From the NCBI RefSeq assembly GCF_011455875.1, contig NZ_CP015031.1, positions 1,841,405 to 1,905,404 of the forward strand: DNA of 64,000 nt, in the 5' to 3' direction. The position numbers and the translations under genes were made by a program. Numbering within the stretch: position 1 is the first letter of the stretch; every line of letters begins with the position of its first letter. Below, piece after piece: positions 1 through 64,000 of the stretch. Under the pieces are notes generated by a model. That model saw only the letters and a list, made by a program, of their open reading frames with translations, was not told where the DNA came from and did no database searches. The stretch comes from Basfia succiniciproducens. GTDB taxonomy: Bacteria; Pseudomonadota; Gammaproteobacteria; Enterobacterales; Pasteurellaceae.

Positions 1-2577
1 CAGGTTGACGAGCGGGCAAAAGAAGGTGTGGTCGCCAAGCCGCTTAATGCCGATCAAACGGCTCAACTTATTGAATTACTAAAAAACCCGCCTCAGGATA
101 AAGCGAAATTTTTATTAGATCTGTTTAAAAACCGCATTCCGGCCGGCGTTGACGAAGCGGCTTATGTAAAAGCCTCCTTCCTTTCGGCAGTGACTAAAGG
201 CGATGTAGCTTGCCCGCTTATTTCAGCAAAAAGTGCGGTAGAAATTTTAGGAAAAATGCAAGGCGGTTATAATATTGAACCGCTTCTTAGCGCGCTTGAT
301 AACCCGGAACTAGCGCCGACGGCGGCGAAAGAATTATCCGGCATTTTATTAATGTTTGATAATTTCCATGACGTACGGGAACGTGCCGAACAAGGCAATC
401 CTTATGCAAAACAAGTGCTGCAATCCTGGGCGAATGCCGAATGGTTTACCAATCGCCCTAAATTAGCGGAAAAAATCACCGTTACCGTGTTTAAAGTTTC
501 CGGCGAAACCAATACCGATGACTTATCACCGGCGCAGGATGCGTGGTCACGCCCGGATATTCCGTTACATGCCAACGCTATGCTAAAAATGCCGCGAGAA
601 GGTATTATTCCCGATCAACCAACTCTTGTCGGTCCGATTAAACAACTTGAATCATTAAAACAAAAAGGCTTTCCTCTTGCTTATGTAGGCGATGTGGTGG
701 GTACCGGCTCTTCCCGTAAATCCGCCACCAATTCGGTATTATGGTTCATGGGTGAAGATATTCCCTATATTCCCAATAAACGAGCCGGCGGGATTGTATT
801 GGGCGGTAAAATCGCGCCTATTTTCTTTAACACCTTAGAAGATGCGGGCGCATTGCCTATTGAAGTGGATGTCAGCGCCTTAAATATGGGTGATGTAATT
901 GATATTTACCCTTATGCGGGAAAAATCTGCGTTCATAATACGGATCAGGTACTGGCGGAATTTAGTTTAAAAACCGACGTATTGTTGGATGAAGTCCAGG
1001 CTGGCGGGCGTATTCCGTTAATTATCGGCAGAAGTTTAACCCATAAAGCGCGTCTTGCTTTAGGTTTAAACGAATCCGAAATATTCAAAAAACCGCAAGC
1101 CGTCCAGGCAAGCGAGAAAGGTTATACCCTTGCTCAAAAAATGGTCGGACGAGCCTGCGGAGTCGAAGGCATTCGCCCGGGGCAATATTGCGAACCGCGA
1201 ATGACCTCGGTGGGTTCACAGGATACGACCGGCCCAATGACCCGCGACGAATTAAAAGATCTTGCCTGTTTAGGTTTCTCGGCGGATTTGGTTATGCAAT
1301 CTTTCTGCCATACGGCGGCTTATCCGAAACCGATAGATGTAGTTACCCATCACACATTACCTAACTTTATTATGAACAGAGGCGGCGTTTCTCTGCGCCC
1401 GGGCGACGGCGTTATCCACTCCTGGTTAAACCGCATGTTATTGCCGGATACGGTAGGAACCGGCGGCGACTCCCATACCCGTTTTCCTATCGGTATTTCA
1501 TTTCCGGCAGGCTCCGGACTGGTAGCTTTTGCCGCCGCTACCGGCGTTATGCCGCTGGATATGCCGGAGTCCGTATTGGTCCGCTTTACGGGCAATATGC
1601 AGCCGGGTATTACCTTGCGCGATTTAGTTCATGCCATTCCTTATTATGCGATTCAGCAAGGCCTATTAACCGTTGAGAAAAAAGGTAAGAAAAATATTTT
1701 CTCCGGCCGTATTTTAGAAATCGAAGGTCTGGAAAATCTGAAAATCGAACAGGCATTTGAGCTTTCCGACGCTTCAGCCGAACGTTCGGCCGCCGCGTGC
1801 AGCATAAAATTAAATAAAGAACCGATTATCGAATATCTCAATTCAAATATCGCGTTATTGAAATGGATGATTGCCGAAGGTTACGGCGACGCCCGCACTC
1901 TTGAGCGTCGCATAAAAGCAATGCAGGCATGGCTTGACGACCCGCAATTGCTGGAAGCGGATAAAGACGCGGAATATGCCGCCGTGATCGAAATCAATTT
2001 AGATGAAATCAAAGAACCTATTGTTTGCGCCCCGAATGATCCTGATGACGCCCGCCTGTTATCAGACGTGCAAGGCGATAAAATTGACGAAGTATTTATC
2101 GGTTCCTGCATGACCAATATAGGACACTTCCGCGCCGCCGGTAAATTGCTGAACAAATTCAAAGGTATGATTCCAACCCGCTTATGGGTGGCGCCGCCAA
2201 CCAAAATGGATGCCGCGCAATTAACCGAAGAAGGCTATTACAGCATTTACGGCAAAAGCGGAGCAAGAATAGAAGTGCCGGGCTGCTCGCTTTGTATGGG
2301 TAATCAGGCTCGGGTAGCGGACAATGCCACCGTAGTTTCAACATCCACCCGTAATTTCCCAAACCGTTTGGGACAAGGCGCCAATGTGTATCTTGCATCG
2401 GCTGAATTGGCCGCTGTCGCCGCATTATTAGGCAAACTGCCGACACCGGAAGAATATTTATCTTATACTGCCGACTTACAACAGGATAAAGACGACACTT
2501 ACCGTTATATGAATTTTGATAAAATTGAAAATTATATGAAAAAAGCGGATAAGGTGATTTTCCGGCAGGCTGTGTAA
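1..2577 (+). CDS. acnB: Aconitate hydratase B (5' end cut by window edge)
   Basis: Bifunctional aconitase 2 / 2-methylisocitrate dehydratase of the TCA cycle, cytosolic, carrying a [4Fe-4S] cluster. The reading frame is open from base 1 and shows 858 residues. The cluster cysteines fall at visible residues 703 (GSCMTN), 762 and 765 (CSLC). E. coli AcnB has C710, C769 and C772, so only about seven N-terminal residues are missing. The N-terminal HEAT-like domain, the swivel domain ([12 protein letters not shown] near 165) and the catalytic domains are in the AcnB order. The GTG at base 28 is therefore internal and not the start. A strong hairpin terminator follows at 2611. Identification is very secure. 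Confidence 0.97.
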
Positions 2578-2610
2578 ATAAAGAGGCGCCCGTTACACAT
2601 ACGGCATATA

Positions 2611-2647
2611 AGTAGGGACGGCAAACATGACGTCCCTACTTTTTTAG
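2611..2647 (+). terminator. Rho-independent terminator after acnB
   Basis: Perfect 10-bp stem (AGTAGGGACG / CGTCCCTACT) with a 10-nt loop, followed directly by a run of T. It lies 34 bases after the acnB stop. Confidence 0.9.
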
Positions 2648-2727
2648 CTTTATCATATTAAAAAATATGAAATTTTTGACCGCACTTTTAATATTATTCT
2701 GGTTTTAACTTATTCTTTGGTAAGGTT

Positions 2728-3486
2728 TTAAACATTCACCGAATAAATATCAAAGCGATGATTTTTGGTTTCTCGGCTGAATTGCGGGGCTTTCTCGGCG
2801 AGAAATTCTGCGTAATCCGGGCGTTTTACCACCACTCTTTTTTTGGCCAGTTTTAATGCGGGTTCAAGTAATAGATTTGAATCCGAATCCGCACCGACTA
2901 AATATTGGAAAACTCGCATTTCCTTCTTAACCAAGGCGGATTTTTGTTTATGCGGGTACATTGGATCAAGGTAAACCACATCGGCAAAATCTTCAAAGGG
3001 GTTGAGTTCGGTAATATGATGAACGGGCAAAAGTTGCATATTTTTTTGCATCATTTCTCCAATTTCCGGATCGGCATAAGCGCGGCGTAATCCGTCTTGC
3101 AACAGCAGATAAACTACCGGGTGGCGTTCCACCAATCTTACTCGGCAACCGATAGACGCCAGCACAAAAGCATCCCGCCCTAAACCTGCGGTTGCATCGA
3201 TTACGCTAGGTAATTCGTTTCCTTTCACGCCAACGGCTTTGGCTATCGCCTCGCCTCGTCCGCCGCCGAATTTACGGCGGTGCGCCATAGTACCGGCGAC
3301 AAAATCAACATAAACGGCACCGAGTTTGGGCTCGTCAAGTTTGCGCAATTCAAGTCGCACTTCACCGTCCGTTTCCGTTTGCACCAAAGCAAGAACGCTT
3401 GCTGGATCATGAGTTAATCCTTTTTCTTTGCAAAGTGCGGTAAAATTTTGCGAATTTTCGGTTTCGCAGATAAGTTGAATATTCAT
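2728..3486 (-). CDS. rsmJ: 16S rRNA (guanine1516-N2)-methyltransferase RsmJ
   Basis: SAM-dependent methyltransferase for G1516 of 16S rRNA (YhiQ family), 252 residues, cytosolic. The SAM-binding loop [11 protein letters not shown] is at residues 97-107, and the DPMYP motif at 174-178 takes the place of the DPPY-type catalytic motif. It begins one base after the trmA stop, so the two rRNA/tRNA methyltransferases very probably share a transcript. Length and motifs match the family well. Confidence 0.93.
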
Positions 3487-3487
3487 G

Positions 3488-4582
3488 CTATTTACGAATC
3501 AACCATACGCCGCTTTCCATGTGATCGGTATAAGGAAATTGATCGAATAACGCCGCTTTTTCAATGCGGTGTGTTTTTGTTAATTCCGTTAAATTATCGC
3601 ACAAGGTGTTAGGATTGCAGGAAATATACAAAATACGATCGTAGTTTTGCACCAGTTTTACCGTATCGGGATCAAGCCCGGCGCGCGGCGGATCAACAAA
3701 AATAGTGTTGCATTCATAGGATTTAAGATCAATTCCTTTCAAGCGATTAAACTCACGGACGCCGTTCATCGCCTGCGTGAATTCTTCCGCCGACATTCGG
3801 ATTATCTGCAAGTTATCAATGCCGTTTTCCGCAATATTAAATTGTGCCGCGGCAACCGAGGGTTTAGCTATTTCGGTAGCTAATACTTTGCGGAAATTCT
3901 GCGCAAGAGCGATAGAAAAATTACCGTTTCCGCAATAAAGTTCAAGCAAATCGCCCGAACTGTTTTTAGTGCAGTCAATGGCCCATTCCAGCATTTTACA
4001 ATTAACCGCCGCATTCGGTTGGGTAAAGCTGTTTTCAATCTGGCGATAAACATAATTACGCCCGTTCACCGGCAAAACTTCATCCGCATAATCCCGCTCC
4101 AGGCAGATTTTTTGCTTGGTGGCGCGGCCGACAATCTGCACATCAAAATCCAATTTTTCCAACCGCACTTTTAAAGCCTGTGCGGCAGCCTGCCATTCTT
4201 CCGTTAACGTTTTGTGATATAGAAGACTTACAATAATTTTATTGCTCAATGTGCTGAGATAATCAATTTGAAATAACTTTTTAGTAAGAATTTCCTGTTC
4301 TTTCAGTAATGGAATTAAATTTTCCATCATACGGTTAATAAGCAGGCTTGCGATAGGAAAACAGTCCACCCGATAACGCTGTTTGGTCTGCTGATTAAAC
4401 ATGATGTGATACAAATCGCCTTTATCGTGCCAAACGCGAAATTCCGCCCGCATACGATAATTTTGCACAGGCGATGCAAAAACCGATAATTCCGGCGCGT
4501 TAAAAGGCGCTAAAAGTGCGGTCAGTTTTTGTTGTTTTTTTGTTAATAATTCTGAATATTTTTCAATGGGTAATTGTTGCAT
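3488..4582 (-). CDS. trmA: tRNA (uracil-5-)-methyltransferase TrmA
   Basis: Makes m5U54 (ribothymidine) in the T-loop of tRNAs; also acts on tmRNA. 364 residues against 366 in E. coli. Visible: the SAM motif [19 protein letters not shown], the catalytic nucleophile Cys322 in YISCNP, and the general base Glu356 in HMESG near the C-terminus. There is no TRAM domain, as expected for TrmA and unlike RlmC/RlmD. It is the first gene of a trmA-rsmJ pair on the minus strand. Confidence 0.95.
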
Positions 4583-4761
4583 AAAGAGAAATTGTTGTTG
4601 CCATAATCAAATTTGCAAAATTTTAACACAGTAATGCGGAATATGAGCAACGGAATGCAAAGCTGAAACGATTTTTTGCCGAAACATCAAAATAAAGAAA
4701 TGATAATTGTTATTAAATATATAATTTATAAATAAATATTTGTGAATAATTTGTTGTTCTT

Positions 4762-4802
4762 TTGATAATTCTCAAATTTTTTTTTCTTATTAAGCGTATT
4801 AT
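4762..4802 (+). promoter_or_regulatory. Candidate FNR site and -10 element of the hyb operon
   Basis: TTGATAATTCTCAA at 4762-4775 matches the FNR consensus TTGAT-N4-ATCAA with one mismatch. A TATTAT -10 hexamer (5 of 6) lies at 4797-4802, which puts the FNR centre near -41.5, the normal class II activator position. The hybO start is about 37 bases downstream of the implied transcription start. The 264-bp gap upstream (4583-4846) is AT-rich and otherwise empty apart from a weak Fur-like stretch at 4696-4714. Confidence 0.55.
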
Positions 4803-4846
4803 TTTCGTAATTAACCATACAAAAAATATGTGATTTGGAGCAAATT

Positions 4847-6013
4847 ATGCAACGAACTGACGGATTACTTTCTGCTTTAACTCATTCGGTTACCGATGTT
4901 TCACGTCGTGATTTTATGAAATTATGTACCGCGCTTGCCGCAACTATGGGGTTGACTTCAAAAGCAAGCGCGGAGGAAATAACCAACGCATTAACCAACC
5001 CTCAACGCCCGCCGGTAATTTGGATTGGCGCGCAGGAATGCACCGGTTGTACGGAATCTTTGTTACGCGCCACTCACCCGAGCATTGAAAACCTTGTACT
5101 GGATATGATTTCTCTTGAATATCATGAAGTGCTTTCCGCCGCATTTGGCGATCAGGCGGAAGAAAACAAACACCGCGCATTGGAAAAATACAAAGGAAAG
5201 TATGTTTTAGTGGTGGACGGTTCTATTCCCGTTAAAGACGGCGGCGTTTACTGTATGGTGGCGGGCAAACCCATCATAGAGCATATTAAAGAAGCGGCCA
5301 AAGGGGCGGCCGCTATTATTGCCATCGGTTCCTGCTCCGCCTGGGGTGGGGTGCCTTCCAGCGGCGGCAATCCGACCGGTGCGAAAAGTTTATCCGAAGT
5401 TCTGCCCGGTATTCCCGTTATTAATATTCCGGGTTGCCCGCCGAATCCGCATAATTTCCTGGCAACCGTAGCTTATATTCTTACCTATAAAAAATTACCG
5501 GCAACGGATAAATTAAACCGACCTTTATTTGCCTATGACCGTTTAATTCATGAAAACTGTTATCGCCGTCCGCATTTTGATGCCGGCCGTTTTGCGAAAG
5601 AATACGGTGATTACGGGCATCGTCACGGTTGGTGTTTGTATCATTTAGGCTGCAAAGGCCCAGAAACCTATGGTAACTGTTCAACACTGGATTTCTGTGA
5701 TGTGGGCGGTAACAACTGGCCAGTGGGTATCGGACATCCTTGTTACGGTTGTAATGAAAAAGGCGTAGGTTTTACCAAAGGCATATTCCAATTAGCCAAT
5801 GTTGAAAATCCGACCCCGAGGGTTGAAAAACCGGATGTAGCCAATCAGGAAGGGGAAACCGCTTCTATGACCGCCATTGCATTACTGGGTGCCGCCACAG
5901 CCGTTCTTGCCGGAGTTGCGGTCGAAACATTGAAAGAACTTTCCGTCCAACGTAAAAATCAGTTGGAAAAAGAAAAAACAAAGCAAGAAAACAGCAACAA
6001 TACAGGTAAATAA
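4847..6013 (+). CDS. hybO: Hydrogenase-2 small subunit HybO
   Basis: Electron-transfer subunit of the uptake [NiFe]-hydrogenase, carrying three Fe-S clusters and facing the periplasm. The 388-residue product starts with a twin-arginine signal (SRRDFMK near 19-25) ending around KASAEE. Cluster ligands are visible in [33 protein letters not shown] and HPCYGC. A C-terminal hydrophobic helix near 335-358 anchors it in the membrane. The ATG at 4847 is chosen because a TGGAG ribosome site sits six bases upstream; the in-frame TTG at 4835 overlaps that site. First gene of hybOABCDE-G, with hybA two bases later. Confidence 0.95.
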
Positions 6014-6015
6014 GC

Positions 6016-7008
6016 ATGGATAGACGTAAATTTATAAAAGCTGGCATGCTTGGCGGCGTCGCATCTGCGCTACCTTTAAATGCCGCTCATGCGGAAGTCA
6101 AAAATCAAGAGCCGATTCCCGGTGCCTTAGGCATGTTGTATGACTCTACGTTATGTGTGGGCTGTCAGGCTTGTGTGGCGGAATGTCAGAAAATCAACGG
6201 AACGCCGGTTAACCCGAAAGGCGAGCAAACCTGGTCCAATAACGATAAATTATCGCCTTTTACCCGTAATGTCATTCAGGTTTGGTCTGAAGGTGAAGGT
6301 ACCAATAAAGATCAGCCGCAAAATGGTTATGCTTACATAAAAAAACAATGTATGCATTGCGTTGATCCGAACTGTGTGAGCGTTTGTCCGGTTCAAGCCC
6401 TGACGAAAAACCCGAAAACAGGTATTGTGGGCTACGATCCGGATATTTGCACCGGTTGCCGTTATTGTATGGTGGCTTGTCCTTTTGACGTGCCTAAATA
6501 TGATTATGATAATCCTCTGGGTCAAATCAGCAAATGCGAACTTTGTAACCAAAAAGGCGTTGAGCGCATTGATCAAGGCAAATTACCCGGCTGTTGCCAT
6601 GTTTGCCCGACCGGCGCCATTATTTTTGGTTCCCGCGAAGAATTAATGGCGGAGGCTAAACGCCGTTTAAGTATGACTCAGGGAACGGATTATGAATTTC
6701 CCCGCCAACATGTAAACAGCAAAGATAAATATCAGGCGAAAATTCCCGCTTACGAACAGCATATTTACGGTGAAATTGAAGGCGGCGGTACTCAGGTATT
6801 GGTTTTAAGCGGTGTACCTTTTGAAAACCTCGGTTTGCCTCAATTAGACGAAATAGCAACCGGCGCCCGTGCCGCTCATTTACAACATACTTTATACAGA
6901 GGCATGATTCTTCCTTTAGTCGGGCTTGCGGGGTTAACCTTTATAACTTACCGCAATATGCACGGTAAAAAACCAGAACATCACCAAGAGGAGGATAATA
7001 ATGAGTAA
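6016..7008 (+). CDS. hybA: Hydrogenase-2 ferredoxin-like subunit HybA
   Basis: Periplasmic 16-Fe ferredoxin that relays electrons from HybO to the membrane subunit HybB. 330 residues. A Tat signal RRKFIK lies at 3-8. Four cysteine groups follow: [35 protein letters not shown] and the CELC...CCHVC group. A C-terminal hydrophobic segment near 296-314 ([14 protein letters not shown]) probably anchors it. The end overlaps the hybB start by eight bases, so translation is probably coupled. Confidence 0.95.
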
Positions 7009-8221
7009 TCCGCGTCCTGTCGGCGGTCGATTAATTTCCGCATCGATTTTATTCTTCGCACCTCTTGCCGTGATTTGTTTGGCTTTAATCGTTAAACGTT
7101 TATTTTTCGGCATCGGTTCCGTAACCGCATTAAACGGCGGTTATCCCTGGGGGTTATGGATTGCCTTCGATTTATTAGTGGGAACCGGCTTTGCCTGCGG
7201 CGGTTGGGCTTTAGCCTGGACGGTTTATATTTTTAACAAAGGGAAATATCACCCGTTGGTTCGCCCCGCCTTATTAGCAAGCCTGTTTGGTTATAGTCTG
7301 GGCGGCTTATCCATTACTATTGATATGGGACGATACTGGCATTTGCCTTACTTCTTTTTGCCCGGTCAGTTTAATACGAATTCCGTGTTGTTTGAAACCG
7401 CGGTTTGTATGACTATTTACATCTGCGTGGTAACGCTGGAATTTGCGCCCGTATGGTTAGGTTTTTTCGGTTTGAAAAAACTGTTTAAAAAACTAAATAA
7501 AATTATGTTCTTCATTATTGCATTGGGCGCCTTGTTACCTATGATGCACCAATCTTCAATGGGATCATTAATGATTGTTGCCGGACATAAAGTCCACCCA
7601 GCCTGGCAAAGCTATGAAATGCTGCCGGTATTTTCCTTATTAACGGCGTTTATCATGGGATTTTCTATTGTTATTTTTGAAGGTTCGGTGGTAAAGGCAA
7701 GCCTTGCCGGTCAAGCGCCGGACGAGCGCCATTTATTCAGTCAGTTAACGAAAACCGCAGCGGTACTAATCGCATTATTCTTGATGTTCCGTTTCGGCGA
7801 ATTAATTTATAACAATAAGCTGCATTATGTTTTAGGTTTATTTAAATTTGAAGCCTGGATGTTCTGGGCGGAAGTATGGTTAATGACATTACCTCTATTG
7901 GCATTGTTCCTTGGAGAACGGCGTAATGACGGTCGTTGGTTGTTCGTTTCCGCTTTAAGCATGCTATTAGGCGCGGCGCTATGGCGTTTAGACTACTCAA
8001 TGATTATGTATAACCCGGGTAACGGCTATAAATATTTTCCTTCCGGTCAGGAATTATTAATTTCTATCGGTTTCGTGTCTATTGAAGTATGCGCCTATAT
8101 TTTAATTATTCGCTTATTCCCGGTACTACCGGTATTAAAAGAAGCAAATAAAGAAACATCAGAATATATTATCGCTGAAAAAGCGGCGTTAAGTGAAAAC
8201 TTAGCACAAAAAAATAGTTAG
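7001..8221 (+). CDS. hybB: Hydrogenase-2 membrane subunit HybB (NrfD/PsrC family)
   Basis: Integral quinone-reactive subunit of hydrogenase-2, 406 residues against about 392 in E. coli, with roughly ten hydrophobic helices and no haem-binding motif. Residues such as [12 protein letters not shown] near 46 and the MHQSSMGSL stretch near 185 are typical of HybB. It overlaps hybA by eight bases and is followed by hybC after 12 bases. Inferred role: quinone reduction by H2 during anaerobic respiration, for example with fumarate or DMSO as acceptor. Confidence 0.93.
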
Positions 8222-8233
8222 TGGAGAAAAAGC

Positions 8234-9943
8234 ATGACAGATAAAAAACGTATCACAATCGACCCGATCACCCGTATCGAAGGGCATTTACGTATCGATT
8301 GTGAAATTGAAAACGGTGTGGTGACTAACGCCTGGTCAACAGGAACAATGTGGCGCGGCATGGAAAATATAGTTAAAGGCGCCGACCCTCGTGATGCTTG
8401 GATGATTATGCAGCGTATTTGCGGCGTATGTACCACTGTACACGCTATTCTCAGCGTACGTGCGGTGGAAGACGCCGTCGGCGCAAAAGTGCCGTTAAAT
8501 GCGCAATATATCCGCAATATGATTTTAGCCGCTCACAGTATTCACGACCATATTGTGCACTTTTATCAGCTTTCTGCAATGGACTGGGTAGATATTACCG
8601 CCGTATTAAAAGCAGATCCGGAAAAAGCGGCAAATATGCTGAAAGGCGTTTCCAGCTGGGGTTTAAACAGTGCTAATGAATTTCGTAATGTACAGACTAA
8701 AGTGAAAAAATTAGCCGACAGCGGGCAACTCGGTATTTTTGCAAACGGCTACTTCGGGCATCCTGCAATGAAATTAAGTCCGGAAGTCAATTTAATTGCC
8801 GTCGCCCATTATTTGCAAGCCCTTGAATGCCAACGCGATGCCAACCGGGTCGTAGCGTTACTGGGCGGAAAAACACCGCACATTCAAAATCTAGCCATTG
8901 GCGGTGTAGCTAACCCGATTAATTTAGATTCTCAAGCCGTACTCAATCTTGAACGATTAATGTATGTAAAATCCTGTATTGACCGTTTAAATGATTTTAT
9001 CAATCAGGTTTATAAAGTTGATACCGCTATTTTTGCCGCTTATTATCCAGAATGGTTAAATTTAGGTAAAACCTCGGGTAATTATTTGGCGGTTCCCGAA
9101 TATCCTGTTAATGCCGAAAATTCGGAATTTGCTTTAACCGGCGGTTATTTACAAAACTTTGATTTGAACACTTTCCGCCCGATCACTCAACAAAAAGATA
9201 ATTTTGTCGTTCAGGGCATTAAAGAAAGCGGTAAACACGCCTGGTATGAAGATGACGAAGCGCTGGCTCCATGGGCAGGTTTAACCCGTCCGAAATATAC
9301 CCAATGGGATGAAAACGGCAAATATTCTTGGGTAAAAGCGCCGTCATTCTATGATGATGTGGTGGAAGTAGGTCCGTTAGCTTATTTGTTAACTAACCTT
9401 GCGGCAAAAAATGAAGTAACAACCAAACACTTCAATGAATTGAAATCAATTTATGATCAATTGGCAGGTCGCAATTTGGAAATTAATGATTTGCATTCAA
9501 CCTTAGGGCGTATTATCGGCCGTACGGTTCACTGCTGCGCATTAAACGAAATATTAACCCAACAATGGCAATTATTAGTGAATAATATAGGTAAAGGCGA
9601 CACCATCGCCTACTTAAAAGCCAATATTCCGGAAAACGGCGAATTCCGCGGTGTTGGTTTTGGGGAAGTACCGCGCGGTATGTTATCTCACTGGGTGGTG
9701 ATTAAAGACGGTAAAATCGAAAATTATCAGGCGGTTGTACCTTCAACCTGGAACTCAGGCCCACGTAACCAACATGATGCCTTAGGGCCATACGAACAAT
9801 CTTTAATAGGTACACCGGTGTCGGATCCGGCTAAACCGTTGGAAGTGGTACGAACCATTCATTCCTTCGACCCTTGTATGTCCTGCGCCGTTCACGTCGT
9901 GAATACGGAAACGGGCGAAACCACGAAAGTGAAGGTCTTATAA
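8234..9943 (+). CDS. hybC: Hydrogenase-2 large subunit HybC
   Basis: [NiFe] catalytic subunit, 569 residues against 567 in E. coli. The four nickel ligands are Cys63 and Cys66 (RICGVC) and Cys548 and Cys551 (DPCMSC). All are cysteine, so this enzyme does not need selenocysteine even though sel genes lie nearby. The protein ends in a 15-residue tail after His554 (DPCMSCAVH, then VVNTET...), the extension removed by the HybD protease after Ni insertion. It has no signal peptide and should travel with HybO through the Tat system. The stop overlaps the hybD start by one base (TAATG). Confidence 0.96.
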   Translation: MTDKKRITIDPITRIEGHLRIDCEIENGVVTNAWSTGTMWRGMENIVKGADPRDAWMIMQRICGVCTTVHAILSVRAVEDAVGAKVPLNAQYIRNMILAAHSIHDHIVHFYQLSAMDWVDITAVLKADPEKAANMLKGVSSWGLNSANEFRNVQTKVKKLADSGQLGIFANGYFGHPAMKLSPEVNLIAVAHYLQALECQRDANRVVALLGGKTPHIQNLAIGGVANPINLDSQAVLNLERLMYVKSCIDRLNDFINQVYKVDTAIFAAYYPEWLNLGKTSGNYLAVPEYPVNAENSEFALTGGYLQNFDLNTFRPITQQKDNFVVQGIKESGKHAWYEDDEALAPWAGLTRPKYTQWDENGKYSWVKAPSFYDDVVEVGPLAYLLTNLAAKNEVTTKHFNELKSIYDQLAGRNLEINDLHSTLGRIIGRTVHCCALNEILTQQWQLLVNNIGKGDTIAYLKANIPENGEFRGVGFGEVPRGMLSHWVVIKDGKIENYQAVVPSTWNSGPRNQHDALGPYEQSLIGTPVSDPAKPLEVVRTIHSFDPCMSCAVHVVNTETGETTKVKVL

Positions 9944-10422
9944 TGAAGCCGTTAATTCTGGGTGTGGGTAATATTTTACTCAGCGACGAAGGCGTAGGCG
10001 TAAGAGCCGTACAACATTTAGAAAAAAATGCGAATTTTACACCGCACTTTGATCTTGTTGACGGCGGTACTTGCGGTATGGAATTACTTGACGTGATGGC
10101 AAATCGCGATTATTTAATTATTATTGATGCGGTGATTGCCGGCAAGCGGCCCGGTGAAATAGTCGTTCTGAAAGACGAACAGGTACCGGCGCTTTTTTCG
10201 CGTAAAATATCGCCGCACCAATTAGGTATTTGTGATGTATTATCGGCCTTAAAACTAACCGACGAATATCCCAAACATCTTTGTCTTATCGGGATTCAGC
10301 CCGAATCCCTTGAGTCTCACATAGGTTTAACAAAAACCGTTGAAAATGCAATGCCGGCTGTTTTTCAGTGTTTGGCGCAACAATTAACCGACCTTGGTCT
10401 ACCTTCTCCCGTAATTAATTAG
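9943..10422 (+). CDS. hybD: Hydrogenase-2 maturation endopeptidase HybD
   Basis: Cytosolic protease that trims the HybC C-terminal tail once nickel is in place. 159 residues from the ATG overlapping the hybC stop (TAATG). The nickel-sensing residues are present: Glu16 (SDEGVG), Asp62 (IDAVIAG) and His92 (SPHQLG), essentially at the E. coli positions. A longer reading upstream inside hybC is possible but would not fit the family. Confidence 0.94.
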   Translation: MKPLILGVGNILLSDEGVGVRAVQHLEKNANFTPHFDLVDGGTCGMELLDVMANRDYLIIIDAVIAGKRPGEIVVLKDEQVPALFSRKISPHQLGICDVLSALKLTDEYPKHLCLIGIQPESLESHIGLTKTVENAMPAVFQCLAQQLTDLGLPSPVIN

Positions 10423-10429
10423 GAATATC

Positions 10430-10942
10430 ATGTATAATCATAACGAAAATAAGGAAAATTCCACCGCACTTTTAGAACTGATTGACGGATTTGAACAAAA
10501 TCCGGCTGAACTATTTCAAACAGAAATGGAAAAAGTTGCGAAAAATATGAAAGACTTACCTTTTTATCGTGAGGATATTCCCTGTTTCTGTCCGAAATTC
10601 GTGCAATTCGAAAATCAATGGATTGGCATGGTGCTTACTCCCTGGATGTTAAGCGTTTTAGTGCTTCCCGGTCCGAATCAGCAATGGAAAGCGCGCACGG
10701 TAGGTGACAAAATTGCTCTTGCGTTTCCTTATAAAACCCTGAATTTTACGGTAAGCAGTCTGGATAATGTTCCGCAATATTTAAGCTGTTCGTTACATTC
10801 GCCTTTAGAAGCGAATTTGAGTAAAGAGCATGCCGTTCAGTTAACCAAAGACTGTCTGACTATGCTGCTATCCCTGCCAATAAAACAAAAGGCGCCGGCG
10901 GATCTAAACCGTCGTAATATGTTCGGCGCAATGTTAAAATAA
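10430..10942 (+). CDS. hybE: Hydrogenase-2 chaperone HybE
   Basis: Tat-proofreading chaperone that binds HybO and helps assemble it with HybC before export. 170 residues. The conserved core [17 protein letters not shown], the [10 protein letters not shown] stretch and [10 protein letters not shown] are easily recognised as HybE family. ATG with an AGGAAT ribosome site, seven bases after hybD. An uptake signal core (ACCGCACTT) lies within the first codons at about 10462. Confidence 0.9.
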
Positions 10943-10973
10943 CCGCAATATAATAAAAATAAGTAGGTGTGAT

Positions 10974-11249
10974 ATGTGTTTAGGCGTTCCCGGACAAATT
11001 ATTGATGTCGGCGAAGACGGCTTTCAACCCGCTGTCGTCGATGTTTGCGGTGTACAGCGCGAAGTAAATATTTCGCTGATTTGTGAAAATAATACAACGG
11101 ACTTGCTGGGTAAATGGGTTTTGGTTCACGTAGGCTTTGCCATGAGCGTTATTGACGAAGAAGAGGCAAAACAAACTTTAAGTGCGTTAATGACTATGAG
11201 CCAATTAGATCATGAAGTCGGTGATTTTGCCGGTTTAAATAAAAATTAA
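10974..11249 (+). CDS. hybG: Hydrogenase maturation chaperone HybG (HypC family)
   Basis: HypC/HybG-type chaperone that carries the Fe(CN)2CO unit with HypD and delivers it to pre-HybC. 91 residues, with the essential Cys2 (MCLGVPGQI) and the conserved [12 protein letters not shown] stretch. It directly follows hybE, in the place hybG occupies in E. coli, but the hybF (HypA-like) gene that separates them there is missing. HybG is preferred over HypC on context only. Confidence 0.85.
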
Positions 11250-11258
11250 CAAAAAACA

Positions 11259-11297
11259 GACCGCACTTTTAATTAAATTAAGGATAAAAGTGCGGTC
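11259..11297 (+). terminator. Inverted uptake-signal pair acting as terminator after hybG
   Basis: GACCGCACTTTTA at 11259 and its reverse complement ending at 11297 form a long hairpin, followed by AAAAAATC. Facing uptake signals are commonly used as terminators in this family. It lies ten bases after the hybG stop and could serve both strands. Confidence 0.7.
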
Positions 11298-11321
11298 AAA
11301 AAATCATAAATTTCAGTAATA

Positions 11322-11349
11322 AATAAGGCGTTGAATTCAACGCCTTATT
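11322..11349. terminator. Perfect 28-bp palindrome between hybG and lptD
   Basis: AATAAGGCGTTGAA followed by its exact reverse complement, nine bases before the lptD stop on the minus strand. It is probably the lptD terminator (TTATTT follows on the minus strand), although with no unpaired loop bases it folds less well than an ordinary one. Confidence 0.5.
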
Positions 11350-11357
11350 CGCTTTTA

Positions 11358-13709
11358 TTAAAGATTAAACGGTTTGACGTAAGGCAGCATACCCTTATCT
11401 AACATATCGACGATACCGCTATGTTGTTCGTTACCTAAACCGCGCAATTCAAAAGTAATACCGAAACTATTATCATAAATAGTGTCTTTATTGGCGCTAT
11501 AAGTATAATTCGATTTACTGACCAAATGACGTCTTGCGCCTACTCCGACAGACCAACAACAGGTGTTATATTTAATACCCGCATATTCTTCCACCAGTTT
11601 GTTTAGCGCAATATCATGATAATAACGCCCTACTAAAACCCAATTATCGGAAACTTCCCAGGCAATAGTCGTACCTATTTGTTTAATATCCTGGTTATAA
11701 CGATTCGCTCCCGAAGTGAGATTTTGGTCAATATAAGCCTGACTTGCATAACGATAGTTTAATTGAATCAGATTATTTTTTTCAGGATTATATTCCAATG
11801 TCGTATTTGCCAATGAGGTTTCGTTTAAACGTGTATCATATTGATAGCTACCGCGCCAGTTCCATTGATCGCTTAATTTCCAGTTGCTTTCCAAAGCCCA
11901 TGAAGAAGCACGGCCTGAAGTACTATGATCCGAATTATTGTCAATGCGGGAATCGTTCAGATAAAGAATTTGTCCTAAAGATAAATTAAAACGTTCGTTT
12001 GCCTGCTCATCATAAAAACGGGTCGTACCGCCCAAAGTGAATTGATTTGCCGAAGCAATTCTGTCTAAACCGCTATACCGGCGATCACGAAATAAGGAAA
12101 AATAATCCTGTTGTAACAAAGCGGAATCATAACCGTAACCTAAATATTCGGTGTTACGTTTTGAACCTATATTACTTTGATCACGATACGGACGATATAA
12201 ATATTGCAAATGAGGCTCGAGAGTTTGGGTAAATCCGTCAACAAAGGTTTTATCGCTTGCCAACACGGTTTGTAAATCCACCTTAATTTGCGGAATCATA
12301 CGATTTACCGAACGATCTATATCCTCCGCTCGAGCGCTACTGCCTTTACGTTGTTCATAATGCGTGGCGTAAAGTTTGGTCTCCACATTCAAACTTCCGT
12401 ATTGATTAGACATAGGTAAATTTAAACTCGGTTCCGCATGATAACGCCATGCAGTCGGCATCAATGTACTATCATTTTCAAATCGTACCGCCTGGGCGAA
12501 AAGTTTGAAATCAAGCAATCCTTGTGCCAAATCGTTTTGGTAATAATTGAAATCTATTTGCGGTAAAGCTTTATAAGGACCGACGGAAACTTCATCAAAA
12601 ACCTGATATTGTTTAGCGGAAATAGCAAAATTATAGTTTGGTTGGAAATAAGCTAAACGAGCTGTTTGTGTTGCATATCCGTCGGTACTGCTACCGTAAT
12701 CGGAATCAAAATCGCTGAAATAACGTTTATCGCTTACTTTTGTATAATTAACGTTTAGGCGCCAGTTATCAAATAACTTGGCATTGTGAGCCCAATAAAA
12801 TAAATGCCGGGATTTGTTGTCGCCGATATAATCCTTATAACGATCATCACCAAGATATTCCCCGGCTATTTTACCTTCGCCTATTTCATTCAAATAACGG
12901 AATTCGCCGTTCATTTGCCAACCGCGGTGAGTCATATATTTAGGAATAAAAGTAGCATCATAATTTGGTGCAATATTCCAATAAATCGGTTGCGAATACC
13001 AGTATCCGTCACGGCTGGAACTTCCCGCATCGGGAATTAACAAACCGGAACGACGGCGATCGCCGATAGGCAGTTGCAAATAAGGCGTATAAAAAACCGG
13101 TACGCCGGCAACTTTAAAACGCGCATGCCACATTTCGGCATACTCTTCCTTAATATACTGCTTCATTTCTTTCGCTTCGATTTGCCATGAATTATCATTC
13201 GGCAGACAAGAAGTAAAGGTTGCATTATTCAATAAACGATAGTCTTCCCTTACTTCCGCAGATTGTGCGCTACCGCGTCCCTGGCGACCTACAAATTGAT
13301 AATCGGCATTTTTAACGTCCGTATCCTTGGTATTTAAATGCACTTTTGCATCGTCGCCGGTCAAATTGATTATATTATCTTTATAATCAAATCCGCCTTT
13401 TGCATAGGCATAACGTTGAACATTTTCATCTTGTCCGGACTGGATAACCTCGGCAGTCTCGGTAATCAAATGACGATTCCCCTGTTTTATATCCACATTG
13501 CCTTGATAAACACCTTTTGTAGGATGATTAAGTTCGGCTTTATCCGCTTCAATATAAACGGGCATTTCATTCGCATTACCCTTAACCACTTCACCGGAAA
13601 ACTGCGGCACGCCGGCTAAACATTGTTGCTGTAAATCAGCAAAACCTGCCGTACTATAAAGTGCGGTAAAAATAGAGAAAGAAATTAAGCTGTAATAATT
13701 TTTCTTCAT
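11358..13709 (-). CDS. lptD: LPS assembly outer-membrane protein LptD
   Basis: Outer-membrane beta-barrel that inserts lipopolysaccharide into the outer leaflet together with LptE. 783 residues against 784 in E. coli. Signal peptide of about 24 residues (to GFADLQQQ), then an LptA/OstA-like periplasmic domain (residues about 40-190), then the barrel. The four disulphide cysteines are kept: LQQQC near 30, TSC near 170 and the adjacent CC pair in YNTCCWSVG near 724. Stands alone on the minus strand, with tag upstream on the same strand. Confidence 0.95.
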   Translation of the reverse strand: MKKNYYSLISFSIFTALYSTAGFADLQQQCLAGVPQFSGEVVKGNANEMPVYIEADKAELNHPTKGVYQGNVDIKQGNRHLITETAEVIQSGQDENVQRYAYAKGGFDYKDNIINLTGDDAKVHLNTKDTDVKNADYQFVGRQGRGSAQSAEVREDYRLLNNATFTSCLPNDNSWQIEAKEMKQYIKEEYAEMWHARFKVAGVPVFYTPYLQLPIGDRRRSGLLIPDAGSSSRDGYWYSQPIYWNIAPNYDATFIPKYMTHRGWQMNGEFRYLNEIGEGKIAGEYLGDDRYKDYIGDNKSRHLFYWAHNAKLFDNWRLNVNYTKVSDKRYFSDFDSDYGSSTDGYATQTARLAYFQPNYNFAISAKQYQVFDEVSVGPYKALPQIDFNYYQNDLAQGLLDFKLFAQAVRFENDSTLMPTAWRYHAEPSLNLPMSNQYGSLNVETKLYATHYEQRKGSSARAEDIDRSVNRMIPQIKVDLQTVLASDKTFVDGFTQTLEPHLQYLYRPYRDQSNIGSKRNTEYLGYGYDSALLQQDYFSLFRDRRYSGLDRIASANQFTLGGTTRFYDEQANERFNLSLGQILYLNDSRIDNNSDHSTSGRASSWALESNWKLSDQWNWRGSYQYDTRLNETSLANTTLEYNPEKNNLIQLNYRYASQAYIDQNLTSGANRYNQDIKQIGTTIAWEVSDNWVLVGRYYHDIALNKLVEEYAGIKYNTCCWSVGVGARRHLVSKSNYTYSANKDTIYDNSFGITFELRGLGNEQHSGIVDMLDKGMLPYVKPFNL

Positions 13710-13795
13710 TAGTAAACCATATTTTAGCTAAAATTGTTGAGATTATACTCTAAAAAAGATCTTTTATATAGAGAATTAAATTTAACCGGCTTAGC

Positions 13796-14353
13796 TTATT
13801 TATGCTTACAAAAACAATCATTTATATGATCATCCACTAATCCCATGGATTGCATAAAGGCATAACAAGTGGTTTCTCCCACAAAAACAAAGCCTCGTTT
13901 TTTCAATGCTTTTGACAACGCTTTCGAACATTCGGTTTTTGCCGGAACGGCAGTTAAATCAGGGCAATCATTAATTTGAGGTTGATTATTCACGAAACTC
14001 CATACAAAATTACTGAAATTTTCACCGCACTTTTCCATCGATAAATAAGCCTTGGCATTTTTTACTATAGCCATTAACTTCGCACGGTGTCGGATTAATC
14101 CTTTATCCAGCATTAATTTATCAATATCCTGATCGGTCATCCGAACAATCTTTTCCGGACAAAATTGATGAAACGCCCGACGATAATTTTCCCGTTTTTT
14201 TAATACCGTAATCCAGGAAAGCCCCGCTTGTTGTCCTTCCAGACAAATTTTTTCGAATAACTTACGGCTGTCAAATTCCGCTTTTCCCCATTCGTTATCA
14301 TGATAATCTCTATAAAGTTGAGATCCTTCCGCCCATGGACAACGTTTTTTCAT
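13796..14353 (-). CDS. tag: DNA-3-methyladenine glycosylase I
   Basis: Base-excision repair glycosylase removing 3-methyladenine from DNA. 185 residues. The structural zinc ligands are present: Cys5 (RCPWAEG), His18 (YHDNEWG), His176 and Cys180 (DDHINDCFC). The EGQQAGLSW stretch near 40 carries the conserved active-site glutamate region. Divergent from talB; the shared 181-bp gap holds a CRP-like site whose centre is only 32 bp upstream of this ATG. Confidence 0.95.
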   Translation of the reverse strand: MKKRCPWAEGSQLYRDYHDNEWGKAEFDSRKLFEKICLEGQQAGLSWITVLKKRENYRRAFHQFCPEKIVRMTDQDIDKLMLDKGLIRHRAKLMAIVKNAKAYLSMEKCGENFSNFVWSFVNNQPQINDCPDLTAVPAKTECSKALSKALKKRGFVFVGETTCYAFMQSMGLVDDHINDCFCKHK

Positions 14354-14377
14354 TTATATCTCCGTAATGCTTACATT

Positions 14378-14420
14378 TGTGATCTAAATCACTGAACTAA
14401 ATATCAATACGACCTATCAT
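14378..14420 (+). promoter_or_regulatory. CRP-like site and -10 element of talB
   Basis: TGTGATCTAAATCACT at 14378-14393 matches the CRP consensus TGTGA-N6-TCACA in nine of ten positions. A TATCAT hexamer (5 of 6) at 14415-14420 would put the CRP centre at -41.5 relative to a start near 14427, the class II arrangement, reading toward talB. The same site lies just upstream of tag on the other strand. Confidence 0.55.
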
Positions 14421-14534
14421 AATTAATTCAAGATATGATCTATTAATATTAAAGAAAAAATTCATACTTCATGCTAGAGAATATGTGATATTGTATTGAA
14501 AAAGAATTAATTCACAACGAAATAGAGGAAAATT

Positions 14535-15488
14535 ATGACTACACAACTTGATGCATTACGCAATATGACTGTGGTGGTTGCCGATACGGGTGATATCGAA
14601 GCAATCAAAAAATATCAACCGCAAGACGCAACAACAAACCCGTCTCTTATTCTTAGTGCTTCAGCATTACCCCAATATGCCTCGTTAATTGATGACGCAA
14701 TTAATTATGCGAAAGCAAAAAGTACCGACAAAGCGCAACAACTCATTGATGCGGAAGATAAATTAGCGGTTAATATCGGTCTGGAAATTTTAAAAATCGT
14801 GCCGGGACGTATTTCTACCGAAGTAGATGCACGTCTTTCCTATGACACGGCGGCAACCGTTGAAAAAGCCCGTAAGTTAATCAAACTTTATAATGAAGCC
14901 GGTATTAATAATGATCGTATTTTGATCAAAGTCGCTTCTACATGGCAAGGTATCCGTGCGGCGGAAATTTTAGAAAAAGAAGGCATTAATTGTAACTTGA
15001 CCCTTTTATTCTCTCAAGCTCAAGCACGCGCCTGTGCCGAAGCCGGTGTTTATCTGATTTCACCTTTTGTGGGCCGTATTCTTGACTGGTACAAAGCAAA
15101 TACGGATAAAAAAGAATATGTTCCAAACGAAGACCCGGGCGTTATTTCCGTAACAAGTATTTATAACTATTACAAACAATACGGGTATCAAACCGTTGTA
15201 ATGGGTGCGAGTTTCCGCAATATCGGCGAAATTACCGAATTAGCGGGTTGCGATCGCTTAACCATTGCACCTGCTTTATTAAAAGAATTACAAGAAAGCA
15301 ATGCAGACTTACCGCGTAAACTCGATTATAAAGGTGAGGTCAAACCAAAACCGGCACCATTAACAGAAAGTCAATTCTACTGGGAACATAACAACGATCC
15401 GATGGCGGTTGATAAATTAGCCGAAGGTATCCGTAAATTTGCTGCGGATATTGAAAAACTGGAAGCAATGCTTAGTACAAAACTTTAA
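14535..15488 (+). CDS. talB: Transaldolase B
   Basis: Pentose-phosphate pathway enzyme moving a dihydroxyacetone unit between sedoheptulose-7-P and glyceraldehyde-3-P; cytosolic. 317 residues, as in E. coli. The Schiff-base lysine is Lys132 (RILIKVAST), and Asp17 (VVADTGD) and the TTNPSL motif (33-38) are present. Start ATG with a GAGGAA ribosome site. It occupies the side of oriC where mioC sits in E. coli. Confidence 0.97.
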
Positions 15489-15514
15489 TCTAAAGTTTAT
15501 AAAAATTTAATCAG

Positions 15515-15541
15515 GCACGATGTAAAAATCGTGCTTTTTTT
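15515..15541 (+). terminator. Rho-independent terminator after talB
   Basis: GCACGAT and ATCGTGC form a seven-bp stem around a six-nt loop, followed by seven or more T. It shields the adjacent origin from talB transcription. Confidence 0.88.
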
Positions 15542-15550
15542 ATTTTAGAT

Positions 15551-15904
15551 TGTGGATAACTTACTAAGAAAATTGTAAAAAACTTGTATTTAATCTATTA
15601 ATAAGTTTAACTCTTAATTAATCTGTGGATAACCAGATGTGTTATACACAGGTTATTTTACATCTAAGATCGAGATCTTCACATCTTGTAAAATGATCTA
15701 ACTTATTTATTTTATTATAAAAAAGGATCTTATAAACAGGATCTGTTCCCCCTAATAATATTAATAATAAGATCTTTATATATAAATAAAATCTTTATTT
15801 ATTAGCAATGATCTTTTATCTCCGGTTTTAAAAGGATCTTTACAAATTTTCTTTAAAGCACTTGTAAATTTCAGTAGAATAGCTCGTTATTTTCAAAAAA
15901 GATC
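15551..15904. other. oriC: Chromosomal replication origin (oriC)
   Basis: A 464-bp gene-free gap between talB and mnmG. Perfect DnaA boxes: TGTGGATAA at 15551-15559 and 15624-15632 (TTATCCACA on the minus strand) and TTATACACA at 15642-15650; a weaker TTATAAACA lies at 15730-15738. Nine GATC sites fall within 237 bp (15668, 15674, 15695, 15726, 15740, 15771, 15810, 15835, 15901), far above chance and typical of SeqA/Dam-controlled origins. Five begin GATCT runs resembling the E. coli 13-mers (GATCTnTTnTTTT), in very AT-rich DNA on the mnmG side. As in E. coli, the unwinding side faces mnmG (gidA) and the strongest boxes lie farther away. The mnmG-rsmG-atp order next to it is the classic gammaproteobacterial origin neighbourhood. 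Confidence 0.93.
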
Positions 15905-15952
15905 AAATTTTGCTAATCCTCATTTATTAGCATTTTAAAAGTTAAGGTTATT

Positions 15953-17842
15953 ATGTTTTATTCTGAGAATTATGACGTTATTGTTATTGGTGGCGGACAT
16001 GCGGGAACAGAAGCCGCACTTGCTCCCGCCCGTATGGGATTGAAAACCCTTTTGCTGACTCACAATATAGATACTTTAGGTCAAATGTCTTGTAATCCAG
16101 CTATAGGTGGGATTGGTAAAGGACATTTAGTAAAAGAAATTGATGCTATGGGCGGTTTAATGGCAACCGCAGCTGATCAGGCGGGAATTCAATTTAGAAC
16201 CTTAAACAGCAGTAAAGGCCCAGCAGTGAGAGCAACCCGCGCGCAAGCGGATCGCGTTTTATACCGCCAAGCGGTAAAAGTAGCTCTGGAAAATCAACCT
16301 AATTTGGATATTTTCCAGCAGGAAGCCACAGATATTTTAATTGAGCAGGATCGAGTTACCGGCGTAGCTACGAGAATGGGATTAAAATTTAAAACAAAAT
16401 CGGTTATTCTAACGGCAGGTACCTTCCTGGGCGGAAAGATCCACATAGGTTTGGATAATTATACCGGAGGCCGGGCGGGTGATCCCGCCTCTATCGCTCT
16501 GGCGGATCGTTTACGCGATCTTAATTTGCGTGTAGCCCGTTTAAAAACAGGAACTCCACCGCGTTTGGATGCAAGAACTATTAATTTTGATATTCTGGCA
16601 AAACAACATGGTGATGCGCAATTACCGGTATTTTCTTTTATGGGATCTGTGGATCAGCATCCCCGTCAAATACCTTGCTTTATTACTCATACCAATGAAC
16701 AAACTCATGAAGTGATCCGTAATAATTTGGATCGTAGCCCGATGTACACCGGTGTGATAGAAGGTATAGGTCCTCGTTATTGTCCTTCTATCGAAGATAA
16801 AGTTATGCGATTTGCGGATCGTAATTCCCATCAGATTTATTTGGAACCGGAAGGTTTAACTTCACAGGAAATTTATCCGAACGGGATATCTACCAGCTTG
16901 CCTTTTGATGTGCAAATGAAGATTGTTAATTCAATGGTTGGTTTGGAAAAAACCCGAATTGTCAAACCGGGTTATGCCATTGAATATGATTTCTTTGATC
17001 CGCGTGATTTAAAGCCGACATTGGAAACGAAAGCCATTAAAGGTTTATTCTTTGCCGGGCAAATTAACGGAACGACAGGTTATGAAGAAGCGGCTTCCCA
17101 AGGTTTGTTAGCGGGCATTAATGCCGGTTTATTCGTACAGGAAAAAGAAAGTTGGTTCCCGCGCCGTGACCAGGCTTACATGGGCGTATTGGTGGATGAC
17201 CTTTGTACCTTAGGTACTAAAGAACCCTATCGTGTGTTTACATCCCGCGCGGAATATCGTTTATTATTACGTGAAGACAATGCGGATAGCCGTTTAACGC
17301 CGATAGCTCATGAATTAGGATTAATAGACGAAAATCGCTGGGCGCGTTTTAATCAAAAAATGGAAAATATTGAACGGGAACGTCAGCGTCTACGCAATAT
17401 TTGGATTCACCCTCGTTCAGAACATTTGGATGTGATAAACGAAGTGTTAAGCAGTCCGTTGGTTCGTGAGGCTAGCGGCGAAGATTTGTTGCGTCGTCCG
17501 GAAATAAATTACCAAATTTTGACCGCACTTGATTTATTCAAACCGGCAATGGATGATAAAGAAGCTGTTGAACAAGTGGAAATAGCCGTAAAATATCAAG
17601 GTTATATCGAACATCAGCAAGAAGAAATTGAAAAACAAAAACGCCATGAAAATACGGCAATTCCGGACAATTTCGATTATACATTGGTTGCAGGTTTATC
17701 TAATGAAGTGCGTGCAAAGTTAGAACAACATCGCCCTGTTTCTATCGGACAAGCTAGTCGTATTTCCGGCGTAACACCTGCCGCTATTTCTATTTTATTG
17801 GTTAATCTTAAAAAACAAGGAATGCTTAAGCGTGGTGAATAA
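15953..17842 (+). CDS. mnmG: tRNA uridine-34 carboxymethylaminomethyl-modifying enzyme MnmG
   Basis: FAD-dependent partner of MnmE that makes cmnm5U34 in certain tRNAs (formerly gidA). 629 residues, full length. The FAD-binding motif [12 protein letters not shown] is at 11-22, the [12 protein letters not shown] signature near 46-57, and the [15 protein letters not shown] region near 340. First gene to the right of oriC. Its end overlaps the rsmG start by about 10 bases. Confidence 0.97.
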
Positions 17843-18473
17843 GCTTGAACAAGAGCTTACTCAAAAGCTCGAAATTTTGCTAAAACAGACTGCACTTTCT
17901 ATATCCGATCAGCAAAAAAATAAGCTTGTTCAACTGGTGTTGTTACTTAATAAATGGAATAAAGCTTATAACCTTACTTCCGTACGGGATCCGATGGAAA
18001 TGCTGATTAAGCATATTTTAGATAGTGTGGTAGTAAGTCCTTATTTACAAGGTGATCTGTTTATTGATGTGGGAACAGGCCCCGGTTTGCCCGGTTTACC
18101 TTTAGCTATTATTAACCCGGATAAAAATTTTGTATTGCTCGACAGTCTCGGAAAACGCATCAGTTTTATCCGTAATGCGGTGCGCGAGTTAGAATTATCT
18201 AATGTTGTTCCGGTATTAAGTAGGGTGGAAGAATATATTCCCGATCATAAATTTGACGGTATATTGAGCCGAGCTTTTGCCAGTTTAAAGGATATGACGG
18301 ATTGGTGTCATCATTTACCGAATGAAAAAGGCTTGTTTTATGCGCTGAAAGGCGTTTATCAACAAGAAGAAGTGATGGATATGGGCAATAATTTTCAGGT
18401 TATTGATGTTATAAAATTGCATGTACCTGAACTAATTGGTGAACGTCATTTAGTTAAAGTTAAAAAAATGTAA
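17832..18473 (+). CDS. rsmG: 16S rRNA (guanine527-N7)-methyltransferase RsmG
   Basis: Methylates G527 of 16S rRNA (formerly gidB). 213 residues with the SAM loop [15 protein letters not shown] near 77-91 and the family motif [10 protein letters not shown] near 40. Starts at one of two GTG codons (17832 or 17835) that overlap the 3' end of mnmG, so it is translationally linked to it. Followed by the promoter of the atp operon. Confidence 0.95.
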
Positions 18474-18512
18474 AATTTATGATTTATTTGCGTTTTTTTC
18501 ACCTTGTTTGAG

Positions 18513-18541
18513 TTGGAATAAAACGGAAATATGCGTATAAT
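18513..18541 (+). promoter_or_regulatory. Putative sigma-70 promoter of the atp operon
   Basis: TTGGAA (18513-18518), a 17-bp spacer and a perfect TATAAT (18536-18541). The predicted start near 18548 is about 22 bases before the atpI ATG. Confidence 0.6.
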
Positions 18542-18569
18542 CAATACGCTTTTATATGTAAAAAGGGTT

Positions 18570-19759
<1,190 letters not shown>

Positions 19760-19788
19760 TTTTTAACTAACCCCGGCCTTCGGGCTAA

Positions 19789-20067
<279 letters not shown>

Positions 20068-20134
20068 TTGTCGATAGGTTTTTAGCTGAATTTGCTCTTT
20101 TGAGTAACCGACAATATTAACAGAGGAGGGTGTT

Positions 20135-20605
20135 GTGAATTTAAATGCAACATTAATTGGTCAACTTATTGCTTTCGCATTATTTACATGGTTTTGCGTA
20201 AAATTTGTTTGGCCGCCGATTATTAAGGCTATTGAAGAACGTCAAAGTTCTATTGCTAACGCTTTGGCATCGGCTGAAAAAGCAAAACAAGATCAGGCAG
20301 ATTATCAAGCCGCAGTTGAGCAGGAAATTCTGGCGGCAAAAGAAGAAGCGCAAAAAATTATTGATTTAGCAAATAAACGTCGTAATGACATTCTTGAAGA
20401 AGTAAAAACGGAAGCGGAAAATCTGAAAGCGACCATTATTGCTCAAGGTCATGCGGAAGTGGAAGCGGAACGTAAACGCGTTCAGGAAGAGTTACGCGTG
20501 AAAGTTGCGTCACTGGCTATTGCCGGGGCGGAAAAAATTGTTGGTCGTACTGTGGATGAAGCGGCAAACAACGACATTATTGATAAATTAGTTGCAGAAC
20601 TATAA
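20135..20605 (+). CDS. atpF: ATP synthase Fo subunit b
   Basis: Peripheral stalk subunit. 156 residues: an N-terminal membrane helix (about 5-26), then a long charged coiled coil. Starts at GTG (20135) behind a strong GAGGAGGG ribosome site. Confidence 0.96.
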
Positions 20606-20618
20606 GAAGGTTGAGCTT

Positions 20619-21164
20619 ATGTCAGAATTAACTACGATAGCTCGCCCTTATGCCAAGGCAGCGTTTGATTTTGCCGTGGAACAATCGGCTACTGATAAAA
20701 GTGCGGTAGAAAAATGGACGGAAATGTTGGGTTTTGCGGCACAAGTAGCCGACAATGAGCAAATCCGGGATTTTTTTGCCAATACTTTTTCAGTTCAAAA
20801 AGCCGCTGACGCGATGGTTTCAATTTGTGGCGAACAACTTGATCAATACGGGCAAAATCTGATTAGGTTAATGGCTGAAAATAAGCGTTTAACGGTGCTT
20901 CCCGCAGTATTTGACGAATTTCAACGTTATGTGGAAGAACATAATGCAACAGCGGAAGTTCAAGTCATCTCGGCGCAACCATTAAATGCAACACAAGAAC
21001 AAAAAATTGCAGCCGCAATGGAAAAAAGACTTGCTCGTAAAGTTAAATTAAATTGCAGCGTAGATAATTCTCTGCTTGCAGGGGTTATTATTCGTACCGA
21101 CGATTTTGTGATTGACGGCTCAAGCCGCGGACAACTCAATCGTTTGGCAAACGAGTTGCAATGA
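20619..21164 (+). CDS. atpH: ATP synthase F1 subunit delta
   Basis: Links F1 to the b-subunit stalk. 181 residues from the ATG at 20619 (AAGAAGG upstream), beginning [16 protein letters not shown], the standard delta N-terminus. The C-terminal motif [20 protein letters not shown] is present. An upstream in-frame ATG at 20592 lies inside atpF and is not preferred. Confidence 0.96.
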
Positions 21165-21179
21165 TAAGAGGAATTCAAA

Positions 21180-22721
21180 ATGCAACTAAATTCAACAGAA
21201 ATTAGTGAATTGATTAAAAAACGCATTGCCCAGTTTGATGTAGTGAGCGAAGCTCGCAATACCGGGACAATCGTTTCAGTGAGTGACGGAATTATCCGTA
21301 TTCACGGTTTAAGTGAAGTGATGCAGGGGGAAATGATTGCACTTCCTACCGGTCGTTTTGCGATGGCATTAAACTTAGAGCGTGATTCTGTCGGCGCGGT
21401 GGTAATGGGTCCTTATACGGATCTTGCCGAAGGTATGGAAGTACAATGTACGGGCCGTATTCTGGAAGTGCCGGTAGGTCGCGGTTTATTAGGTCGTGTG
21501 GTCAATACTCTTGGTCAACCGATTGACGGTAAAGGTGAAATTAAAAATGACGGATTTTCTCCGGTAGAAGTGATTGCGCCCGGTGTTATCGATCGTAAAT
21601 CGGTAGATCAACCGGTACAAACCGGTTATAAAGCCGTTGACTCTATGGTGCCTATTGGTCGCGGACAACGCGAATTAATTATCGGTGACCGTCAAACCGG
21701 TAAAACCGCTCTTGCTATTGATGCAATTATCAACCAACGGGATTCCGGCGTTAAATGTATCTATGTGGCGGTTGGTCAAAAAGCTTCAACTATTGCTAAC
21801 GTGGTACGTAAATTGGAAGAAAACGGTGCGTTAGCGAACACTATCGTGGTAGCCGCATCGGCATCCGAATCCGCCGCATTACAATATTTAGCGCCGTATG
21901 CGGGTTGTGCTATGGGTGAATATTTCCGTGATCGCGGTGAAGACGCTTTAATCGTTTATGACGATTTATCCAAACAAGCGGTTGCTTATCGCCAAATTTC
22001 ATTATTATTACGTCGTCCGCCGGGTCGTGAAGCTTATCCGGGTGATGTATTCTATTTACACTCGCGTTTACTTGAACGAGCTGCACGGGTTAATGAAGAA
22101 TATGTTGAAAACTTCACTAAAGGTGAAGTGAAAGGTAAAACCGGTTCTTTAACGGCGTTACCTATCATTGAAACTCAAGCGGGTGACGTTTCGGCATTCG
22201 TTCCTACTAACGTGATTTCTATTACCGACGGTCAGATTTTCTTAGAATCCAACCTGTTCAACGCCGGTGTTCGTCCTGCGGTAAACCCGGGTATTTCGGT
22301 ATCTCGTGTAGGTGGTGCGGCGCAAACTAAAGCGGTGAAAAAATTAGCCGGCGGTATTCGTACTGCGCTTGCTCAATATCGTGAACTGGCTGCCTTTGCT
22401 CAATTTGCTTCGGATTTAGATGATGCGACACGCAAACAGTTATCTCACGGTGAAAAAGTGACCGAATTGTTGAAACAGAAACAATATGCGCCGTTATCGG
22501 TTGCTGAACAGGCGGTAATTTTATTTGCCGTTGAATTCGGTTATTTAGATGATGTGGAATTGAATAAAATTGCCGATTTTGAGACCGCACTTTTAGATTA
22601 CGCAAATCGTACTAATACCGAGTTTATGCAAGAGTTAACGAAATCGGGCGATTATAACGATGAAATTAAAAATACGTTAAAAGGTATTTTGGATAATTTC
22701 AAAGCGAATAATACCTGGTAA
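21180..22721 (+). CDS. atpA: ATP synthase F1 subunit alpha
   Basis: Non-catalytic nucleotide-binding subunit, 513 residues as in E. coli. Walker A GDRQTGKT is at 169-176; the arginine-finger region VSRVGGAAQ lies near 373. An uptake signal core (ACCGCACTT) falls in the coding region near 22584. Confidence 0.98.
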
Positions 22722-22738
22722 TAGTTCGGAGAAAGACA

Positions 22739-23608
22739 ATGGCTAGCGGAAAAGAGATAAAAACCAAAATTGCCAGCGTACAGAGTACGCAGAAAATTAC
22801 CAAGGCAATGGAAATGGTGGCTACGTCGAAAATGCGTAAAACTCAGGATCGCATGGCAGCCTCTCGGCCTTATTCTGAAACCATCAGAAATGTAATCAGC
22901 CACGTGTCTAAAGCGAGTATCGGTTATAAACACCCATTTTTAGTTGAACGCGAAGTGAAAAAAGTGGGTATGCTTGTGATTTCAACGGATCGCGGTATGT
23001 GCGGCGGTTTGAATATTAATTTATTTAAAACCGTGTTGAATGAAATCAAAAAATGGAAGGAACAAGGTATTACGGTTGAAGTCGGTGTGATCGGTTCAAA
23101 AGGTATTGCTTTCTTCCGTTCTTTAGGTTTAAAAATCAGAGCTCAACATTCGGGAATGGGTGATAATCCATCTGTGGAAGAATTACTTGGTATTGCAAAT
23201 GATATGTTTGATGCCTATAAAGACGGCAAAATTGACGCCTTGTATTTAGCGCATAATCAGTTTATCAACACAATGTCGCAAAAACCAAGTTTTGCACAGC
23301 TTGTACCTTTACCCGAATTGGATACCGATAATCTAGGCGAAAGACAACAGGCTTGGGATTATATTTACGAGCCGGATCCAAAAATGCTGTTAGACAGCTT
23401 ACTGACTCGTTATTTGGAATCTCAGGTGTATCAATCGGTGGTTGATAATTTAGCTTCGGAACAGGCGGCTCGAATGGTGGCAATGAAAGCGGCAACGGAT
23501 AATGCGGGTAATTTAATTAATGACCTGCAGTTGGTGTATAACAAAGCCCGTCAAGCAAGTATCACAAATGAATTAAATGAAATTGTTGCGGGCGCCGCAG
23601 CAATTTAA
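22739..23608 (+). CDS. atpG: ATP synthase F1 subunit gamma
   Basis: Central rotor shaft, 289 residues. The N-terminal helix [21 protein letters not shown] and the C-terminal helix [14 protein letters not shown], which form the coiled coil inside the hexamer, are both intact. Starts 17 bases after atpA and ends 15 bases before atpD. Confidence 0.98.
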
Positions 23609-25000
<1,392 letters not shown>

Positions 25001-25037
25001 TCACTTCAACTGATTACCAGATTGAAGGAGAACACAT

Positions 25038-25466
25038 ATGACGACATTTAATTTAACTATCGTAAGTGCGGAGAATAAAATCTTCGAAGGTGCTGTCAAA
25101 AGTGTACAGGCAACGGGGATCGAAGGCGAACTAGGTATTTTAGCCGGGCATACTCCATTGCTTACGGCAATCAAACCGGGTATCGTTAAATTTACTTATA
25201 ACGACGGTATTGAAGAAGTTATTTACGTTTCCGGCGGGTTTTTAGAAATACAGCCGAACGTAGTAACCGTACTTGCCGATGTGGCGATCCGTGGTTCCGA
25301 TCTCGATCAAGATCGTATTCTTGCAGCGAAGAAAAAAGCGGAAGACAATATCGTGGCGAAATCAGGCGATCTCAACCACGAAATGCTCACTGCAAAACTT
25401 TCGAAAGAACTTGCGAAACTGCGTGCTTACGAACTGACCGAAAAATTAGTGAAAAACAAACGCTAA
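25038..25466 (+). CDS. atpC: ATP synthase F1 subunit epsilon
   Basis: Regulatory rotor subunit, 142 residues: N-terminal beta sandwich ([19 protein letters not shown] near 30-48) and C-terminal helical hairpin. Last gene of the operon; a strong terminator follows. Confidence 0.97.
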
Positions 25467-25480
25467 TTTTAACCGCACTT

Positions 25481-25517
25481 AAAGCCGTTCCCAAAAATAG
25501 GAACGGCTTTATTTTTA
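25481..25517 (+). terminator. Rho-independent terminator of the atp operon
   Basis: AAAGCCGTTCC and its exact complement GGAACGGCTTT form an 11-bp stem around CAAAAATA, followed by ATTTTTA. An uptake signal half (ACCGCACTT) sits just upstream at 25472. Confidence 0.9.
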
Positions 25518-25551
25518 GGCGTTTGTTTTCTATTTTTAACAGGAAATTAAT

Positions 25552-26337
25552 ATGCAATACAAAGCCATTTTCAGCGATATAGACGGGACTTTACTGAACA
25601 GCCGGCATCAGATTAGTTCAAAAACCGAATCCGCCATTAAATTAGCCGTTAGCAAAGGTATTCCCTTTATCCCTGTTTCCGCTCGTCCGCCTTATGCTAT
25701 AACCCCTTATACCGAACAGTTACAAACTAACCAAGGAATTATTTGTTACAGCGGCGCGTTGATTTTAGATAAAAATCTGCGGGAACTCTATAGCGTTCAA
25801 ATAGATCAGGCTGATTTAGCGGTGCTTAATCAAATTCTTGCGGATTATCCGCATCTATCTATAAACCATTACGCCGCTTTAGACTGGTTCTCTAATGATT
25901 TGGATAATTATTGGACAAAGCAGGAGGCTGATATTACGGGTTTATTTCCAAAACAAACACCTTCCAACCTCACCAAAGTACATAAAATTTTAGTAATGGG
26001 CGAGGCGGATAAAATTAAACCCCTTGAGCAAAAACTTAAACAAAAATTACCGCACTTGAGCATTCATCTTTCTAAACCCGAATATATTGAAATCATGAAC
26101 AAAGCGGCAACCAAAGCGAAGGCTATCGGTTTTATGGAACGGCATTTACATGTTAGTGCCGATGAAGTAATTGCTTTCGGCGATAACTTCAACGATTTGG
26201 ATATGCTTGAATACGCGGGTTTAAGTGTTGCTATGGGCAATGCGCCAGACGAAATCAAACAAGTTGCCAAAAAAGTGACGGCAAGTAATGATGAAGACGG
26301 AATCGCATTAGTACTAAATGAAATATTTAACCTTTAA
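25552..26337 (+). CDS. Cof-type HAD-superfamily sugar-phosphatase
   Basis: Predicted Mg-dependent phosphatase of the Cof/YidA class (HAD IIB), 261 residues. Motif I FSDIDGTLL gives the nucleophile Asp9 and Asp11; motif IV GDNFNDLDML near 207 supplies metal ligands; Lys in KAIGF near 190 fits motif III. Substrate unknown; relatives dephosphorylate sugar phosphates or flavin/pyridoxal phosphates. It has its own ATG with an AGGAA ribosome site after the atp terminator. Confidence 0.85.
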   Translation: MQYKAIFSDIDGTLLNSRHQISSKTESAIKLAVSKGIPFIPVSARPPYAITPYTEQLQTNQGIICYSGALILDKNLRELYSVQIDQADLAVLNQILADYPHLSINHYAALDWFSNDLDNYWTKQEADITGLFPKQTPSNLTKVHKILVMGEADKIKPLEQKLKQKLPHLSIHLSKPEYIEIMNKAATKAKAIGFMERHLHVSADEVIAFGDNFNDLDMLEYAGLSVAMGNAPDEIKQVAKKVTASNDEDGIALVLNEIFNL

Positions 26338-26362
26338 CTTCTTTTTAAAAAAGAATCTTTAT

Positions 26363-27079
26363 ATGTTTTCGAAAATTATCAATACTTTTATTATTTGTTT
26401 CACGCTATGCAGTTGTTCTTTGATTAATAATGCGCTGGAAGAAATGCAGAAAAATATTGATAGCAATCAGCAACAAATAAACAGCATGAAAAAAGTGGCG
26501 ATTATTTATAATGCAAAAGAAATTGAAGCTATTGTTGTAACGCCAGCAAAATATGCGAATAAATCTCCTTTGATCGAATCAATAAAGAAAAATTATGAAA
26601 TAAAAACGCAAAACTATACGTTACAATTTAATGAAAAAGTAAAAGCCGAACAGGAAAAATCTTCTATCAATCAATATTTTGCTCATGAATTGTCAAAAAA
26701 AATAGAACAAGCTGGCTATCAGGTGACTTTAGTTGATAAGGCGGATATGACTAATTTGAATGCATATTTAGCCAAAACGCCAAAAATTGACGGTGTAATT
26801 AAGTTAAATATCATGCTTGGTTATACAAGTCCGGATAATTCATTTTTATTTGAACCTTCCACACTTATTAATTATGAAGTCTATAACAAAACCGCTCAAC
26901 GCTTGAGTCATGGTAAAGTCGGCGCTATCGGCGGCTGGATTAGTGATAAATACATGACTTTTAACGGATTATATGAAGATGCGGACAATGCGCGGGCTAA
27001 ATTGAAAAAATATTTAATGGACAATTTAGATTCAACCGCTCAAGAAATACTAAAAGTGACAGTATCTAATCTTAATTGA
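26363..27079 (+). CDS. Putative lipoprotein of unknown function
   Basis: Not recognised as a named family. From the ATG at 26363 the 238-residue product begins with a short hydrophobic signal (MFSKIINTFIICFTLCSCS) whose LCSC could be a lipobox; the cysteine at -2 is unusual. The mature part is lysine-rich and mixed alpha/beta, with EIEAIVVTPAKYANKS and a C-terminal region GAIGGWISDKY. An alternative start at 26318 would overlap the previous gene and bury the signal peptide, so it is rejected. It is AT-richer than its neighbours and followed by its own terminator, so probably monocistronic. Confidence 0.6.
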   Translation: MFSKIINTFIICFTLCSCSLINNALEEMQKNIDSNQQQINSMKKVAIIYNAKEIEAIVVTPAKYANKSPLIESIKKNYEIKTQNYTLQFNEKVKAEQEKSSINQYFAHELSKKIEQAGYQVTLVDKADMTNLNAYLAKTPKIDGVIKLNIMLGYTSPDNSFLFEPSTLINYEVYNKTAQRLSHGKVGAIGGWISDKYMTFNGLYEDADNARAKLKKYLMDNLDSTAQEILKVTVSNLN

Positions 27080-27107
27080 TAGTTGATTATGTGATAGTAA
27101 AATCACT

Positions 27108-27138
27108 AAAAGTGCGGTAAATTTTACCGCACTTTTTT
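27108..27138 (+). terminator. Inverted uptake-signal terminator after the lipoprotein gene
   Basis: AAAAGTGCGGTAAA at 27108-27121 and its exact complement at 27123-27136, ending in a T run: two facing uptake signals forming a 14-bp stem with a one-base centre. Confidence 0.8.
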
Positions 27139-27155
27139 ATGGTAAGAAATTTATT

Positions 27156-27899
27156 ATGAATCTTAATAACCCAATAAAATCAGGATTTAAATCCGATTTA
27201 AAAAAATCTACAGGTAAATCCGCCTTTTATAACAAAAAAAGAAAAAGTGCGGTGAGTTTTAATCAAAATTCTGTAACCAAAAGACAGAAATCTAAACAGC
27301 TCGCTTTTTCCGAAACGCAGGTCATTCTGTTTAATAAACCTTTTGATGTATTAACGCAATTTACCGATGAAAACGGGCGAGCCACCTTAAAAGACTTTAT
27401 TCATATTCCTGATGTTTATGCGGCGGGACGGCTGGATCGCGATAGCGAGGGGTTACTTATTTTAACGAATAACGGTGAAATCCAGCACCGTTTGGCGGAT
27501 CCTAAATTTAAAATGGAGAAGACTTATTTTGTTCAGGTTGAAGGCGAACCGACGGAAACGGATTTGGCAAAATTACGTCAAGGCGTTGAGCTTAAAGACG
27601 GTATGACCCGTCCGGCAAAAGTGCGGTTGATTGCACAACCCGATTTTATTTGGCAACGCACACCGCCTATTCGAGAAAGAAAATCCATTCCTACCAGTTG
27701 GCTTGAAATAAAAATTAGTGAGGGCAAAAACCGCCAGGTTCGTCGTATGACTGCCAATATCGGCTTTCCTACACTGCGTTTGATTCGCTATGCCGTAAGT
27801 TCATTCACATTGGATAATTTAGCAAACGGAAGTTATCGGCTACTGACCGACAATGAGTTAGAAGGTTTATATAAAACATTAAAATTAACTAAGGAATAA
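27156..27899 (+). CDS. rluE: 23S rRNA pseudouridine(2457) synthase RluE
   Basis: RsuA-family pseudouridine synthase, 247 residues. The catalytic aspartate lies in [13 protein letters not shown] near 88-100; [12 protein letters not shown] and the ENRQVRRM-like GKNRQVRRM motif near 190 are typical. There is no S4 domain; instead there is a basic low-complexity N-terminus of about 50 residues (lysine/serine-rich). Two bases upstream of nudJ, the same pairing as in E. coli. Confidence 0.88.
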
Positions 27900-27901
27900 T
27901 T

Positions 27902-28360
27902 ATGCTGAAACCTCATGTAACAATGGCTTGTATTGTGCATTGCAAAGGTAAGTTTTTGTTTGTGGAAGAAATTGAATATGGCAAACGCACCTTAAATCAA
28001 CCGGCCGGGCATCTGGAAGAAAACGAAACCATTCTTGAAGGTGCAAGCCGGGAGCTTTATGAAGAAACGGGTATTCGGGCAAAAATGCAGCATTTAGTGA
28101 AAATTTATCAATGGCACGCACCGCGCAGCCAAAAGGATTATTTACGTTTTGTTTTTGCGCTAGAATTGGATGATTGGGCTGAAATTACTCCGCATGATTC
28201 CGATATTACACAGGGGTTTTGGCTGACTTTAGAAGAATTTAATTATTATATTCGGCAAGAAAACCAATGTGCCCGCAACCCGTTGGTGACAGAGGCCCTT
28301 GAAGATTATTTAGCCGGTTCCCGTTATCCTTTGGATATACTGACTTTATTTAATAATTAA
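27902..28360 (+). CDS. nudJ: Nudix hydrolase NudJ (phosphatase on HMP-PP and nucleotides)
   Basis: Nudix pyrophosphohydrolase, 152 residues, with a complete Nudix box running from GHLEENE through EGASRELYEETGI near 37-59. In E. coli NudJ (YmfB) acts on nucleoside tri/diphosphates and hydroxymethylpyrimidine-PP. Starts two bases after rluE, so probably co-transcribed. Confidence 0.87.
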   Translation: MLKPHVTMACIVHCKGKFLFVEEIEYGKRTLNQPAGHLEENETILEGASRELYEETGIRAKMQHLVKIYQWHAPRSQKDYLRFVFALELDDWAEITPHDSDITQGFWLTLEEFNYYIRQENQCARNPLVTEALEDYLAGSRYPLDILTLFNN

Positions 28361-28370
28361 TAATAAAAAA

Positions 28371-28400
28371 ATAAAAACCCGGCATAAACCGGGTTTTTAT
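28371..28400. terminator. Bidirectional terminator between nudJ and the YagU-family gene
   Basis: ATAAAAACCCGG and its exact complement CCGGGTTTTTAT around CATAAA; T-rich on both strands, between convergent genes. Confidence 0.85.
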
Positions 28401-28427
28401 TGAATGTTAAATCAGCTTTGTTTCTAA

Positions 28428-29063
28428 TTAACGATAAGGTTGATCTAAAGGCACTTCCGCATCAGGTTCGTGCGTGATACGGTTACGTAAATCGCGACGA
28501 ATAACCTCAATTGACCAGAACCAGAATACGTGACCGACGATTTCCGACACGTGTTCGAACCATGGCCATTCGGCTACCGGCGGAGTTAAGCCCATTGCCG
28601 GGAACACAATGTAGTGAACAACAACACAAGCGATTAAACCTGCACCGATACCTTGCCAGAATTTAATTTTAGGAAATACTTCGGCAACTAAGCAATAACC
28701 GATAGCAAATACTAAAGAGAAAGTGATGTGAGTTACGCCAATCCAGTTAAACGCTTGGTCTGCAAACATAAATGCAGGTGCGGTAGGATCGATACCGAAA
28801 ACATCGCGTAAGAAAACGTGCGGTGGGTTTAAGAATGCACGGGAACATTGTTGTAACGCTTGATCCATTACGATTGCACCGGAATTTAGCGCATCTAAAA
28901 CAGGTTGCGGACAAGCTGCCGTAAATAAATCAATTGGACTACGTGGTGGGAATGGGTGTTCTGCACCCCATTTTACGAATGCCGAAATTAAACCGCCGAT
29001 AATACCGGCAAAAATAGCTACGCCATAACGACGACGACCGGGTTGAGTGAATAAGCCTGCCAT
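28428..29063 (-). CDS. YagU-family inner-membrane protein (DUF1440)
   Basis: 211 residues with about four membrane helices, starting [20 protein letters not shown]. It resembles E. coli YagU (DUF1440), an inner-membrane protein linked to acid resistance; function otherwise unknown. Single gene with a terminator immediately downstream and a 167-bp gap to the selB stop upstream that shows no clear signals. Confidence 0.75.
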
Positions 29064-29230
29064 ATTAAGCTCCGAGATTAAGAATTAAATTATTTTCAGC
29101 ATTGAACTGAAAAATAGGTTTTTATTTATTATACCCGCACAAAAACTGAGTTAATAAATTGTTGTTAATTTTAAGAGTTGACACGTTTTAGTCAAGTTAT
29201 TTTAGCAGTATTTTAACCTTAAAGTAGTAT

Positions 29231-31090
29231 TTATAAGTCAAAAGCTTCAGTATCTCGCAAAATGTGTATATTACCTTTACGGCGCAAATATCCGCTACGA
29301 TCAAAATATTCCATCAATTGTACGGCTAATTTGCGTCCTATCTGTAATTCGTCACGTAATTGATTAACGGATACGGCTCCATTTTGTTCGATCATTTGTT
29401 TTATTAAACGGGCATAACCGTAAATATGTTCCGTTAAGAAAAAACGATCTTTTACTACCGCCGTTAAAAAACCTAACTTTCCTGCTTTATAAAGGAAATT
29501 ACGAATAAGAGTTTCATCAAATCCAAGATTTTGAGCAAGGTCACGTACCCAAAGCGGTTGACCTTTTTGTTTTTCAAACTCATCCAGTACTAGTTGCCAT
29601 AATCCGCGTTCTTCCGTTGAAAATTGGATTTTATGTTCCGCCAAATGCAGCCAACCGCGGGTTTGTTGTAATTTTCCCTGTTCAAGTAATTCATCAATAA
29701 AATGATAAATTAATTTTTCCGGTTGGTTCAGAGCCGCAATGCGGTATAACCGGGCTTTTCCCAAACCTAACTGATCTTCGTGTTGATCATGATAAAACGA
29801 AAGTGCGGTCAAAATTTTATGATTTTGCCGGTGTTGATAATTTTGATTAAAACACCAATGCTGGAATCTAATATCATTATTTTTATTAATAATTTCATTA
29901 AGTTGTAATTCAGTAAGTTGTTCTATCCAGGTAATTGCCCGGGCTTCTACCGCTTTATCCTGCAAATACAGACCAATGCGCTCATCAGCCGAATGAGCCT
30001 GGTGTAATTGTGCCAGCCACTGCAGACGTTGTTCCGAACGTTTATGCCGCTTAGGCGAATTAATTTCCAATACTTTACCGCCGCCCACAAGCTGTTTGGC
30101 ATCTCCGCTACGTAATATTATTCGATCTCCATAAGCTAAAAATAAGGGGTTATCTAAAATTAATTCGGCGAAAGTTTGTTGTCCCGGATAAAGTGCTTTT
30201 TCTGTTAATAGGGCTAGTTTGCCTGTTGTACGAGACGCGGCGTGATAAACGTGTACCGGCTGATTTTCCGTTAAGTATGTTTCAGCAGTAAGTTGAATTG
30301 TAAAGCGTTCCATCGGCTCAAAGGGGGCTTGCGAAAAAAACCAATCACCCCGTTCAATCTGGGTTCGGTCTAAATCCGCATTAATATTCAATGCTAAACG
30401 CTGGCCGGCAAGTCCTTCGGTATTTTGCCGGTTTTGCGCATGAATATTTTTCACCCGTACTTTCCCGCCGTTAGACAGATAAAGCTCGTCATCAATTTTC
30501 ACTTTACCGCTAAATGCCGTGCCCGTGACCACAGTTCCCGCTCCTTTCACGGTGAAAATACGGTCAATGGCATAACGAAAGGGTTTATCTTTATCCGCAG
30601 GATTTGGAAGTGCGGTTAAAAATTCCCGTAATTCCGCTATGCCCCGCCCGTTGACGGCGGAGGTGACAAAAAAGGGGCTTTCTGCTAAAAAAGGGTAATC
30701 TGTCAGAATTTTAGCTTTAAGTTCGTCAATTTTAGCTGAACTTGCACGATCGGCTTTGCTGATTACCACTATTATTTTATCAATTTGTAACAAGCGCAAA
30801 ATGGCTAAATGTTCTTTCGTTTGCGCCTGAATGCCTTCATCCGCCGCCACAATCAACATGGCATAATGGATACCGCCTAACCCAGCCAGCATATTTGCTA
30901 AAAACTTTTCATGGCCGGGCACATCAATAAATCCGAGGATTTTATCTCCCACCGGCAAATAGGCATAACCTAAATCGATGGTCATCCCACGTTTTTTTTC
31001 CTCGGGCAAATGAGCTGTGTTCGTACCGGTTAAGGCTTGTAAAAGAGCGGTTTTTCCGTGGTCAACATGACCGGATGTGACAATAATCAT
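29231..31090 (-). CDS. selB: Selenocysteine-specific elongation factor SelB
   Basis: GTPase that brings Sec-tRNA(Sec) to UGA codons marked by a SECIS element. 619 residues. The G1 motif GHVDHGKT is at 7-14, DVPGHE near 57-62 and SKAD near 111-114. The C-terminal third is a chain of winged-helix domains that bind SECIS RNA. Starts one base after the selA stop, so selA-selB form one operon; selC lies just upstream on the other strand. Confidence 0.96.
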   Translation of the reverse strand: MIIVTSGHVDHGKTALLQALTGTNTAHLPEEKKRGMTIDLGYAYLPVGDKILGFIDVPGHEKFLANMLAGLGGIHYAMLIVAADEGIQAQTKEHLAILRLLQIDKIIVVISKADRASSAKIDELKAKILTDYPFLAESPFFVTSAVNGRGIAELREFLTALPNPADKDKPFRYAIDRIFTVKGAGTVVTGTAFSGKVKIDDELYLSNGGKVRVKNIHAQNRQNTEGLAGQRLALNINADLDRTQIERGDWFFSQAPFEPMERFTIQLTAETYLTENQPVHVYHAASRTTGKLALLTEKALYPGQQTFAELILDNPLFLAYGDRIILRSGDAKQLVGGGKVLEINSPKRHKRSEQRLQWLAQLHQAHSADERIGLYLQDKAVEARAITWIEQLTELQLNEIINKNNDIRFQHWCFNQNYQHRQNHKILTALSFYHDQHEDQLGLGKARLYRIAALNQPEKLIYHFIDELLEQGKLQQTRGWLHLAEHKIQFSTEERGLWQLVLDEFEKQKGQPLWVRDLAQNLGFDETLIRNFLYKAGKLGFLTAVVKDRFFLTEHIYGYARLIKQMIEQNGAVSVNQLRDELQIGRKLAVQLMEYFDRSGYLRRKGNIHILRDTEAFDL

Positions 31091-31091
31091 C

Positions 31092-32489
31092 TTATTGGTC
31101 CTGATTTAGTTCTTCTAGGGTTATAAGCAAGGTTTCAATAGCCGTAACAGAACGCAAATCCAGCCGGATTTTGTTGTTTTCTACCCGTGCTATAATCGGG
31201 GTTGAAAGTTTTTTGAAACGGGCTAAAAGTGCGGTCAATTTTTCCGAATTTTTTTCGGCAATAGTCACTGCAATAGAGGGAATTTTTGCCATAGGTTGCG
31301 AACCGCTACCTATTTGCGCCGAACTTGATTCGATTTGCAGTAAAAAATCATCTTTCAGTAAATTTTCCAGTTTTGCTTTTAATTGTTCCGCTTGCTGCCT
31401 TAATTGTTCGAGCGGTTGCGTAAGTAAACGCAAACTTGTGAGTTTTTCCGTTAATTTTTCCGGTTGCAGATATAAACGCAAAGTGGCTTCCAGAGCAGCC
31501 AGAATCACTTTATCGCAACGTAAAACCCGTTTTAACGGATGAGATTGTAACTGTTGAATCAGTTCTTTTTTTCCAACAATAATTCCCGCCTGCGGGCCGC
31601 CCAGCAGTTTATCGCCGGAAAAGGAGATTAAATCCGCTCCTTGTACTAATTTTTCCTGCACCGTAGGTTCTTTTGGCAAATCGTAGCGGGATAAATCCGT
31701 CAGTGCGCCGCTGCCAAGATCGGTAACCACGGGAATATTGAATTCTTTACCTAATTCCACTAATTCCTGTTCGCTTACTTCGCAGGTAAAACCGCAAATC
31801 TGATAGTTACTGCTGTGAACTTTCATTAACAATGCGGTATTTTCATTGATTGCCCGGCGATAATCGTTTAAATGAGTACGGTTTGTAGTGCCGACTTCCA
31901 CCAGTTTGCAACCCGCCTGCGCCATAATATCGGGAATGCGGAAAGCCCCGCCGATTTCAATTAATTCTCCGCGGGAAATAATCACTTCCTTGCCTTGGGC
32001 AAAAGTTGCCAGCATTAACAGCACCGCCGCGGCATTATTATTCACCACACAGGCTGCCTGTGCGCCGGTGAGTTCATGTAATAATTCGCTGACATAATTA
32101 TCTCGATGGCTGCGTTTGCCCGCCTCTAAATCGTATTCTAACGCCACATTTTGGCGCATAGCGGTCAGCGCCGCCTGTTGTGCGGATTGCGCCCACAAGG
32201 CGCGCCCTAAATTAGTATGCAGCACCGTACCCGTCAGGTTATGAACGGATTTTATTTTAACTTGCTGTTGGTTGGCTAAATAGCGGTTAACTTCGGCGAT
32301 TGTATGGTTAAAGTCCGTGAAAAAGTGCGGTAATTTTTTTTCAATTTTTATTTTTTCACGGGCTTGAGCGAGTAGATGACGGCAACAATTCACTACCGCG
32401 CTATGTCCAAATTCAGTTACAAGCTGTTCGCCTTGAGGAGTTTTGAGAATTTTATCCACAGAGGGCAACTGTTGAAAAAGTGCGGTCAT
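31092..32489 (-). CDS. selA: L-seryl-tRNA(Sec) selenium transferase SelA
   Basis: PLP enzyme converting Ser-tRNA(Sec) to Sec-tRNA(Sec) with selenophosphate. 465 residues; the PLP lysine is Lys294 in [13 protein letters not shown] (Lys295 in E. coli). ATG preceded by AAAGGA on the minus strand. An uptake signal core overlaps the first codons (about 32477). Confidence 0.96.
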
Positions 32490-32570
32490 TTTTTTTCCTT
32501 TTTTGTTTCAGAAACGAATGTTTGTATTTTAAGTTGTATTTTACAATTAAGCTATCCCGGATTTTATTCC

Positions 32571-32599
32571 TTGAATAATAGAATAATTTAAGCTAAAGT
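32571..32599 (+). promoter_or_regulatory. Putative promoter of selC
   Basis: TTGAAT (32571-32576), a 17-bp spacer and TAAAGT (32594-32599), with a predicted start about eight bases before the tRNA. The remaining gap between the selA start (32489) and here shows no other feature. Confidence 0.45.
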
Positions 32600-32613
32600 T
32601 TTCAACGCAATCC

Positions 32614-32708
32614 GGAAGGTCGTCGTGTCCGGTGATGCGGCAGGACTTCAAATCCTGTTAGGGCTGCCAGCAGTCCTGGGTGGGTTCGACTCCCATGACC
32701 TTCCGCCA
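32614..32708 (+). tRNA. selC: tRNA-Sec (UCA anticodon)
   Basis: 95-nt selenocysteine tRNA with encoded CCA. It has the diagnostic eight-bp acceptor stem (GGAAGGTC with GACCTTCC), an anticodon stem-loop GGACTTCAAATCC carrying TCA at 32648-32650, a long extra arm (TAGGGCTGCCAGCAGTCCT region) and a GGTTCGACTCC T-loop. Discriminator G at 32705. Overall very close to E. coli selC. It reads UGA in selenoprotein mRNAs; no selenoprotein gene was found in the window. Confidence 0.97.
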
Positions 32709-32797
32709 ATTCTTATTTCTTGTCATTAAATTTTTTTCAAAAAATCAGAATAATTATCATTTTAAATAACTTGTTGATTTTACAGGGTTTCTATATT

Positions 32798-32839
32798 TTG
32801 ATATGTATCAAAGCACCGATACTTATTAGGGATTAGACT
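32798..32839 (+). promoter_or_regulatory. Perfect FNR site and -10 element of the dms operon
   Basis: TTGATATGTATCAA at 32798-32811 matches both FNR half-sites exactly. TAGACT at 32834-32839 is a reasonable -10 and puts the FNR centre at -41.5 from a start near 32846, the class II activator position. dmsA begins 25 bases later. This predicts anaerobic induction. Confidence 0.8.
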
Positions 32840-32870
32840 AAAAAAGATTCTAGTCTGTGTGGGGTGTTAT

Positions 32871-35297
32871 ATGGGAAATTCTAATCCTGATTTAAATCGT
32901 CGTCGTTTTTTAAAAAACACATCGGCAGTAAGCGTAGGTGTTGCCGCCTCAAGTCTGTCACTTCCTTTTTCTTCAAAAGCCGATACGATTCCTGTTAAAA
33001 ATATGCAGGATGATAAAGTGGTTTGGTCTTTGTGTTCGGTAAACTGCGGTAGCCGTTGCGCTTTACGTTTGCATATAAGAAATGATGAGGTGTATTGGGT
33101 TGAAACGGATAATACGGGGAATGACGAATACGGCGATCATCAGGTGCGGGCTTGTTTGCGGGGGCGTTCAATACGTCATCGCATGAATCATCCTGATCGT
33201 TTGAAATATCCGATGAAACGCGTAGGTAAACGTGGGGAAGGAAAATTCCAACGGATTAGTTGGGAAGAAGCGCTGGATACTATCGCCGATAATCTTAAAC
33301 GAATAGTAAAAGATTACGGTAATGAAGCGGTTTATAACAATTACGCTACAGGTATTGTGGGCGGTAATATGACTCGTTCTTCACCCGTTGCTTCATTATT
33401 TACCCGTCTGATGAATTGTTATGGCGGTTCTTTAAGTTTTTACGGTTCATACAGTACAGCTCAAATTTCACGTGCGATGCCCTTTACTTACGGTTCAAAT
33501 GCGGGCAATAGTACATCGGATATTGCTAATTCCAAGTTAGTTGTGTTTTTTGGTAATAACCCGATGGAAACCCGTATGAGCGGTGCCGGGATTACTTATC
33601 ATCTGGAACAGGCGCGCGAGCGTTCTAATGCGAAACTGATTGTAATAGATCCTCGTTATACGGATACCGCAGCAGGTCGCGAAGATGAATGGGTACCGAT
33701 TCGCCCCGGCACGGATGCGGCGTTAGTGGCGGGTATGGCGCATGTGATGATTACGGAAAATCTGGTTGATCAGGCATTTTTAGATAAATATTGCGTAGGT
33801 TACGATGAAAAAACTTTACCGGCTTCCGCGCCCGCTAACGGTCATTACAAAGCCTATATTTTAGGGCAAGGCGATGACGGCGTTGAGAAAACACCGGAAT
33901 GGGCGGCCAAAGTCACAGGTATTCCGGCGGCTAAAATTATTCGTTTAGCCCGGGAAATCGGCACAACCAAACCTTGTTATATTGCTCAAGGTTGGGGTGT
34001 TCAGCGTCAATCTAATGGCGAACTGGCTTGCCGCGCAGTGGCAATGTTAGCGATTTTAACCGGCAATGTTGGAATTAGCGGCGGTAATTCCGGTGCCCGT
34101 GAAGGTTCTTTCTATCCGCCGATTCAACGTTTGCCGGTATTGGAAAATCCGGTAAAAGCAAAAATTTCCGTTTTTTCCTGGACGGATGCTATTGATCACG
34201 GCGCAGAGATGACGGCCTTAAAAGACGGCGTGCAAGGAAAAGATAAGCTGGATGTACCGATTAAATTTATGTGGAATTATGCGGGTAACTGTATCACTAA
34301 TCAACATAGCGATATTAATCGTACCCATGAAATTCTGCAAGATGACAAAAAATGCGAAATGATCGTAGTGGTTGAAAATTTCATGACGGATTCAGCCAAA
34401 TATGCGGATATTTTGTTGCCCGATTTAATGACTACGGAGCAGGAAGATATTGTGCCGAATGACTATGCCGGAAATATGGGCTATTTGATTTTTGGTCAGC
34501 CGGCCACTTCCGCTAAATTTGAACGTCGCGGTATTTATGACATTTGCTGTGAAATCGCTAAACGTTTAGGGCAAGAGGTTTACGATAAATTCACGGAAGG
34601 CGGCAGAACGCAGGAACAATGGTTACAGTTCTTGTATAGCCAAATGCAGGCAAAAGACGCTGACCTGCCAAGCTATGATCAGCTTAAACAAATGGGCGTG
34701 TATAAACGTAAAGATCCCGACGGCCATTTTGTAGCTTATAAAGAATTCCGTGAAAATCCGGAAGCTAACCCACTAAAAACACCTTCGGGTAAAATTGAAA
34801 TTTATTCCGAACGACTTGCGAAAATTGCCTCAACTTGGGAATTAAAAGAAGATGAGGTGATTCATCCGTTACCCATTTATCACAGCGGTTTCAATGGATG
34901 GGATGATCCGAAACGGGAAAAATATCCATTCCAATTGGTGAGTTTCCACTATAAGTCCCGTACTCATTCCACTTACGGCAATATTGATATTTTGGAAGCC
35001 TCCTGCCCGCAGGAAATGTGGATAAATCCTGTTGATGCACAACGGTTAATGTTAACGGACGGGGAAACGGTTCGTGTATTTAATGAATTAGGCGAAACCC
35101 GCATTCCGGTAAAAATCACCCCTCGCATTATGCCGGGCGTATTGGGAATGGGACAGGGCGCATGGCATAAAGCCAATATGCTTGGCGATAAAGTGGATCA
35201 TAACGGTTGCGTTAATGTTCTCACGACTTTACGCCCGTCCCCGCTGGCAAAAGGGAACCCGCAACATTCTAACCTGGTTCAAGTGGAAAAATTATAG
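32871..35297 (+). CDS. dmsA: Anaerobic DMSO reductase catalytic subunit DmsA
   Basis: Molybdenum bis-MGD reductase of dimethyl sulfoxide and related S/N-oxides. 808 residues from the ATG at 32871. Twin-arginine signal NRRRFLKN near 8-15 with cleavage near SSKADT. The N-terminal [4Fe-4S] site CSVNCGSRC is followed by CLRGRS, and the C-terminal molydopterin-dinucleotide-binding domain ends near HSNLVQVEKL. The GTG at 32859 adds four residues in front and overlaps the likely ribosome site, so the ATG is preferred. First gene of dmsABC. Confidence 0.94.
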   Translation: MGNSNPDLNRRRFLKNTSAVSVGVAASSLSLPFSSKADTIPVKNMQDDKVVWSLCSVNCGSRCALRLHIRNDEVYWVETDNTGNDEYGDHQVRACLRGRSIRHRMNHPDRLKYPMKRVGKRGEGKFQRISWEEALDTIADNLKRIVKDYGNEAVYNNYATGIVGGNMTRSSPVASLFTRLMNCYGGSLSFYGSYSTAQISRAMPFTYGSNAGNSTSDIANSKLVVFFGNNPMETRMSGAGITYHLEQARERSNAKLIVIDPRYTDTAAGREDEWVPIRPGTDAALVAGMAHVMITENLVDQAFLDKYCVGYDEKTLPASAPANGHYKAYILGQGDDGVEKTPEWAAKVTGIPAAKIIRLAREIGTTKPCYIAQGWGVQRQSNGELACRAVAMLAILTGNVGISGGNSGAREGSFYPPIQRLPVLENPVKAKISVFSWTDAIDHGAEMTALKDGVQGKDKLDVPIKFMWNYAGNCITNQHSDINRTHEILQDDKKCEMIVVVENFMTDSAKYADILLPDLMTTEQEDIVPNDYAGNMGYLIFGQPATSAKFERRGIYDICCEIAKRLGQEVYDKFTEGGRTQEQWLQFLYSQMQAKDADLPSYDQLKQMGVYKRKDPDGHFVAYKEFRENPEANPLKTPSGKIEIYSERLAKIASTWELKEDEVIHPLPIYHSGFNGWDDPKREKYPFQLVSFHYKSRTHSTYGNIDILEASCPQEMWINPVDAQRLMLTDGETVRVFNELGETRIPVKITPRIMPGVLGMGQGAWHKANMLGDKVDHNGCVNVLTTLRPSPLAKGNPQHSNLVQVEKL

Positions 35298-35306
35298 GAG
35301 TGAGCT

Positions 35307-35924
35307 ATGAAACAATATGGTTTTTATTTTGATTCGGAACGCTGCACCGGTTGTAAAACTTGCGAATTAGCCTGTAAGGATTATAAAGATTTGGGTACGG
35401 AGGTGAATTTCCGCCGTATTTACGAATATGCGGGCGGTAATTGGGTACAAGATAACGAAGGCTGTTTCCGGCAGGATGTGTTTGCTTATTATATGTCTAT
35501 CTCCTGTAATCATTGTGAGGATCCCGCCTGTACCAAGGTTTGTCCGACAGGCGCTATGCATAAAAACGCTGACGGTTTTGTGGTAGTAAATGAAGAAACC
35601 TGTATCGGTTGCCGTTATTGCCACATGGCCTGTCCTTATGACGCACCGCAATATGATGCGCAAAAAGGGCATATGACCAAATGCGACGGCTGTTATTCCC
35701 GGGTCAAAGAAGGACAAAAACCGATTTGCGTAGAGGCCTGTCCGCTGCGGGCGTTGGATTTTGCCCCTATCGAAGAATTACGGGCGAAATACGGCGAACA
35801 GGCTTCCATTGCGCCATTACCGCCGGCAGAGTTCACTAAACCGAATTTGGTGGTAAAACCGAATAAACATGCCCGCCCAAGCGGCGATACAACGGGTTTC
35901 TTAGCAAATCCAAGAGAGGTGTAA
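35307..35924 (+). CDS. dmsB: DMSO reductase iron-sulfur subunit DmsB
   Basis: 205-residue ferredoxin subunit with four [4Fe-4S] cysteine groups: CTGCKTCELAC, CNHCEDPACTKVC, CIGCRYCHMAC and CDGCYSRV...CVEAC. It passes electrons from the DmsC quinol site to DmsA. It has no signal peptide and would be exported with DmsA. Begins nine bases after dmsA. Confidence 0.95.
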   Translation: MKQYGFYFDSERCTGCKTCELACKDYKDLGTEVNFRRIYEYAGGNWVQDNEGCFRQDVFAYYMSISCNHCEDPACTKVCPTGAMHKNADGFVVVNEETCIGCRYCHMACPYDAPQYDAQKGHMTKCDGCYSRVKEGQKPICVEACPLRALDFAPIEELRAKYGEQASIAPLPPAEFTKPNLVVKPNKHARPSGDTTGFLANPREV

Positions 35925-35925
35925 A

Positions 35926-36744
35926 ATGAACGGATTACATGAATGGCCTTTAGTGATTTTTACGGTATTGGCGCAAAGTGCGGTGGGGGCATGGCTGATT
36001 TTTACCGTTATCTTATGCCGTCAAGGTGATGAACCCCGTGCTTATTGGAATAAAGTTCTGTTTGTACCATTGTTGTTGCTCGGCGCAGGTTTTATTGCTT
36101 CCGCTTTACACTTAGGTACTCCGCTGCGAGCATTAAATTCTTTGAATCGCGTGGGTTCCTCCATGCTGAGTAATGAAATTGCCACCGGCGCATTATTCTT
36201 TGGCTTGGCCGGTGTTTACTGGTTGTGGGGCTTATTCGGCAAAATGTCTCGCGGTTTAGGAAAAATCTGGTTAATTTTGACCGCACTTGTGGGGTTGGCG
36301 TTTATGTATATGATGAATCAGGTTTACCATATCGCTACCGTGCCTACCTGGAATACCCCACTCATCTCCTGGCAGTTTTATTTAACCGTTGTGATTGGCG
36401 GCAGTGCCTTGGCTTGTGGGCTATTAGCGAATTTCGGCGATTACCAACCCCGTTATACAGCGGTTCTTTATGTACTTGGTACTTTTTTGGCGGCAATTAT
36501 TGTGATTTACCAAGGTTTCGGATTAAGTCAAATTCATAGCTCGGCACAACAGGCGGTCGCCCTTGTACCGGATTTTGCCGTAAACCAGGTGATTCGTCTT
36601 TGTCTTTTAGCGGCTGCCGGTATGGTACTGCTCAAAAGCAAACAGCCTTTATTGTTAAGCATTGCGGTTATTCTGGCGTTATTTGCGGAAATGATTGGGC
36701 GTGAATTATTTTATTCGTTACATATGACGGTAGGCATGGCATAG
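35926..36744 (+). CDS. dmsC: DMSO reductase membrane anchor DmsC
   Basis: Menaquinol-oxidising anchor, 272 residues (E. coli 287), with about eight hydrophobic helices. Begins MNGLHEWPLVIFTVLAQSAVGAW, the standard DmsC start, one base after the dmsB stop. Two uptake signal cores lie within it (about 35977 and 36282). Confidence 0.93.
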   Translation: MNGLHEWPLVIFTVLAQSAVGAWLIFTVILCRQGDEPRAYWNKVLFVPLLLLGAGFIASALHLGTPLRALNSLNRVGSSMLSNEIATGALFFGLAGVYWLWGLFGKMSRGLGKIWLILTALVGLAFMYMMNQVYHIATVPTWNTPLISWQFYLTVVIGGSALACGLLANFGDYQPRYTAVLYVLGTFLAAIIVIYQGFGLSQIHSSAQQAVALVPDFAVNQVIRLCLLAAAGMVLLKSKQPLLLSIAVILALFAEMIGRELFYSLHMTVGMA

Positions 36745-36825
36745 CAAGTTAAAAACGTGGTAAAAAACACCGCACTTTTATCTTTAAAACAGCAGAAAAG
36801 TGCGATGAATTTTAAGGAAATTTTG

Positions 36826-37431
36826 ATGGATAACGCATTACTTCAATGGATATCAACCGGCGGTCGTTTACTTGGCGCGGTTTTTTATTATGAGCCTAAG
36901 GATAAGCGGGTTCAGCCCGTTTTAGACTTTTTCCGACAGCCGGATTGGACAAAAGATTGGGCAACATTAGCCAATCCCGCGTTAATTAACGCCTTAATAG
37001 AAAAAAGTGCGCAGCAGGATTTATCTCAGGCGTACCAATATTTATTTATCGGCCCGAACGAATTGCCGGCACCGCCTTGGGGATCGGTTTATTTGGATAA
37101 AGAATCGGTGATTTTCGGCGACTCTTTATTGGCATTACGTGATTTTTTAACCGTCCATCAAATTGAATTTATCCAGACCCAAAAAGAACCTGAAGATCAT
37201 CTTGGTTTAATGTTAATGCTCGCCGCTTATTTGGCGGAAAACAAACCCGAATTGTTAGAAGAATTTTTGACCAAGCATCTATTTAGCTGGGTTTATCGTT
37301 GCCTGGATTTGATTTTTGCACAAACCGATTATCCTTTTTATCAGGCAATGGCGTTGCTTGCCCGGCAAACCCTAAAAGGTTGGCAACAACAGCTTGATCT
37401 TCGGGTTGATCAACCGCAACTTTATCGGTGA
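36826..37431 (+). CDS. dmsD: TorD/DmsD-family molybdoenzyme maturation chaperone
   Basis: All-helical cytosolic chaperone that binds the DmsA Tat signal before export. 201 residues from the ATG at 36826, with AAGGAA six to seven bases upstream. The family signature EPEDHLGLMLML is near 121-132, and PPWGSVYLDKE near 85. Upstream in-frame starts (36757, 36805) fall within a degenerate uptake-signal hairpin and are less likely. The stop overlaps the next gene's possible GTG start. Confidence 0.85.
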   Translation: MDNALLQWISTGGRLLGAVFYYEPKDKRVQPVLDFFRQPDWTKDWATLANPALINALIEKSAQQDLSQAYQYLFIGPNELPAPPWGSVYLDKESVIFGDSLLALRDFLTVHQIEFIQTQKEPEDHLGLMLMLAAYLAENKPELLEEFLTKHLFSWVYRCLDLIFAQTDYPFYQAMALLARQTLKGWQQQLDLRVDQPQLYR

Positions 37432-37955
37432 CCGCCATGCAAGGAAAAAATGAGCAATATTATAAGGCTTATTTAACTTACAACCGTATTTCCCGTCGGG
37501 CATTATTGCGGGGCGTTTTTCATCCTGCAAAACAGGCGACACAAATTCGTGAATTCCGTTTAGCACCGCGTCCGCCTTTTGCCGCCGCGGAAGATTTATT
37601 CCTTGCCGCCTGTAACGGTTGCGGTGCTTGTGTGGCGGCCTGCCCTTATAATTTAATTCGGATTTCAGGGCAAAAAGCGATGCTGGAACTTGAATATGCC
37701 GCTTGCGATTTATGCGGGAAATGTGCGGAAAGTTGTTCGACGCACGCCCTGCATCCCGCCTTTAAAAAAGATACGCAACTCCGACCTCACTTTTCGGAAC
37801 ATTGCTTGCTGAAGCAAAATCAATTTTGCGCTGTGTGTCAGGAAATTTGCCCGCAACAAGCCATTTCCGCCGACTTACAACTGAATCATGAGGTCTGTAA
37901 CGGCTGCGGAGAATGCAAGTTGGCTTGCTTTGTTTCCGCCATTCAATTAATCTAG
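37428..37955 (+). CDS. NapF-like ferredoxin-type protein
   Basis: Cytosolic polyferredoxin of 175 residues from GTG 37428 (four-base overlap with dmsD); ATG 37437 is an alternative that shortens it by three. After a basic SRRALLRG segment come cysteine groups CNGCGACVAAC, CDLCGKCAESC and a final set CAVCQEIC plus CNGCGECKLAC, i.e. NapF/YdhX-type [4Fe-4S] binding. NapF normally assists the nitrate reductase NapA in the cytosol; placed at the end of a dms operon it may do the same for DmsA. That role is inferred. Confidence 0.8.
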   Translation: MTAMQGKNEQYYKAYLTYNRISRRALLRGVFHPAKQATQIREFRLAPRPPFAAAEDLFLAACNGCGACVAACPYNLIRISGQKAMLELEYAACDLCGKCAESCSTHALHPAFKKDTQLRPHFSEHCLLKQNQFCAVCQEICPQQAISADLQLNHEVCNGCGECKLACFVSAIQLI

Positions 37956-38075
37956 CGCCACTGACAGAATTCCGGCGGAGTCTTTTTGTCATATATAGGG
38001 CACAGAGAAAATCCTAAAATTTTCACCGCACTTTTATTTAATATTTTCAGAATTTAACGTTTTTTAGAGGAAAAC

Positions 38076-38987
38076 ATGGCTGCAGAAGAACAAGCGAAAG
38101 AAGTCGCACAGCAGGTTGACGTTGTGGCGGAAACAAGCAAAGTTATTGATAAAGTAAGCAATATGGATTTGAATGCCGTATTGCATGATTGGGTTATTCC
38201 TTACGGTACAAAAATTTTATTAGCCATTGTTATTTTCGTTATCGGTAAAATGCTTGCGCGCGGTATCAGTAAGTTATTAGGCAAAGCGGCACTGGCTTCC
38301 ACCAAAGATGAAATGTTGCAAAGTTTTGTTACCTCAATCAGTTATTTCTTATTCCTATTGATCGTGGTGATTGCTTCCCTTTCTCAATTAGGCATTAATA
38401 CTAGCTCTTTGGTTGCGTTAATAGGTGCGGCCGGTTTAGCCATCGGTTTGTCATTACAAAATTCATTGCAAAATTTCGCCTCCGGCGTGATGTTATTAAT
38501 TTTCAAACCGTTCCGCAAAGGCGATTTAATTGAAACCGGCGGTATGACCGGCGTAGTGGAAGAAATGGGCTTATTGGTATTGGAACTTCGCACCGGCGAC
38601 AATAAAACCGTGTTGATTCCGAACGGTAAAGTTTTCTCCGACAGTATTGTAAATTATTCCGATAATAAGACCCGCCGCATTGATTTTACTTTTGATGTGT
38701 CTTATGAATCGAATTTAAAAGAAGCGAAAGACGTTTTGGCGCGCATTCTTGCGGATAATGAGTTAGTGTTGAAACATCCGGCGCCGATTGTCGCGGTTGG
38801 TGCATTGGCGGCAAACAGCGTGCAATTGGTGGTTCGTCCCTGGGTGAAGACGGCGGATTACTGGACGGCTTATTGGGGAATTACCGAAAGCGTGAAACTT
38901 GAGTTTGATAAAGCGGGAATTGTCATTCCATATAATCAAATGGATATTCATATCAGCGGCAATACCGCGTCTGAATTGAATAAATAG
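38076..38987 (+). CDS. mscS: Small-conductance mechanosensitive channel MscS
   Basis: Heptameric osmotic safety valve in the inner membrane. 303 residues against 286 in E. coli: a charged N-terminal extension of about 20 residues (glutamate/valine-rich), three membrane helices, the glycine/alanine-rich pore helix (LIGAAGLAIGLSLQNSLQNF) and the beta domain (KPFRKGDLIE...). Strong AGAGGAA ribosome site. Monocistronic, followed by three hairpins. Confidence 0.92.
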   Translation: MAAEEQAKEVAQQVDVVAETSKVIDKVSNMDLNAVLHDWVIPYGTKILLAIVIFVIGKMLARGISKLLGKAALASTKDEMLQSFVTSISYFLFLLIVVIASLSQLGINTSSLVALIGAAGLAIGLSLQNSLQNFASGVMLLIFKPFRKGDLIETGGMTGVVEEMGLLVLELRTGDNKTVLIPNGKVFSDSIVNYSDNKTRRIDFTFDVSYESNLKEAKDVLARILADNELVLKHPAPIVAVGALAANSVQLVVRPWVKTADYWTAYWGITESVKLEFDKAGIVIPYNQMDIHISGNTASELNK

Positions 38988-38993
38988 TATAAA

Positions 38994-39130
38994 AAAGCTG
39001 AATATCAATGATATTCAGCTTTCAGGTTATTGACAAAGTCTTTCCTAGGGCGGAATTTATTTCCGCCCTTTATAATAACAGTGATAATTCAATATGTTAT
39101 GGACAGACACAAAGTCTGTCCATACAAATT
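38994..39130. terminator. Three tandem hairpins between mscS and trpS
   Basis: Stem 1: AAAGCTGAATAT / ATATTCAGCTTT (38994-39022), just after the mscS stop. Stem 2: AGGGCGGAA / TTCCGCCCT (39047-39069). Stem 3: TATGGACAGAC / GTCTGTCCATA (39098-39124), followed by CAAATTTTT. The genes converge here. Stem 1 probably ends mscS and the others may serve trpS or act as extra barriers. The rest of the 195-bp gap is empty. Confidence 0.65.
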
Positions 39131-39182
39131 TTTAATAAATCTTCAGGTTTGTCAGCAGTCTGCTTTTTAACTTTAACTGTGT

Positions 39183-40190
39183 TTATTTCGCCGCCACAAA
39201 ACCTACCGCATTATAAACTTTCTCTAAGGTTTCTTTGGCGCGTGCGCGGGCTTTTTTTGCCCCTTCGGCGGCAATTTTATTCAGTAATTCTTCATTATTG
39301 CGGTAATGGGCAAAGCGATCTTGTAATTGCGTTAACATGGCAACGACCTCATCGGCAACCGTCGTTTTTAAATGACCGTACATTTTTCCTTCGAATTCTT
39401 TTTCTAACTGCGGAATAGGTTTATCCGTAATGACCGATAAAATTTCAAGCAGGTTAGACACGCCGGCTTTATTTTGCACGTCATATTTAACCAAAGGCGG
39501 TTCATCGCCGTCTGTCATCGCGCGTTTAATTTTTTTAGCTACGGATTTCGGATCTTCCAATAAGGTAATAACGTTGTTGCGGTTATCATCGGATTTCGAC
39601 ATTTTTTTAGTCGGTTCCTGCAGCGCCATTACTTTTGCGCCGGCTTTCGGAATAAAAGCCTGAGGCACGGTAAATTGGTTTTCGCCATAAATAGCATTGA
39701 ATCGTTGCGCGATATCGCGGGTAATTTCCAAATGCTGACGTTGGTCTTCGCCGACCGGTACTTGAGCCGCTTGGTATAACAGAATATCCGCCGCCATTAA
39801 TACCGGGTAAGTAAATAAACCGACGTTAATGTTTTCCGCATAACGTGCGGATTTATCTTTAAACTGAGTCATGCGGTTCATTTCGCCGAAATAAGTATAA
39901 CAGTTTAGAACCCAGGCTAGTTGAGTATGTTCCGGTACATGAGATTGAATAAAAATGGTGCTTTTTTCCGGGTCAATACCGCAAGCCAGATAAAGCGCCA
40001 GCACATCCAGCGTTGCTTTACGCAATTGTTCCGGATCCTGACGGACGGTGATTGCATGGAGATCCACAATGCAGAATAGGCATTCGTAATCATCTTGCAT
40101 TTTGACCCATTGACGTAACGCGCCGAGATAGTTACCGATGGTTAATTCACCCGATGGCTGCACGCCGCTTAATACAACTGGTTTAGTCAT
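39183..40190 (-). CDS. trpS: Tryptophanyl-tRNA synthetase
   Basis: Class I aminoacyl-tRNA synthetase charging tRNA-Trp. 335 residues. The HIGH-type motif appears as TIGN near 17-20 ([16 protein letters not shown]) and the KMSKS motif near 195. Last gene of rpe-gph-trpS on the minus strand, the same order as in E. coli. Confidence 0.97.
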
Positions 40191-40239
40191 GTTTTGTTCC
40201 TTATAAAACTTTAAAATTTTTTACCGCACTTTTGGCGAA

Positions 40240-40914
40240 TTAGACAATTTTTAATAAATCGGCGAAGTCTTCAAATACCCAGTCCGGGTGGCTGTCTGCA
40301 ATCGGCATATTATAGTTATAACCGTAAGTTAAACCGACAGCCGTACAACCCGCACTGTGGGCCGCTAAAATATCGTTTCTTGAATCGCCGACAAAAAGAA
40401 TTTGATGAGGATATAAACCGAATTTGCCGCATAAATAATATAGCGGCGCCGGATGAGGTTTAATTGCGGGTAGAGACTGACCGCCTAAGGTTTCGCTAAA
40501 AAGATGATCAATTGCAAAAGCTTTTAAAACAGGTTGCACATGACGGGTGGGTTTATTGGTTACCACCGCCAGAATAAAGCCCTGTTCTTTTAAGGTTTCT
40601 AAAGTCTCTTTAACATTTGGATAAAGACGGCTTACATTGCATAAATTTTCGGCGTAATAGAAACTAAAACGCTCTTTAAGTTGCGCCGTTTGTTCGTCGG
40701 TCAGGCTTTTGCCGGATTGCTCTTTTGCCCAATCAAGCGCCCGGCCGATTAAAATATCCGCACCGTTACCAATCCAGGTTAATACTAATTCTTCCGGTGC
40801 TTGCGGCAATTCAAATTCGGCTAAGGCGGAGTTCACCGATAATGCCAAATCCGGCAAACTGTTAACTAATGTGCCGTCTAAATCGAAACCAATTAATTTA
40901 AATTGTGAATTCAT
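40240..40914 (-). CDS. gph: Phosphoglycolate phosphatase
   Basis: HAD-family enzyme removing 2-phosphoglycolate formed during DNA repair. 224 residues; motif I GFDLDGTLVNS gives Asp9 and Asp11, TNKP near 120 is motif II, and VGDSRNDILAA near 175 is motif IV. Eleven bases separate it from rpe. Confidence 0.93.
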   Translation of the reverse strand: MNSQFKLIGFDLDGTLVNSLPDLALSVNSALAEFELPQAPEELVLTWIGNGADILIGRALDWAKEQSGKSLTDEQTAQLKERFSFYYAENLCNVSRLYPNVKETLETLKEQGFILAVVTNKPTRHVQPVLKAFAIDHLFSETLGGQSLPAIKPHPAPLYYLCGKFGLYPHQILFVGDSRNDILAAHSAGCTAVGLTYGYNYNMPIADSHPDWVFEDFADLLKIV

Positions 40915-40925
40915 TATTTTTCCTA

Positions 40926-41600
40926 TTATTTTTGTACTTTTGTCAGTTCTTGGCGCATTTCATTAATCACTTTTCGGTAATCGGGCTGATCAAAAATTGC
41001 CGAGCCGGCAACAAACATATCCGCACCGGCGGCGGCAATTTCCGCAATATTATTGATCTTAACTCCACCGTCTACTTCAAGGCGAATATCGAAACCGCTT
41101 TCATCAATACGACGACGCGCTTCCTGGAGCTTTTGCATGGTTGCCGGGATAAAGGATTGACCGCCGAAGCCCGGATTTACCGACATCAATAAGATAACGT
41201 CGATTTTATCCATCACATAATCCAAATAGCTTAATGAGGTAGCGGGATTAAATACTAAACCGGCTTTACAACCGCTATTGCGGATTAGCTGCAAGCTGCG
41301 GTCTATATGCTCGCTCGCTTCCGGGTGAAAAGTAATATAATCGGCGCCCGCTTTAGCAAAATCCGGGATAAGTCTGTCCACCGGTTTCACCATTAAATGT
41401 ACGTCAATCGGCGCAGTTATACCGTAATCCCGCAATGCTTTGCATACCGCCGGACCAAAGGTGAGATTCGGCACATAATGATTATCCATTACATCAAAAT
41501 GAATTACATCCGCGCCTGCTTTGAGCACATTTTCCACGTCTTCGCCAAGGCGTGCTAAATCGGCAGAAAGGATAGAAGGAGCAATTAAATAAGATTTCAT
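40926..41600 (-). CDS. rpe: Ribulose-phosphate 3-epimerase
   Basis: Pentose-phosphate enzyme interconverting ribulose-5-P and xylulose-5-P; metal-dependent TIM barrel. 224 residues. Metal/catalytic motifs [17 protein letters not shown] (near 35), [11 protein letters not shown] (near 143) and LEVDGG (near 174) are intact. First gene of the rpe-gph-trpS unit and divergent from rhaB. Confidence 0.97.
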
Positions 41601-41719
41601 GTATTCACCTTTCTTTTAAGTTTGTAAGTGTTGCTTAGGGCTGATTTATTGGAAAAAATTTGTAAGCCTTAGTGTACTACGTAATAACCGTATCAAGGAA
41701 CAATTTCTTTTTTCTATTT

Positions 41720-41735
41720 TGTGATTTAGCTCACA
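41720..41735 (+). promoter_or_regulatory. Perfect CRP site upstream of rhaB
   Basis: TGTGATTTAGCTCACA matches TGTGA-N6-TCACA exactly. With TACACT at 41808-41813 as -10 the implied start is near 41820, putting the CRP centre at -92.5, the position known for the E. coli rhaBAD promoter. Confidence 0.82.
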
Positions 41736-41738
41736 TTC

Positions 41739-41813
41739 ACTTTTGTTGTACTGCCAAGTTTTCAGAAAAGTGGCAATTAGGTTAATGTTTAACCTGTTTT
41801 GAGTCTTTACACT
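41739..41813 (+). promoter_or_regulatory. Candidate RhaS operator and -10 element of rhaBAD
   Basis: Counting from the start implied at 41820, positions -81 to -32 (the RhaS footprint in E. coli) are 41739-41788. This stretch holds an inverted repeat TGCCA-N14-TGGCA (41752-41756, 41771-41775) centred within it. The two 17-base half-sites agree at 9 of 17 positions when one is reverse-complemented. A second palindrome AGGTTAA-TGT-TTAACCT lies at 41779-41795. The -10 is TACACT at 41808-41813. Confidence 0.45.
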
Positions 41814-41845
41814 GTTGTTAATTTTAAATAACAGGGTAAAAAAAT

Positions 41846-43294
41846 ATGACCATTCTAAATATTGCAGCGGTAGATTTAGGCGCATCAAGTGGTCGAGTGA
41901 TGTTGGCATCCTATTCTACGGAAAACCATAAAATTTCACTGGAAGAAATCCATCGTTTTAAAAATCAATTTGTCTCGCAAAACGGACATGACTGTTGGGA
42001 TTTGGCCTATCTGGAAAATGAAATTGTCAACGGATTGCGCAAAATTTCGAATAGCGGCAGAACGCTTCACAGTATCGGAATTGATACCTGGGGAGTGGAT
42101 TATGTTTTGCTTGATCAAAACGGTGAGGTTGTCGGCCCTACCTATGCCTATCGTGATCACCGTACCGACGGGGTGATGCAAAAGGTTCAGGCGGAATTAG
42201 GTAAAGAAGTCATTTACCGTAAAACCGGGATTCAGTTTTTAACCTTCAATACGCTTTATCAGCTTAAAGCCATGACGGACGAAAATCCCGCTTGGCTTTC
42301 GCAGGTGAAAGATTTTGTGATGATTCCCGACTATCTGAATTATCGCTTGACCGGCGTGATTAACCGCGAATATACCAATGCCACCACCACCCAGTTAGTT
42401 AATGTGAATATTGACAGTTGGGATACCGCACTTTTGGATTATCTCGGCTTGCCGGCAAGCTGGTTTGGTCGCATTCGTCATCCCGGCCATCAAGTGGGAT
42501 TATGGGAAAACCGGGTTCCCGTTATGTCCGTAGCAAGTCACGACACCGCAAGTGCGGTCATTTCTGCGCCGCTTTCCGATGAAAACGCCGCATATCTTTG
42601 TTCCGGTACCTGGTCGTTAATGGGGTTAGACACCACCACGCCATGTACCGATGAGCACGCAATGAATGCCAATATTACCAACGAAGGCGGTATTGACGGG
42701 CATTATCGGGTGTTAAAAAACATTATGGGATTATGGTTGTTTAACCGCCTTTGCACGGAACGCGATGTAACCGATATTCCGGCGCTGGTAAAACAAGCTG
42801 AGGCAGAACTTCCGTTTCAAAGTCTGATTAATCCTAATGCCGAATGTTTCTTAAATCCGTCGTCTATGGTTGAGGCAATTCAGCAATATTGTCGCGAACA
42901 CAATCAAGTGATACCGAAAACCACAGCTCAACTTGCTCGTTGCATTTTTGACAGCCTCGCCATGCTATACCGCAAAGTGGCGTTAGAACTTGCCGGATTA
43001 CAAGGCAAACCAATCAGTGCATTACATATTGTAGGTGGTGGCAGCCAGAATGCATTTTTAAACCAGCTATGCGCCGATCTTTGCGGTATTGATGTGTTTG
43101 CGGGACCGGTGGAGGCGTCGGTGCTGGGAAATGTGGGTTGCCAGCTAATGGCGTTAGATCAAATCCATAATGCCGCAGAGTTTCGTCAGTTAGTGGTGAA
43201 AAATTTTCCGTTAAAACAGTTCAAAAAACGACCGCACTTTATGCCGGCTTCAGACTTTGAAGAAAAATGGCGTGAGTTTTGCGCGTTAAATTAA
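41846..43294 (+). CDS. rhaB: L-rhamnulokinase
   Basis: Phosphorylates L-rhamnulose to rhamnulose-1-phosphate with ATP; FGGY-family carbohydrate kinase. 482 residues (E. coli 489). N-terminal phosphate-binding motif AAVDLGASSGRVMLA at 7-21, GIDTWGVDYVLL near 79, the SHDTASAV region near 231 and the C-terminal IVGGGSQN near 394. First gene of a six-gene rhamnose unit, with rhaA 25 bases downstream. Confidence 0.96.
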   Translation: MTILNIAAVDLGASSGRVMLASYSTENHKISLEEIHRFKNQFVSQNGHDCWDLAYLENEIVNGLRKISNSGRTLHSIGIDTWGVDYVLLDQNGEVVGPTYAYRDHRTDGVMQKVQAELGKEVIYRKTGIQFLTFNTLYQLKAMTDENPAWLSQVKDFVMIPDYLNYRLTGVINREYTNATTTQLVNVNIDSWDTALLDYLGLPASWFGRIRHPGHQVGLWENRVPVMSVASHDTASAVISAPLSDENAAYLCSGTWSLMGLDTTTPCTDEHAMNANITNEGGIDGHYRVLKNIMGLWLFNRLCTERDVTDIPALVKQAEAELPFQSLINPNAECFLNPSSMVEAIQQYCREHNQVIPKTTAQLARCIFDSLAMLYRKVALELAGLQGKPISALHIVGGGSQNAFLNQLCADLCGIDVFAGPVEASVLGNVGCQLMALDQIHNAAEFRQLVVKNFPLKQFKKRPHFMPASDFEEKWREFCALN

Positions 43295-43319
43295 TTGAAA
43301 TCAATAAGAGGATTTTATT

Positions 43320-44573
43320 ATGAGTACAGTACAACAAGCTTATGAATTAGCTAAAAAACAATTTGCCGATATTGGGGTGGATACCGAGCAAGCATTGGCG
43401 CTACTTGATCAATTGCCTATTTCCATGCACTGCTGGCAAGGGGACGACGTGTCGGGTTTCGAGCAAGGTGCGGGAGCATTAAGCGGCGGTATTCAGACCA
43501 CTGGGAACTATCCGGGCAAGGCCCGTACGCCGCAAGAATTGCGGGCGGATTTGGATAAAGCCGTTTCTTTAATTCCCGGTAAAAAACGGTTGAATTTACA
43601 CGCTTCTTATTTGGAAGCGGATCATCGGGTGGATCGCAACGAAGTAAAACCCGAGCATTTTGCTAACTGGGTGGCATGGGCGAAAGCTAATAATATGGGA
43701 TTGGATTTCAACCCTACCTATTTCAGCCATCCTTTAAGTGCGGAGGCGACATTAAGCCATCAAAATAAAGAAATCCGCGACTTCTGGATCGAACACGGGA
43801 AAGCCTGTCGCAAAATTTCCGAATATTTCGGTAAAGAACTCGGTACGGCTTCCGTCATGAATATCTGGATTCCGGACGGTAGCAAAGATTTGGTGGTGGA
43901 TAAATTTGCACCCCGTCAACGCTTGGTTGAAGCTTTAGATGAAATCATTGCAGAGAAAATCGATGCGAAATATCACTTGGATGCGGTGGAAAGCAAACTA
44001 TTCGGTATCGGGGTGGAATCTTATACCGTCGGATCCAATGAATTTTATGCAGCTTATGCGGTGTCGCGCGGCACGGCGCTTTGCCTGGATGCAGGGCATT
44101 TTCACCCGACAGAGGTGATTTCCGACAAAATTTCCGCGGTTATGCCTTTTGTGCAACATTTGCTTTTACACGTCAGCCGCCCGGTACGTTGGGACAGTGA
44201 CCACGTGGTGCTGCTTGACGACGAAACACAAGCCATTGCCGGAGAAATTATCCGTAATCAATTATTTGACCGCGTGCATATCGGTTTAGATTTCTTCGAT
44301 GCCTCAATTAACCGTATCGCTGCCTGGGTAATCGGAATGCGCAATATGCAAAAAGCTTTATTAAGAGCATTACTGGAACCTACCGACGAATTACGTGCGC
44401 TGGAAAACGCTCGTGATTTCGGCAGCCGTTTAGCTTTACTGGAAGAACAAAAATCCCTTCCGTGGCAGGCTGTGTGGGATATGTATTGCGAACGTCACAA
44501 CGTGCCGGTCGGTCGTCGTTGGTTAGACGAAGTCCGCGCTTATGAAAAAACCGTATTAAGTCAACGTGTGTAA
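43320..44573 (+). CDS. rhaA: L-rhamnose isomerase
   Basis: Converts L-rhamnose to L-rhamnulose; metal-dependent TIM-barrel isomerase. 417 residues (E. coli 419). Recognisable by QISMHCW-like [16 protein letters not shown] near 33-49, MNIWIPDG near 180, and the metal-binding [14 protein letters not shown] and [16 protein letters not shown] segments. Complete. Confidence 0.96.
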
Positions 44574-44582
44574 GGAGTAAGC

Positions 44583-45401
44583 ATGCAAAATATTATTAAT
44601 TCCTGGTTTGTGCAAGGCATGATTAAAGCCACTCACGATATGTGGCTGAAAGGTTGGGATGAACGCAACGGAGGTAACGTCAGCCTGCGTTTATTGGATG
44701 ATGATGTGGTTTCATATAAAGACGAGTTTTATCAAAATCCCCGTCATGTGGAAATTACCCAAAATATTACCGCACTTGCCAATCAATATTTTATCGTCAC
44801 GGGGTCGGGAAAATTTTTTCGCAATGTGATTATTGACCCGGCGGATACGCTGGCGGTAATTAAAGTGGACGAACAAGGTAAAGGTTATTACATCATGTGG
44901 GGGCTGGTAAACGGCGGCGTACCCACTTCGGAATTACCCGCACACCTGCAATCGCATATTGTGCGAATGAAAGTGAGTGGCGGCAAAGATCGCGTGATTA
45001 TGCACTGCCATGCCACTAATCTGATTGCCTTAACTTATGTACTTGAGCTTGACCCGAAAGTGATCACCCGCGAGCTATGGGAAATGAGTACCGAATGTCT
45101 TGTGGTATTCCCTGACGGTGTAGGGGTATTGCCTTGGATGACGCCGGGAAAAGATGAAATCGGCTATGCCACCGCGCAGGAAATGGCGCAACATCCGCTG
45201 GTGTTGTGGGCCTTTCATGGCGTATTCGGTACCGGTCCGACATTGGATGACGCCTTCGGTTTAATCGATACGGCGGAAAAATCCGCTGAGATTTTAGTGA
45301 AAGTGCTATCCATGGGGGGTAAACGGCAAACCATTCAAACCGATGAATTCAAATTATTAGCGGAACGTTTCGGCGTTACACCGATGGACGGCGTTTTATA
45401 A
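44583..45401 (+). CDS. rhaD: Rhamnulose-1-phosphate aldolase
   Basis: Zinc class II aldolase cleaving rhamnulose-1-P into dihydroxyacetone phosphate and L-lactaldehyde. 272 residues. Zinc ligands lie in [10 protein letters not shown] near 139-148 and the FHGVFG motif near 212; the catalytic Glu is in [10 protein letters not shown] near 117. Nine bases after rhaA. A terminator-like hairpin follows before rhaT. Confidence 0.95.
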
Positions 45402-45406
45402 ATAAA

Positions 45407-45435
45407 CGGCTCGGCCGGATGCCGAGCCGCTTTTT
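45407..45435 (+). terminator. Terminator-like hairpin inside the rha unit, after rhaD
   Basis: CGGCTCGGC and its exact complement GCCGAGCCG around CGGAT, then C and TTTTT. It would reduce transcription into rhaT-fucO-rhaM relative to rhaBAD, or end the rhaBAD mRNA. No strong promoter is obvious in the remaining 55 bases before rhaT. Confidence 0.8.
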
Positions 45436-45492
45436 AAAGTGCGGTCAAAAATTTAAAAGTTTTTTAAAGAGATTCAAAACAGGAGTCATATT

Positions 45493-46329
45493 ATGGGCGG
45501 TTCAATTTTACTGGGCATTTTTTGGCATTTCGTCGGTGCGACTTCGGCGGCTTGTTTCTACGCACCAATGAAAAAGGTGACTAACTGGTCTTGGGAAACC
45601 ATGTGGGCAATTGCGGGAATTTTCTCCTGGATTTTATTACCATGGGGGATCAGTTATTGGTTATTGCCCGATTTCGGTAGTTATTATTCATTCTTTGGCA
45701 GTGATATTTTATTACCGGTTTTCCTTTTCGGCGCAATGTGGGGGATTGGTAATATCGGTTACGGCTTGACTATGCGCTATCTCGGTATGTCAATGGGGAT
45801 TGGGATTGCCATCGGCATTACATTGATCGTGGGTACCTTAATGACTCCGATTATTCAGGGGCGTTTCGGCGAGTTATTGGCAAGTACAGGCGGACAAATG
45901 ACCTTAATCGGCGTGGATCCGCTGTATGTCGCCTTGCCTAGCTATGTCGTGATTATGGGTGGCGGCGCTATTATCAATTTAGGTTTTTGTATTATCCGTT
46001 TAATCACCCGTCCGGAATTATCCTTCAAAGCGGATATGAGTGTGGTAAAAGGTTTATTAATCAGTAATATTTTGTTCTCCGCACTCGGCGGTATCATGTG
46101 GTATTTCCAATTTTTCTTCTATGCCTGGGGCCATGCCAATATTCCGGCAAATTACGGCTTTATGAGCTGGATGTTACACATGAGTTTCTACGTTCTTTGC
46201 GGCGGTATTGTGGGTTTACTCCTGCATGAATGGAAGGATACGGGTAAGAAACCGACAAGAGTGTTGTGTATCGGTTGCTTAATTATCGTGTTGGCTGCCA
46301 ATATTGTCGGTTTAGGTATGGCGAATTAG
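45493..46329 (+). CDS. rhaT: L-rhamnose-proton symporter RhaT, internally shortened
   Basis: Rhamnose/H+ symporter, but only 278 residues where the E. coli protein has 344. The N-terminal part ([20 protein letters not shown] to GGQMTLIGV) and the C-terminal part ([17 protein letters not shown] onward) both align well with E. coli RhaT. About 66 residues, which hold two membrane helices in E. coli, are missing between GV at about 45910-45915 and DPLYV. The reading frame is kept and the helix count stays even, so a folded protein is possible, but transport activity is doubtful. The comparison rests on my memory of the E. coli sequence. ATG with a GGAG ribosome site. Confidence 0.85.
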
Positions 46330-46359
46330 CGGAACGAATTCAGAAAAAAGGAGTTATTT

Positions 46360-47511
46360 ATGTCAAACAGATTTATTTTAAACGAAACCGCTTATTTCGG
46401 CGCCGGGTCAATTCAACATATTGTCACCGAAGTACAAAAACGCGGTTTTACGAAAGGGTTAATTGTTACCGATAAATCATTGATTCAATTTAAAGTGGTG
46501 GAAAAAGTGACCGCACTTTTAGAGGGTGCCAATCTGGCTTATGAGATTTTTGACGAAGTATTGCCGAATCCGACCATGAATGTGGTAAAAGCGGGACTTG
46601 CTAAATTTAAAGCGAGCGGTGCGGATTATATGATTGCGATCGGCGGAGGTTCGCCGCAGGATACCGCGAAAGCTATCGGCATTATCGTCAATAATCCGGA
46701 GTTTGCGGATATTCGCAGTCTGGAAGGGACTGCGCCGACGAAAAAACCGGCGGTACCTACCATTGCGGTGCCGACTACGGCGGGAACGGCCGCGGAAGTT
46801 ACCATTAATTATGTGATTACCGATGAAGAGAACAAACGTAAATTCGTTTGTGTGGATCCTCATTCCATTCCGGTCGTGGCTGTGATTGACAGCGAGATGA
46901 TGGCCAGTATGCCGCCGACCTTAAAAGCGGCAACCGGGGTGGATGCACTGACTCACGCTATTGAAGGTTTCATCACCTTGGGCGCCTGGGAACTTTCCGA
47001 TATGTTCCATCTGAAGGCTATTGAAATTATTGCCCGCGCTTTGCGTTCCTCGGTTAAAGGCGAGCAACAGGGAGTGGAAGATATGGCATTAGGGCAATAC
47101 GTCGCGGGTATGGGCTTCTCAAATGTGGGCTTAGGATTAGTACATGGTATGGCACATCCGTTAGGCGCGTTTTACGGCACACCGCACGGTGTCGCTAATG
47201 CCGTATTGCTGCCTCATATTATGGCGTATAACGCAGATTTCACCGGAGACAAGTTCCGTGCAATTGCTAAAGCCATGGGGGTACGGAATACGGAAAACCT
47301 CTCTATTGAACAAGCAAGAGTTGCAGCCGTTGAAGCGGTAAAAACCTTAAATAAAGATGTGGGTATTCCGGCTACATTACGTGAAGTGGGTGTGAAAGAA
47401 GAGGATATTCCCGAACTCGCCAAAGCGGCTTTTGCCGATGTTTGTACCGGAGGAAATCCGAGACCAACTTCGGTAAATGAGATTGAACGGTTATATCGGG
47501 CTATTTATTAA
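46360..47511 (+). CDS. fucO: Lactaldehyde reductase (L-1,2-propanediol oxidoreductase)
   Basis: Iron-dependent alcohol dehydrogenase reducing L-lactaldehyde to 1,2-propanediol with NADH, which regenerates NAD under anaerobic growth on rhamnose or fucose. 383 residues, as in E. coli. NAD motif [11 protein letters not shown] near 96-106; iron ligands in [12 protein letters not shown] (near 194-205) and [17 protein letters not shown] (near 263-279). Its placement inside the rha unit matches lactaldehyde being a rhamnose product. Confidence 0.94.
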
Positions 47512-47521
47512 GGAGAGTACG

Positions 47522-47836
47522 ATGATTCGAAAAGGTTTTGTTATGCAGGTTAATCCCGATTGTCATGCGGAATATAAAAAACGCCACGATGAAATTTTTC
47601 CCGAATTAGTGGAAGAACTGAAATCCCATGGCGCTCATCATTATTCTATTTTTCTGGATAAACAACGGAACCTGTTATTCGGGTATGTGGAGATTGAAAA
47701 CGAGCAACGCTGGAACGATGTGGCAAAAACCGCCGCTTGCCGGAAATGGTGGGCGTTTATGCGGGATGTTATGCCTTCAAATCCTGATAACAGCCCGGTT
47801 TCACAGGAATTAGAGCAGGTATTTTATTTGGATTAA
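47522..47836 (+). CDS. rhaM: L-rhamnose mutarotase
   Basis: Interconverts alpha and beta anomers of L-rhamnose. 104 residues from the ATG at 47522 (AGGAGAG upstream), the same length as E. coli RhaM. Visible family residues: [29 protein letters not shown] and the WWAFMRDVM segment. An upstream in-frame ATG at 47477 lies inside fucO and is not used. Last gene of the rha unit. Confidence 0.94.
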
Positions 47837-47855
47837 AGAAAATGCATTACAAGTA

Positions 47856-47884
47856 AAATGAGCTGAAATTCAGCTCATTTTTTT
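47856..47884. terminator. Bidirectional terminator between rhaM and rhaR
   Basis: AAATGAGCTGA / TCAGCTCATTT with a three-base loop, followed by TTTTTT on the plus strand. It overlaps the last codons of rhaR on the minus strand. Confidence 0.82.
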
Positions 47885-48705
47885 ATGAAACGGGATCGGT
47901 ATTCGGTTGGCGTACAGGAAAAAGTTTTGCCAAAAACAGAGGAAAAATAATTACTATCGCTGTAACCGCAGCGTATAGCAATATTGGCGACACTTTCTGA
48001 TGTATTACGTAAAAGCGTAGCAGCCCGACACAAACGCAGTTTTTGTAAATATTGCGCAATAGTCATGTTGGTTTGTTGTTTGAATATCCGACGAACAGAA
48101 CTGACTGCCAACTGGTTTTGTCGGCAAAAATCAGCTAAATAAAATTCTTGGCTAATACTTTGATTTAAGGCGGAAAACAGGCTTTCTAATTTGGATATAT
48201 CGGAATACTCTTTATTTTCCTGCTGCTGAGTTCGACAAATTAAAATAAGGATTTGTAAAAAAATCGCTTCTGATAAGTGCATGGAAGATTTATTGGTTTT
48301 TTTGCTTTCAATTTCCAATTGAGAAATTAGGCTTTGTAGCTGCACCAGCGTTTCCTGATTAATACGCAAAGACTTCTTTTCATTATTATGAGGAATATAA
48401 TCTTTCATTATGGGGAAAAGCGACAGTTTCTCCGGGCGGTACAATATGTTATCAAGTTTAAGCTTATCCACCTCGCCGTACTTGTGTTTATCACCGCTTT
48501 CTATATAAAGCACATTTCCGGTGGTAATAGGATGTATTTCATCATTCCAAAAATGAATTCCATTGCCGGCAGAGATAATCACAATTTCATTAAAATCATG
48601 TCGATGTAAAGGAAAGGGTGGTTGGTAATGCCTTCTTTCTACGGTAATAGGCGATTCTTCGGAAATAAAATAGCTATGATGAGAAAGTTGCAATATGTCT
48701 GTCAT
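47875..48705 (-). CDS. rhaR: AraC-family rhamnose regulator RhaR
   Basis: Transcription activator that in E. coli responds to rhamnose and turns on rhaSR. 276 residues: cupin-like sugar-binding N-terminus (PPFPLHRHDFNEIVII, DKHKYGEVDKL) and two helix-turn-helix units at the C-terminus (FYLADFCRQNQLAVSSVRRIFKQ and SVANIAIRCGYSDSNYFSSVF). It reads as intact. The start lies one base after the stop that the frameshifted rhaS would have had, so the two form one unit. Confidence 0.88.
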   Translation of the reverse strand: MTDILQLSHHSYFISEESPITVERRHYQPPFPLHRHDFNEIVIISAGNGIHFWNDEIHPITTGNVLYIESGDKHKYGEVDKLKLDNILYRPEKLSLFPIMKDYIPHNNEKKSLRINQETLVQLQSLISQLEIESKKTNKSSMHLSEAIFLQILILICRTQQQENKEYSDISKLESLFSALNQSISQEFYLADFCRQNQLAVSSVRRIFKQQTNMTIAQYLQKLRLCRAATLLRNTSESVANIAIRCGYSDSNYFSSVFGKTFSCTPTEYRSRFIKK

Positions 48706-48706
48706 G

Positions 48707-49514
48707 TCAAATTCTTAATTCTCTTGGCGCAATAGAATATTCATTTTTAAAACAAGTTGAAAAGTAACTGCTATCATTAAATCCGCAATCATAAGCGATG
48801 TTAATAATATTTTTCTCAGTATATTTTAATTGATAATAAGCCTGTGCCAGTCTTAATTTATGTTACATAATTCTGCGGAGTATGGCCGGTTTGAGATTTA
48901 ATATAACGATGTAACGTTCTGATTGGTAATGCAAATTTTTCAGCAAGTTCTTCCCAGTCTATTTCTTTCTCAAAATTATTTTCTAACCAACGTATCATTT
49001 GCCGCCCCTTTTCTTCCGTGTTTCCATAACCCGAATCATTAAATTGATGAGCCTGGATTGATGATAATACTTGAAAGAATAGGCATTCGTTCTGCAAATT
49101 ATACGACTCGTCAATAGCATTAATTTTTTCTAATAACGAGTCGATATATTCCGCCGTTTTTTTATTTATTAATTGGTATGAAGAATTTTCCGGTTTTAAA
49201 CCGTTAAGCAATATATCAATATTATTCAAATACTTAAAGTTATTATTTGATTGGATAAGTATGTTGGTTAAACATAAGTCTTGCAGGTTTTCATAGGAAT
49301 GGTGATCTTGGGCTTGAATATATAAAACGACACCGGGATAAAGATCGTGCGGATATCCGTTTAAAATATGCCACCCGGATCCATGCTTTACTATAACCAA
49401 TTCATCAAAATCATGAGTATGCTCCGGGAATATTTCCTGTGGGGCGCGAGGCTCTAAAATTATCGGTTGTTCTTTATTATTAAAGAAATCTCTCGCTAAT
49501 AATTTTTGAATCAT
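48707..49514 (-). pseudogene. rhaS: Frameshifted AraC-family rhamnose regulator RhaS
   Basis: RhaS is the direct activator of rhaBAD and rhaT in E. coli. The N-terminal 218 residues are in frame and match RhaS (EPRAPQEIFPEHTHDFDE, LCLTNIL, the first helix-turn-helix LAEKFALPIRTLHRYIKSQTGHTPQNY). The frame then hits TAA at 48858. Continuing in the next frame from about 48865 restores the missing domain: HKLRLAQAYYQL, NIINIAYDCGFNDSSYFSTCF and a stop at 48707, one base before rhaR. A two-base loss near 48860-48866 explains this. As read, the product lacks the second helix-turn-helix and should not work. A sequencing error is possible. No slippery heptamer is present to suggest programmed frameshifting. 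Confidence 0.87.
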
Positions 49515-49541
49515 ACAGACCCCCTTAGTAGTAAGGGTTCT

Positions 49542-49655
49542 ATTCTATCTGTATCCGTTTTTTATTTTCCTTAAGAAAATGGACCTTAAACTCAGAAATT
49601 TGGTCATATTTTCAAGAAATAAGCACTTTTTTTTAAAATTGTGATTAATATCACA
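49542..49655 (-). promoter_or_regulatory. CRP site and -10 element of the rhaSR unit
   Basis: TGTGATTAATATCACA at 49640-49655 is a perfect CRP site. On the minus strand TAGAAT (49547 to 49542, 5 of 6) is a likely -10, giving a start near 49535 and a CRP centre near -112; E. coli rhaSR has CRP at about -111.5. The short leader folds as CCCTTA/TAAGGG over the AGGGGG ribosome site of rhaS. The remainder of the 241-bp gap to gpmA holds only the gpmA terminator. Confidence 0.68.
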
Positions 49656-49693
49656 TAACCTTTATTATAGGGAGAATGCGTTTTTTGGTGAGC

Positions 49694-49729
49694 TTAAAAA
49701 CAAAACGCCTTTCTGAAAAGAAAGGCGTT
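49694..49729 (-). terminator. Rho-independent terminator after gpmA
   Basis: AACGCCTTTCT-GAAA-AGAAAGGCGTT, an 11-bp stem with a stable tetraloop; on the minus strand it is followed by TTGTTTTT. It lies 27 bases after the gpmA stop. Confidence 0.88.
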
Positions 49730-49755
49730 AATTATCAATTTATGGAAACTTCAGA

Positions 49756-50439
49756 TTATAAGTAGCGTTTGCTTACTACTTTTAAGTTGTCGTCTAAAGT
49801 ATAAACTAAAGGTTGACCGGTAGGGATTTCCAAGTCCATGATGTCCGCATCGGAAATACCTTCAATGTGTTTTGCAAGTGCGCGTAATGAGTTACCGTGT
49901 GCCGCAACTAAAACACGTTTGCCCGCTTTAATTGCCGGCGCGATTTGATCTTCCCAGAATGGTAAAACGCGTTCTAAAGTTACTTTTAAGTTTTCACAAT
50001 CAGGCACAACATCCGCCGGTAAATGTGCGTAACGACGGTCGTTATGTGCGGAGTTAGGGTCTTTCGGATCTAAAACCGGCGGTAACACATCGTATGAACG
50101 GCGCCAAATACGAACTTGTTCGTCACCGTGTTCAGCCGCTGCTTCCGCTTTGTTTAAACCTTGTAAACCGCCGTAGTGACGCTCGTTCAAACGCCATGTT
50201 TTGATTTGCGGAACCCATAATTGGTTAGATTCTTCTAACACTAAGTTACAGGTTTTGATCGCACGGGTTAATACTGAAGTGAACGCGATATCAAATTCGA
50301 AGCCTGCGGCTTTTAATTTACGACCCGCTTCTTTTGCTTCTTCCACGCCTTTTTCACTTAAGTTTACGTCTCTCCAGCCGGTGAAAAGGTTTAATGCATT
50401 CCATTCACTTAAACCGTGACGAATAAATACTAATTCCAT
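49756..50439 (-). CDS. gpmA: 2,3-bisphosphoglycerate-dependent phosphoglycerate mutase
   Basis: Glycolytic interconversion of 3- and 2-phosphoglycerate. 227 residues, the shorter Pasteurellaceae form (E. coli 250). Phosphohistidine His8 in [20 protein letters not shown] near 83-92, and the second histidine in [10 protein letters not shown] near 178. It sits next to envC-yibQ, where E. coli has the unrelated cofactor-independent gpmM. Confidence 0.96.
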
Positions 50440-50598
50440 AAAAATCTCCCAGAGTTAGTGGATTAATAAAATAACTGCGCACTTTATAGCAAAAAATAGG
50501 TAGTTTTAAAAGCGTAAAACCAATGTTTTCTGATCTTTCGCAAAAATAATGATATTATTTAACATCCGAATTAAATGTTATAGAAGAGAGTTTTGATC

Positions 50599-51816
50599 AT
50601 GTGGTTTTTAGTGAGCAATAAAATTCCCCGAAAACTGACCGCACTTTTTGGTTTGGGGCTGTTTTTTGCGTTTCCACTACAAGCGGCAGATTTATCTAAA
50701 ATCCAACAACAAATCAAGCAGCAAGAGCAAAAAATTGCCGAGCAAAAACGTACGCAGAATCAATTGCAGTCCACCTTAAAAGCGCAGGAAATAAAAATGA
50801 GCGGTATGATTGGCGAGCTTCGCCAAACCGAAACCGATCTCAAAGAAACGCGTAAAATTATTAGCGAAACCAATAAGCAAATCAGAACATTAGAGCAGCA
50901 GGAAAGAGCGCAAAAAGAGAAACTTGCGAAGCAATTGGATGCGGTTTATCGTTCCGGTAATCCTTCTTCGGTGGTGGAACATTTATTATCCGATGATGCG
51001 AAAAAAGCGGATCGTATGAAAGTATATTACGAGCATATGAACCAGGCACGTATGGATGCTATTGCGGAAATTCGTAATACCCGGGCGCAATTGGATGAAC
51101 AGAAGAATGTGTTGAACACTCAATTGCAGGAACAGCAAACCCAGCTTTCGACGCAAAAGAAACAGCAGCAAGAACTGCAAAAAATGAAAAACGAGCGTCA
51201 ATCTACCTTAAATAAACTAAGTAAATCCTTAAAACAGGATCAAAATAGATTACAGACCTTAAAAGAAAATGAAATTGCCTTGCGCAATGAAATTCAACGC
51301 GCCGCACAGGCTGCACAACAACAGGAAAAGCGTGAGCGCGAAGCTTATACGGCAAAAAAAGAAAGCGAAGAAAAACGCAGTAATAAACCTTATCAGCCGA
51401 CTTCACAGGAACAGCAGCTTATCAGAAGTAATTCGGGTTTATCGGGACGTTACGCTTACCCGGTCGTCGGCAGAATTTTACATGCTTTCGGTTCTCAACA
51501 GGCGGGCGAAGTAAAATGGAAAGGTATCGTGATTAGCGCGAGAGCCGGAACCGCAGTGAAATCCATTGCCAACGGGCGGGTGATTCTTGCCAACTGGTTG
51601 CAAGGTTACGGATTAGTTGTTGTGGTCGATCATGGCAAAGGCGATATGTCTTTGTACGGTTATAACCAGTCGGTGTCGGTGAAAGTCGGTTCGTTGGTTC
51701 GTGCCGGTCAGCAAATTGCTGAGGTCGGTAATTCCGGCGGTCAAGGGTCGTCCGGATTGTATTTTGAAATTCGTCGCCAAGGCAATGCGGTGAATCCGAT
51801 GGGCTGGTTAAGATGA
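50599..51816 (+). CDS. envC: Murein hydrolase activator EnvC
   Basis: Periplasmic activator of the division amidases AmiA/AmiB, recruited by FtsEX. 405 residues from the ATG at 50599 (AGAAGAGAG upstream). Signal peptide to about LQAAD (33), long coiled coil of about residues 33-260 rich in Q/E/K, then a LytM (M23) domain. The LytM domain lacks the catalytic metal-binding histidines: LYGYN and LYFEIR stand where HxH-type ligands would be. This is normal for EnvC, which is not itself an enzyme. Overlaps yibQ by four bases (ATGA). Confidence 0.92.
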   Translation: MWFLVSNKIPRKLTALFGLGLFFAFPLQAADLSKIQQQIKQQEQKIAEQKRTQNQLQSTLKAQEIKMSGMIGELRQTETDLKETRKIISETNKQIRTLEQQERAQKEKLAKQLDAVYRSGNPSSVVEHLLSDDAKKADRMKVYYEHMNQARMDAIAEIRNTRAQLDEQKNVLNTQLQEQQTQLSTQKKQQQELQKMKNERQSTLNKLSKSLKQDQNRLQTLKENEIALRNEIQRAAQAAQQQEKREREAYTAKKESEEKRSNKPYQPTSQEQQLIRSNSGLSGRYAYPVVGRILHAFGSQQAGEVKWKGIVISARAGTAVKSIANGRVILANWLQGYGLVVVVDHGKGDMSLYGYNQSVSVKVGSLVRAGQQIAEVGNSGGQGSSGLYFEIRRQGNAVNPMGWLR

Positions 51817-52658
51817 TTCGGCATCAATTAAAAAGTGCGGTAAAAAATACCGCACTTTTATGTTTGTTATTCCTGATCTCGCTACCGGCATTTTCGGCGA
51901 AATTAGCCATTGTGATTGATGATTTAGGTTATCATCCGAGGGAAGATGCGGCAATTTTGGCGATGCCTAAAGAAATCAGTGTAGCGATTATTCCTTCCGC
52001 GCCTTATGCCCGTCAGCGTAATCAGCTGGCTTATGAACAAGGACGGGATATTCTTATTCACATGCCGATGCAACCTATCAGCCAAATGAACATTGAGGCC
52101 GGCGGTTTATCGATCGGTATGGATGCGCAACAAGTGGCGCATAACGTGCAACAGGCGAAAAATATCGTTTCTCATGCAATCGGTATGAATAACCATATGG
52201 GCAGCGCTGCAACGGCGGATAGGCCGTTGATGACCGAATTAATGGCGGAATTGCGCAAACAGCATTTGTTCTTTTTGGACAGTCGTACTATCGGGCGTTC
52301 GGTGGCGGAAAAAATTGCCAAAGAAAGCGGTGTTCGCGCCTTGCAACGGCATATTTTTCTGGATGACAGCGATGTCTATGGGGACGTACAACGGCAGTTT
52401 CAGCAGGCAATTCATTATGCCCGCAAGCATGGCACGGCGATTGTTATCGGGCATCCGCGAAAAAATACGGTCGCCGTGTTGCGGCAAGGTCTTGCTAATT
52501 TACCGCCGGATATTCAATTGGTGAGCATGGGCAGCTTATGGCGTGACGAAAAAGTCGTGCCGCCGGCGCCGTTTATTTTAATTTTCAGTGATAAGCCCGC
52601 CCCGACATCCGTCGCACCTTTTGAGCCGATTCCTTTGTTGCGCGGTGTGCCGAGATAG
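51813..52658 (+). CDS. yibQ: Divergent polysaccharide deacetylase family protein (YibQ)
   Basis: Periplasmic protein of the divergent polysaccharide deacetylase family, usually found beside envC. 281 residues with a signal peptide ending near PAFSAK (30). Motifs IVIDDLGYH near 33-41, HMPMQP near 83, NNHMGS near 126 and IGHP near 211 mark the deacetylase fold. Substrate unproven. An inverted uptake-signal pair (51832-51859) lies inside the signal-peptide codons. Confidence 0.85.
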   Translation: MIRHQLKSAVKNTALLCLLFLISLPAFSAKLAIVIDDLGYHPREDAAILAMPKEISVAIIPSAPYARQRNQLAYEQGRDILIHMPMQPISQMNIEAGGLSIGMDAQQVAHNVQQAKNIVSHAIGMNNHMGSAATADRPLMTELMAELRKQHLFFLDSRTIGRSVAEKIAKESGVRALQRHIFLDDSDVYGDVQRQFQQAIHYARKHGTAIVIGHPRKNTVAVLRQGLANLPPDIQLVSMGSLWRDEKVVPPAPFILIFSDKPAPTSVAPFEPIPLLRGVPR

Positions 52659-52755
52659 GTTTAAACTAAAGATCTCGTTGTTTTGCAAAGAGGTCTTTTT
52701 TGTTTTGTAAGGAAATATCAGAGTTTAAAAAGACTTTGATTATAAGGAGAATATT

Positions 52756-53517
52756 ATGTCAGAAGTATTTCATCTAGGCTTGACCAAAGCCATGCTAAAA
52801 GGCGCTAAGGTCGCTATTGTTCCGGGCGATCCGGCTCGTAGCGAACGTATCGCTAAAGAAATGGAAAATGCCGAATATCTGAATTCAACCCGCGAATTTA
52901 CCTCATGGCTTGGCTATATGGACGGCGAGCCTATTGTGGTTTGTTCGACCGGTATTGGCGGACCGTCAGTTTCAATCTGTGTGGAAGAGTTAGCGCAATT
53001 GGGCGTGAGAACTTTCCTACGCATTGGCACGACGGGCGCAATTCAGCCGCATATTAATGTGGGCGATATTTTAATTACAACCGGCGCCGTGCGCTTGGAC
53101 GGGGCCAGCCAGCATTTTGCGCCGTTAGAATATCCCGCAGTGGCTGATTTTGCCTGCACTAACGCATTATATAACGCCGCCCTTTCGCAAGGCATTCGGC
53201 CTTATGTGGGTATTACCGCTTCTTCCGATACGTTTTATCCCGGTCAGGAACGTTACGATACTTTCAGTGGCAAAATTTATCCGAAATTCCAGGGTACATT
53301 AAAACAATGGCAGGATTTGAACGTGATGAATTATGAAATGGAATCCGCCACCTTGTTTACCATGTGTGCGGCATTGGGATTAAAAGCGGGTATGGTTGCC
53401 GGCGTGATTGTGAATCGTACCCAACAGGAAATTCCAAATGAAGCGACCATAAAAAGCACCGAGCAAAAAGCGGTTGCGGTGGTGGTGGAAGCCGCAGGAA
53501 AAATGGCGAAAGCCTAG
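52756..53517 (+). CDS. udp: Uridine phosphorylase
   Basis: Pyrimidine salvage: uridine + phosphate to uracil + ribose-1-phosphate. 253 residues, as in E. coli. Phosphate-binding [10 protein letters not shown] near 26-35, RIGTTGAIQ near 91, and the nucleoside site [10 protein letters not shown] near 194-203. ATG with AAGGAGA. No CRP or CytR-like site is obvious in the 97 bp upstream. Confidence 0.96.
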
Positions 53518-53532
53518 TTCGGCTAAATTCAG

Positions 53533-53565
53533 AAAGTACGTCTATTTTGCGGCGTACTTTTATTT
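53533..53565 (+). terminator. Terminator after udp
   Basis: AAAGTACG / CGTACTTT stem extended by a G-T pair around TCTATTTTGCGG, then TTATTTTA. Confidence 0.72.
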
Positions 53566-53616
53566 TATCCGCTGTAAAGTGCGGTCAATTTTTTTGATTT
53601 TTTTGAGAGGAACATA

Positions 53617-54123
53617 GTGGCAGATCCGCATATTCGCTCCCCAATGGACGCTTGGGATTATCTCACGGTTTGTATTTACCGTTCGGGATTTGTGTTAGCC
53701 GCAATTTTTACCGCACTTTTGCCTTATTATCCCGATATCGCACAAACGGGCTTATTAGTTGCCGCGGTTTTTTGCGCCTCAAGTTTGCATTTATACTTGA
53801 AAAACTTTCGTTTAATCTTGCAGTTTGCAACCTGGATTGCTTTATTATGCCGGCTTTTTTCTCAATCCGAACTGGCGTTTGGCGGCGCATTACTGACGTT
53901 AGGCGGGCTATGTTTTAAAGAATATTTTTGCTTCCGCATTTTGGGGTTAAATCTGCAACCGGTTTTTGTCGCTTTGTTATGGGGCTCGGTAGTTTTCGAA
54001 TTTTCTTTAGCAATCAATATATTATCAGCTATAAGTGCGGTGCTCTTTTTATTACTTTCGATTCAAAAATGGCGCATGCCGTTGCATTTCGATATCGGCG
54101 ATAAGACAAAATATCAGGTTTAA
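53617..54123 (+). CDS. DUF2301-like integral membrane protein
   Basis: 168-residue membrane protein with about five hydrophobic segments; begins at GTG 53617 behind a clear GAGAGG ribosome site. The sequence (SPMDAWDYLTVCIYRSGFVLA..., ALTLGG-type LGGLCFKEYFCFR near 95-107) resembles the uncharacterised DUF2301/COG5413 family; that assignment is from memory and only moderately certain. It carries an uptake signal core early in the gene (53709) and another near 54039. Function unknown. Confidence 0.6.
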   Translation: MADPHIRSPMDAWDYLTVCIYRSGFVLAAIFTALLPYYPDIAQTGLLVAAVFCASSLHLYLKNFRLILQFATWIALLCRLFSQSELAFGGALLTLGGLCFKEYFCFRILGLNLQPVFVALLWGSVVFEFSLAINILSAISAVLFLLLSIQKWRMPLHFDIGDKTKYQV

Positions 54124-54266
54124 TTTGTGAATTAAAAGTCATTAGGGGCTATTTATCTTTTATAATGAAAGGCAATATTTTTTTTGTGAAAGGATTCACG
54201 GTTTTGTGAATTGCGATCCGGTTAAAATAATAAAACGAAATATGGTTTGTCATGCGGGAGAAAAAA

Positions 54267-55028
54267 GTGAAACCAAGAGAAAGACAATCGGCAATCGTCG
54301 AATTTTTACAAATAAATGGTAAAACCGCAGTAGAACAGCTGGCACAAATTTTTAAAACCACCGGTACCACAATTCGTAAAGATTTAACCGCACTTGAAGC
54401 GGAAAAAAAAGTGTTGCGGGCTTATGGCAGTGTGGTATTGGTTAACAAAGATGAAATTGATTTGCCGGAAGCCAATAAAACCAACACTAATTTAGAAGTG
54501 AAGCGCCGCATCGGGCAAAAGGCGACGGAATTTATTGGTGACGGCGATTCGTTACTTATGGATTCCGGTACGACGGTGTTGCAAATGGTGCCTTATTTGG
54601 CTAAATATCGTGATCTTACCATTATGACAAACAGCCTGCATATTATGAATGCGCTAACCGGCTTGGAACGGGATTACGAATTATTGATAACCGGCGGCAC
54701 TTATCGACAAAAATCCGCTTCTTTCCACGGTATTTTAGCGGAATCTACGGTGGAAAAATTTACCTTTGATAAGCTTTTTATCGGAACCAACAGTTTTGAT
54801 TTGGATTACGGACTGACAACTTTTAACGAAGTGCACGGGGTGAGCAAATCCATGTGTAAGGCGGCTCGGGAAATAATTGTGCTGGCGGACTCATCAAAAT
54901 TCCAGCGCCGCAGCCCGAATGTGGTTTGCCCGCTGGAAAAAATTAACACCATTGTGACGGATAAAAAACTTGATCCCGCTATCCACCAGGCGTTAATCGA
55001 GAAAAATATTAATGTGATTTTAGTGTAG
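54267..55028 (+). CDS. DeoR-family transcriptional regulator, SrlR (GutR)-like
   Basis: Repressor-type regulator of 253 residues: N-terminal helix-turn-helix (AVEQLAQIFKTTGTTIRKDLTALE near 20-43) and a C-terminal sugar-phosphate-sensing DeoRC domain (DGDSLLMDSGTTVLQMVPYL, MTNSLHIMNAL, KSASFHG, TTFNEVHGVSKSMCKAAREI). These stretches look closest to E. coli SrlR, which controls the glucitol operon and starts MKPRQRQ. The GTG at 54267 (MKPRERQ) is therefore preferred over ATG 54252, and GGGAG lies eight bases before it. No sorbitol genes are nearby, so the target is unknown. Confidence 0.75.
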   Translation: MKPRERQSAIVEFLQINGKTAVEQLAQIFKTTGTTIRKDLTALEAEKKVLRAYGSVVLVNKDEIDLPEANKTNTNLEVKRRIGQKATEFIGDGDSLLMDSGTTVLQMVPYLAKYRDLTIMTNSLHIMNALTGLERDYELLITGGTYRQKSASFHGILAESTVEKFTFDKLFIGTNSFDLDYGLTTFNEVHGVSKSMCKAAREIIVLADSSKFQRRSPNVVCPLEKINTIVTDKKLDPAIHQALIEKNINVILV

Positions 55029-55067
55029 AAATAAAAAGGTAATAACGGGCTTTTTACTTCAAGGAAA

Positions 55068-55886
55068 TCAACTGTTCGCGCGGGCGAATGACGCGGCTTC
55101 AGCGATTAATTCATCGCTCGGACGTTGTCCGGTATAAAGTTCAAACTGCTCCACCGCTTGCAATACCGCCACCTCCGCACCGGAAATAACCGTTTTACCC
55201 TGTTGTCGGGCATATTTGATTAACGGCGTTTCCGCCGGCATTGCAACTACGTCAAAAGCAACCGAGGCTTGGTCAATCATCGCTTCGGGGAAAGAAAGAA
55301 TATACTCTTCTTTACCGCCGCCTTTCATCCCGATCGGCGTCGCATTCACCAAAATATCCGCATTTTGTCCATAAAGAGAGTCGATATATTGATAGCCGTA
55401 GAGTTTTGCCAAATAGCCGCCGGTAACCGCATTGCGCGCATAGATTTTAAGATTGTCGAAGCCGGCATTTTTAAACGCCGCCGCCACCGCTTTCGCCATT
55501 CCGCCGCTACCCTGTATGATCACACAAGCGGTCGGTTTGAGCTGGTATTTCGCAATTAATTTGGAGATTGCAATATAGTCGGTGTTATAGGCTTTTAGAT
55601 AACCGTCGGTATTTACAATGGTATTCACCGATTCGATTGCTTTGGCGGATGGCGATATTTCATCTAAAAACGGCATACAGCTCTCTTTAAACGGCATCGA
55701 TACGGCACAACCGCGAATTCCTAAAGCCCGTACGCCTTTTACTGCATGTTCAATATCGTTGGTGGTGAACGCCTTATATACGAAGTTTAAGCCGAGTTTT
55801 TCATACATATAGTTATGAAAACGGGTGCCGAAATTACTCGGTCTGCCCGAAAGCGATATACAAAGTTGTGTGTCTTTATTAATCAT
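55068..55886 (-). CDS. Shikimate dehydrogenase-like protein (AroE paralogue)
   Basis: 272 residues with AroE architecture: substrate domain (ISLSGRPSNFG, AVSMPFKESC with the catalytic-type lysine near 67, ESVNTIVN, YNTDY) and a Rossmann domain (IQGSGGMAKAVAAAF near 122-136, NATPIGMKGG). It departs from true AroE: the SRSPxxHN motif is SGRPSNFGTRFHN and the nucleotide loop is GSGGMA. It is probably the H. influenzae HI0607-type SDH-like enzyme, which has weak shikimate activity and an unclear role. The main aroE would be elsewhere. Confidence 0.78.
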   Translation of the reverse strand: MINKDTQLCISLSGRPSNFGTRFHNYMYEKLGLNFVYKAFTTNDIEHAVKGVRALGIRGCAVSMPFKESCMPFLDEISPSAKAIESVNTIVNTDGYLKAYNTDYIAISKLIAKYQLKPTACVIIQGSGGMAKAVAAAFKNAGFDNLKIYARNAVTGGYLAKLYGYQYIDSLYGQNADILVNATPIGMKGGGKEEYILSFPEAMIDQASVAFDVVAMPAETPLIKYARQQGKTVISGAEVAVLQAVEQFELYTGQRPSDELIAEAASFARANS

Positions 55887-55906
55887 ACCCTACGCCTCTC
55901 GTTAGA

Positions 55907-56635
55907 TTACCTTATTTTTAATGATCGTTTTTTCATTACCGTAAAAATCAGCCCGTGAATCGTTAAACTGATAAAAAAGCTGTTGATAATACGTAACACT
56001 ATACTGGCAATTTCATTCCAAACCAAGGGATATAGAGGATTGCTCAGATAAAAGATGATCACAGTCAAACTCACTACGCTTAACCAGAAAAACCATTTTT
56101 GCTTTGCGCTACGGGAAGAACGGTAAGGGTATTTGCCAGCCATACGACGTTGATAAAGTATTATACTAATCAAGCCTACGGCACCGATGCCGTATTGCAG
56201 CCAGTCATAAATATGAAAAATAATTTTGGTCTGTAGTATCGGGAAAAGTTGTACGAAATAGCCGCCGTCGTGAGTTAGCTCGTCAAGGGCGATATGAGTC
56301 GCCATGCCTATCCAAGCGGAATATAAAAAAACAATTAACCACGCCAGCGGGTTTTTAAACGTTGCTTGTGGCACATTCGAACCGCAAAAAGCGGGTAAAT
56401 GCTGCTTAATCGGCGTTGCTAAGATCAGTCGATACACCGCATAAAACAGTAAACAAAGCGGTAAATTAACCCATTCGCTGCCAAACAACGTGTGCCCGCC
56501 GACATCCGTTTTCCAATGCAGCATATACATAAAGTCGGGCGACATCGTCCCCAATACCAGTGCGGGAAAATGAAAATAGCGGCTATTACGGGGAAAGTAC
56601 AATACGGTAACCGGATGTGCAAAGGTAAACGGCAT
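55907..56635 (-). CDS. DUF4184-like membrane protein (predicted metal-dependent hydrolase type)
   Basis: 242 residues starting MPFTFAHPVTVLYFPR, with conserved GTMSPDFMYMLH near 30-41 and HIALDELTHDGG near 120-131. These His/Asp-rich motifs recur in DUF4184 proteins, which are related to the YdjM-type membrane metal-dependent hydrolases. About six hydrophobic segments follow. Function unproven. It lies 20 bases from the AroE-like gene on the same strand and could be co-transcribed with it. Confidence 0.68.
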   Translation of the reverse strand: MPFTFAHPVTVLYFPRNSRYFHFPALVLGTMSPDFMYMLHWKTDVGGHTLFGSEWVNLPLCLLFYAVYRLILATPIKQHLPAFCGSNVPQATFKNPLAWLIVFLYSAWIGMATHIALDELTHDGGYFVQLFPILQTKIIFHIYDWLQYGIGAVGLISIILYQRRMAGKYPYRSSRSAKQKWFFWLSVVSLTVIIFYLSNPLYPLVWNEIASIVLRIINSFFISLTIHGLIFTVMKKRSLKIR

Positions 56636-56819
56636 TAATACTCCTTATACAAAACAAGCGATAAGATAGTAGCGGCAAGATAAACAGTTCCTAATAAAAA
56701 ATCTGCAAAAAAATATAGACAACAGTTTTTGTAAATTTATCGCTAAATCCGATTGATTGTGAAATATTGCGTTTATTTTTGTTCAAATATATGGTTATCG
56801 GATAAACATATCAAAAAAA

Positions 56820-56850
56820 TATATTTAAAATTTCAATGATTTTAAATATA
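56820..56850. repeat. AT-only inverted repeat in the gap upstream of the DUF4184-like gene
   Basis: TATATTTAAAAT and its exact complement ATTTTAAATATA around TTCAATG. It lies in the 280-bp gap 56636-56915 between the DUF4184-like gene start and the cca stop. That gap is otherwise AT-rich and shows only one uptake signal half at about 56895. No T-run or GC clamp, so it is not a standard terminator. Confidence 0.5.
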
Positions 56851-56915
56851 TAGATATAATATTTACTGGAAAAACAAAAATCCGAAAATTTTTACCGCAC
56901 TTTTAATCTAATAAT

Positions 56916-58175
56916 CTATTGCCCTACAAAGCGAGGCAGAATTTCAGCTTTTTTAGTTTTAACCGCTATTGTTCGTCGCCGGGTGAGTTCATCTCTAATA
57001 CCTTGTTTTTCAAAGCCGTCTTCAATTACTTGTTGAACATTGACCTGTAACGCGGTTTGGTAAAGCTGCCGAAGGTAGTCTTTTTGCGGATAAGCGGTTT
57101 GTTCGAATCCTGTTCTTCCTCTGGTATCCGCTACACAAACCAACATCAGTTCTTCAAATCTTTGCGGTTTTCGCCATACATCTAATTTATTGAATAGTTT
57201 TATGACAGTTTCGGGTTTTAGTTCAAAGGCTTTATGAATGTACGAATGATATTCGCAGGTAAATTCGGCTAATTCTTTATAATATGTCGGCACTTTCAAG
57301 CGGTTGGATAATGTGCGTATAGGCTGAATTCCGGCTTTTTCATGCCCGTAATGATGGGGCAGAATATCTTTAGGTGTAAGCGCTTTGCCGAGATCATGAC
57401 AAATTGCTGAAAAACGTACCGCACTTTTATTAAACTCAGTGTTTTCCGTAAGCCGAACGGCTTGTTGTAAGACCAGCATTGTATGTAAAAAGGAATCGAT
57501 TTCGGGATGATATTGCGCTGGATTCGGCACACCATACAGGGCATAGAGTTCGGGGAACAATATTTTTAATGCGCCGACTTGCAATAATACCTGAAAATAG
57601 ATTTCAGGATTTTTTTCCTTTAATGCTTTTTCCGTTTCCTGCCAAACACGCTCTATCGTCAGCTGTTGAAGTTCCCCTTTTTCGGTAATTTCAGCCATCA
57701 GTGCGATTGTTTCGGGTGCAATGCTAAAATCTAACTGATGGTAACGAGCTGCGAAACGGGCTACTCGTAAAACCCGTAACGGATCTTCTGCGAAAGCGGG
57801 AGAAATATGGCGTAGAGTACGATTTTTTAAGTCGGAAATTCCTTCGTAAGGATCGATAAACTTGCCTTGATTATCCTGCGCGATAGCATTGATGGTAAGA
57901 TCCCGGCGAATTAAATCTTGCTCTAAGCTGATATGGGGCGAAAAATCACAGATAAACCCAGTATAACCGGCGCCGGATTTTCGTTCTGTCCGCGCCAGCG
58001 CATATTCTTCTTTTGTTTTGGGATGAAGAAAAACGGGAAAGTCTCTACCTACTTGTTGATAACCCAGAGAGAGTAATTGTTCCGGAGTAGCGCCCACAAC
58101 CACCCAATCCCGATCTTTTACCGGCAAATTTAATAGCTGATCACGGACGGCTCCGCCCACAAGATAAGTTTGCAT
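56916..58175 (-). CDS. cca: Multifunctional CCA-adding tRNA nucleotidyltransferase
   Basis: Adds or repairs the 3' CCA of tRNA; also carries an HD phosphohydrolase domain as in E. coli. 419 residues. Nucleotidyltransferase motif GGAVRDQLL at 7-15 with catalytic DRDW near 22; [15 protein letters not shown] near 85-99; HD motif ICHDLGK near 255-261. Follows the SH3/coiled-coil gene on the same strand, in the same order as H. influenzae HI1605-HI1606. Confidence 0.95.
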
Positions 58176-58227
58176 TGTTTATCGAATAGCAATTGAATAT
58201 TTCTTCAGGAATCAATGATCCGCTCGA

Positions 58228-58839
58228 TTAAGCCCAACCGTCACGACGGCGACGTTTTGGTAAGATTAATGGAATAATCAATCCGATGAGTAAACCGACG
58301 CCTAATACGGAACCTCCATAAATAAACCATTGGATTGCAATTTCACGTTTTCCCGCATCAAGCATGGCTTCCAGATCACGATTTTTATTTTTAGTGATTT
58401 CTAATTCTCGCTTAAGTTGTGAATTTTCTTCTAATAATTGACTGCTTTTTTGATCTGCATCTTTGGTGCGACGTTGCATTTCTGTAGTACGTTGCTGCCA
58501 ATCGGCGTCCAGACGATTTAATTTTGAGGTGAGTTCCTGAACTTGCGCTTTTAAGCGCGGATTTTCTTCTTTACTGCTTGGCGTATCGGTTAATTCGGCG
58601 GTTAAAATCCAGGCTTCCCGATTTTTGCTATCTCGAATTAAACTGTATTTTTCTTTACGATCTAAAACAGAAACCGCTTCACCCGCTTGAATTGCGCCTG
58701 CAATTTTAAAATTATCGCCGGCACCTTTGCGTAAATAGGTGTTGAGATTTTCAGTGACATATTGTGTTTCAGCCTGAGCGGCTTGAACGGATAAAGTTAA
58801 TAGAATGCCGGAAAAAAATAATTTGATCAATTTTTGCAT
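58228..58839 (-). CDS. SH3-domain, coiled-coil membrane protein (TIGR04211/YgiM-like)
   Basis: 203 residues: signal peptide (to about AQAET, 24), bacterial SH3 domain (YLRKGAGDNFKIAGAIQAGE near 34-53), coiled coil of about 95-165, one membrane helix near 172-193 (GGSVLGVGLLIGLIIPLI) and a basic cytosolic tail PKRRRR. Predicted to reach into the periplasm. Homologues are near cca in E. coli (ygiM) and H. influenzae (HI1605). Exact role unknown; a cell-envelope function is inferred from the SH3 domain. Confidence 0.82.
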   Translation of the reverse strand: MQKLIKLFFSGILLTLSVQAAQAETQYVTENLNTYLRKGAGDNFKIAGAIQAGEAVSVLDRKEKYSLIRDSKNREAWILTAELTDTPSSKEENPRLKAQVQELTSKLNRLDADWQQRTTEMQRRTKDADQKSSQLLEENSQLKRELEITKNKNRDLEAMLDAGKREIAIQWFIYGGSVLGVGLLIGLIIPLILPKRRRRDGWA

Positions 58840-58946
58840 AATAATGCCTTGTTAATACTAAAGTTAAATATGTGAATTTGATAGTAATTTTAAGCCTAAC
58901 TTCTCAATGAAAAACTATGCTTAAAATCACAGGTTTGGAACAACAT

Positions 58947-58985
58947 AAGTGCGGTAAATCTTTGGCAAAATTTACCGCACTTTTT
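58947..58985. terminator. Inverted uptake-signal hairpin between pit and the SH3 gene
   Basis: AAGTGCGGTAAA (58947-58958) and its complement (58971-58982) around a 12-nt loop; the T run is on the plus strand. The flanking genes run on the minus strand, so on that strand it may be only a weak terminator. Confidence 0.5.
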
Positions 58986-59012
58986 GGGGTTACTTTATAT
59001 CAGACAAGCAAA

Positions 59013-60275
59013 TTATCTAAAAATTGCATCTAAGATGTAATAAATGATAATAGCAAAAAATGCACCAGCCGGTAAGGTAACGATCCAGGAGGCTATAATA
59101 TTACGGATTACGGTTAAGTTTAATGCGGCGATACCTCGCGCAAAACCGATACCTAATACTGCTCCCACTAGCGTTTGTGTAGTTGAAATAGGCAAGCCCG
59201 TTCCCGATGCTACAACTACCGTTGCGGCGGTAGCAAATTGGGCGGAAAATCCTCGGCTTGGTGTGAGATCTGTGATACCTGTGCCGATAGTTGCCATCAC
59301 TTTGTAACCCATAACGATTAAACCCACGGCAATACCTGCGGCTCCTAGCGGTAAAACCCACCAGGCAATAGGTGCATTGGCTGCGATGTCGCCGCCGCTT
59401 TCTACGATAGTGACGACAGAAGCCAGTGGTCCGATAGCATTTGCCACATCGTTTGAACCGTGAGCGAATGCCATTGCACAAGCTGTCATTAACATTAAAA
59501 TGCTAAAGACGTGTTCTACGCCGCCAAAAACGCCTTTATGCACCTTTTTGATGAATTTTTTGCTACGAAAATAAAAGTAGCTGATGACAACAGAGACTAA
59601 ACTTAGGGCAATAGAAATTAATAAGGTTTCTAATCCGGTTAAATTTAATCCTACATGTTTTAAACCTTTGGCAACGGTTACGATGCAAATAATAAATACT
59701 GTCGCACCCATTAAGTGCGGCCCGTATTTTTGTGCGTTTCGCAGCGGATGTTCGGTATCAAAAATTAATTTTTGAATACAGAAGAAAATACCGTACGCTA
59801 ACACACCGGCGATAAAGGGCGTAATGAACCAGCTGCCGACGATACCTGTGAGCGCACTCCATTTTACTGCGCCAGCACCGGCGGTAATACAACCGAAACC
59901 GACAATTGCGCCGACAATCGAATGTGTGGTGGAAACCGGCCATCCCCAACGGGAGGCGATTAATAACCAAGAACCGGAAGCGAATAAAGCCGACATCATA
60001 CCCAACACCAAGGTATCCGGATGGGTGACAAAGTCCATAGGATCAATAATGCCGCTTTTTATTGTTTCCGTTACTTCACCGCCGGCTAAGTAAGCCCCGG
60101 CGGCTTCAAAGATGAGTGCGATATAAATGGCTTGTCTGGCGGTAATTGTGCCGGAACCTACCGATGTTCCCATGGCATTTGATACATCGTTAGCACCGAC
60201 ACCAAATGCCATAAAAAATGCAAAGGCCGCAGTGATAAAGATAATAACTGTGCCATAATTATGCAGTAATTCCAT
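59013..60275 (-). CDS. pit: Inorganic phosphate transporter, PiT family
   Basis: Low-affinity phosphate (metal-phosphate)/H+ symporter of the inner membrane. 420 residues, about ten hydrophobic helices. Both halves carry the PiT signature: GANDVSNAMGTSVGSG near 27-42 and GSNDVANAIGPL near 270-281. Shorter than E. coli PitA (499), like H. influenzae HI1604. The DUF47 gene is just upstream on the same strand, a typical pairing. Confidence 0.93.
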   Translation of the reverse strand: MELLHNYGTVIIFITAAFAFFMAFGVGANDVSNAMGTSVGSGTITARQAIYIALIFEAAGAYLAGGEVTETIKSGIIDPMDFVTHPDTLVLGMMSALFASGSWLLIASRWGWPVSTTHSIVGAIVGFGCITAGAGAVKWSALTGIVGSWFITPFIAGVLAYGIFFCIQKLIFDTEHPLRNAQKYGPHLMGATVFIICIVTVAKGLKHVGLNLTGLETLLISIALSLVSVVISYFYFRSKKFIKKVHKGVFGGVEHVFSILMLMTACAMAFAHGSNDVANAIGPLASVVTIVESGGDIAANAPIAWWVLPLGAAGIAVGLIVMGYKVMATIGTGITDLTPSRGFSAQFATAATVVVASGTGLPISTTQTLVGAVLGIGFARGIAALNLTVIRNIIASWIVTLPAGAFFAIIIYYILDAIFR

Positions 60276-60303
60276 AGTTAATTCCCTATGTTGTGTTCAT
60301 TCG

Positions 60304-60984
60304 TTATGAGCGAGCCAGCATTAGTTCAATTCGGGAACCAACACGTTGCGCCTGATCGGCAAGCACACCAATCCACTCAAAGGTTTTATATAAAGACATC
60401 ACATCAATCGGATTAAAACGATCTTCGATTTGACGCAGCATGAGACGCAATTTAATTTGCATTTGATCCGTATCGTCTTCAATTTTATCTAATTCGGTAA
60501 TCATTGTATTCACAAGATTTAATTCGCGTCCTTTGAATCCGGTTTCCAATAATTCATCCATTTCTTCAATTACGCGATGGGCTTGAACGGTGGCATCCAG
60601 GCTACGGCAAACAAACGCCATAAAATCCGCTTGTATTTCGGTTGGGATTTTAAATTGACGACCGATCATACGACCTGCAATATCTTTTGCATAATTGGCT
60701 AATTTATCTTGCTGAGTAACCAGTTCTAATAAATCCGTTCTATCGATAGGCAAAAATAACCCGCGAGGTAACTTTAAACGAATCTCGCGTTTTAAGGTAT
60801 CCGCTTCTCGTTCTGTTTCTGAAATTTGAGCTTGGATACTTTCCGCTTTAACCCAATCGTCTTGGAAAACCGCTTCGACGAAAGGAACGAGTAAACTACA
60901 GGCTTCCGTGACTTTGTCTGAATGTCGTTGTAGTGGTTTTAAAGGCGAATGTGCAAATAATCCTAAGATATTGTTTATTGCCAT
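60304..60984 (-). CDS. DUF47 / PhoU-like TIGR00153 protein
   Basis: All-helical PhoU-like protein of 226 residues, beginning MAINNILGLFAHSPLKPLQRH. The family commonly accompanies PiT transporters and is thought to regulate them. Motifs LVTQQDKLANYAKDI near 88-102 and ELDKIEDDTDQMQ near 167-179 give the acidic metal-binding helices. First gene of a DUF47-pit(-SH3-cca) series, divergent from the CYTH gene. Confidence 0.87.
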   Translation of the reverse strand: MAINNILGLFAHSPLKPLQRHSDKVTEACSLLVPFVEAVFQDDWVKAESIQAQISETEREADTLKREIRLKLPRGLFLPIDRTDLLELVTQQDKLANYAKDIAGRMIGRQFKIPTEIQADFMAFVCRSLDATVQAHRVIEEMDELLETGFKGRELNLVNTMITELDKIEDDTDQMQIKLRLMLRQIEDRFNPIDVMSLYKTFEWIGVLADQAQRVGSRIELMLARS

Positions 60985-61138
60985 AAATTAACTCCGAAAA
61001 AATGAGTTGTTGATCAAAATTTTCGTGCATATTACCCTAATGTTTCGCAAAAATACACGGTTTAAATTGAAAAAGATTTATAATGCACGGGTGATTGACT
61101 TCAATCCCATTCAAATAAGGAATAGTAAAGGAACAGAT

Positions 61139-62203
61139 ATGAGTGATGAAATAGAATTGAAGTTAGCCGTAAGCCCGCAGGCCGCTGATATTTTGATACA
61201 GGAAATAGCCCGATATCCTATTTTGGCGCAGAAGAAAACTTTTCTTGCCAATTGTTATTATGATAGTGCCGATTGTTACTTCGCTCATCAAAAAATGGGG
61301 CTGCGCGTACGCCGGGAAAACGATCGGTTTACGATGACGTTAAAGACGAACGGAAATGTTCTCGGCGGATTGCATATACGTCCGGAATATAATGTCGAAC
61401 TTGAGTCGGATGCGCCCGATTTATCCAAACTTTCAATTTTTAATGAAACTTTGCCTAAATTACCCGCAGACTTACAAGTTCAACCGGTTTTCAACACGGA
61501 TTTTGAACGTCATATTTGGTTGCTGGAAGGGGAAAACCGAGAACAAATAGAAGTCGCTTTAGATCGGGGCGAAATTAAGTCAGGTGAAAAAACGGAAATT
61601 ATTTCAGAGTTGGAATTTGAATTAAAGCAAGGAAATGTTGCGGATTTATTATCCTTTGTTGCCGGGTTAAATTTAACCGATGGCGTACGTTTAAGCGCAT
61701 TGAGCAAAGCGAAACGAGGTTATCAATTAGCTTATAATCAGGCTCGGGAACCCGTCGATTGGCTGGATAAGTGGCGCGACATTCTTAAATCGGAAGAAAA
61801 TCACGGAAATTTGACCGCACAATTAAAGGCGTTATTCCATCATGAGCAGCAGCTGGTCGAAGAAACGATGGCATTAAAGGCGGATTATTTTGCACGGAAT
61901 TTTCTCACTAGCGTAGAACGAATCGGTGCATTTTTTAATTTGTATCATCATTATATTGAGCAACCTAATTTATTAGGACGGATCGTTAACGAAAAATTGG
62001 CGCAAGGTAAGAATGTTGATGACTCGGTTATTAGCGAATTAACGGAAAGTAACAATTATTTATTTAATCAAATTCGGGATTTAATTCGTCTGCACAGCGA
62101 AACCAAAGATAACCTATTAGCGCTGACGAAATTAATCGCCTTGTTACATGAAGCCGGTTATGTTCGTCGTATGCTCAATTTAATTCGTTTAACTATGGAG
62201 TAA
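61139..62203 (+). CDS. CYTH-domain protein (YgiF-like, inorganic triphosphatase family)
   Basis: 354 residues from the ATG at 61139, with AAGGAA just upstream; an earlier in-frame start at 61007 would overlap the DUF47 promoter region and is rejected. The N-terminal CYTH motif EIELKL (4-9) and the basic strand RVRRENDRFTMTLKT mark a tunnel-type triphosphatase. E. coli YgiF hydrolyses inorganic triphosphate and has a C-terminal CHAD domain. Here the C-terminal 150 residues are helical but without obvious CHAD histidines. Six bases before radA. Confidence 0.82.
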   Translation: MSDEIELKLAVSPQAADILIQEIARYPILAQKKTFLANCYYDSADCYFAHQKMGLRVRRENDRFTMTLKTNGNVLGGLHIRPEYNVELESDAPDLSKLSIFNETLPKLPADLQVQPVFNTDFERHIWLLEGENREQIEVALDRGEIKSGEKTEIISELEFELKQGNVADLLSFVAGLNLTDGVRLSALSKAKRGYQLAYNQAREPVDWLDKWRDILKSEENHGNLTAQLKALFHHEQQLVEETMALKADYFARNFLTSVERIGAFFNLYHHYIEQPNLLGRIVNEKLAQGKNVDDSVISELTESNNYLFNQIRDLIRLHSETKDNLLALTKLIALLHEAGYVRRMLNLIRLTME

Positions 62204-62208
62204 CTCAA

Positions 62209-63597
62209 ATGGCAAAAGCGCCGAAAACCGCTTATGTATGCAATGATTGCGGAGCCGAATATTCCCGCTGGCAGGGGCAATGTTCCGCCTGTAAAGCATG
62301 GAATACTATCAGCGAAGTCCGTTTGGTTTCAGCAAAACAGCCTGCTAACAGAAATGATCGCTTTAGCGGTTATGCGGGTGAAACTCAGGCAAAAATTCAA
62401 ACCTTAGCGGAAATCAACCTACAGGAAACACCTCGTTTTTCAAGCGGATTTAAAGAATTGGATCGCGTATTAGGCGGCGGTATTGTACCCGGATCCGCTA
62501 TTTTGATCGGCGGGCATCCGGGGGCCGGGAAATCAACTTTGCTGCTTCAAGTGATGTGCGGATTAGCCCGAAATATGACCGCACTTTATGTGACGGGAGA
62601 AGAATCCTTGCAACAGGTTGCAATGCGGGCGAACCGTTTAGGCTTGCCCACTGACCGTCTTCAAATGTTATCCGAAACATCGGTAGAGCAAATTTGTAGC
62701 CTGGCGGATCAGCTTAAACCGCAAATTCTGGTTATTGATTCCATCCAGGTTATGCATTTAGCGGATATTCAGTCTTCTCCCGGTTCGGTCGCCCAAGTAC
62801 GGGAATGCGCATCGTTTCTCACCCGTTATGCCAAGACCCGTCAGGTTGCTATTATTATGGTCGGACATGTGACCAAAGACGGTACATTAGCCGGGCCAAA
62901 AGTATTGGAACACGCCATTGACTGTTCTTTATTATTAGAAGGTGAATCGGATTCTCGTTTCCGCACTTTACGCAGCCATAAAAACCGTTTTGGCGCGGTG
63001 AATGAACTCGGTGTTTTTGGTATGACGGAACAAGGGCTACGCGAAGTGAAAAATCCATCCGCAATTTTTTTGAGCCGCGGGGAAGAACAAACCCCCGGCA
63101 GCTCAGTTATGGTTTTGTGGGAGGGAACTCGTCCTTTACTGGTAGAAATTCAGGCGCTGGTGGATCATTCTATGCTGGCAAACCCAAGACGCGTTGCCGT
63201 CGGTTTGGAACAAAATCGTCTTGCATTACTGCTGGCGGTTTTGCATCGTCACGGCGGATTACAAATGGCGGATCAGGATGTCTTTGTGAATGTGGTCGGT
63301 GGAGTAAAAGTGACCGAAACCAGTGCGGATCTGGCCTTACTATTAGCGCTTATTTCCAGTTTTCGCAATCGTGCGTTACCGCAGGATTTGGTTGTTTTTG
63401 GCGAAGTCGGCTTGGCGGGGGAAATTCGCCCTGTACCGAGCGGTCAGGAACGTATATCCGAAGCGGCAAAACATGGTTTCAAACGAGCCATCGTTCCTTA
63501 CGGTAATAAACCGAAAAGTGCGGTAGAAAATATGCAAGTTTTTACGGTTAAAAAACTTGCCGATGCCTTAGATATACTGGATAGTTTGGATTATTAA
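62209..63597 (+). CDS. radA: DNA repair protein RadA (Sms)
   Basis: RecA-like helicase promoting branch migration in recombination and natural transformation. 462 residues: N-terminal zinc finger CNDCG...CSACK (11-30), Walker A GGHPGAGKST near 101-110, the RadA-specific KNRFG motif near 256-260, and a C-terminal Lon-protease-like domain without catalytic residues. Natural transformation fits an organism full of uptake signals. Confidence 0.97.
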   Translation: MAKAPKTAYVCNDCGAEYSRWQGQCSACKAWNTISEVRLVSAKQPANRNDRFSGYAGETQAKIQTLAEINLQETPRFSSGFKELDRVLGGGIVPGSAILIGGHPGAGKSTLLLQVMCGLARNMTALYVTGEESLQQVAMRANRLGLPTDRLQMLSETSVEQICSLADQLKPQILVIDSIQVMHLADIQSSPGSVAQVRECASFLTRYAKTRQVAIIMVGHVTKDGTLAGPKVLEHAIDCSLLLEGESDSRFRTLRSHKNRFGAVNELGVFGMTEQGLREVKNPSAIFLSRGEEQTPGSSVMVLWEGTRPLLVEIQALVDHSMLANPRRVAVGLEQNRLALLLAVLHRHGGLQMADQDVFVNVVGGVKVTETSADLALLLALISSFRNRALPQDLVVFGEVGLAGEIRPVPSGQERISEAAKHGFKRAIVPYGNKPKSAVENMQVFTVKKLADALDILDSLDY

Positions 63598-63607
63598 CCT
63601 AAAAAGT

Positions 63608-63640
63608 AAAAAAGTGCGGTGAAAAATGCCGCACTTTTTT
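63608..63640. terminator. Inverted uptake-signal bidirectional terminator after radA
   Basis: AAAAAAGTGCGG (63608-63619) and its exact complement CCGCACTTTTTT (63629-63640) around TGAAAAATG, T-rich on both strands, between convergent genes. Confidence 0.85.
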
Positions 63641-63644
63641 ATTA

Positions 63645-64000
63645 TCAAATCACTTGCTGAATTAATGCGGATATATCGTCAGGGAAAGATTGCGCCTGAG
63701 CCATTTCAAGAATCTGCTGTTTAGTATATTTTTCACCATTATAGACAACCACGATACTGGTATCGCCTTTTTGCAGATAATGAGATTCGCCGAATTCGGT
63801 ATAGCGAGTCGCGCCAATACTAATGATCGCTTCCGTCGGATAGTCGGCAATAGCTAAAAGTTCGGCAATATTATTCATCGGACCTTGATCGGGTTGGTTG
63901 TTCATACGATCAACGATCCAATCCAATAATTTCGTATGAAAATAACTATAACCTAAAGCCGGGCTGTCCAGGCCATAAATTTCCGTTTTTTCTTCCCGTC
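63645..64000 (-). CDS. C-terminal part of an unidentified protein, cut by the window edge
   Basis: The minus-strand frame is open to the last base of the window (118 visible residues); the TTG and ATG codons near 63926 and 63905 are therefore not necessarily starts. Visible features: GLDSPALGYSYFHTKLLDW, then NIAELLAIADYPTEAIISIG and a basic lysine-poor tail ending ISALIQQVI. No family recognised. Separated from radA by a bidirectional terminator. Confidence 0.6.
   Translation of the reverse strand, partial: REEKTEIYGLDSPALGYSYFHTKLLDWIVDRMNNQPDQGPMNNIAELLAIADYPTEAIISIGATRYTEFGESHYLQKGDTSIVVVYNGEKYTKQQILEMAQAQSFPDDISALIQQVI

Follow-up and report, generated by a model that had tools for sequence, protein, structure and literature searches.

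The gap between talB and mnmG (gidA) in this Pasteurellaceae chromosome very probably holds the chromosomal origin of replication, oriC, at positions 15551-15805 of the window. This conclusion comes from sequence comparison: the segment is homologous to and collinear with E. coli oriC, it is found at the switch in GC skew opposite dif, and the genome encodes the regulators of initiation. An oriC beside mnmG is of an ordinary and known kind, known also within the Pasteurellaceae. The noteworthy variant is a shift from R1 to I2, in which the third consensus DnaA box, alongside R4 and R2, occupies the position of the E. coli I2 site and the R1 position is degenerate.

Identity and setting of the origin

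The window is the whole stretch of DNA that was analysed, 64,000 nucleotides corresponding to bases 1,841,405-1,905,404 of a single-contig genome of 2,253,194 bp. The best-identity relatives of its mnmG are all from the Pasteurellaceae, and an mnmG tree nests the gene within the family. The gap (15489-15952) is gene-free and 464 bp long, as the original prediction had it, and has a GC content of 0.233 compared with 0.420 for the window. The three perfect DnaA boxes (TTATNCACA) and the nine GATC sites in 237 bp that had been described were both recovered. The gap aligns with E. coli oriC and with the region upstream of mnmG in all 72 Pasteurellaceae loci examined, and the reading of this region as a chromosomal origin is supported by the boxes, the GATC sites, the alignment to E. 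coli oriC, the skew and dif. The genes that run from mnmG to nudJ were also correctly described as leading away from the origin, with all ORFs of at least 100 aa within 15953-28360 on the plus strand. The gene names are backed by NCBIfam for talB, mnmG, rsmG, rluE and the scanned atp genes, while 'nudJ' is a Nudix-type protein with no name above the cut-off. Further to the right, selB and selA lie beside tRNA-Sec (29231-32708), followed by a dmsA/ynfE-type reductase operon from 32859.

The density of sites is exceptional within the 784 kb that were scanned (35% of the genome). This DNA contains 49 consensus DnaA boxes, or 0.029 per 464 bp, and the oriC gap is the sole place in it with two or more in 464 bp. 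The nine GATC sites in 237 bp are likewise the maximum, the next separate places having six. Among 20,000 first-order Markov copies of the gap none reached three boxes and none reached nine GATC sites. Searches of the gap found no plasmid-borne relatives and no Rfam match, and no Fis site is claimed since the one-mismatch matches were all to a loose palindromic consensus.

In twenty sampled 20-kb stretches and the window, GC skew stays above zero between 1 and about 0.70 Mb and below zero between 0.79 and 1.37 Mb; it is mixed between 1.46 and 1.71 Mb, negative again at 1.80 Mb, and above zero in the window. The expectation that the cumulative skew should have its minimum at the origin was borne out in part, over these samples and 464 contiguous kb: the sign switches at oriC, but the minimum of the contiguous stretch lies 17 kb to the left, at 1,840,186 (-3115, against -3008 at the oriC boxes). 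Inside those 17 kb is the hyb hydrogenase operon (4835-10942), which lies on the plus strand, points towards oriC and is positive in skew; it may account for the displacement of the minimum. This Hydrogenase-2 operon belongs to the left arm, where it is on the lagging strand and no more than 11 kb from oriC. A dif-like core at 699,824, a perfect match to an E. coli-like core, misses the antipode of oriC by 30.7 kb, or 1.4% of the genome, the distance between oriC and dif being 1,095,919 bp one way and 1,157,275 bp the other. Genes for DnaA, SeqA, Dam and IHF-alpha (ihfA) are present in the genome, and dnaA lies apart from the origin, as it also does in E. coli.

It is very improbable that the origin lies elsewhere, for example at a four-box cluster beside rppH (2,250,166-2,250,442) or near dnaA, which is located at 53,075 (53 kb), with the gap only titrating DnaA. 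The rppH cluster lies outside the 784 kb scan and is the denser of the two, having four consensus boxes in 277 bp, more than the oriC gap, and an A+T content of about 0.7. However, the sampled skew is positive on either side of it, it has four or five GATC sites per 500 bp as against nine in 237 bp, its boxes have the order, and very nearly the sequence, of those in E. coli DARS2, which also adjoins rppH, and it is the talB/mnmG gap that is homologous to E. coli oriC. A second origin at the rppH cluster was rejected on the same box order, and a TTATCCACA pair at 2,169,825 was discarded as a candidate because it is located within trmB and has a single GATC per 500 bp around it.

The cluster fills the rppH/mltR gap (L193:1167-1443), outside the window, where the four consensus boxes are accompanied by a CTATCCACA. 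The order, strands and 12-bp step of its core match the E. coli rppH-mutH gap, which we take to be DARS2, and the rppH/mltR gap is a probable Pasteurellaceae DARS2. Primer names in PMC4585315 also point to the E. coli rppH-mutH gap as DARS2.

The replacement of mioC by talB, part of the original prediction, is true here and in two of the 72 relatives (L026, Pasteurella bettyae, and L038, Mesocricetibacter), and left flanks vary widely in the family. Of the 72 loci, 40 have mioC no more than 4 kb to the left of oriC (adjacent in 39, behind lptD in one) and 30 have neither gene, although for three of these 30 (L043, L059 and L082) the judgement is only partial, with less than 1.8 kb of upstream DNA. 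In the present genome mioC is at 1,779,297, 77 kb from oriC and directly after gyrB; gyrB follows beyond an origin-adjacent mioC in four loci. Given this variation among the 72 loci and the separate location of mioC here, next to gyrB, the talB edge is a local rearrangement breakpoint and not part of the origin. Many different genes occupy this flank across L021-L092, so rearrangements seem often to have had a breakpoint at the left edge of oriC; the mnmG side of these loci is fixed by the MnmG search itself. The terminator that follows talB, ahead of the first box, would shield oriC from talB transcription.

Arrangement of sites within the gap

The sites identified are collected in Table 1.

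Table 1. Features of the oriC region and its neighbours, in window coordinates; fractions refer to the 73 Pasteurellaceae origins.
Feature	Position	Strand	Evidence
talB (transaldolase), left neighbour, reads towards oriC	14535-15488	+	NCBIfam TIGR00874, 545.5 bits
Intrinsic terminator after talB	15513-15545	+	9-bp stem and T tract; fold z -4.35
DnaA box, R4 position, TTATCCACA	15551-15559	-	Alignment; consensus in 73/73
DnaA box, R2 position, TTATCCACA	15624-15632	-	Alignment; consensus in 68/73
DnaA box, E. coli I2 position, TTATACACA, 9 bp from R2	15642-15650	+	Alignment; consensus in 56/73
Dam/SeqA-type GATC cluster, nine sites	15668-15904		Counts and chance controls
R5M position, ATCTTCACA, two mismatches to TTATNCACA	15675-15683	+	Alignment
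IHF-type site, AATAAATAAGTTA, one mismatch, E. coli register	15699-15711	-	Alignment
R1 position, degenerate box, TTATAAACA	15730-15738	+	Alignment
DNA unwinding element (DUE)	15752-15805		TAA-type trinucleotide run 15753-15770, minus-strand TTATT motifs, 13-mer-like repeats
mnmG (gidA), right neighbour, reads away from oriC	15953-17842	+	NCBIfam TIGR00136, 980.5 bits

The assignment of the third box to I2 is exact. With E. coli oriC numbered as in PMC12342881, where the first base of R1 is 71, the E. coli I2 site is TGGGATCAG at 159-167, and the same alignment columns are occupied in the window by the third box. Together with R2 this box forms an inverted pair, in the register (9 bp) and orientation of E. 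coli I2. The E. coli scaffold has a consensus box at R1, beside the DUE, and a low-affinity I2; here the R1 position reads TTATAAACA, and the sequence at I2, TTATACACA, predicts a strong site. The proposal that the layout matches that of E. coli holds for the collinear order of sites and for the DUE facing mnmG; it had not noticed that the third strong box is at I2 and that R1 is degenerate.

The DUE has an A+T content of 0.80, compared with 0.63 in E. coli, over 60 nt. The GATCT 13-mer-like repeats reported previously need qualification: there is no exact GATCTNTTNTTTT, with matches appearing only at two or three mismatches, although the E. coli 13-mer stretch does align here. A test for DnaA-trios found five of six trios after the R1 position, with a degenerate adjoining box and one interruption in the run. 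The strict KAK run is three in the window, the same as in E. coli, and five when one miss is permitted; a KAK/trio run of five with one miss is found in 27 of 73 Pasteurellaceae origins, in none of the nine outgroup origins and in 10 of 2190 shuffles. As a distinguishing feature of this genome an expanded KAK or trio run is weak, given the strict run of three as in E. coli.

The box pattern in related origins

What, then, is the distribution of this arrangement? A scan with MnmG provided 80 named loci, 72 from Pasteurellaceae (L021-L092) and eight from elsewhere (three Pantoea/Mixta, four Photobacterium and one Proteus), giving 73 Pasteurellaceae origins with the window and nine outgroup origins with E. 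coli. In all 80 the gap preceding mnmG could be aligned to E. coli oriC. One locus titled Pseudomonas stutzeri (L045) is counted in the Pasteurellaceae, as the tree places it with Haemophilus; the mnmG and origin of this strain, NCTC11607, are Haemophilus-like and it is probably mislabelled. All alignment columns were searched for consensus boxes. The R4 sites of L031 and L061, which read as ten letters in the alignment, were counted as consensus in the column search and on the tree, where the box is looked for inside those letters, and the I2 of L090, which reads as eight, was counted as non-consensus.

At R1 just 27 of the 73 Pasteurellaceae origins have a consensus box, the other three positions having the frequencies given in Table 1, and any other column has one in at most two origins. 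The nine outgroup origins all have consensus boxes at R4 and R1, five have one at R2 and none at I2. The commonest pattern in the family is R4, R2 and I2 without R1 (30 of 73), followed by all four boxes (24), R4 and R2 only (10), R4 only (5) and smaller classes; the ten with R4 and R2 lack both R1 and I2, and five more are without R2 as well. Mismatches at R1 number none in 27 origins, one in 26, two in 17 and three in three. The sample includes closely related strains (among them several Haemophilus, Rodentibacter and Aggregatibacter), so a tally of origins does not give the number of events. The minimum number of changes in the Pasteurellaceae, counted on the mnmG tree, is zero for R4, one for R2, nine for I2 and 11 for R1. 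The idea that loss of R1 is compensated by gain of I2 was not supported: when independent pairs were compared on this tree, the states of the two sites were not associated.

A strong R1 with a weak I2 is common to Enterobacterales and Photobacterium, so the Pasteurellaceae state of a strong I2 and weak R1 is probably derived, a reading that draws on an outgroup of nine rows and on an order-level phylogeny that we assume to be correct. The R5M position has changed too, with three or more mismatches in 43 of 73 Pasteurellaceae origins and in none of the nine outgroup origins. An IHF-type site in the E. coli register is present in 59 of the 73, and an IHF site with at most one mismatch lies between R1 and R5M in 48, as against 192 of 1460 shuffles; that of the window has one mismatch.

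DnaA and the order of assembly

In E. coli, R1, R2 and R4 hold DnaA for most of the cell cycle; DnaA at R1 recruits DnaA to R5M and an array grows from there towards R2, and I2 has a preference for ATP-DnaA (PMC6727663). DnaA bound at R1 and R5M is said to play the main part in holding the single-stranded DUE, for which Arg245 is a basic residue of DnaA (PMC5742627). In the present origin both of these positions are weaker, a point against the reading given here. R1 was first found to be essential and later dispensable, with asynchronous initiation (PMC4585315, citing others).

The DnaA of the present genome shares 71 of 94 domain-IV residues with that of E. coli. It carries the E. coli residue at each of the seven domain-IV positions checked, which we presume to be those that contact the box, so boxes should be recognised by the same code. 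The place of Arg245 is taken by Gly. Over 59 Pasteurellaceae DnaAs (this one and those of 58 genomes) residue 245 is Gly in 26, Lys in 21, Ala in six, Val in three and Leu, Arg and Ile in one each, so that Arg245 is kept in a single protein, while Val211 is kept in 54. A link between R1 loss and residue 245 was looked for and none is evident: Gly accompanies an R1 consensus in 10 cases and its absence in 16, and Lys in eight and 13. The DnaAs of Actinobacillus minor (L187), Mannheimia haemolytica (L188) and Haemophilus sputorum (L189) have Ile or Leu at the Val211 place and match Bac_DnaA with E-values of about 1e-56 to 1e-58, the others reaching 1e-66 or better.

With R4, R2 and I2 as the strong sites, the most economical reading has the left array start at I2, next to R2, and extend to the DUE. 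In such a scheme DnaA would be constantly bound at R4, R2 and the I2-position box, and ATP-DnaA would then occupy the weak left sites in the order I2, R5M and degenerate R1, with a bend introduced by IHF between R5M and R1. In the DUE the TTATT strand would melt and be held by the DnaA array, after which the helicase would be loaded and forks would leave in both directions, GATC sites, Dam and SeqA presumably delaying re-firing. That the left array in this origin is anchored at I2 beside R2, and not seeded from R1 as in E. coli, is suggested tentatively from the sequence. The broader proposal, that the Pasteurellaceae build the left orisome the opposite way to E. coli, from a bound inverted R2-I2 pair in mid-oriC that seeds an ATP-DnaA array outward to the DUE, is more doubtful; bearing on it are the repeated decay of R1 and the rarity of Arg245 (one of 59). 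If it were true, the timing of initiation would rest on other sites than in E. coli.

Two alternatives concern the roles of R1 and I2. R1 could work just as in E. coli, with TTATAAACA binding DnaA through cooperation and IHF and the I2 box being merely an extra strong site, a possibility that deserves as much credence as anchoring at I2 in this origin. The spacing of the R1 position is kept, 53 of 73 origins have at most one R1 mismatch, the IHF register relative to R1 is maintained, and the E. coli rppH-mutH gap (DARS2) also has a TTATAAACA. Moreover, assembly of ATP-DnaA on the left half in E. coli depends on R5M rather than R1 (PMC5742627). Set against this, R1 is conserved less well than any of the other three box positions, having changed at least 11 times on the tree. 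It is less likely that the I2-position box serves some other role, such as transcription control or DnaA titration, and is neutral for the order of assembly. Its consensus is lost in 17 of 73 origins through at least nine changes, and so it is not indispensable, and comparable changes in an evolved E. coli oriC slowed amplification and helped in competition for scarce DnaA (PMC12342881); yet the exact 9-bp register with R2 and the E. coli I2 orientation argue against this. Seeding from I2 aside, the 73 natural origins keep R4 and R2 nearly unchanged and have shifted or dropped the third strong box. Nature has run the R1-loss and I2-gain "experiments" many times, where work on E. coli takes R1, R2 and R4 as a constant scaffold.

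Comparison with known systems

The closest system is E. coli K-12 oriC (NC_000913 3925744-3925975, between mnmG and mioC), with which the present origin shares collinear R4, R2, IHF site, R1 position and GATC sites, a DUE towards mnmG and an R2-I2 spacer of 9 bp (E. coli value from PMC5742627). It differs in its degenerate R1, consensus I2, weaker R5M, more AT-rich DUE and in having talB instead of mioC.

Within the family, predicted oriC regions of Actinobacillus pleuropneumoniae JL03, Haemophilus ducreyi and Pasteurella multocida have four or five listed boxes and 72-74% A+T (PMC2175527). That of JL03 also adjoins gidA (mnmG), with cof and not talB on the left, and the material available from this paper gives box counts and per-base conservation for the three without assigning R1 or I2. 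The accessible text of gammaBOriS (PMC7174414) names neither Pasteurella nor Haemophilus. No account of a strong I2 or weak R1 in Pasteurellaceae, or of the box map described here, was found in the literature searched, which mostly excludes subscription journals, so that the evidence for novelty is weak.

The DnaA-trio system of Bacillus subtilis and Helicobacter pylori resembles the present origin in having a trinucleotide run beside a DnaA-box position (PMC8287927), but here it is a degenerate box that adjoins the run, and the run has one interruption. The trio score of E. coli is itself described as relatively weak (PMC8287927).

Finally, an E. coli oriC evolved in vitro, selected for copying an AT-rich template, moved I2 towards the DnaA consensus (G161T) and became richer in A+T within the DUE (Suzuki and Su'etsugu 2025, PMC12342881). 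It differs in that tau2 and I1 were changed too, the listed mutations falling in the DUE and tau2-I1-I2 with none in R1. One selection in vitro has also reached a change at I2. With the repeated loss of R1 and gain of I2 in nature, this means that an exchange of two 9-mers in a laboratory strain of E. coli could test the order in which the orisome assembles.

Follow-up and report, generated by a model that had tools for sequence, protein, structure and literature searches.

A frameshifted rhaS and an internally deleted rhaT suggest early decay of L-rhamnose catabolism in Basfia succiniciproducens

Damaged rhamnose regulators and transporters have been described in E. coli. In E. coli O26:H11 (strain 11368 and bovine O26 STEC), a single-base insertion in rhaS truncates the activator RhaS (PMC10132054, PMC7354573). 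This frameshift was offered as the cause of failed L-rhamnose use, and one strain was rhamnose-negative (PMC10132054). E. coli CC119 (O165:H25/O172:H25) carries a frameshift in rhaR and, in some clades, in-frame changes in rhaT or rhaB (PMC10132054). Frameshifts of rhaS and rhaR in E. coli accompany a loss or delay of rhamnose use (PMC7354573, PMC10132054), and O157 strains whose RhaT is truncated were still able to use the sugar (PMC7354573). Moreover, the biovars of Yersinia pestis are told apart by a rhaS allele (PMC12445494). With E. coli RhaR but without RhaS, PrhaBAD did not respond to rhamnose in a Gluconobacter oxydans host (PMC9429829). In [Mannheimia] succiniciproducens, MS2322–MS2329 follow the order rhaS, rhaR, two genes, rhaT and rhaBAD (PMC3091790), which was compared by numbering only. 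No literature was found on whether Basfia or Mannheimia succiniciproducens grows on rhamnose.

The locus analyzed here is in a stretch of 64,000 nucleotides from Basfia succiniciproducens, hereafter the window, whose genome is a Pasteurellaceae genome of 2.25 Mb in a single contig that is 100% complete. The genes rhaB-rhaA-rhaD-rhaT-fucO-rhaM are on the forward strand and face rhaS-rhaR on the reverse strand. The genes for rhamnulokinase (rhaB, 41846–43294), L-rhamnose isomerase (rhaA, 43320–44573), rhamnulose-1-phosphate aldolase (rhaD, 44583–45401), lactaldehyde reductase (fucO, 46360–47511) and L-rhamnose mutarotase (rhaM, 47522–47836) were all intact. The gene for the AraC-family regulator RhaR (47875–48705, reverse strand) was also full-length and encoded a complete helix-turn-helix (HTH) region. 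The window was compared with 15 relatives from Pasteurellaceae, giving a set of 16 loci. Relatives with a rha locus included Chelonobacter, Conservatibacter, Cricetibacter, Testudinibacter, Necropsobacter, Caviibacterium, Lonepinella and Actinobacillus sp. GY-402.

Upstream of rhaB, a putative RhaS operator, TGCCA-N14-TGGCA (41752–41775, forward strand), and a putative CRP site, TGTGATTTAGCTCACA (41720–41735, forward strand), were both intact. The relatives also possessed the operator element in a similar place 5' of rhaB, of which several were imperfect. Upstream of rhaS, a putative CRP site, TGTGATATTAATCACA (49640–49655), and a putative RhaR operator, GACC-N16-GGTC (49582–49605), were found on the reverse strand. 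The predicted half-sites of the RhaS site at rhaB differed from those of the RhaR site at rhaS. No Rfam element was found at the rha locus. Between rhaD and rhaT, a strong terminator-like hairpin (45407–45450) was followed by AAGTGCGGTCA, which resembles the DNA-uptake signal of Pasteurellaceae. In several relatives, paired uptake signals form a hairpin at the same position, and the hairpin was thus dismissed as a third lesion of the locus.

The rhaS open reading frame (ORF; 48858–49514, reverse strand) encodes 218 amino acid residues, comprising the cupin sugar-binding domain and the first HTH, and ends with TPQNYVT and a premature TAA after codon 218. What remains of the AraC-type domain (KLRLAQAYYQLKYTEKNIINIAYDCGFNDSSYFSTCFKNEYSIAPRELRI) is encoded in the +1 frame (48707–48859, reverse strand), which contains the second HTH and the C terminus and runs to the stop at 48707–48709; one base separates this original stop from the start of rhaR at 48705. 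Our reading of the ORFs thus agreed with an earlier note on this DNA with regard to the stop at 48858, the continuation of the second HTH in the next frame to 48707 and the distance of one base to rhaR. The genetic context is that of rhaS, in an operon with rhaR and linked to rhaBAD-rhaT. The ORF matched only positions 2–221 of 278 of the NCBIfam RhaS model NF010028, and its score of 284.6 bits was below the equivalog cut-off of 288 bits. The ligand-binding domain was kept (PF02311, residues 20–150, E 8.7e-10). No Pfam HTH_18 was found in the ORF, while it was present in the next frame, so that the ORF lacks the double HTH of an AraC/XylS-family activator. The first HTH, including the equivalents of R202 and R206 of E. 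coli RhaS, was spared by the lesion, and the second was lost entirely. The equivalents of E. coli D241, D250 and N252 lie beyond the truncation point. According to what Egan and colleagues reportedly found for E. coli RhaS, these three residues contact sigma-70 and DNA.

The frame of rhaS was open in 14 of the 15 relatives, the exception being Haemophilus massiliensis with a stop at codon 57. The rhaS of the window, whose frame is disrupted relative to open orthologues, is in this respect a pseudogene, and the partial match to NF010028 and the missing HTH_18 likewise agreed with the earlier view that rhaS is broken and its second HTH lost. The DNA alignment, however, did not support the two-base loss that had been proposed as the cause. 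At the same column by the break, all 15 relatives were one base shorter than the window; the other internal gaps of the alignment had lengths divisible by three, and Y-V-x-K-L-R-L was spaced in RhaS of the window as in every relative. Thus, the event was a net gain of one base, located at 48855–48866 (reverse strand). A loss of two bases would give the same frame, but was ruled out by this alignment. Neither a tandem repeat nor a homopolymer of at least four bases was found at the site. Phase variation by a tandem repeat was therefore rejected, and a split gene with a separate start for the second HTH was rejected as well, given that the +1 frame contains no ATG, GTG or TTG from the break to the stop. 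With no such run, repeat or usable downstream start, programmed shifting is similarly unlikely.

The rhaT gene, which encodes the L-rhamnose/proton symporter (45493–46329, forward strand), contained a second lesion that was absent from the earlier note. RhaT of the window has 278 amino acid residues, compared with 344 in E. coli K-12 and in those relatives in which it is intact. The difference is a clean in-frame gap of 198 bp that was unique among the 16 loci; the 66 residues missing from the window were present in all 15 relatives. The symporter is thus incomplete, lacking model positions about 142–204 of 344, and according to a hydropathy scan, the deleted part would contain two membrane segments. 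At the junction (45905–45914, forward strand) there is a GGCGT repeat, which in some relatives flanks the segment on either side, as would be expected from slippage between short direct repeats. A second RhaT was not found elsewhere in the genome of the window. The other listed ORFs of the window showed no evident breaks as judged by ORF length only. Thus, two broken genes in one pathway are a notable cluster.

Taken together, these results suggest, with good but not full confidence, that rhaS is a genuine and recent pseudogene and that, with the rhaT deletion, it marks an early stage at which this lineage is losing L-rhamnose catabolism step by step. The one-base gain late in rhaS would truncate RhaS after the first HTH, so that the protein would lack its second DNA-contacting motif as well as the region touching sigma-70 in E. 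coli, and the separate in-frame deletion would take two membrane helices from the importer RhaT. The activator and the importer would then have been damaged first, while the enzymes are still intact. As far as can be judged from sequence, the prediction that RhaS would fail to activate rhaBAD was supported, as the truncated RhaS is presumably unable to do so. The shortened RhaT presumably does not transport, and the strain would be rhamnose-negative or grow very slowly on rhamnose. Most likely, rhamnose would no longer induce rhaBAD expression, and its uptake would be weak or absent. Translation of rhaR may also drop, because ribosomes on rhaS would now terminate about 150 bases short of the rhaR start. 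Few private changes were found at otherwise invariant positions of the enzymes (0 in RhaB, 1 in RhaA and 0 in RhaD), which is low in the range among the relatives; the remaining part of RhaT had none, and these counts were within the range of intact loci. Given these few changes in the enzymes and the retained promoter elements of rhaB, the losses look recent; either they are so, or the enzymes may still be in use. Intact rhaBAD alone is thus no ground for annotating the strain as rhamnose-positive. Elsewhere in the same genome, an isolated remnant of an AraC-type HTH with an open frame of 33 residues was observed (L008 1501–1587; G000:C1:1670369–1670455), which is probably another decayed regulator.

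There is a small chance that the break in rhaS is a sequencing or assembly error, in which case the gene would be intact in the living strain and rhaT alone would be damaged. Single-base indels are frequent in assemblies, and the rhaS allele rests on one genome of the species. In addition, the remaining frame is little decayed: 39 of 50 residues of the out-of-frame second HTH were identical to those of RhaS of Chelonobacter oris, the nearest relative, which is far above chance. The break site, however, is free of the homopolymers and repeats looked for above, and the single complete contig and the seemingly unbroken other ORFs of the window also speak against an error. Moreover, RhaS carried three private changes upstream of the break at sites where the 15 relatives are all identical, the second-highest count. 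Finally, the rhaT deletion is independent, affects the same pathway and cannot be a base-call error, which makes such an error less likely as the whole story.

Lesions of the rha locus were also observed in other members of the family. A scan of named genomes with the truncated RhaS protein gave no matches, and when nine aligned intact relatives served as the query, 14 loci were identified, of which 13 correspond to relatives of the comparison set. In the draft genome of H. massiliensis FF7 (G133, L088/L113), similar to the window, rhaS and rhaT are both broken and rhaBAD and rhaM are intact. Different from the window, the lesions are a nonsense codon in rhaS (L088 5123–5770, codon 57) and, close to the start of rhaT (L088 9659–10689), a frameshift of one base, and have thus arisen independently. 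The joint loss of rhaS and rhaT in the window is therefore a second independent case in one family. If two broken rhaS and two broken rhaT were distributed independently among 16 loci, the chance of their coincidence in the same two genomes would be 1 in 120, a figure that ignores relatedness and possible draft errors in H. massiliensis. It is conceivable, though quite unlikely, that loss of the rhamnose pathway in Pasteurellaceae repeatedly takes the same course, with activator and importer disappearing jointly and the enzymes staying under selection, perhaps through basal use of RhaBAD on another sugar or internal rhamnose. Among the other relatives, Caviibacterium pharyngocola (G034) had a frameshift in rhaA at about codon 345 (L090 about 8018–8021), with its other rha genes open, and rhaS of Necropsobacter rosorum (L087 5047–5733) had an in-frame tandem duplication of ~13 residues (NILFQSYDFQYIA) in the N-terminal domain. 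Besides the genome of the window, the searches covered a single genome of the genus (G001). It had no RhaS or RhaT match, and its gene next beyond gpmA was unrelated, as would be expected if the locus was lost or is absent there.

It is also very improbable that the operon still works, with rhaBAD activated by RhaR or the truncated RhaS and rhamnose imported through the shortened RhaT or a different transporter, which would account for the intact enzymes. The full-length RhaR with its complete HTH and the conserved enzymes and rhaB promoter are in its favor. Given that the O157 strains with truncated RhaT used rhamnose (PMC7354573), some function may remain in the shortened RhaT, or a different importer may take over. 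However, RhaR probably cannot replace RhaS, because the predicted operators of the two differ and RhaR without RhaS gave no response at PrhaBAD in G. oxydans (PMC9429829). The O26:H11 strain with a rhaS frameshift was rhamnose-negative (PMC10132054), and the intact enzymes are equally explained by recent loss. Hardly credible is restoration of full-length RhaS by programmed or phase-variable frameshifting: the frame after the break is preserved right up to the last codons of rhaS, but all 15 relatives encode RhaS across the site without a shift, the site has no simple repeat or slippery run, and the +1 shift would be needed at ACA-TAA, where upstream tRNA re-pairing would be poor.

Step-wise decay of rhamnose catabolism, which remains the preferred explanation, has counterparts in the described systems. 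Similar to E. coli O26:H11, a single-base insertion truncates RhaS in the window. Different from O26:H11, which belongs to another genus, rhaT of the window is damaged too. In E. coli CC119, a broken regulator is also combined with in-frame lesions of rhaT or rhaB in a step-wise loss of rhamnose fermentation, but the regulator affected is RhaR rather than RhaS and the rhaT lesion is a 6-bp insertion rather than a 198-bp deletion. [Mannheimia] succiniciproducens MS2322–MS2329 resembles the window in gene order by locus number and has annotated RhaS and RhaT (PMC3091790). Apart from the joint damage to rhaS and rhaT, which is its noteworthy part, the locus described here probably represents ordinary decay of a sugar pathway, of a kind already reported in E. 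coli STEC strains.
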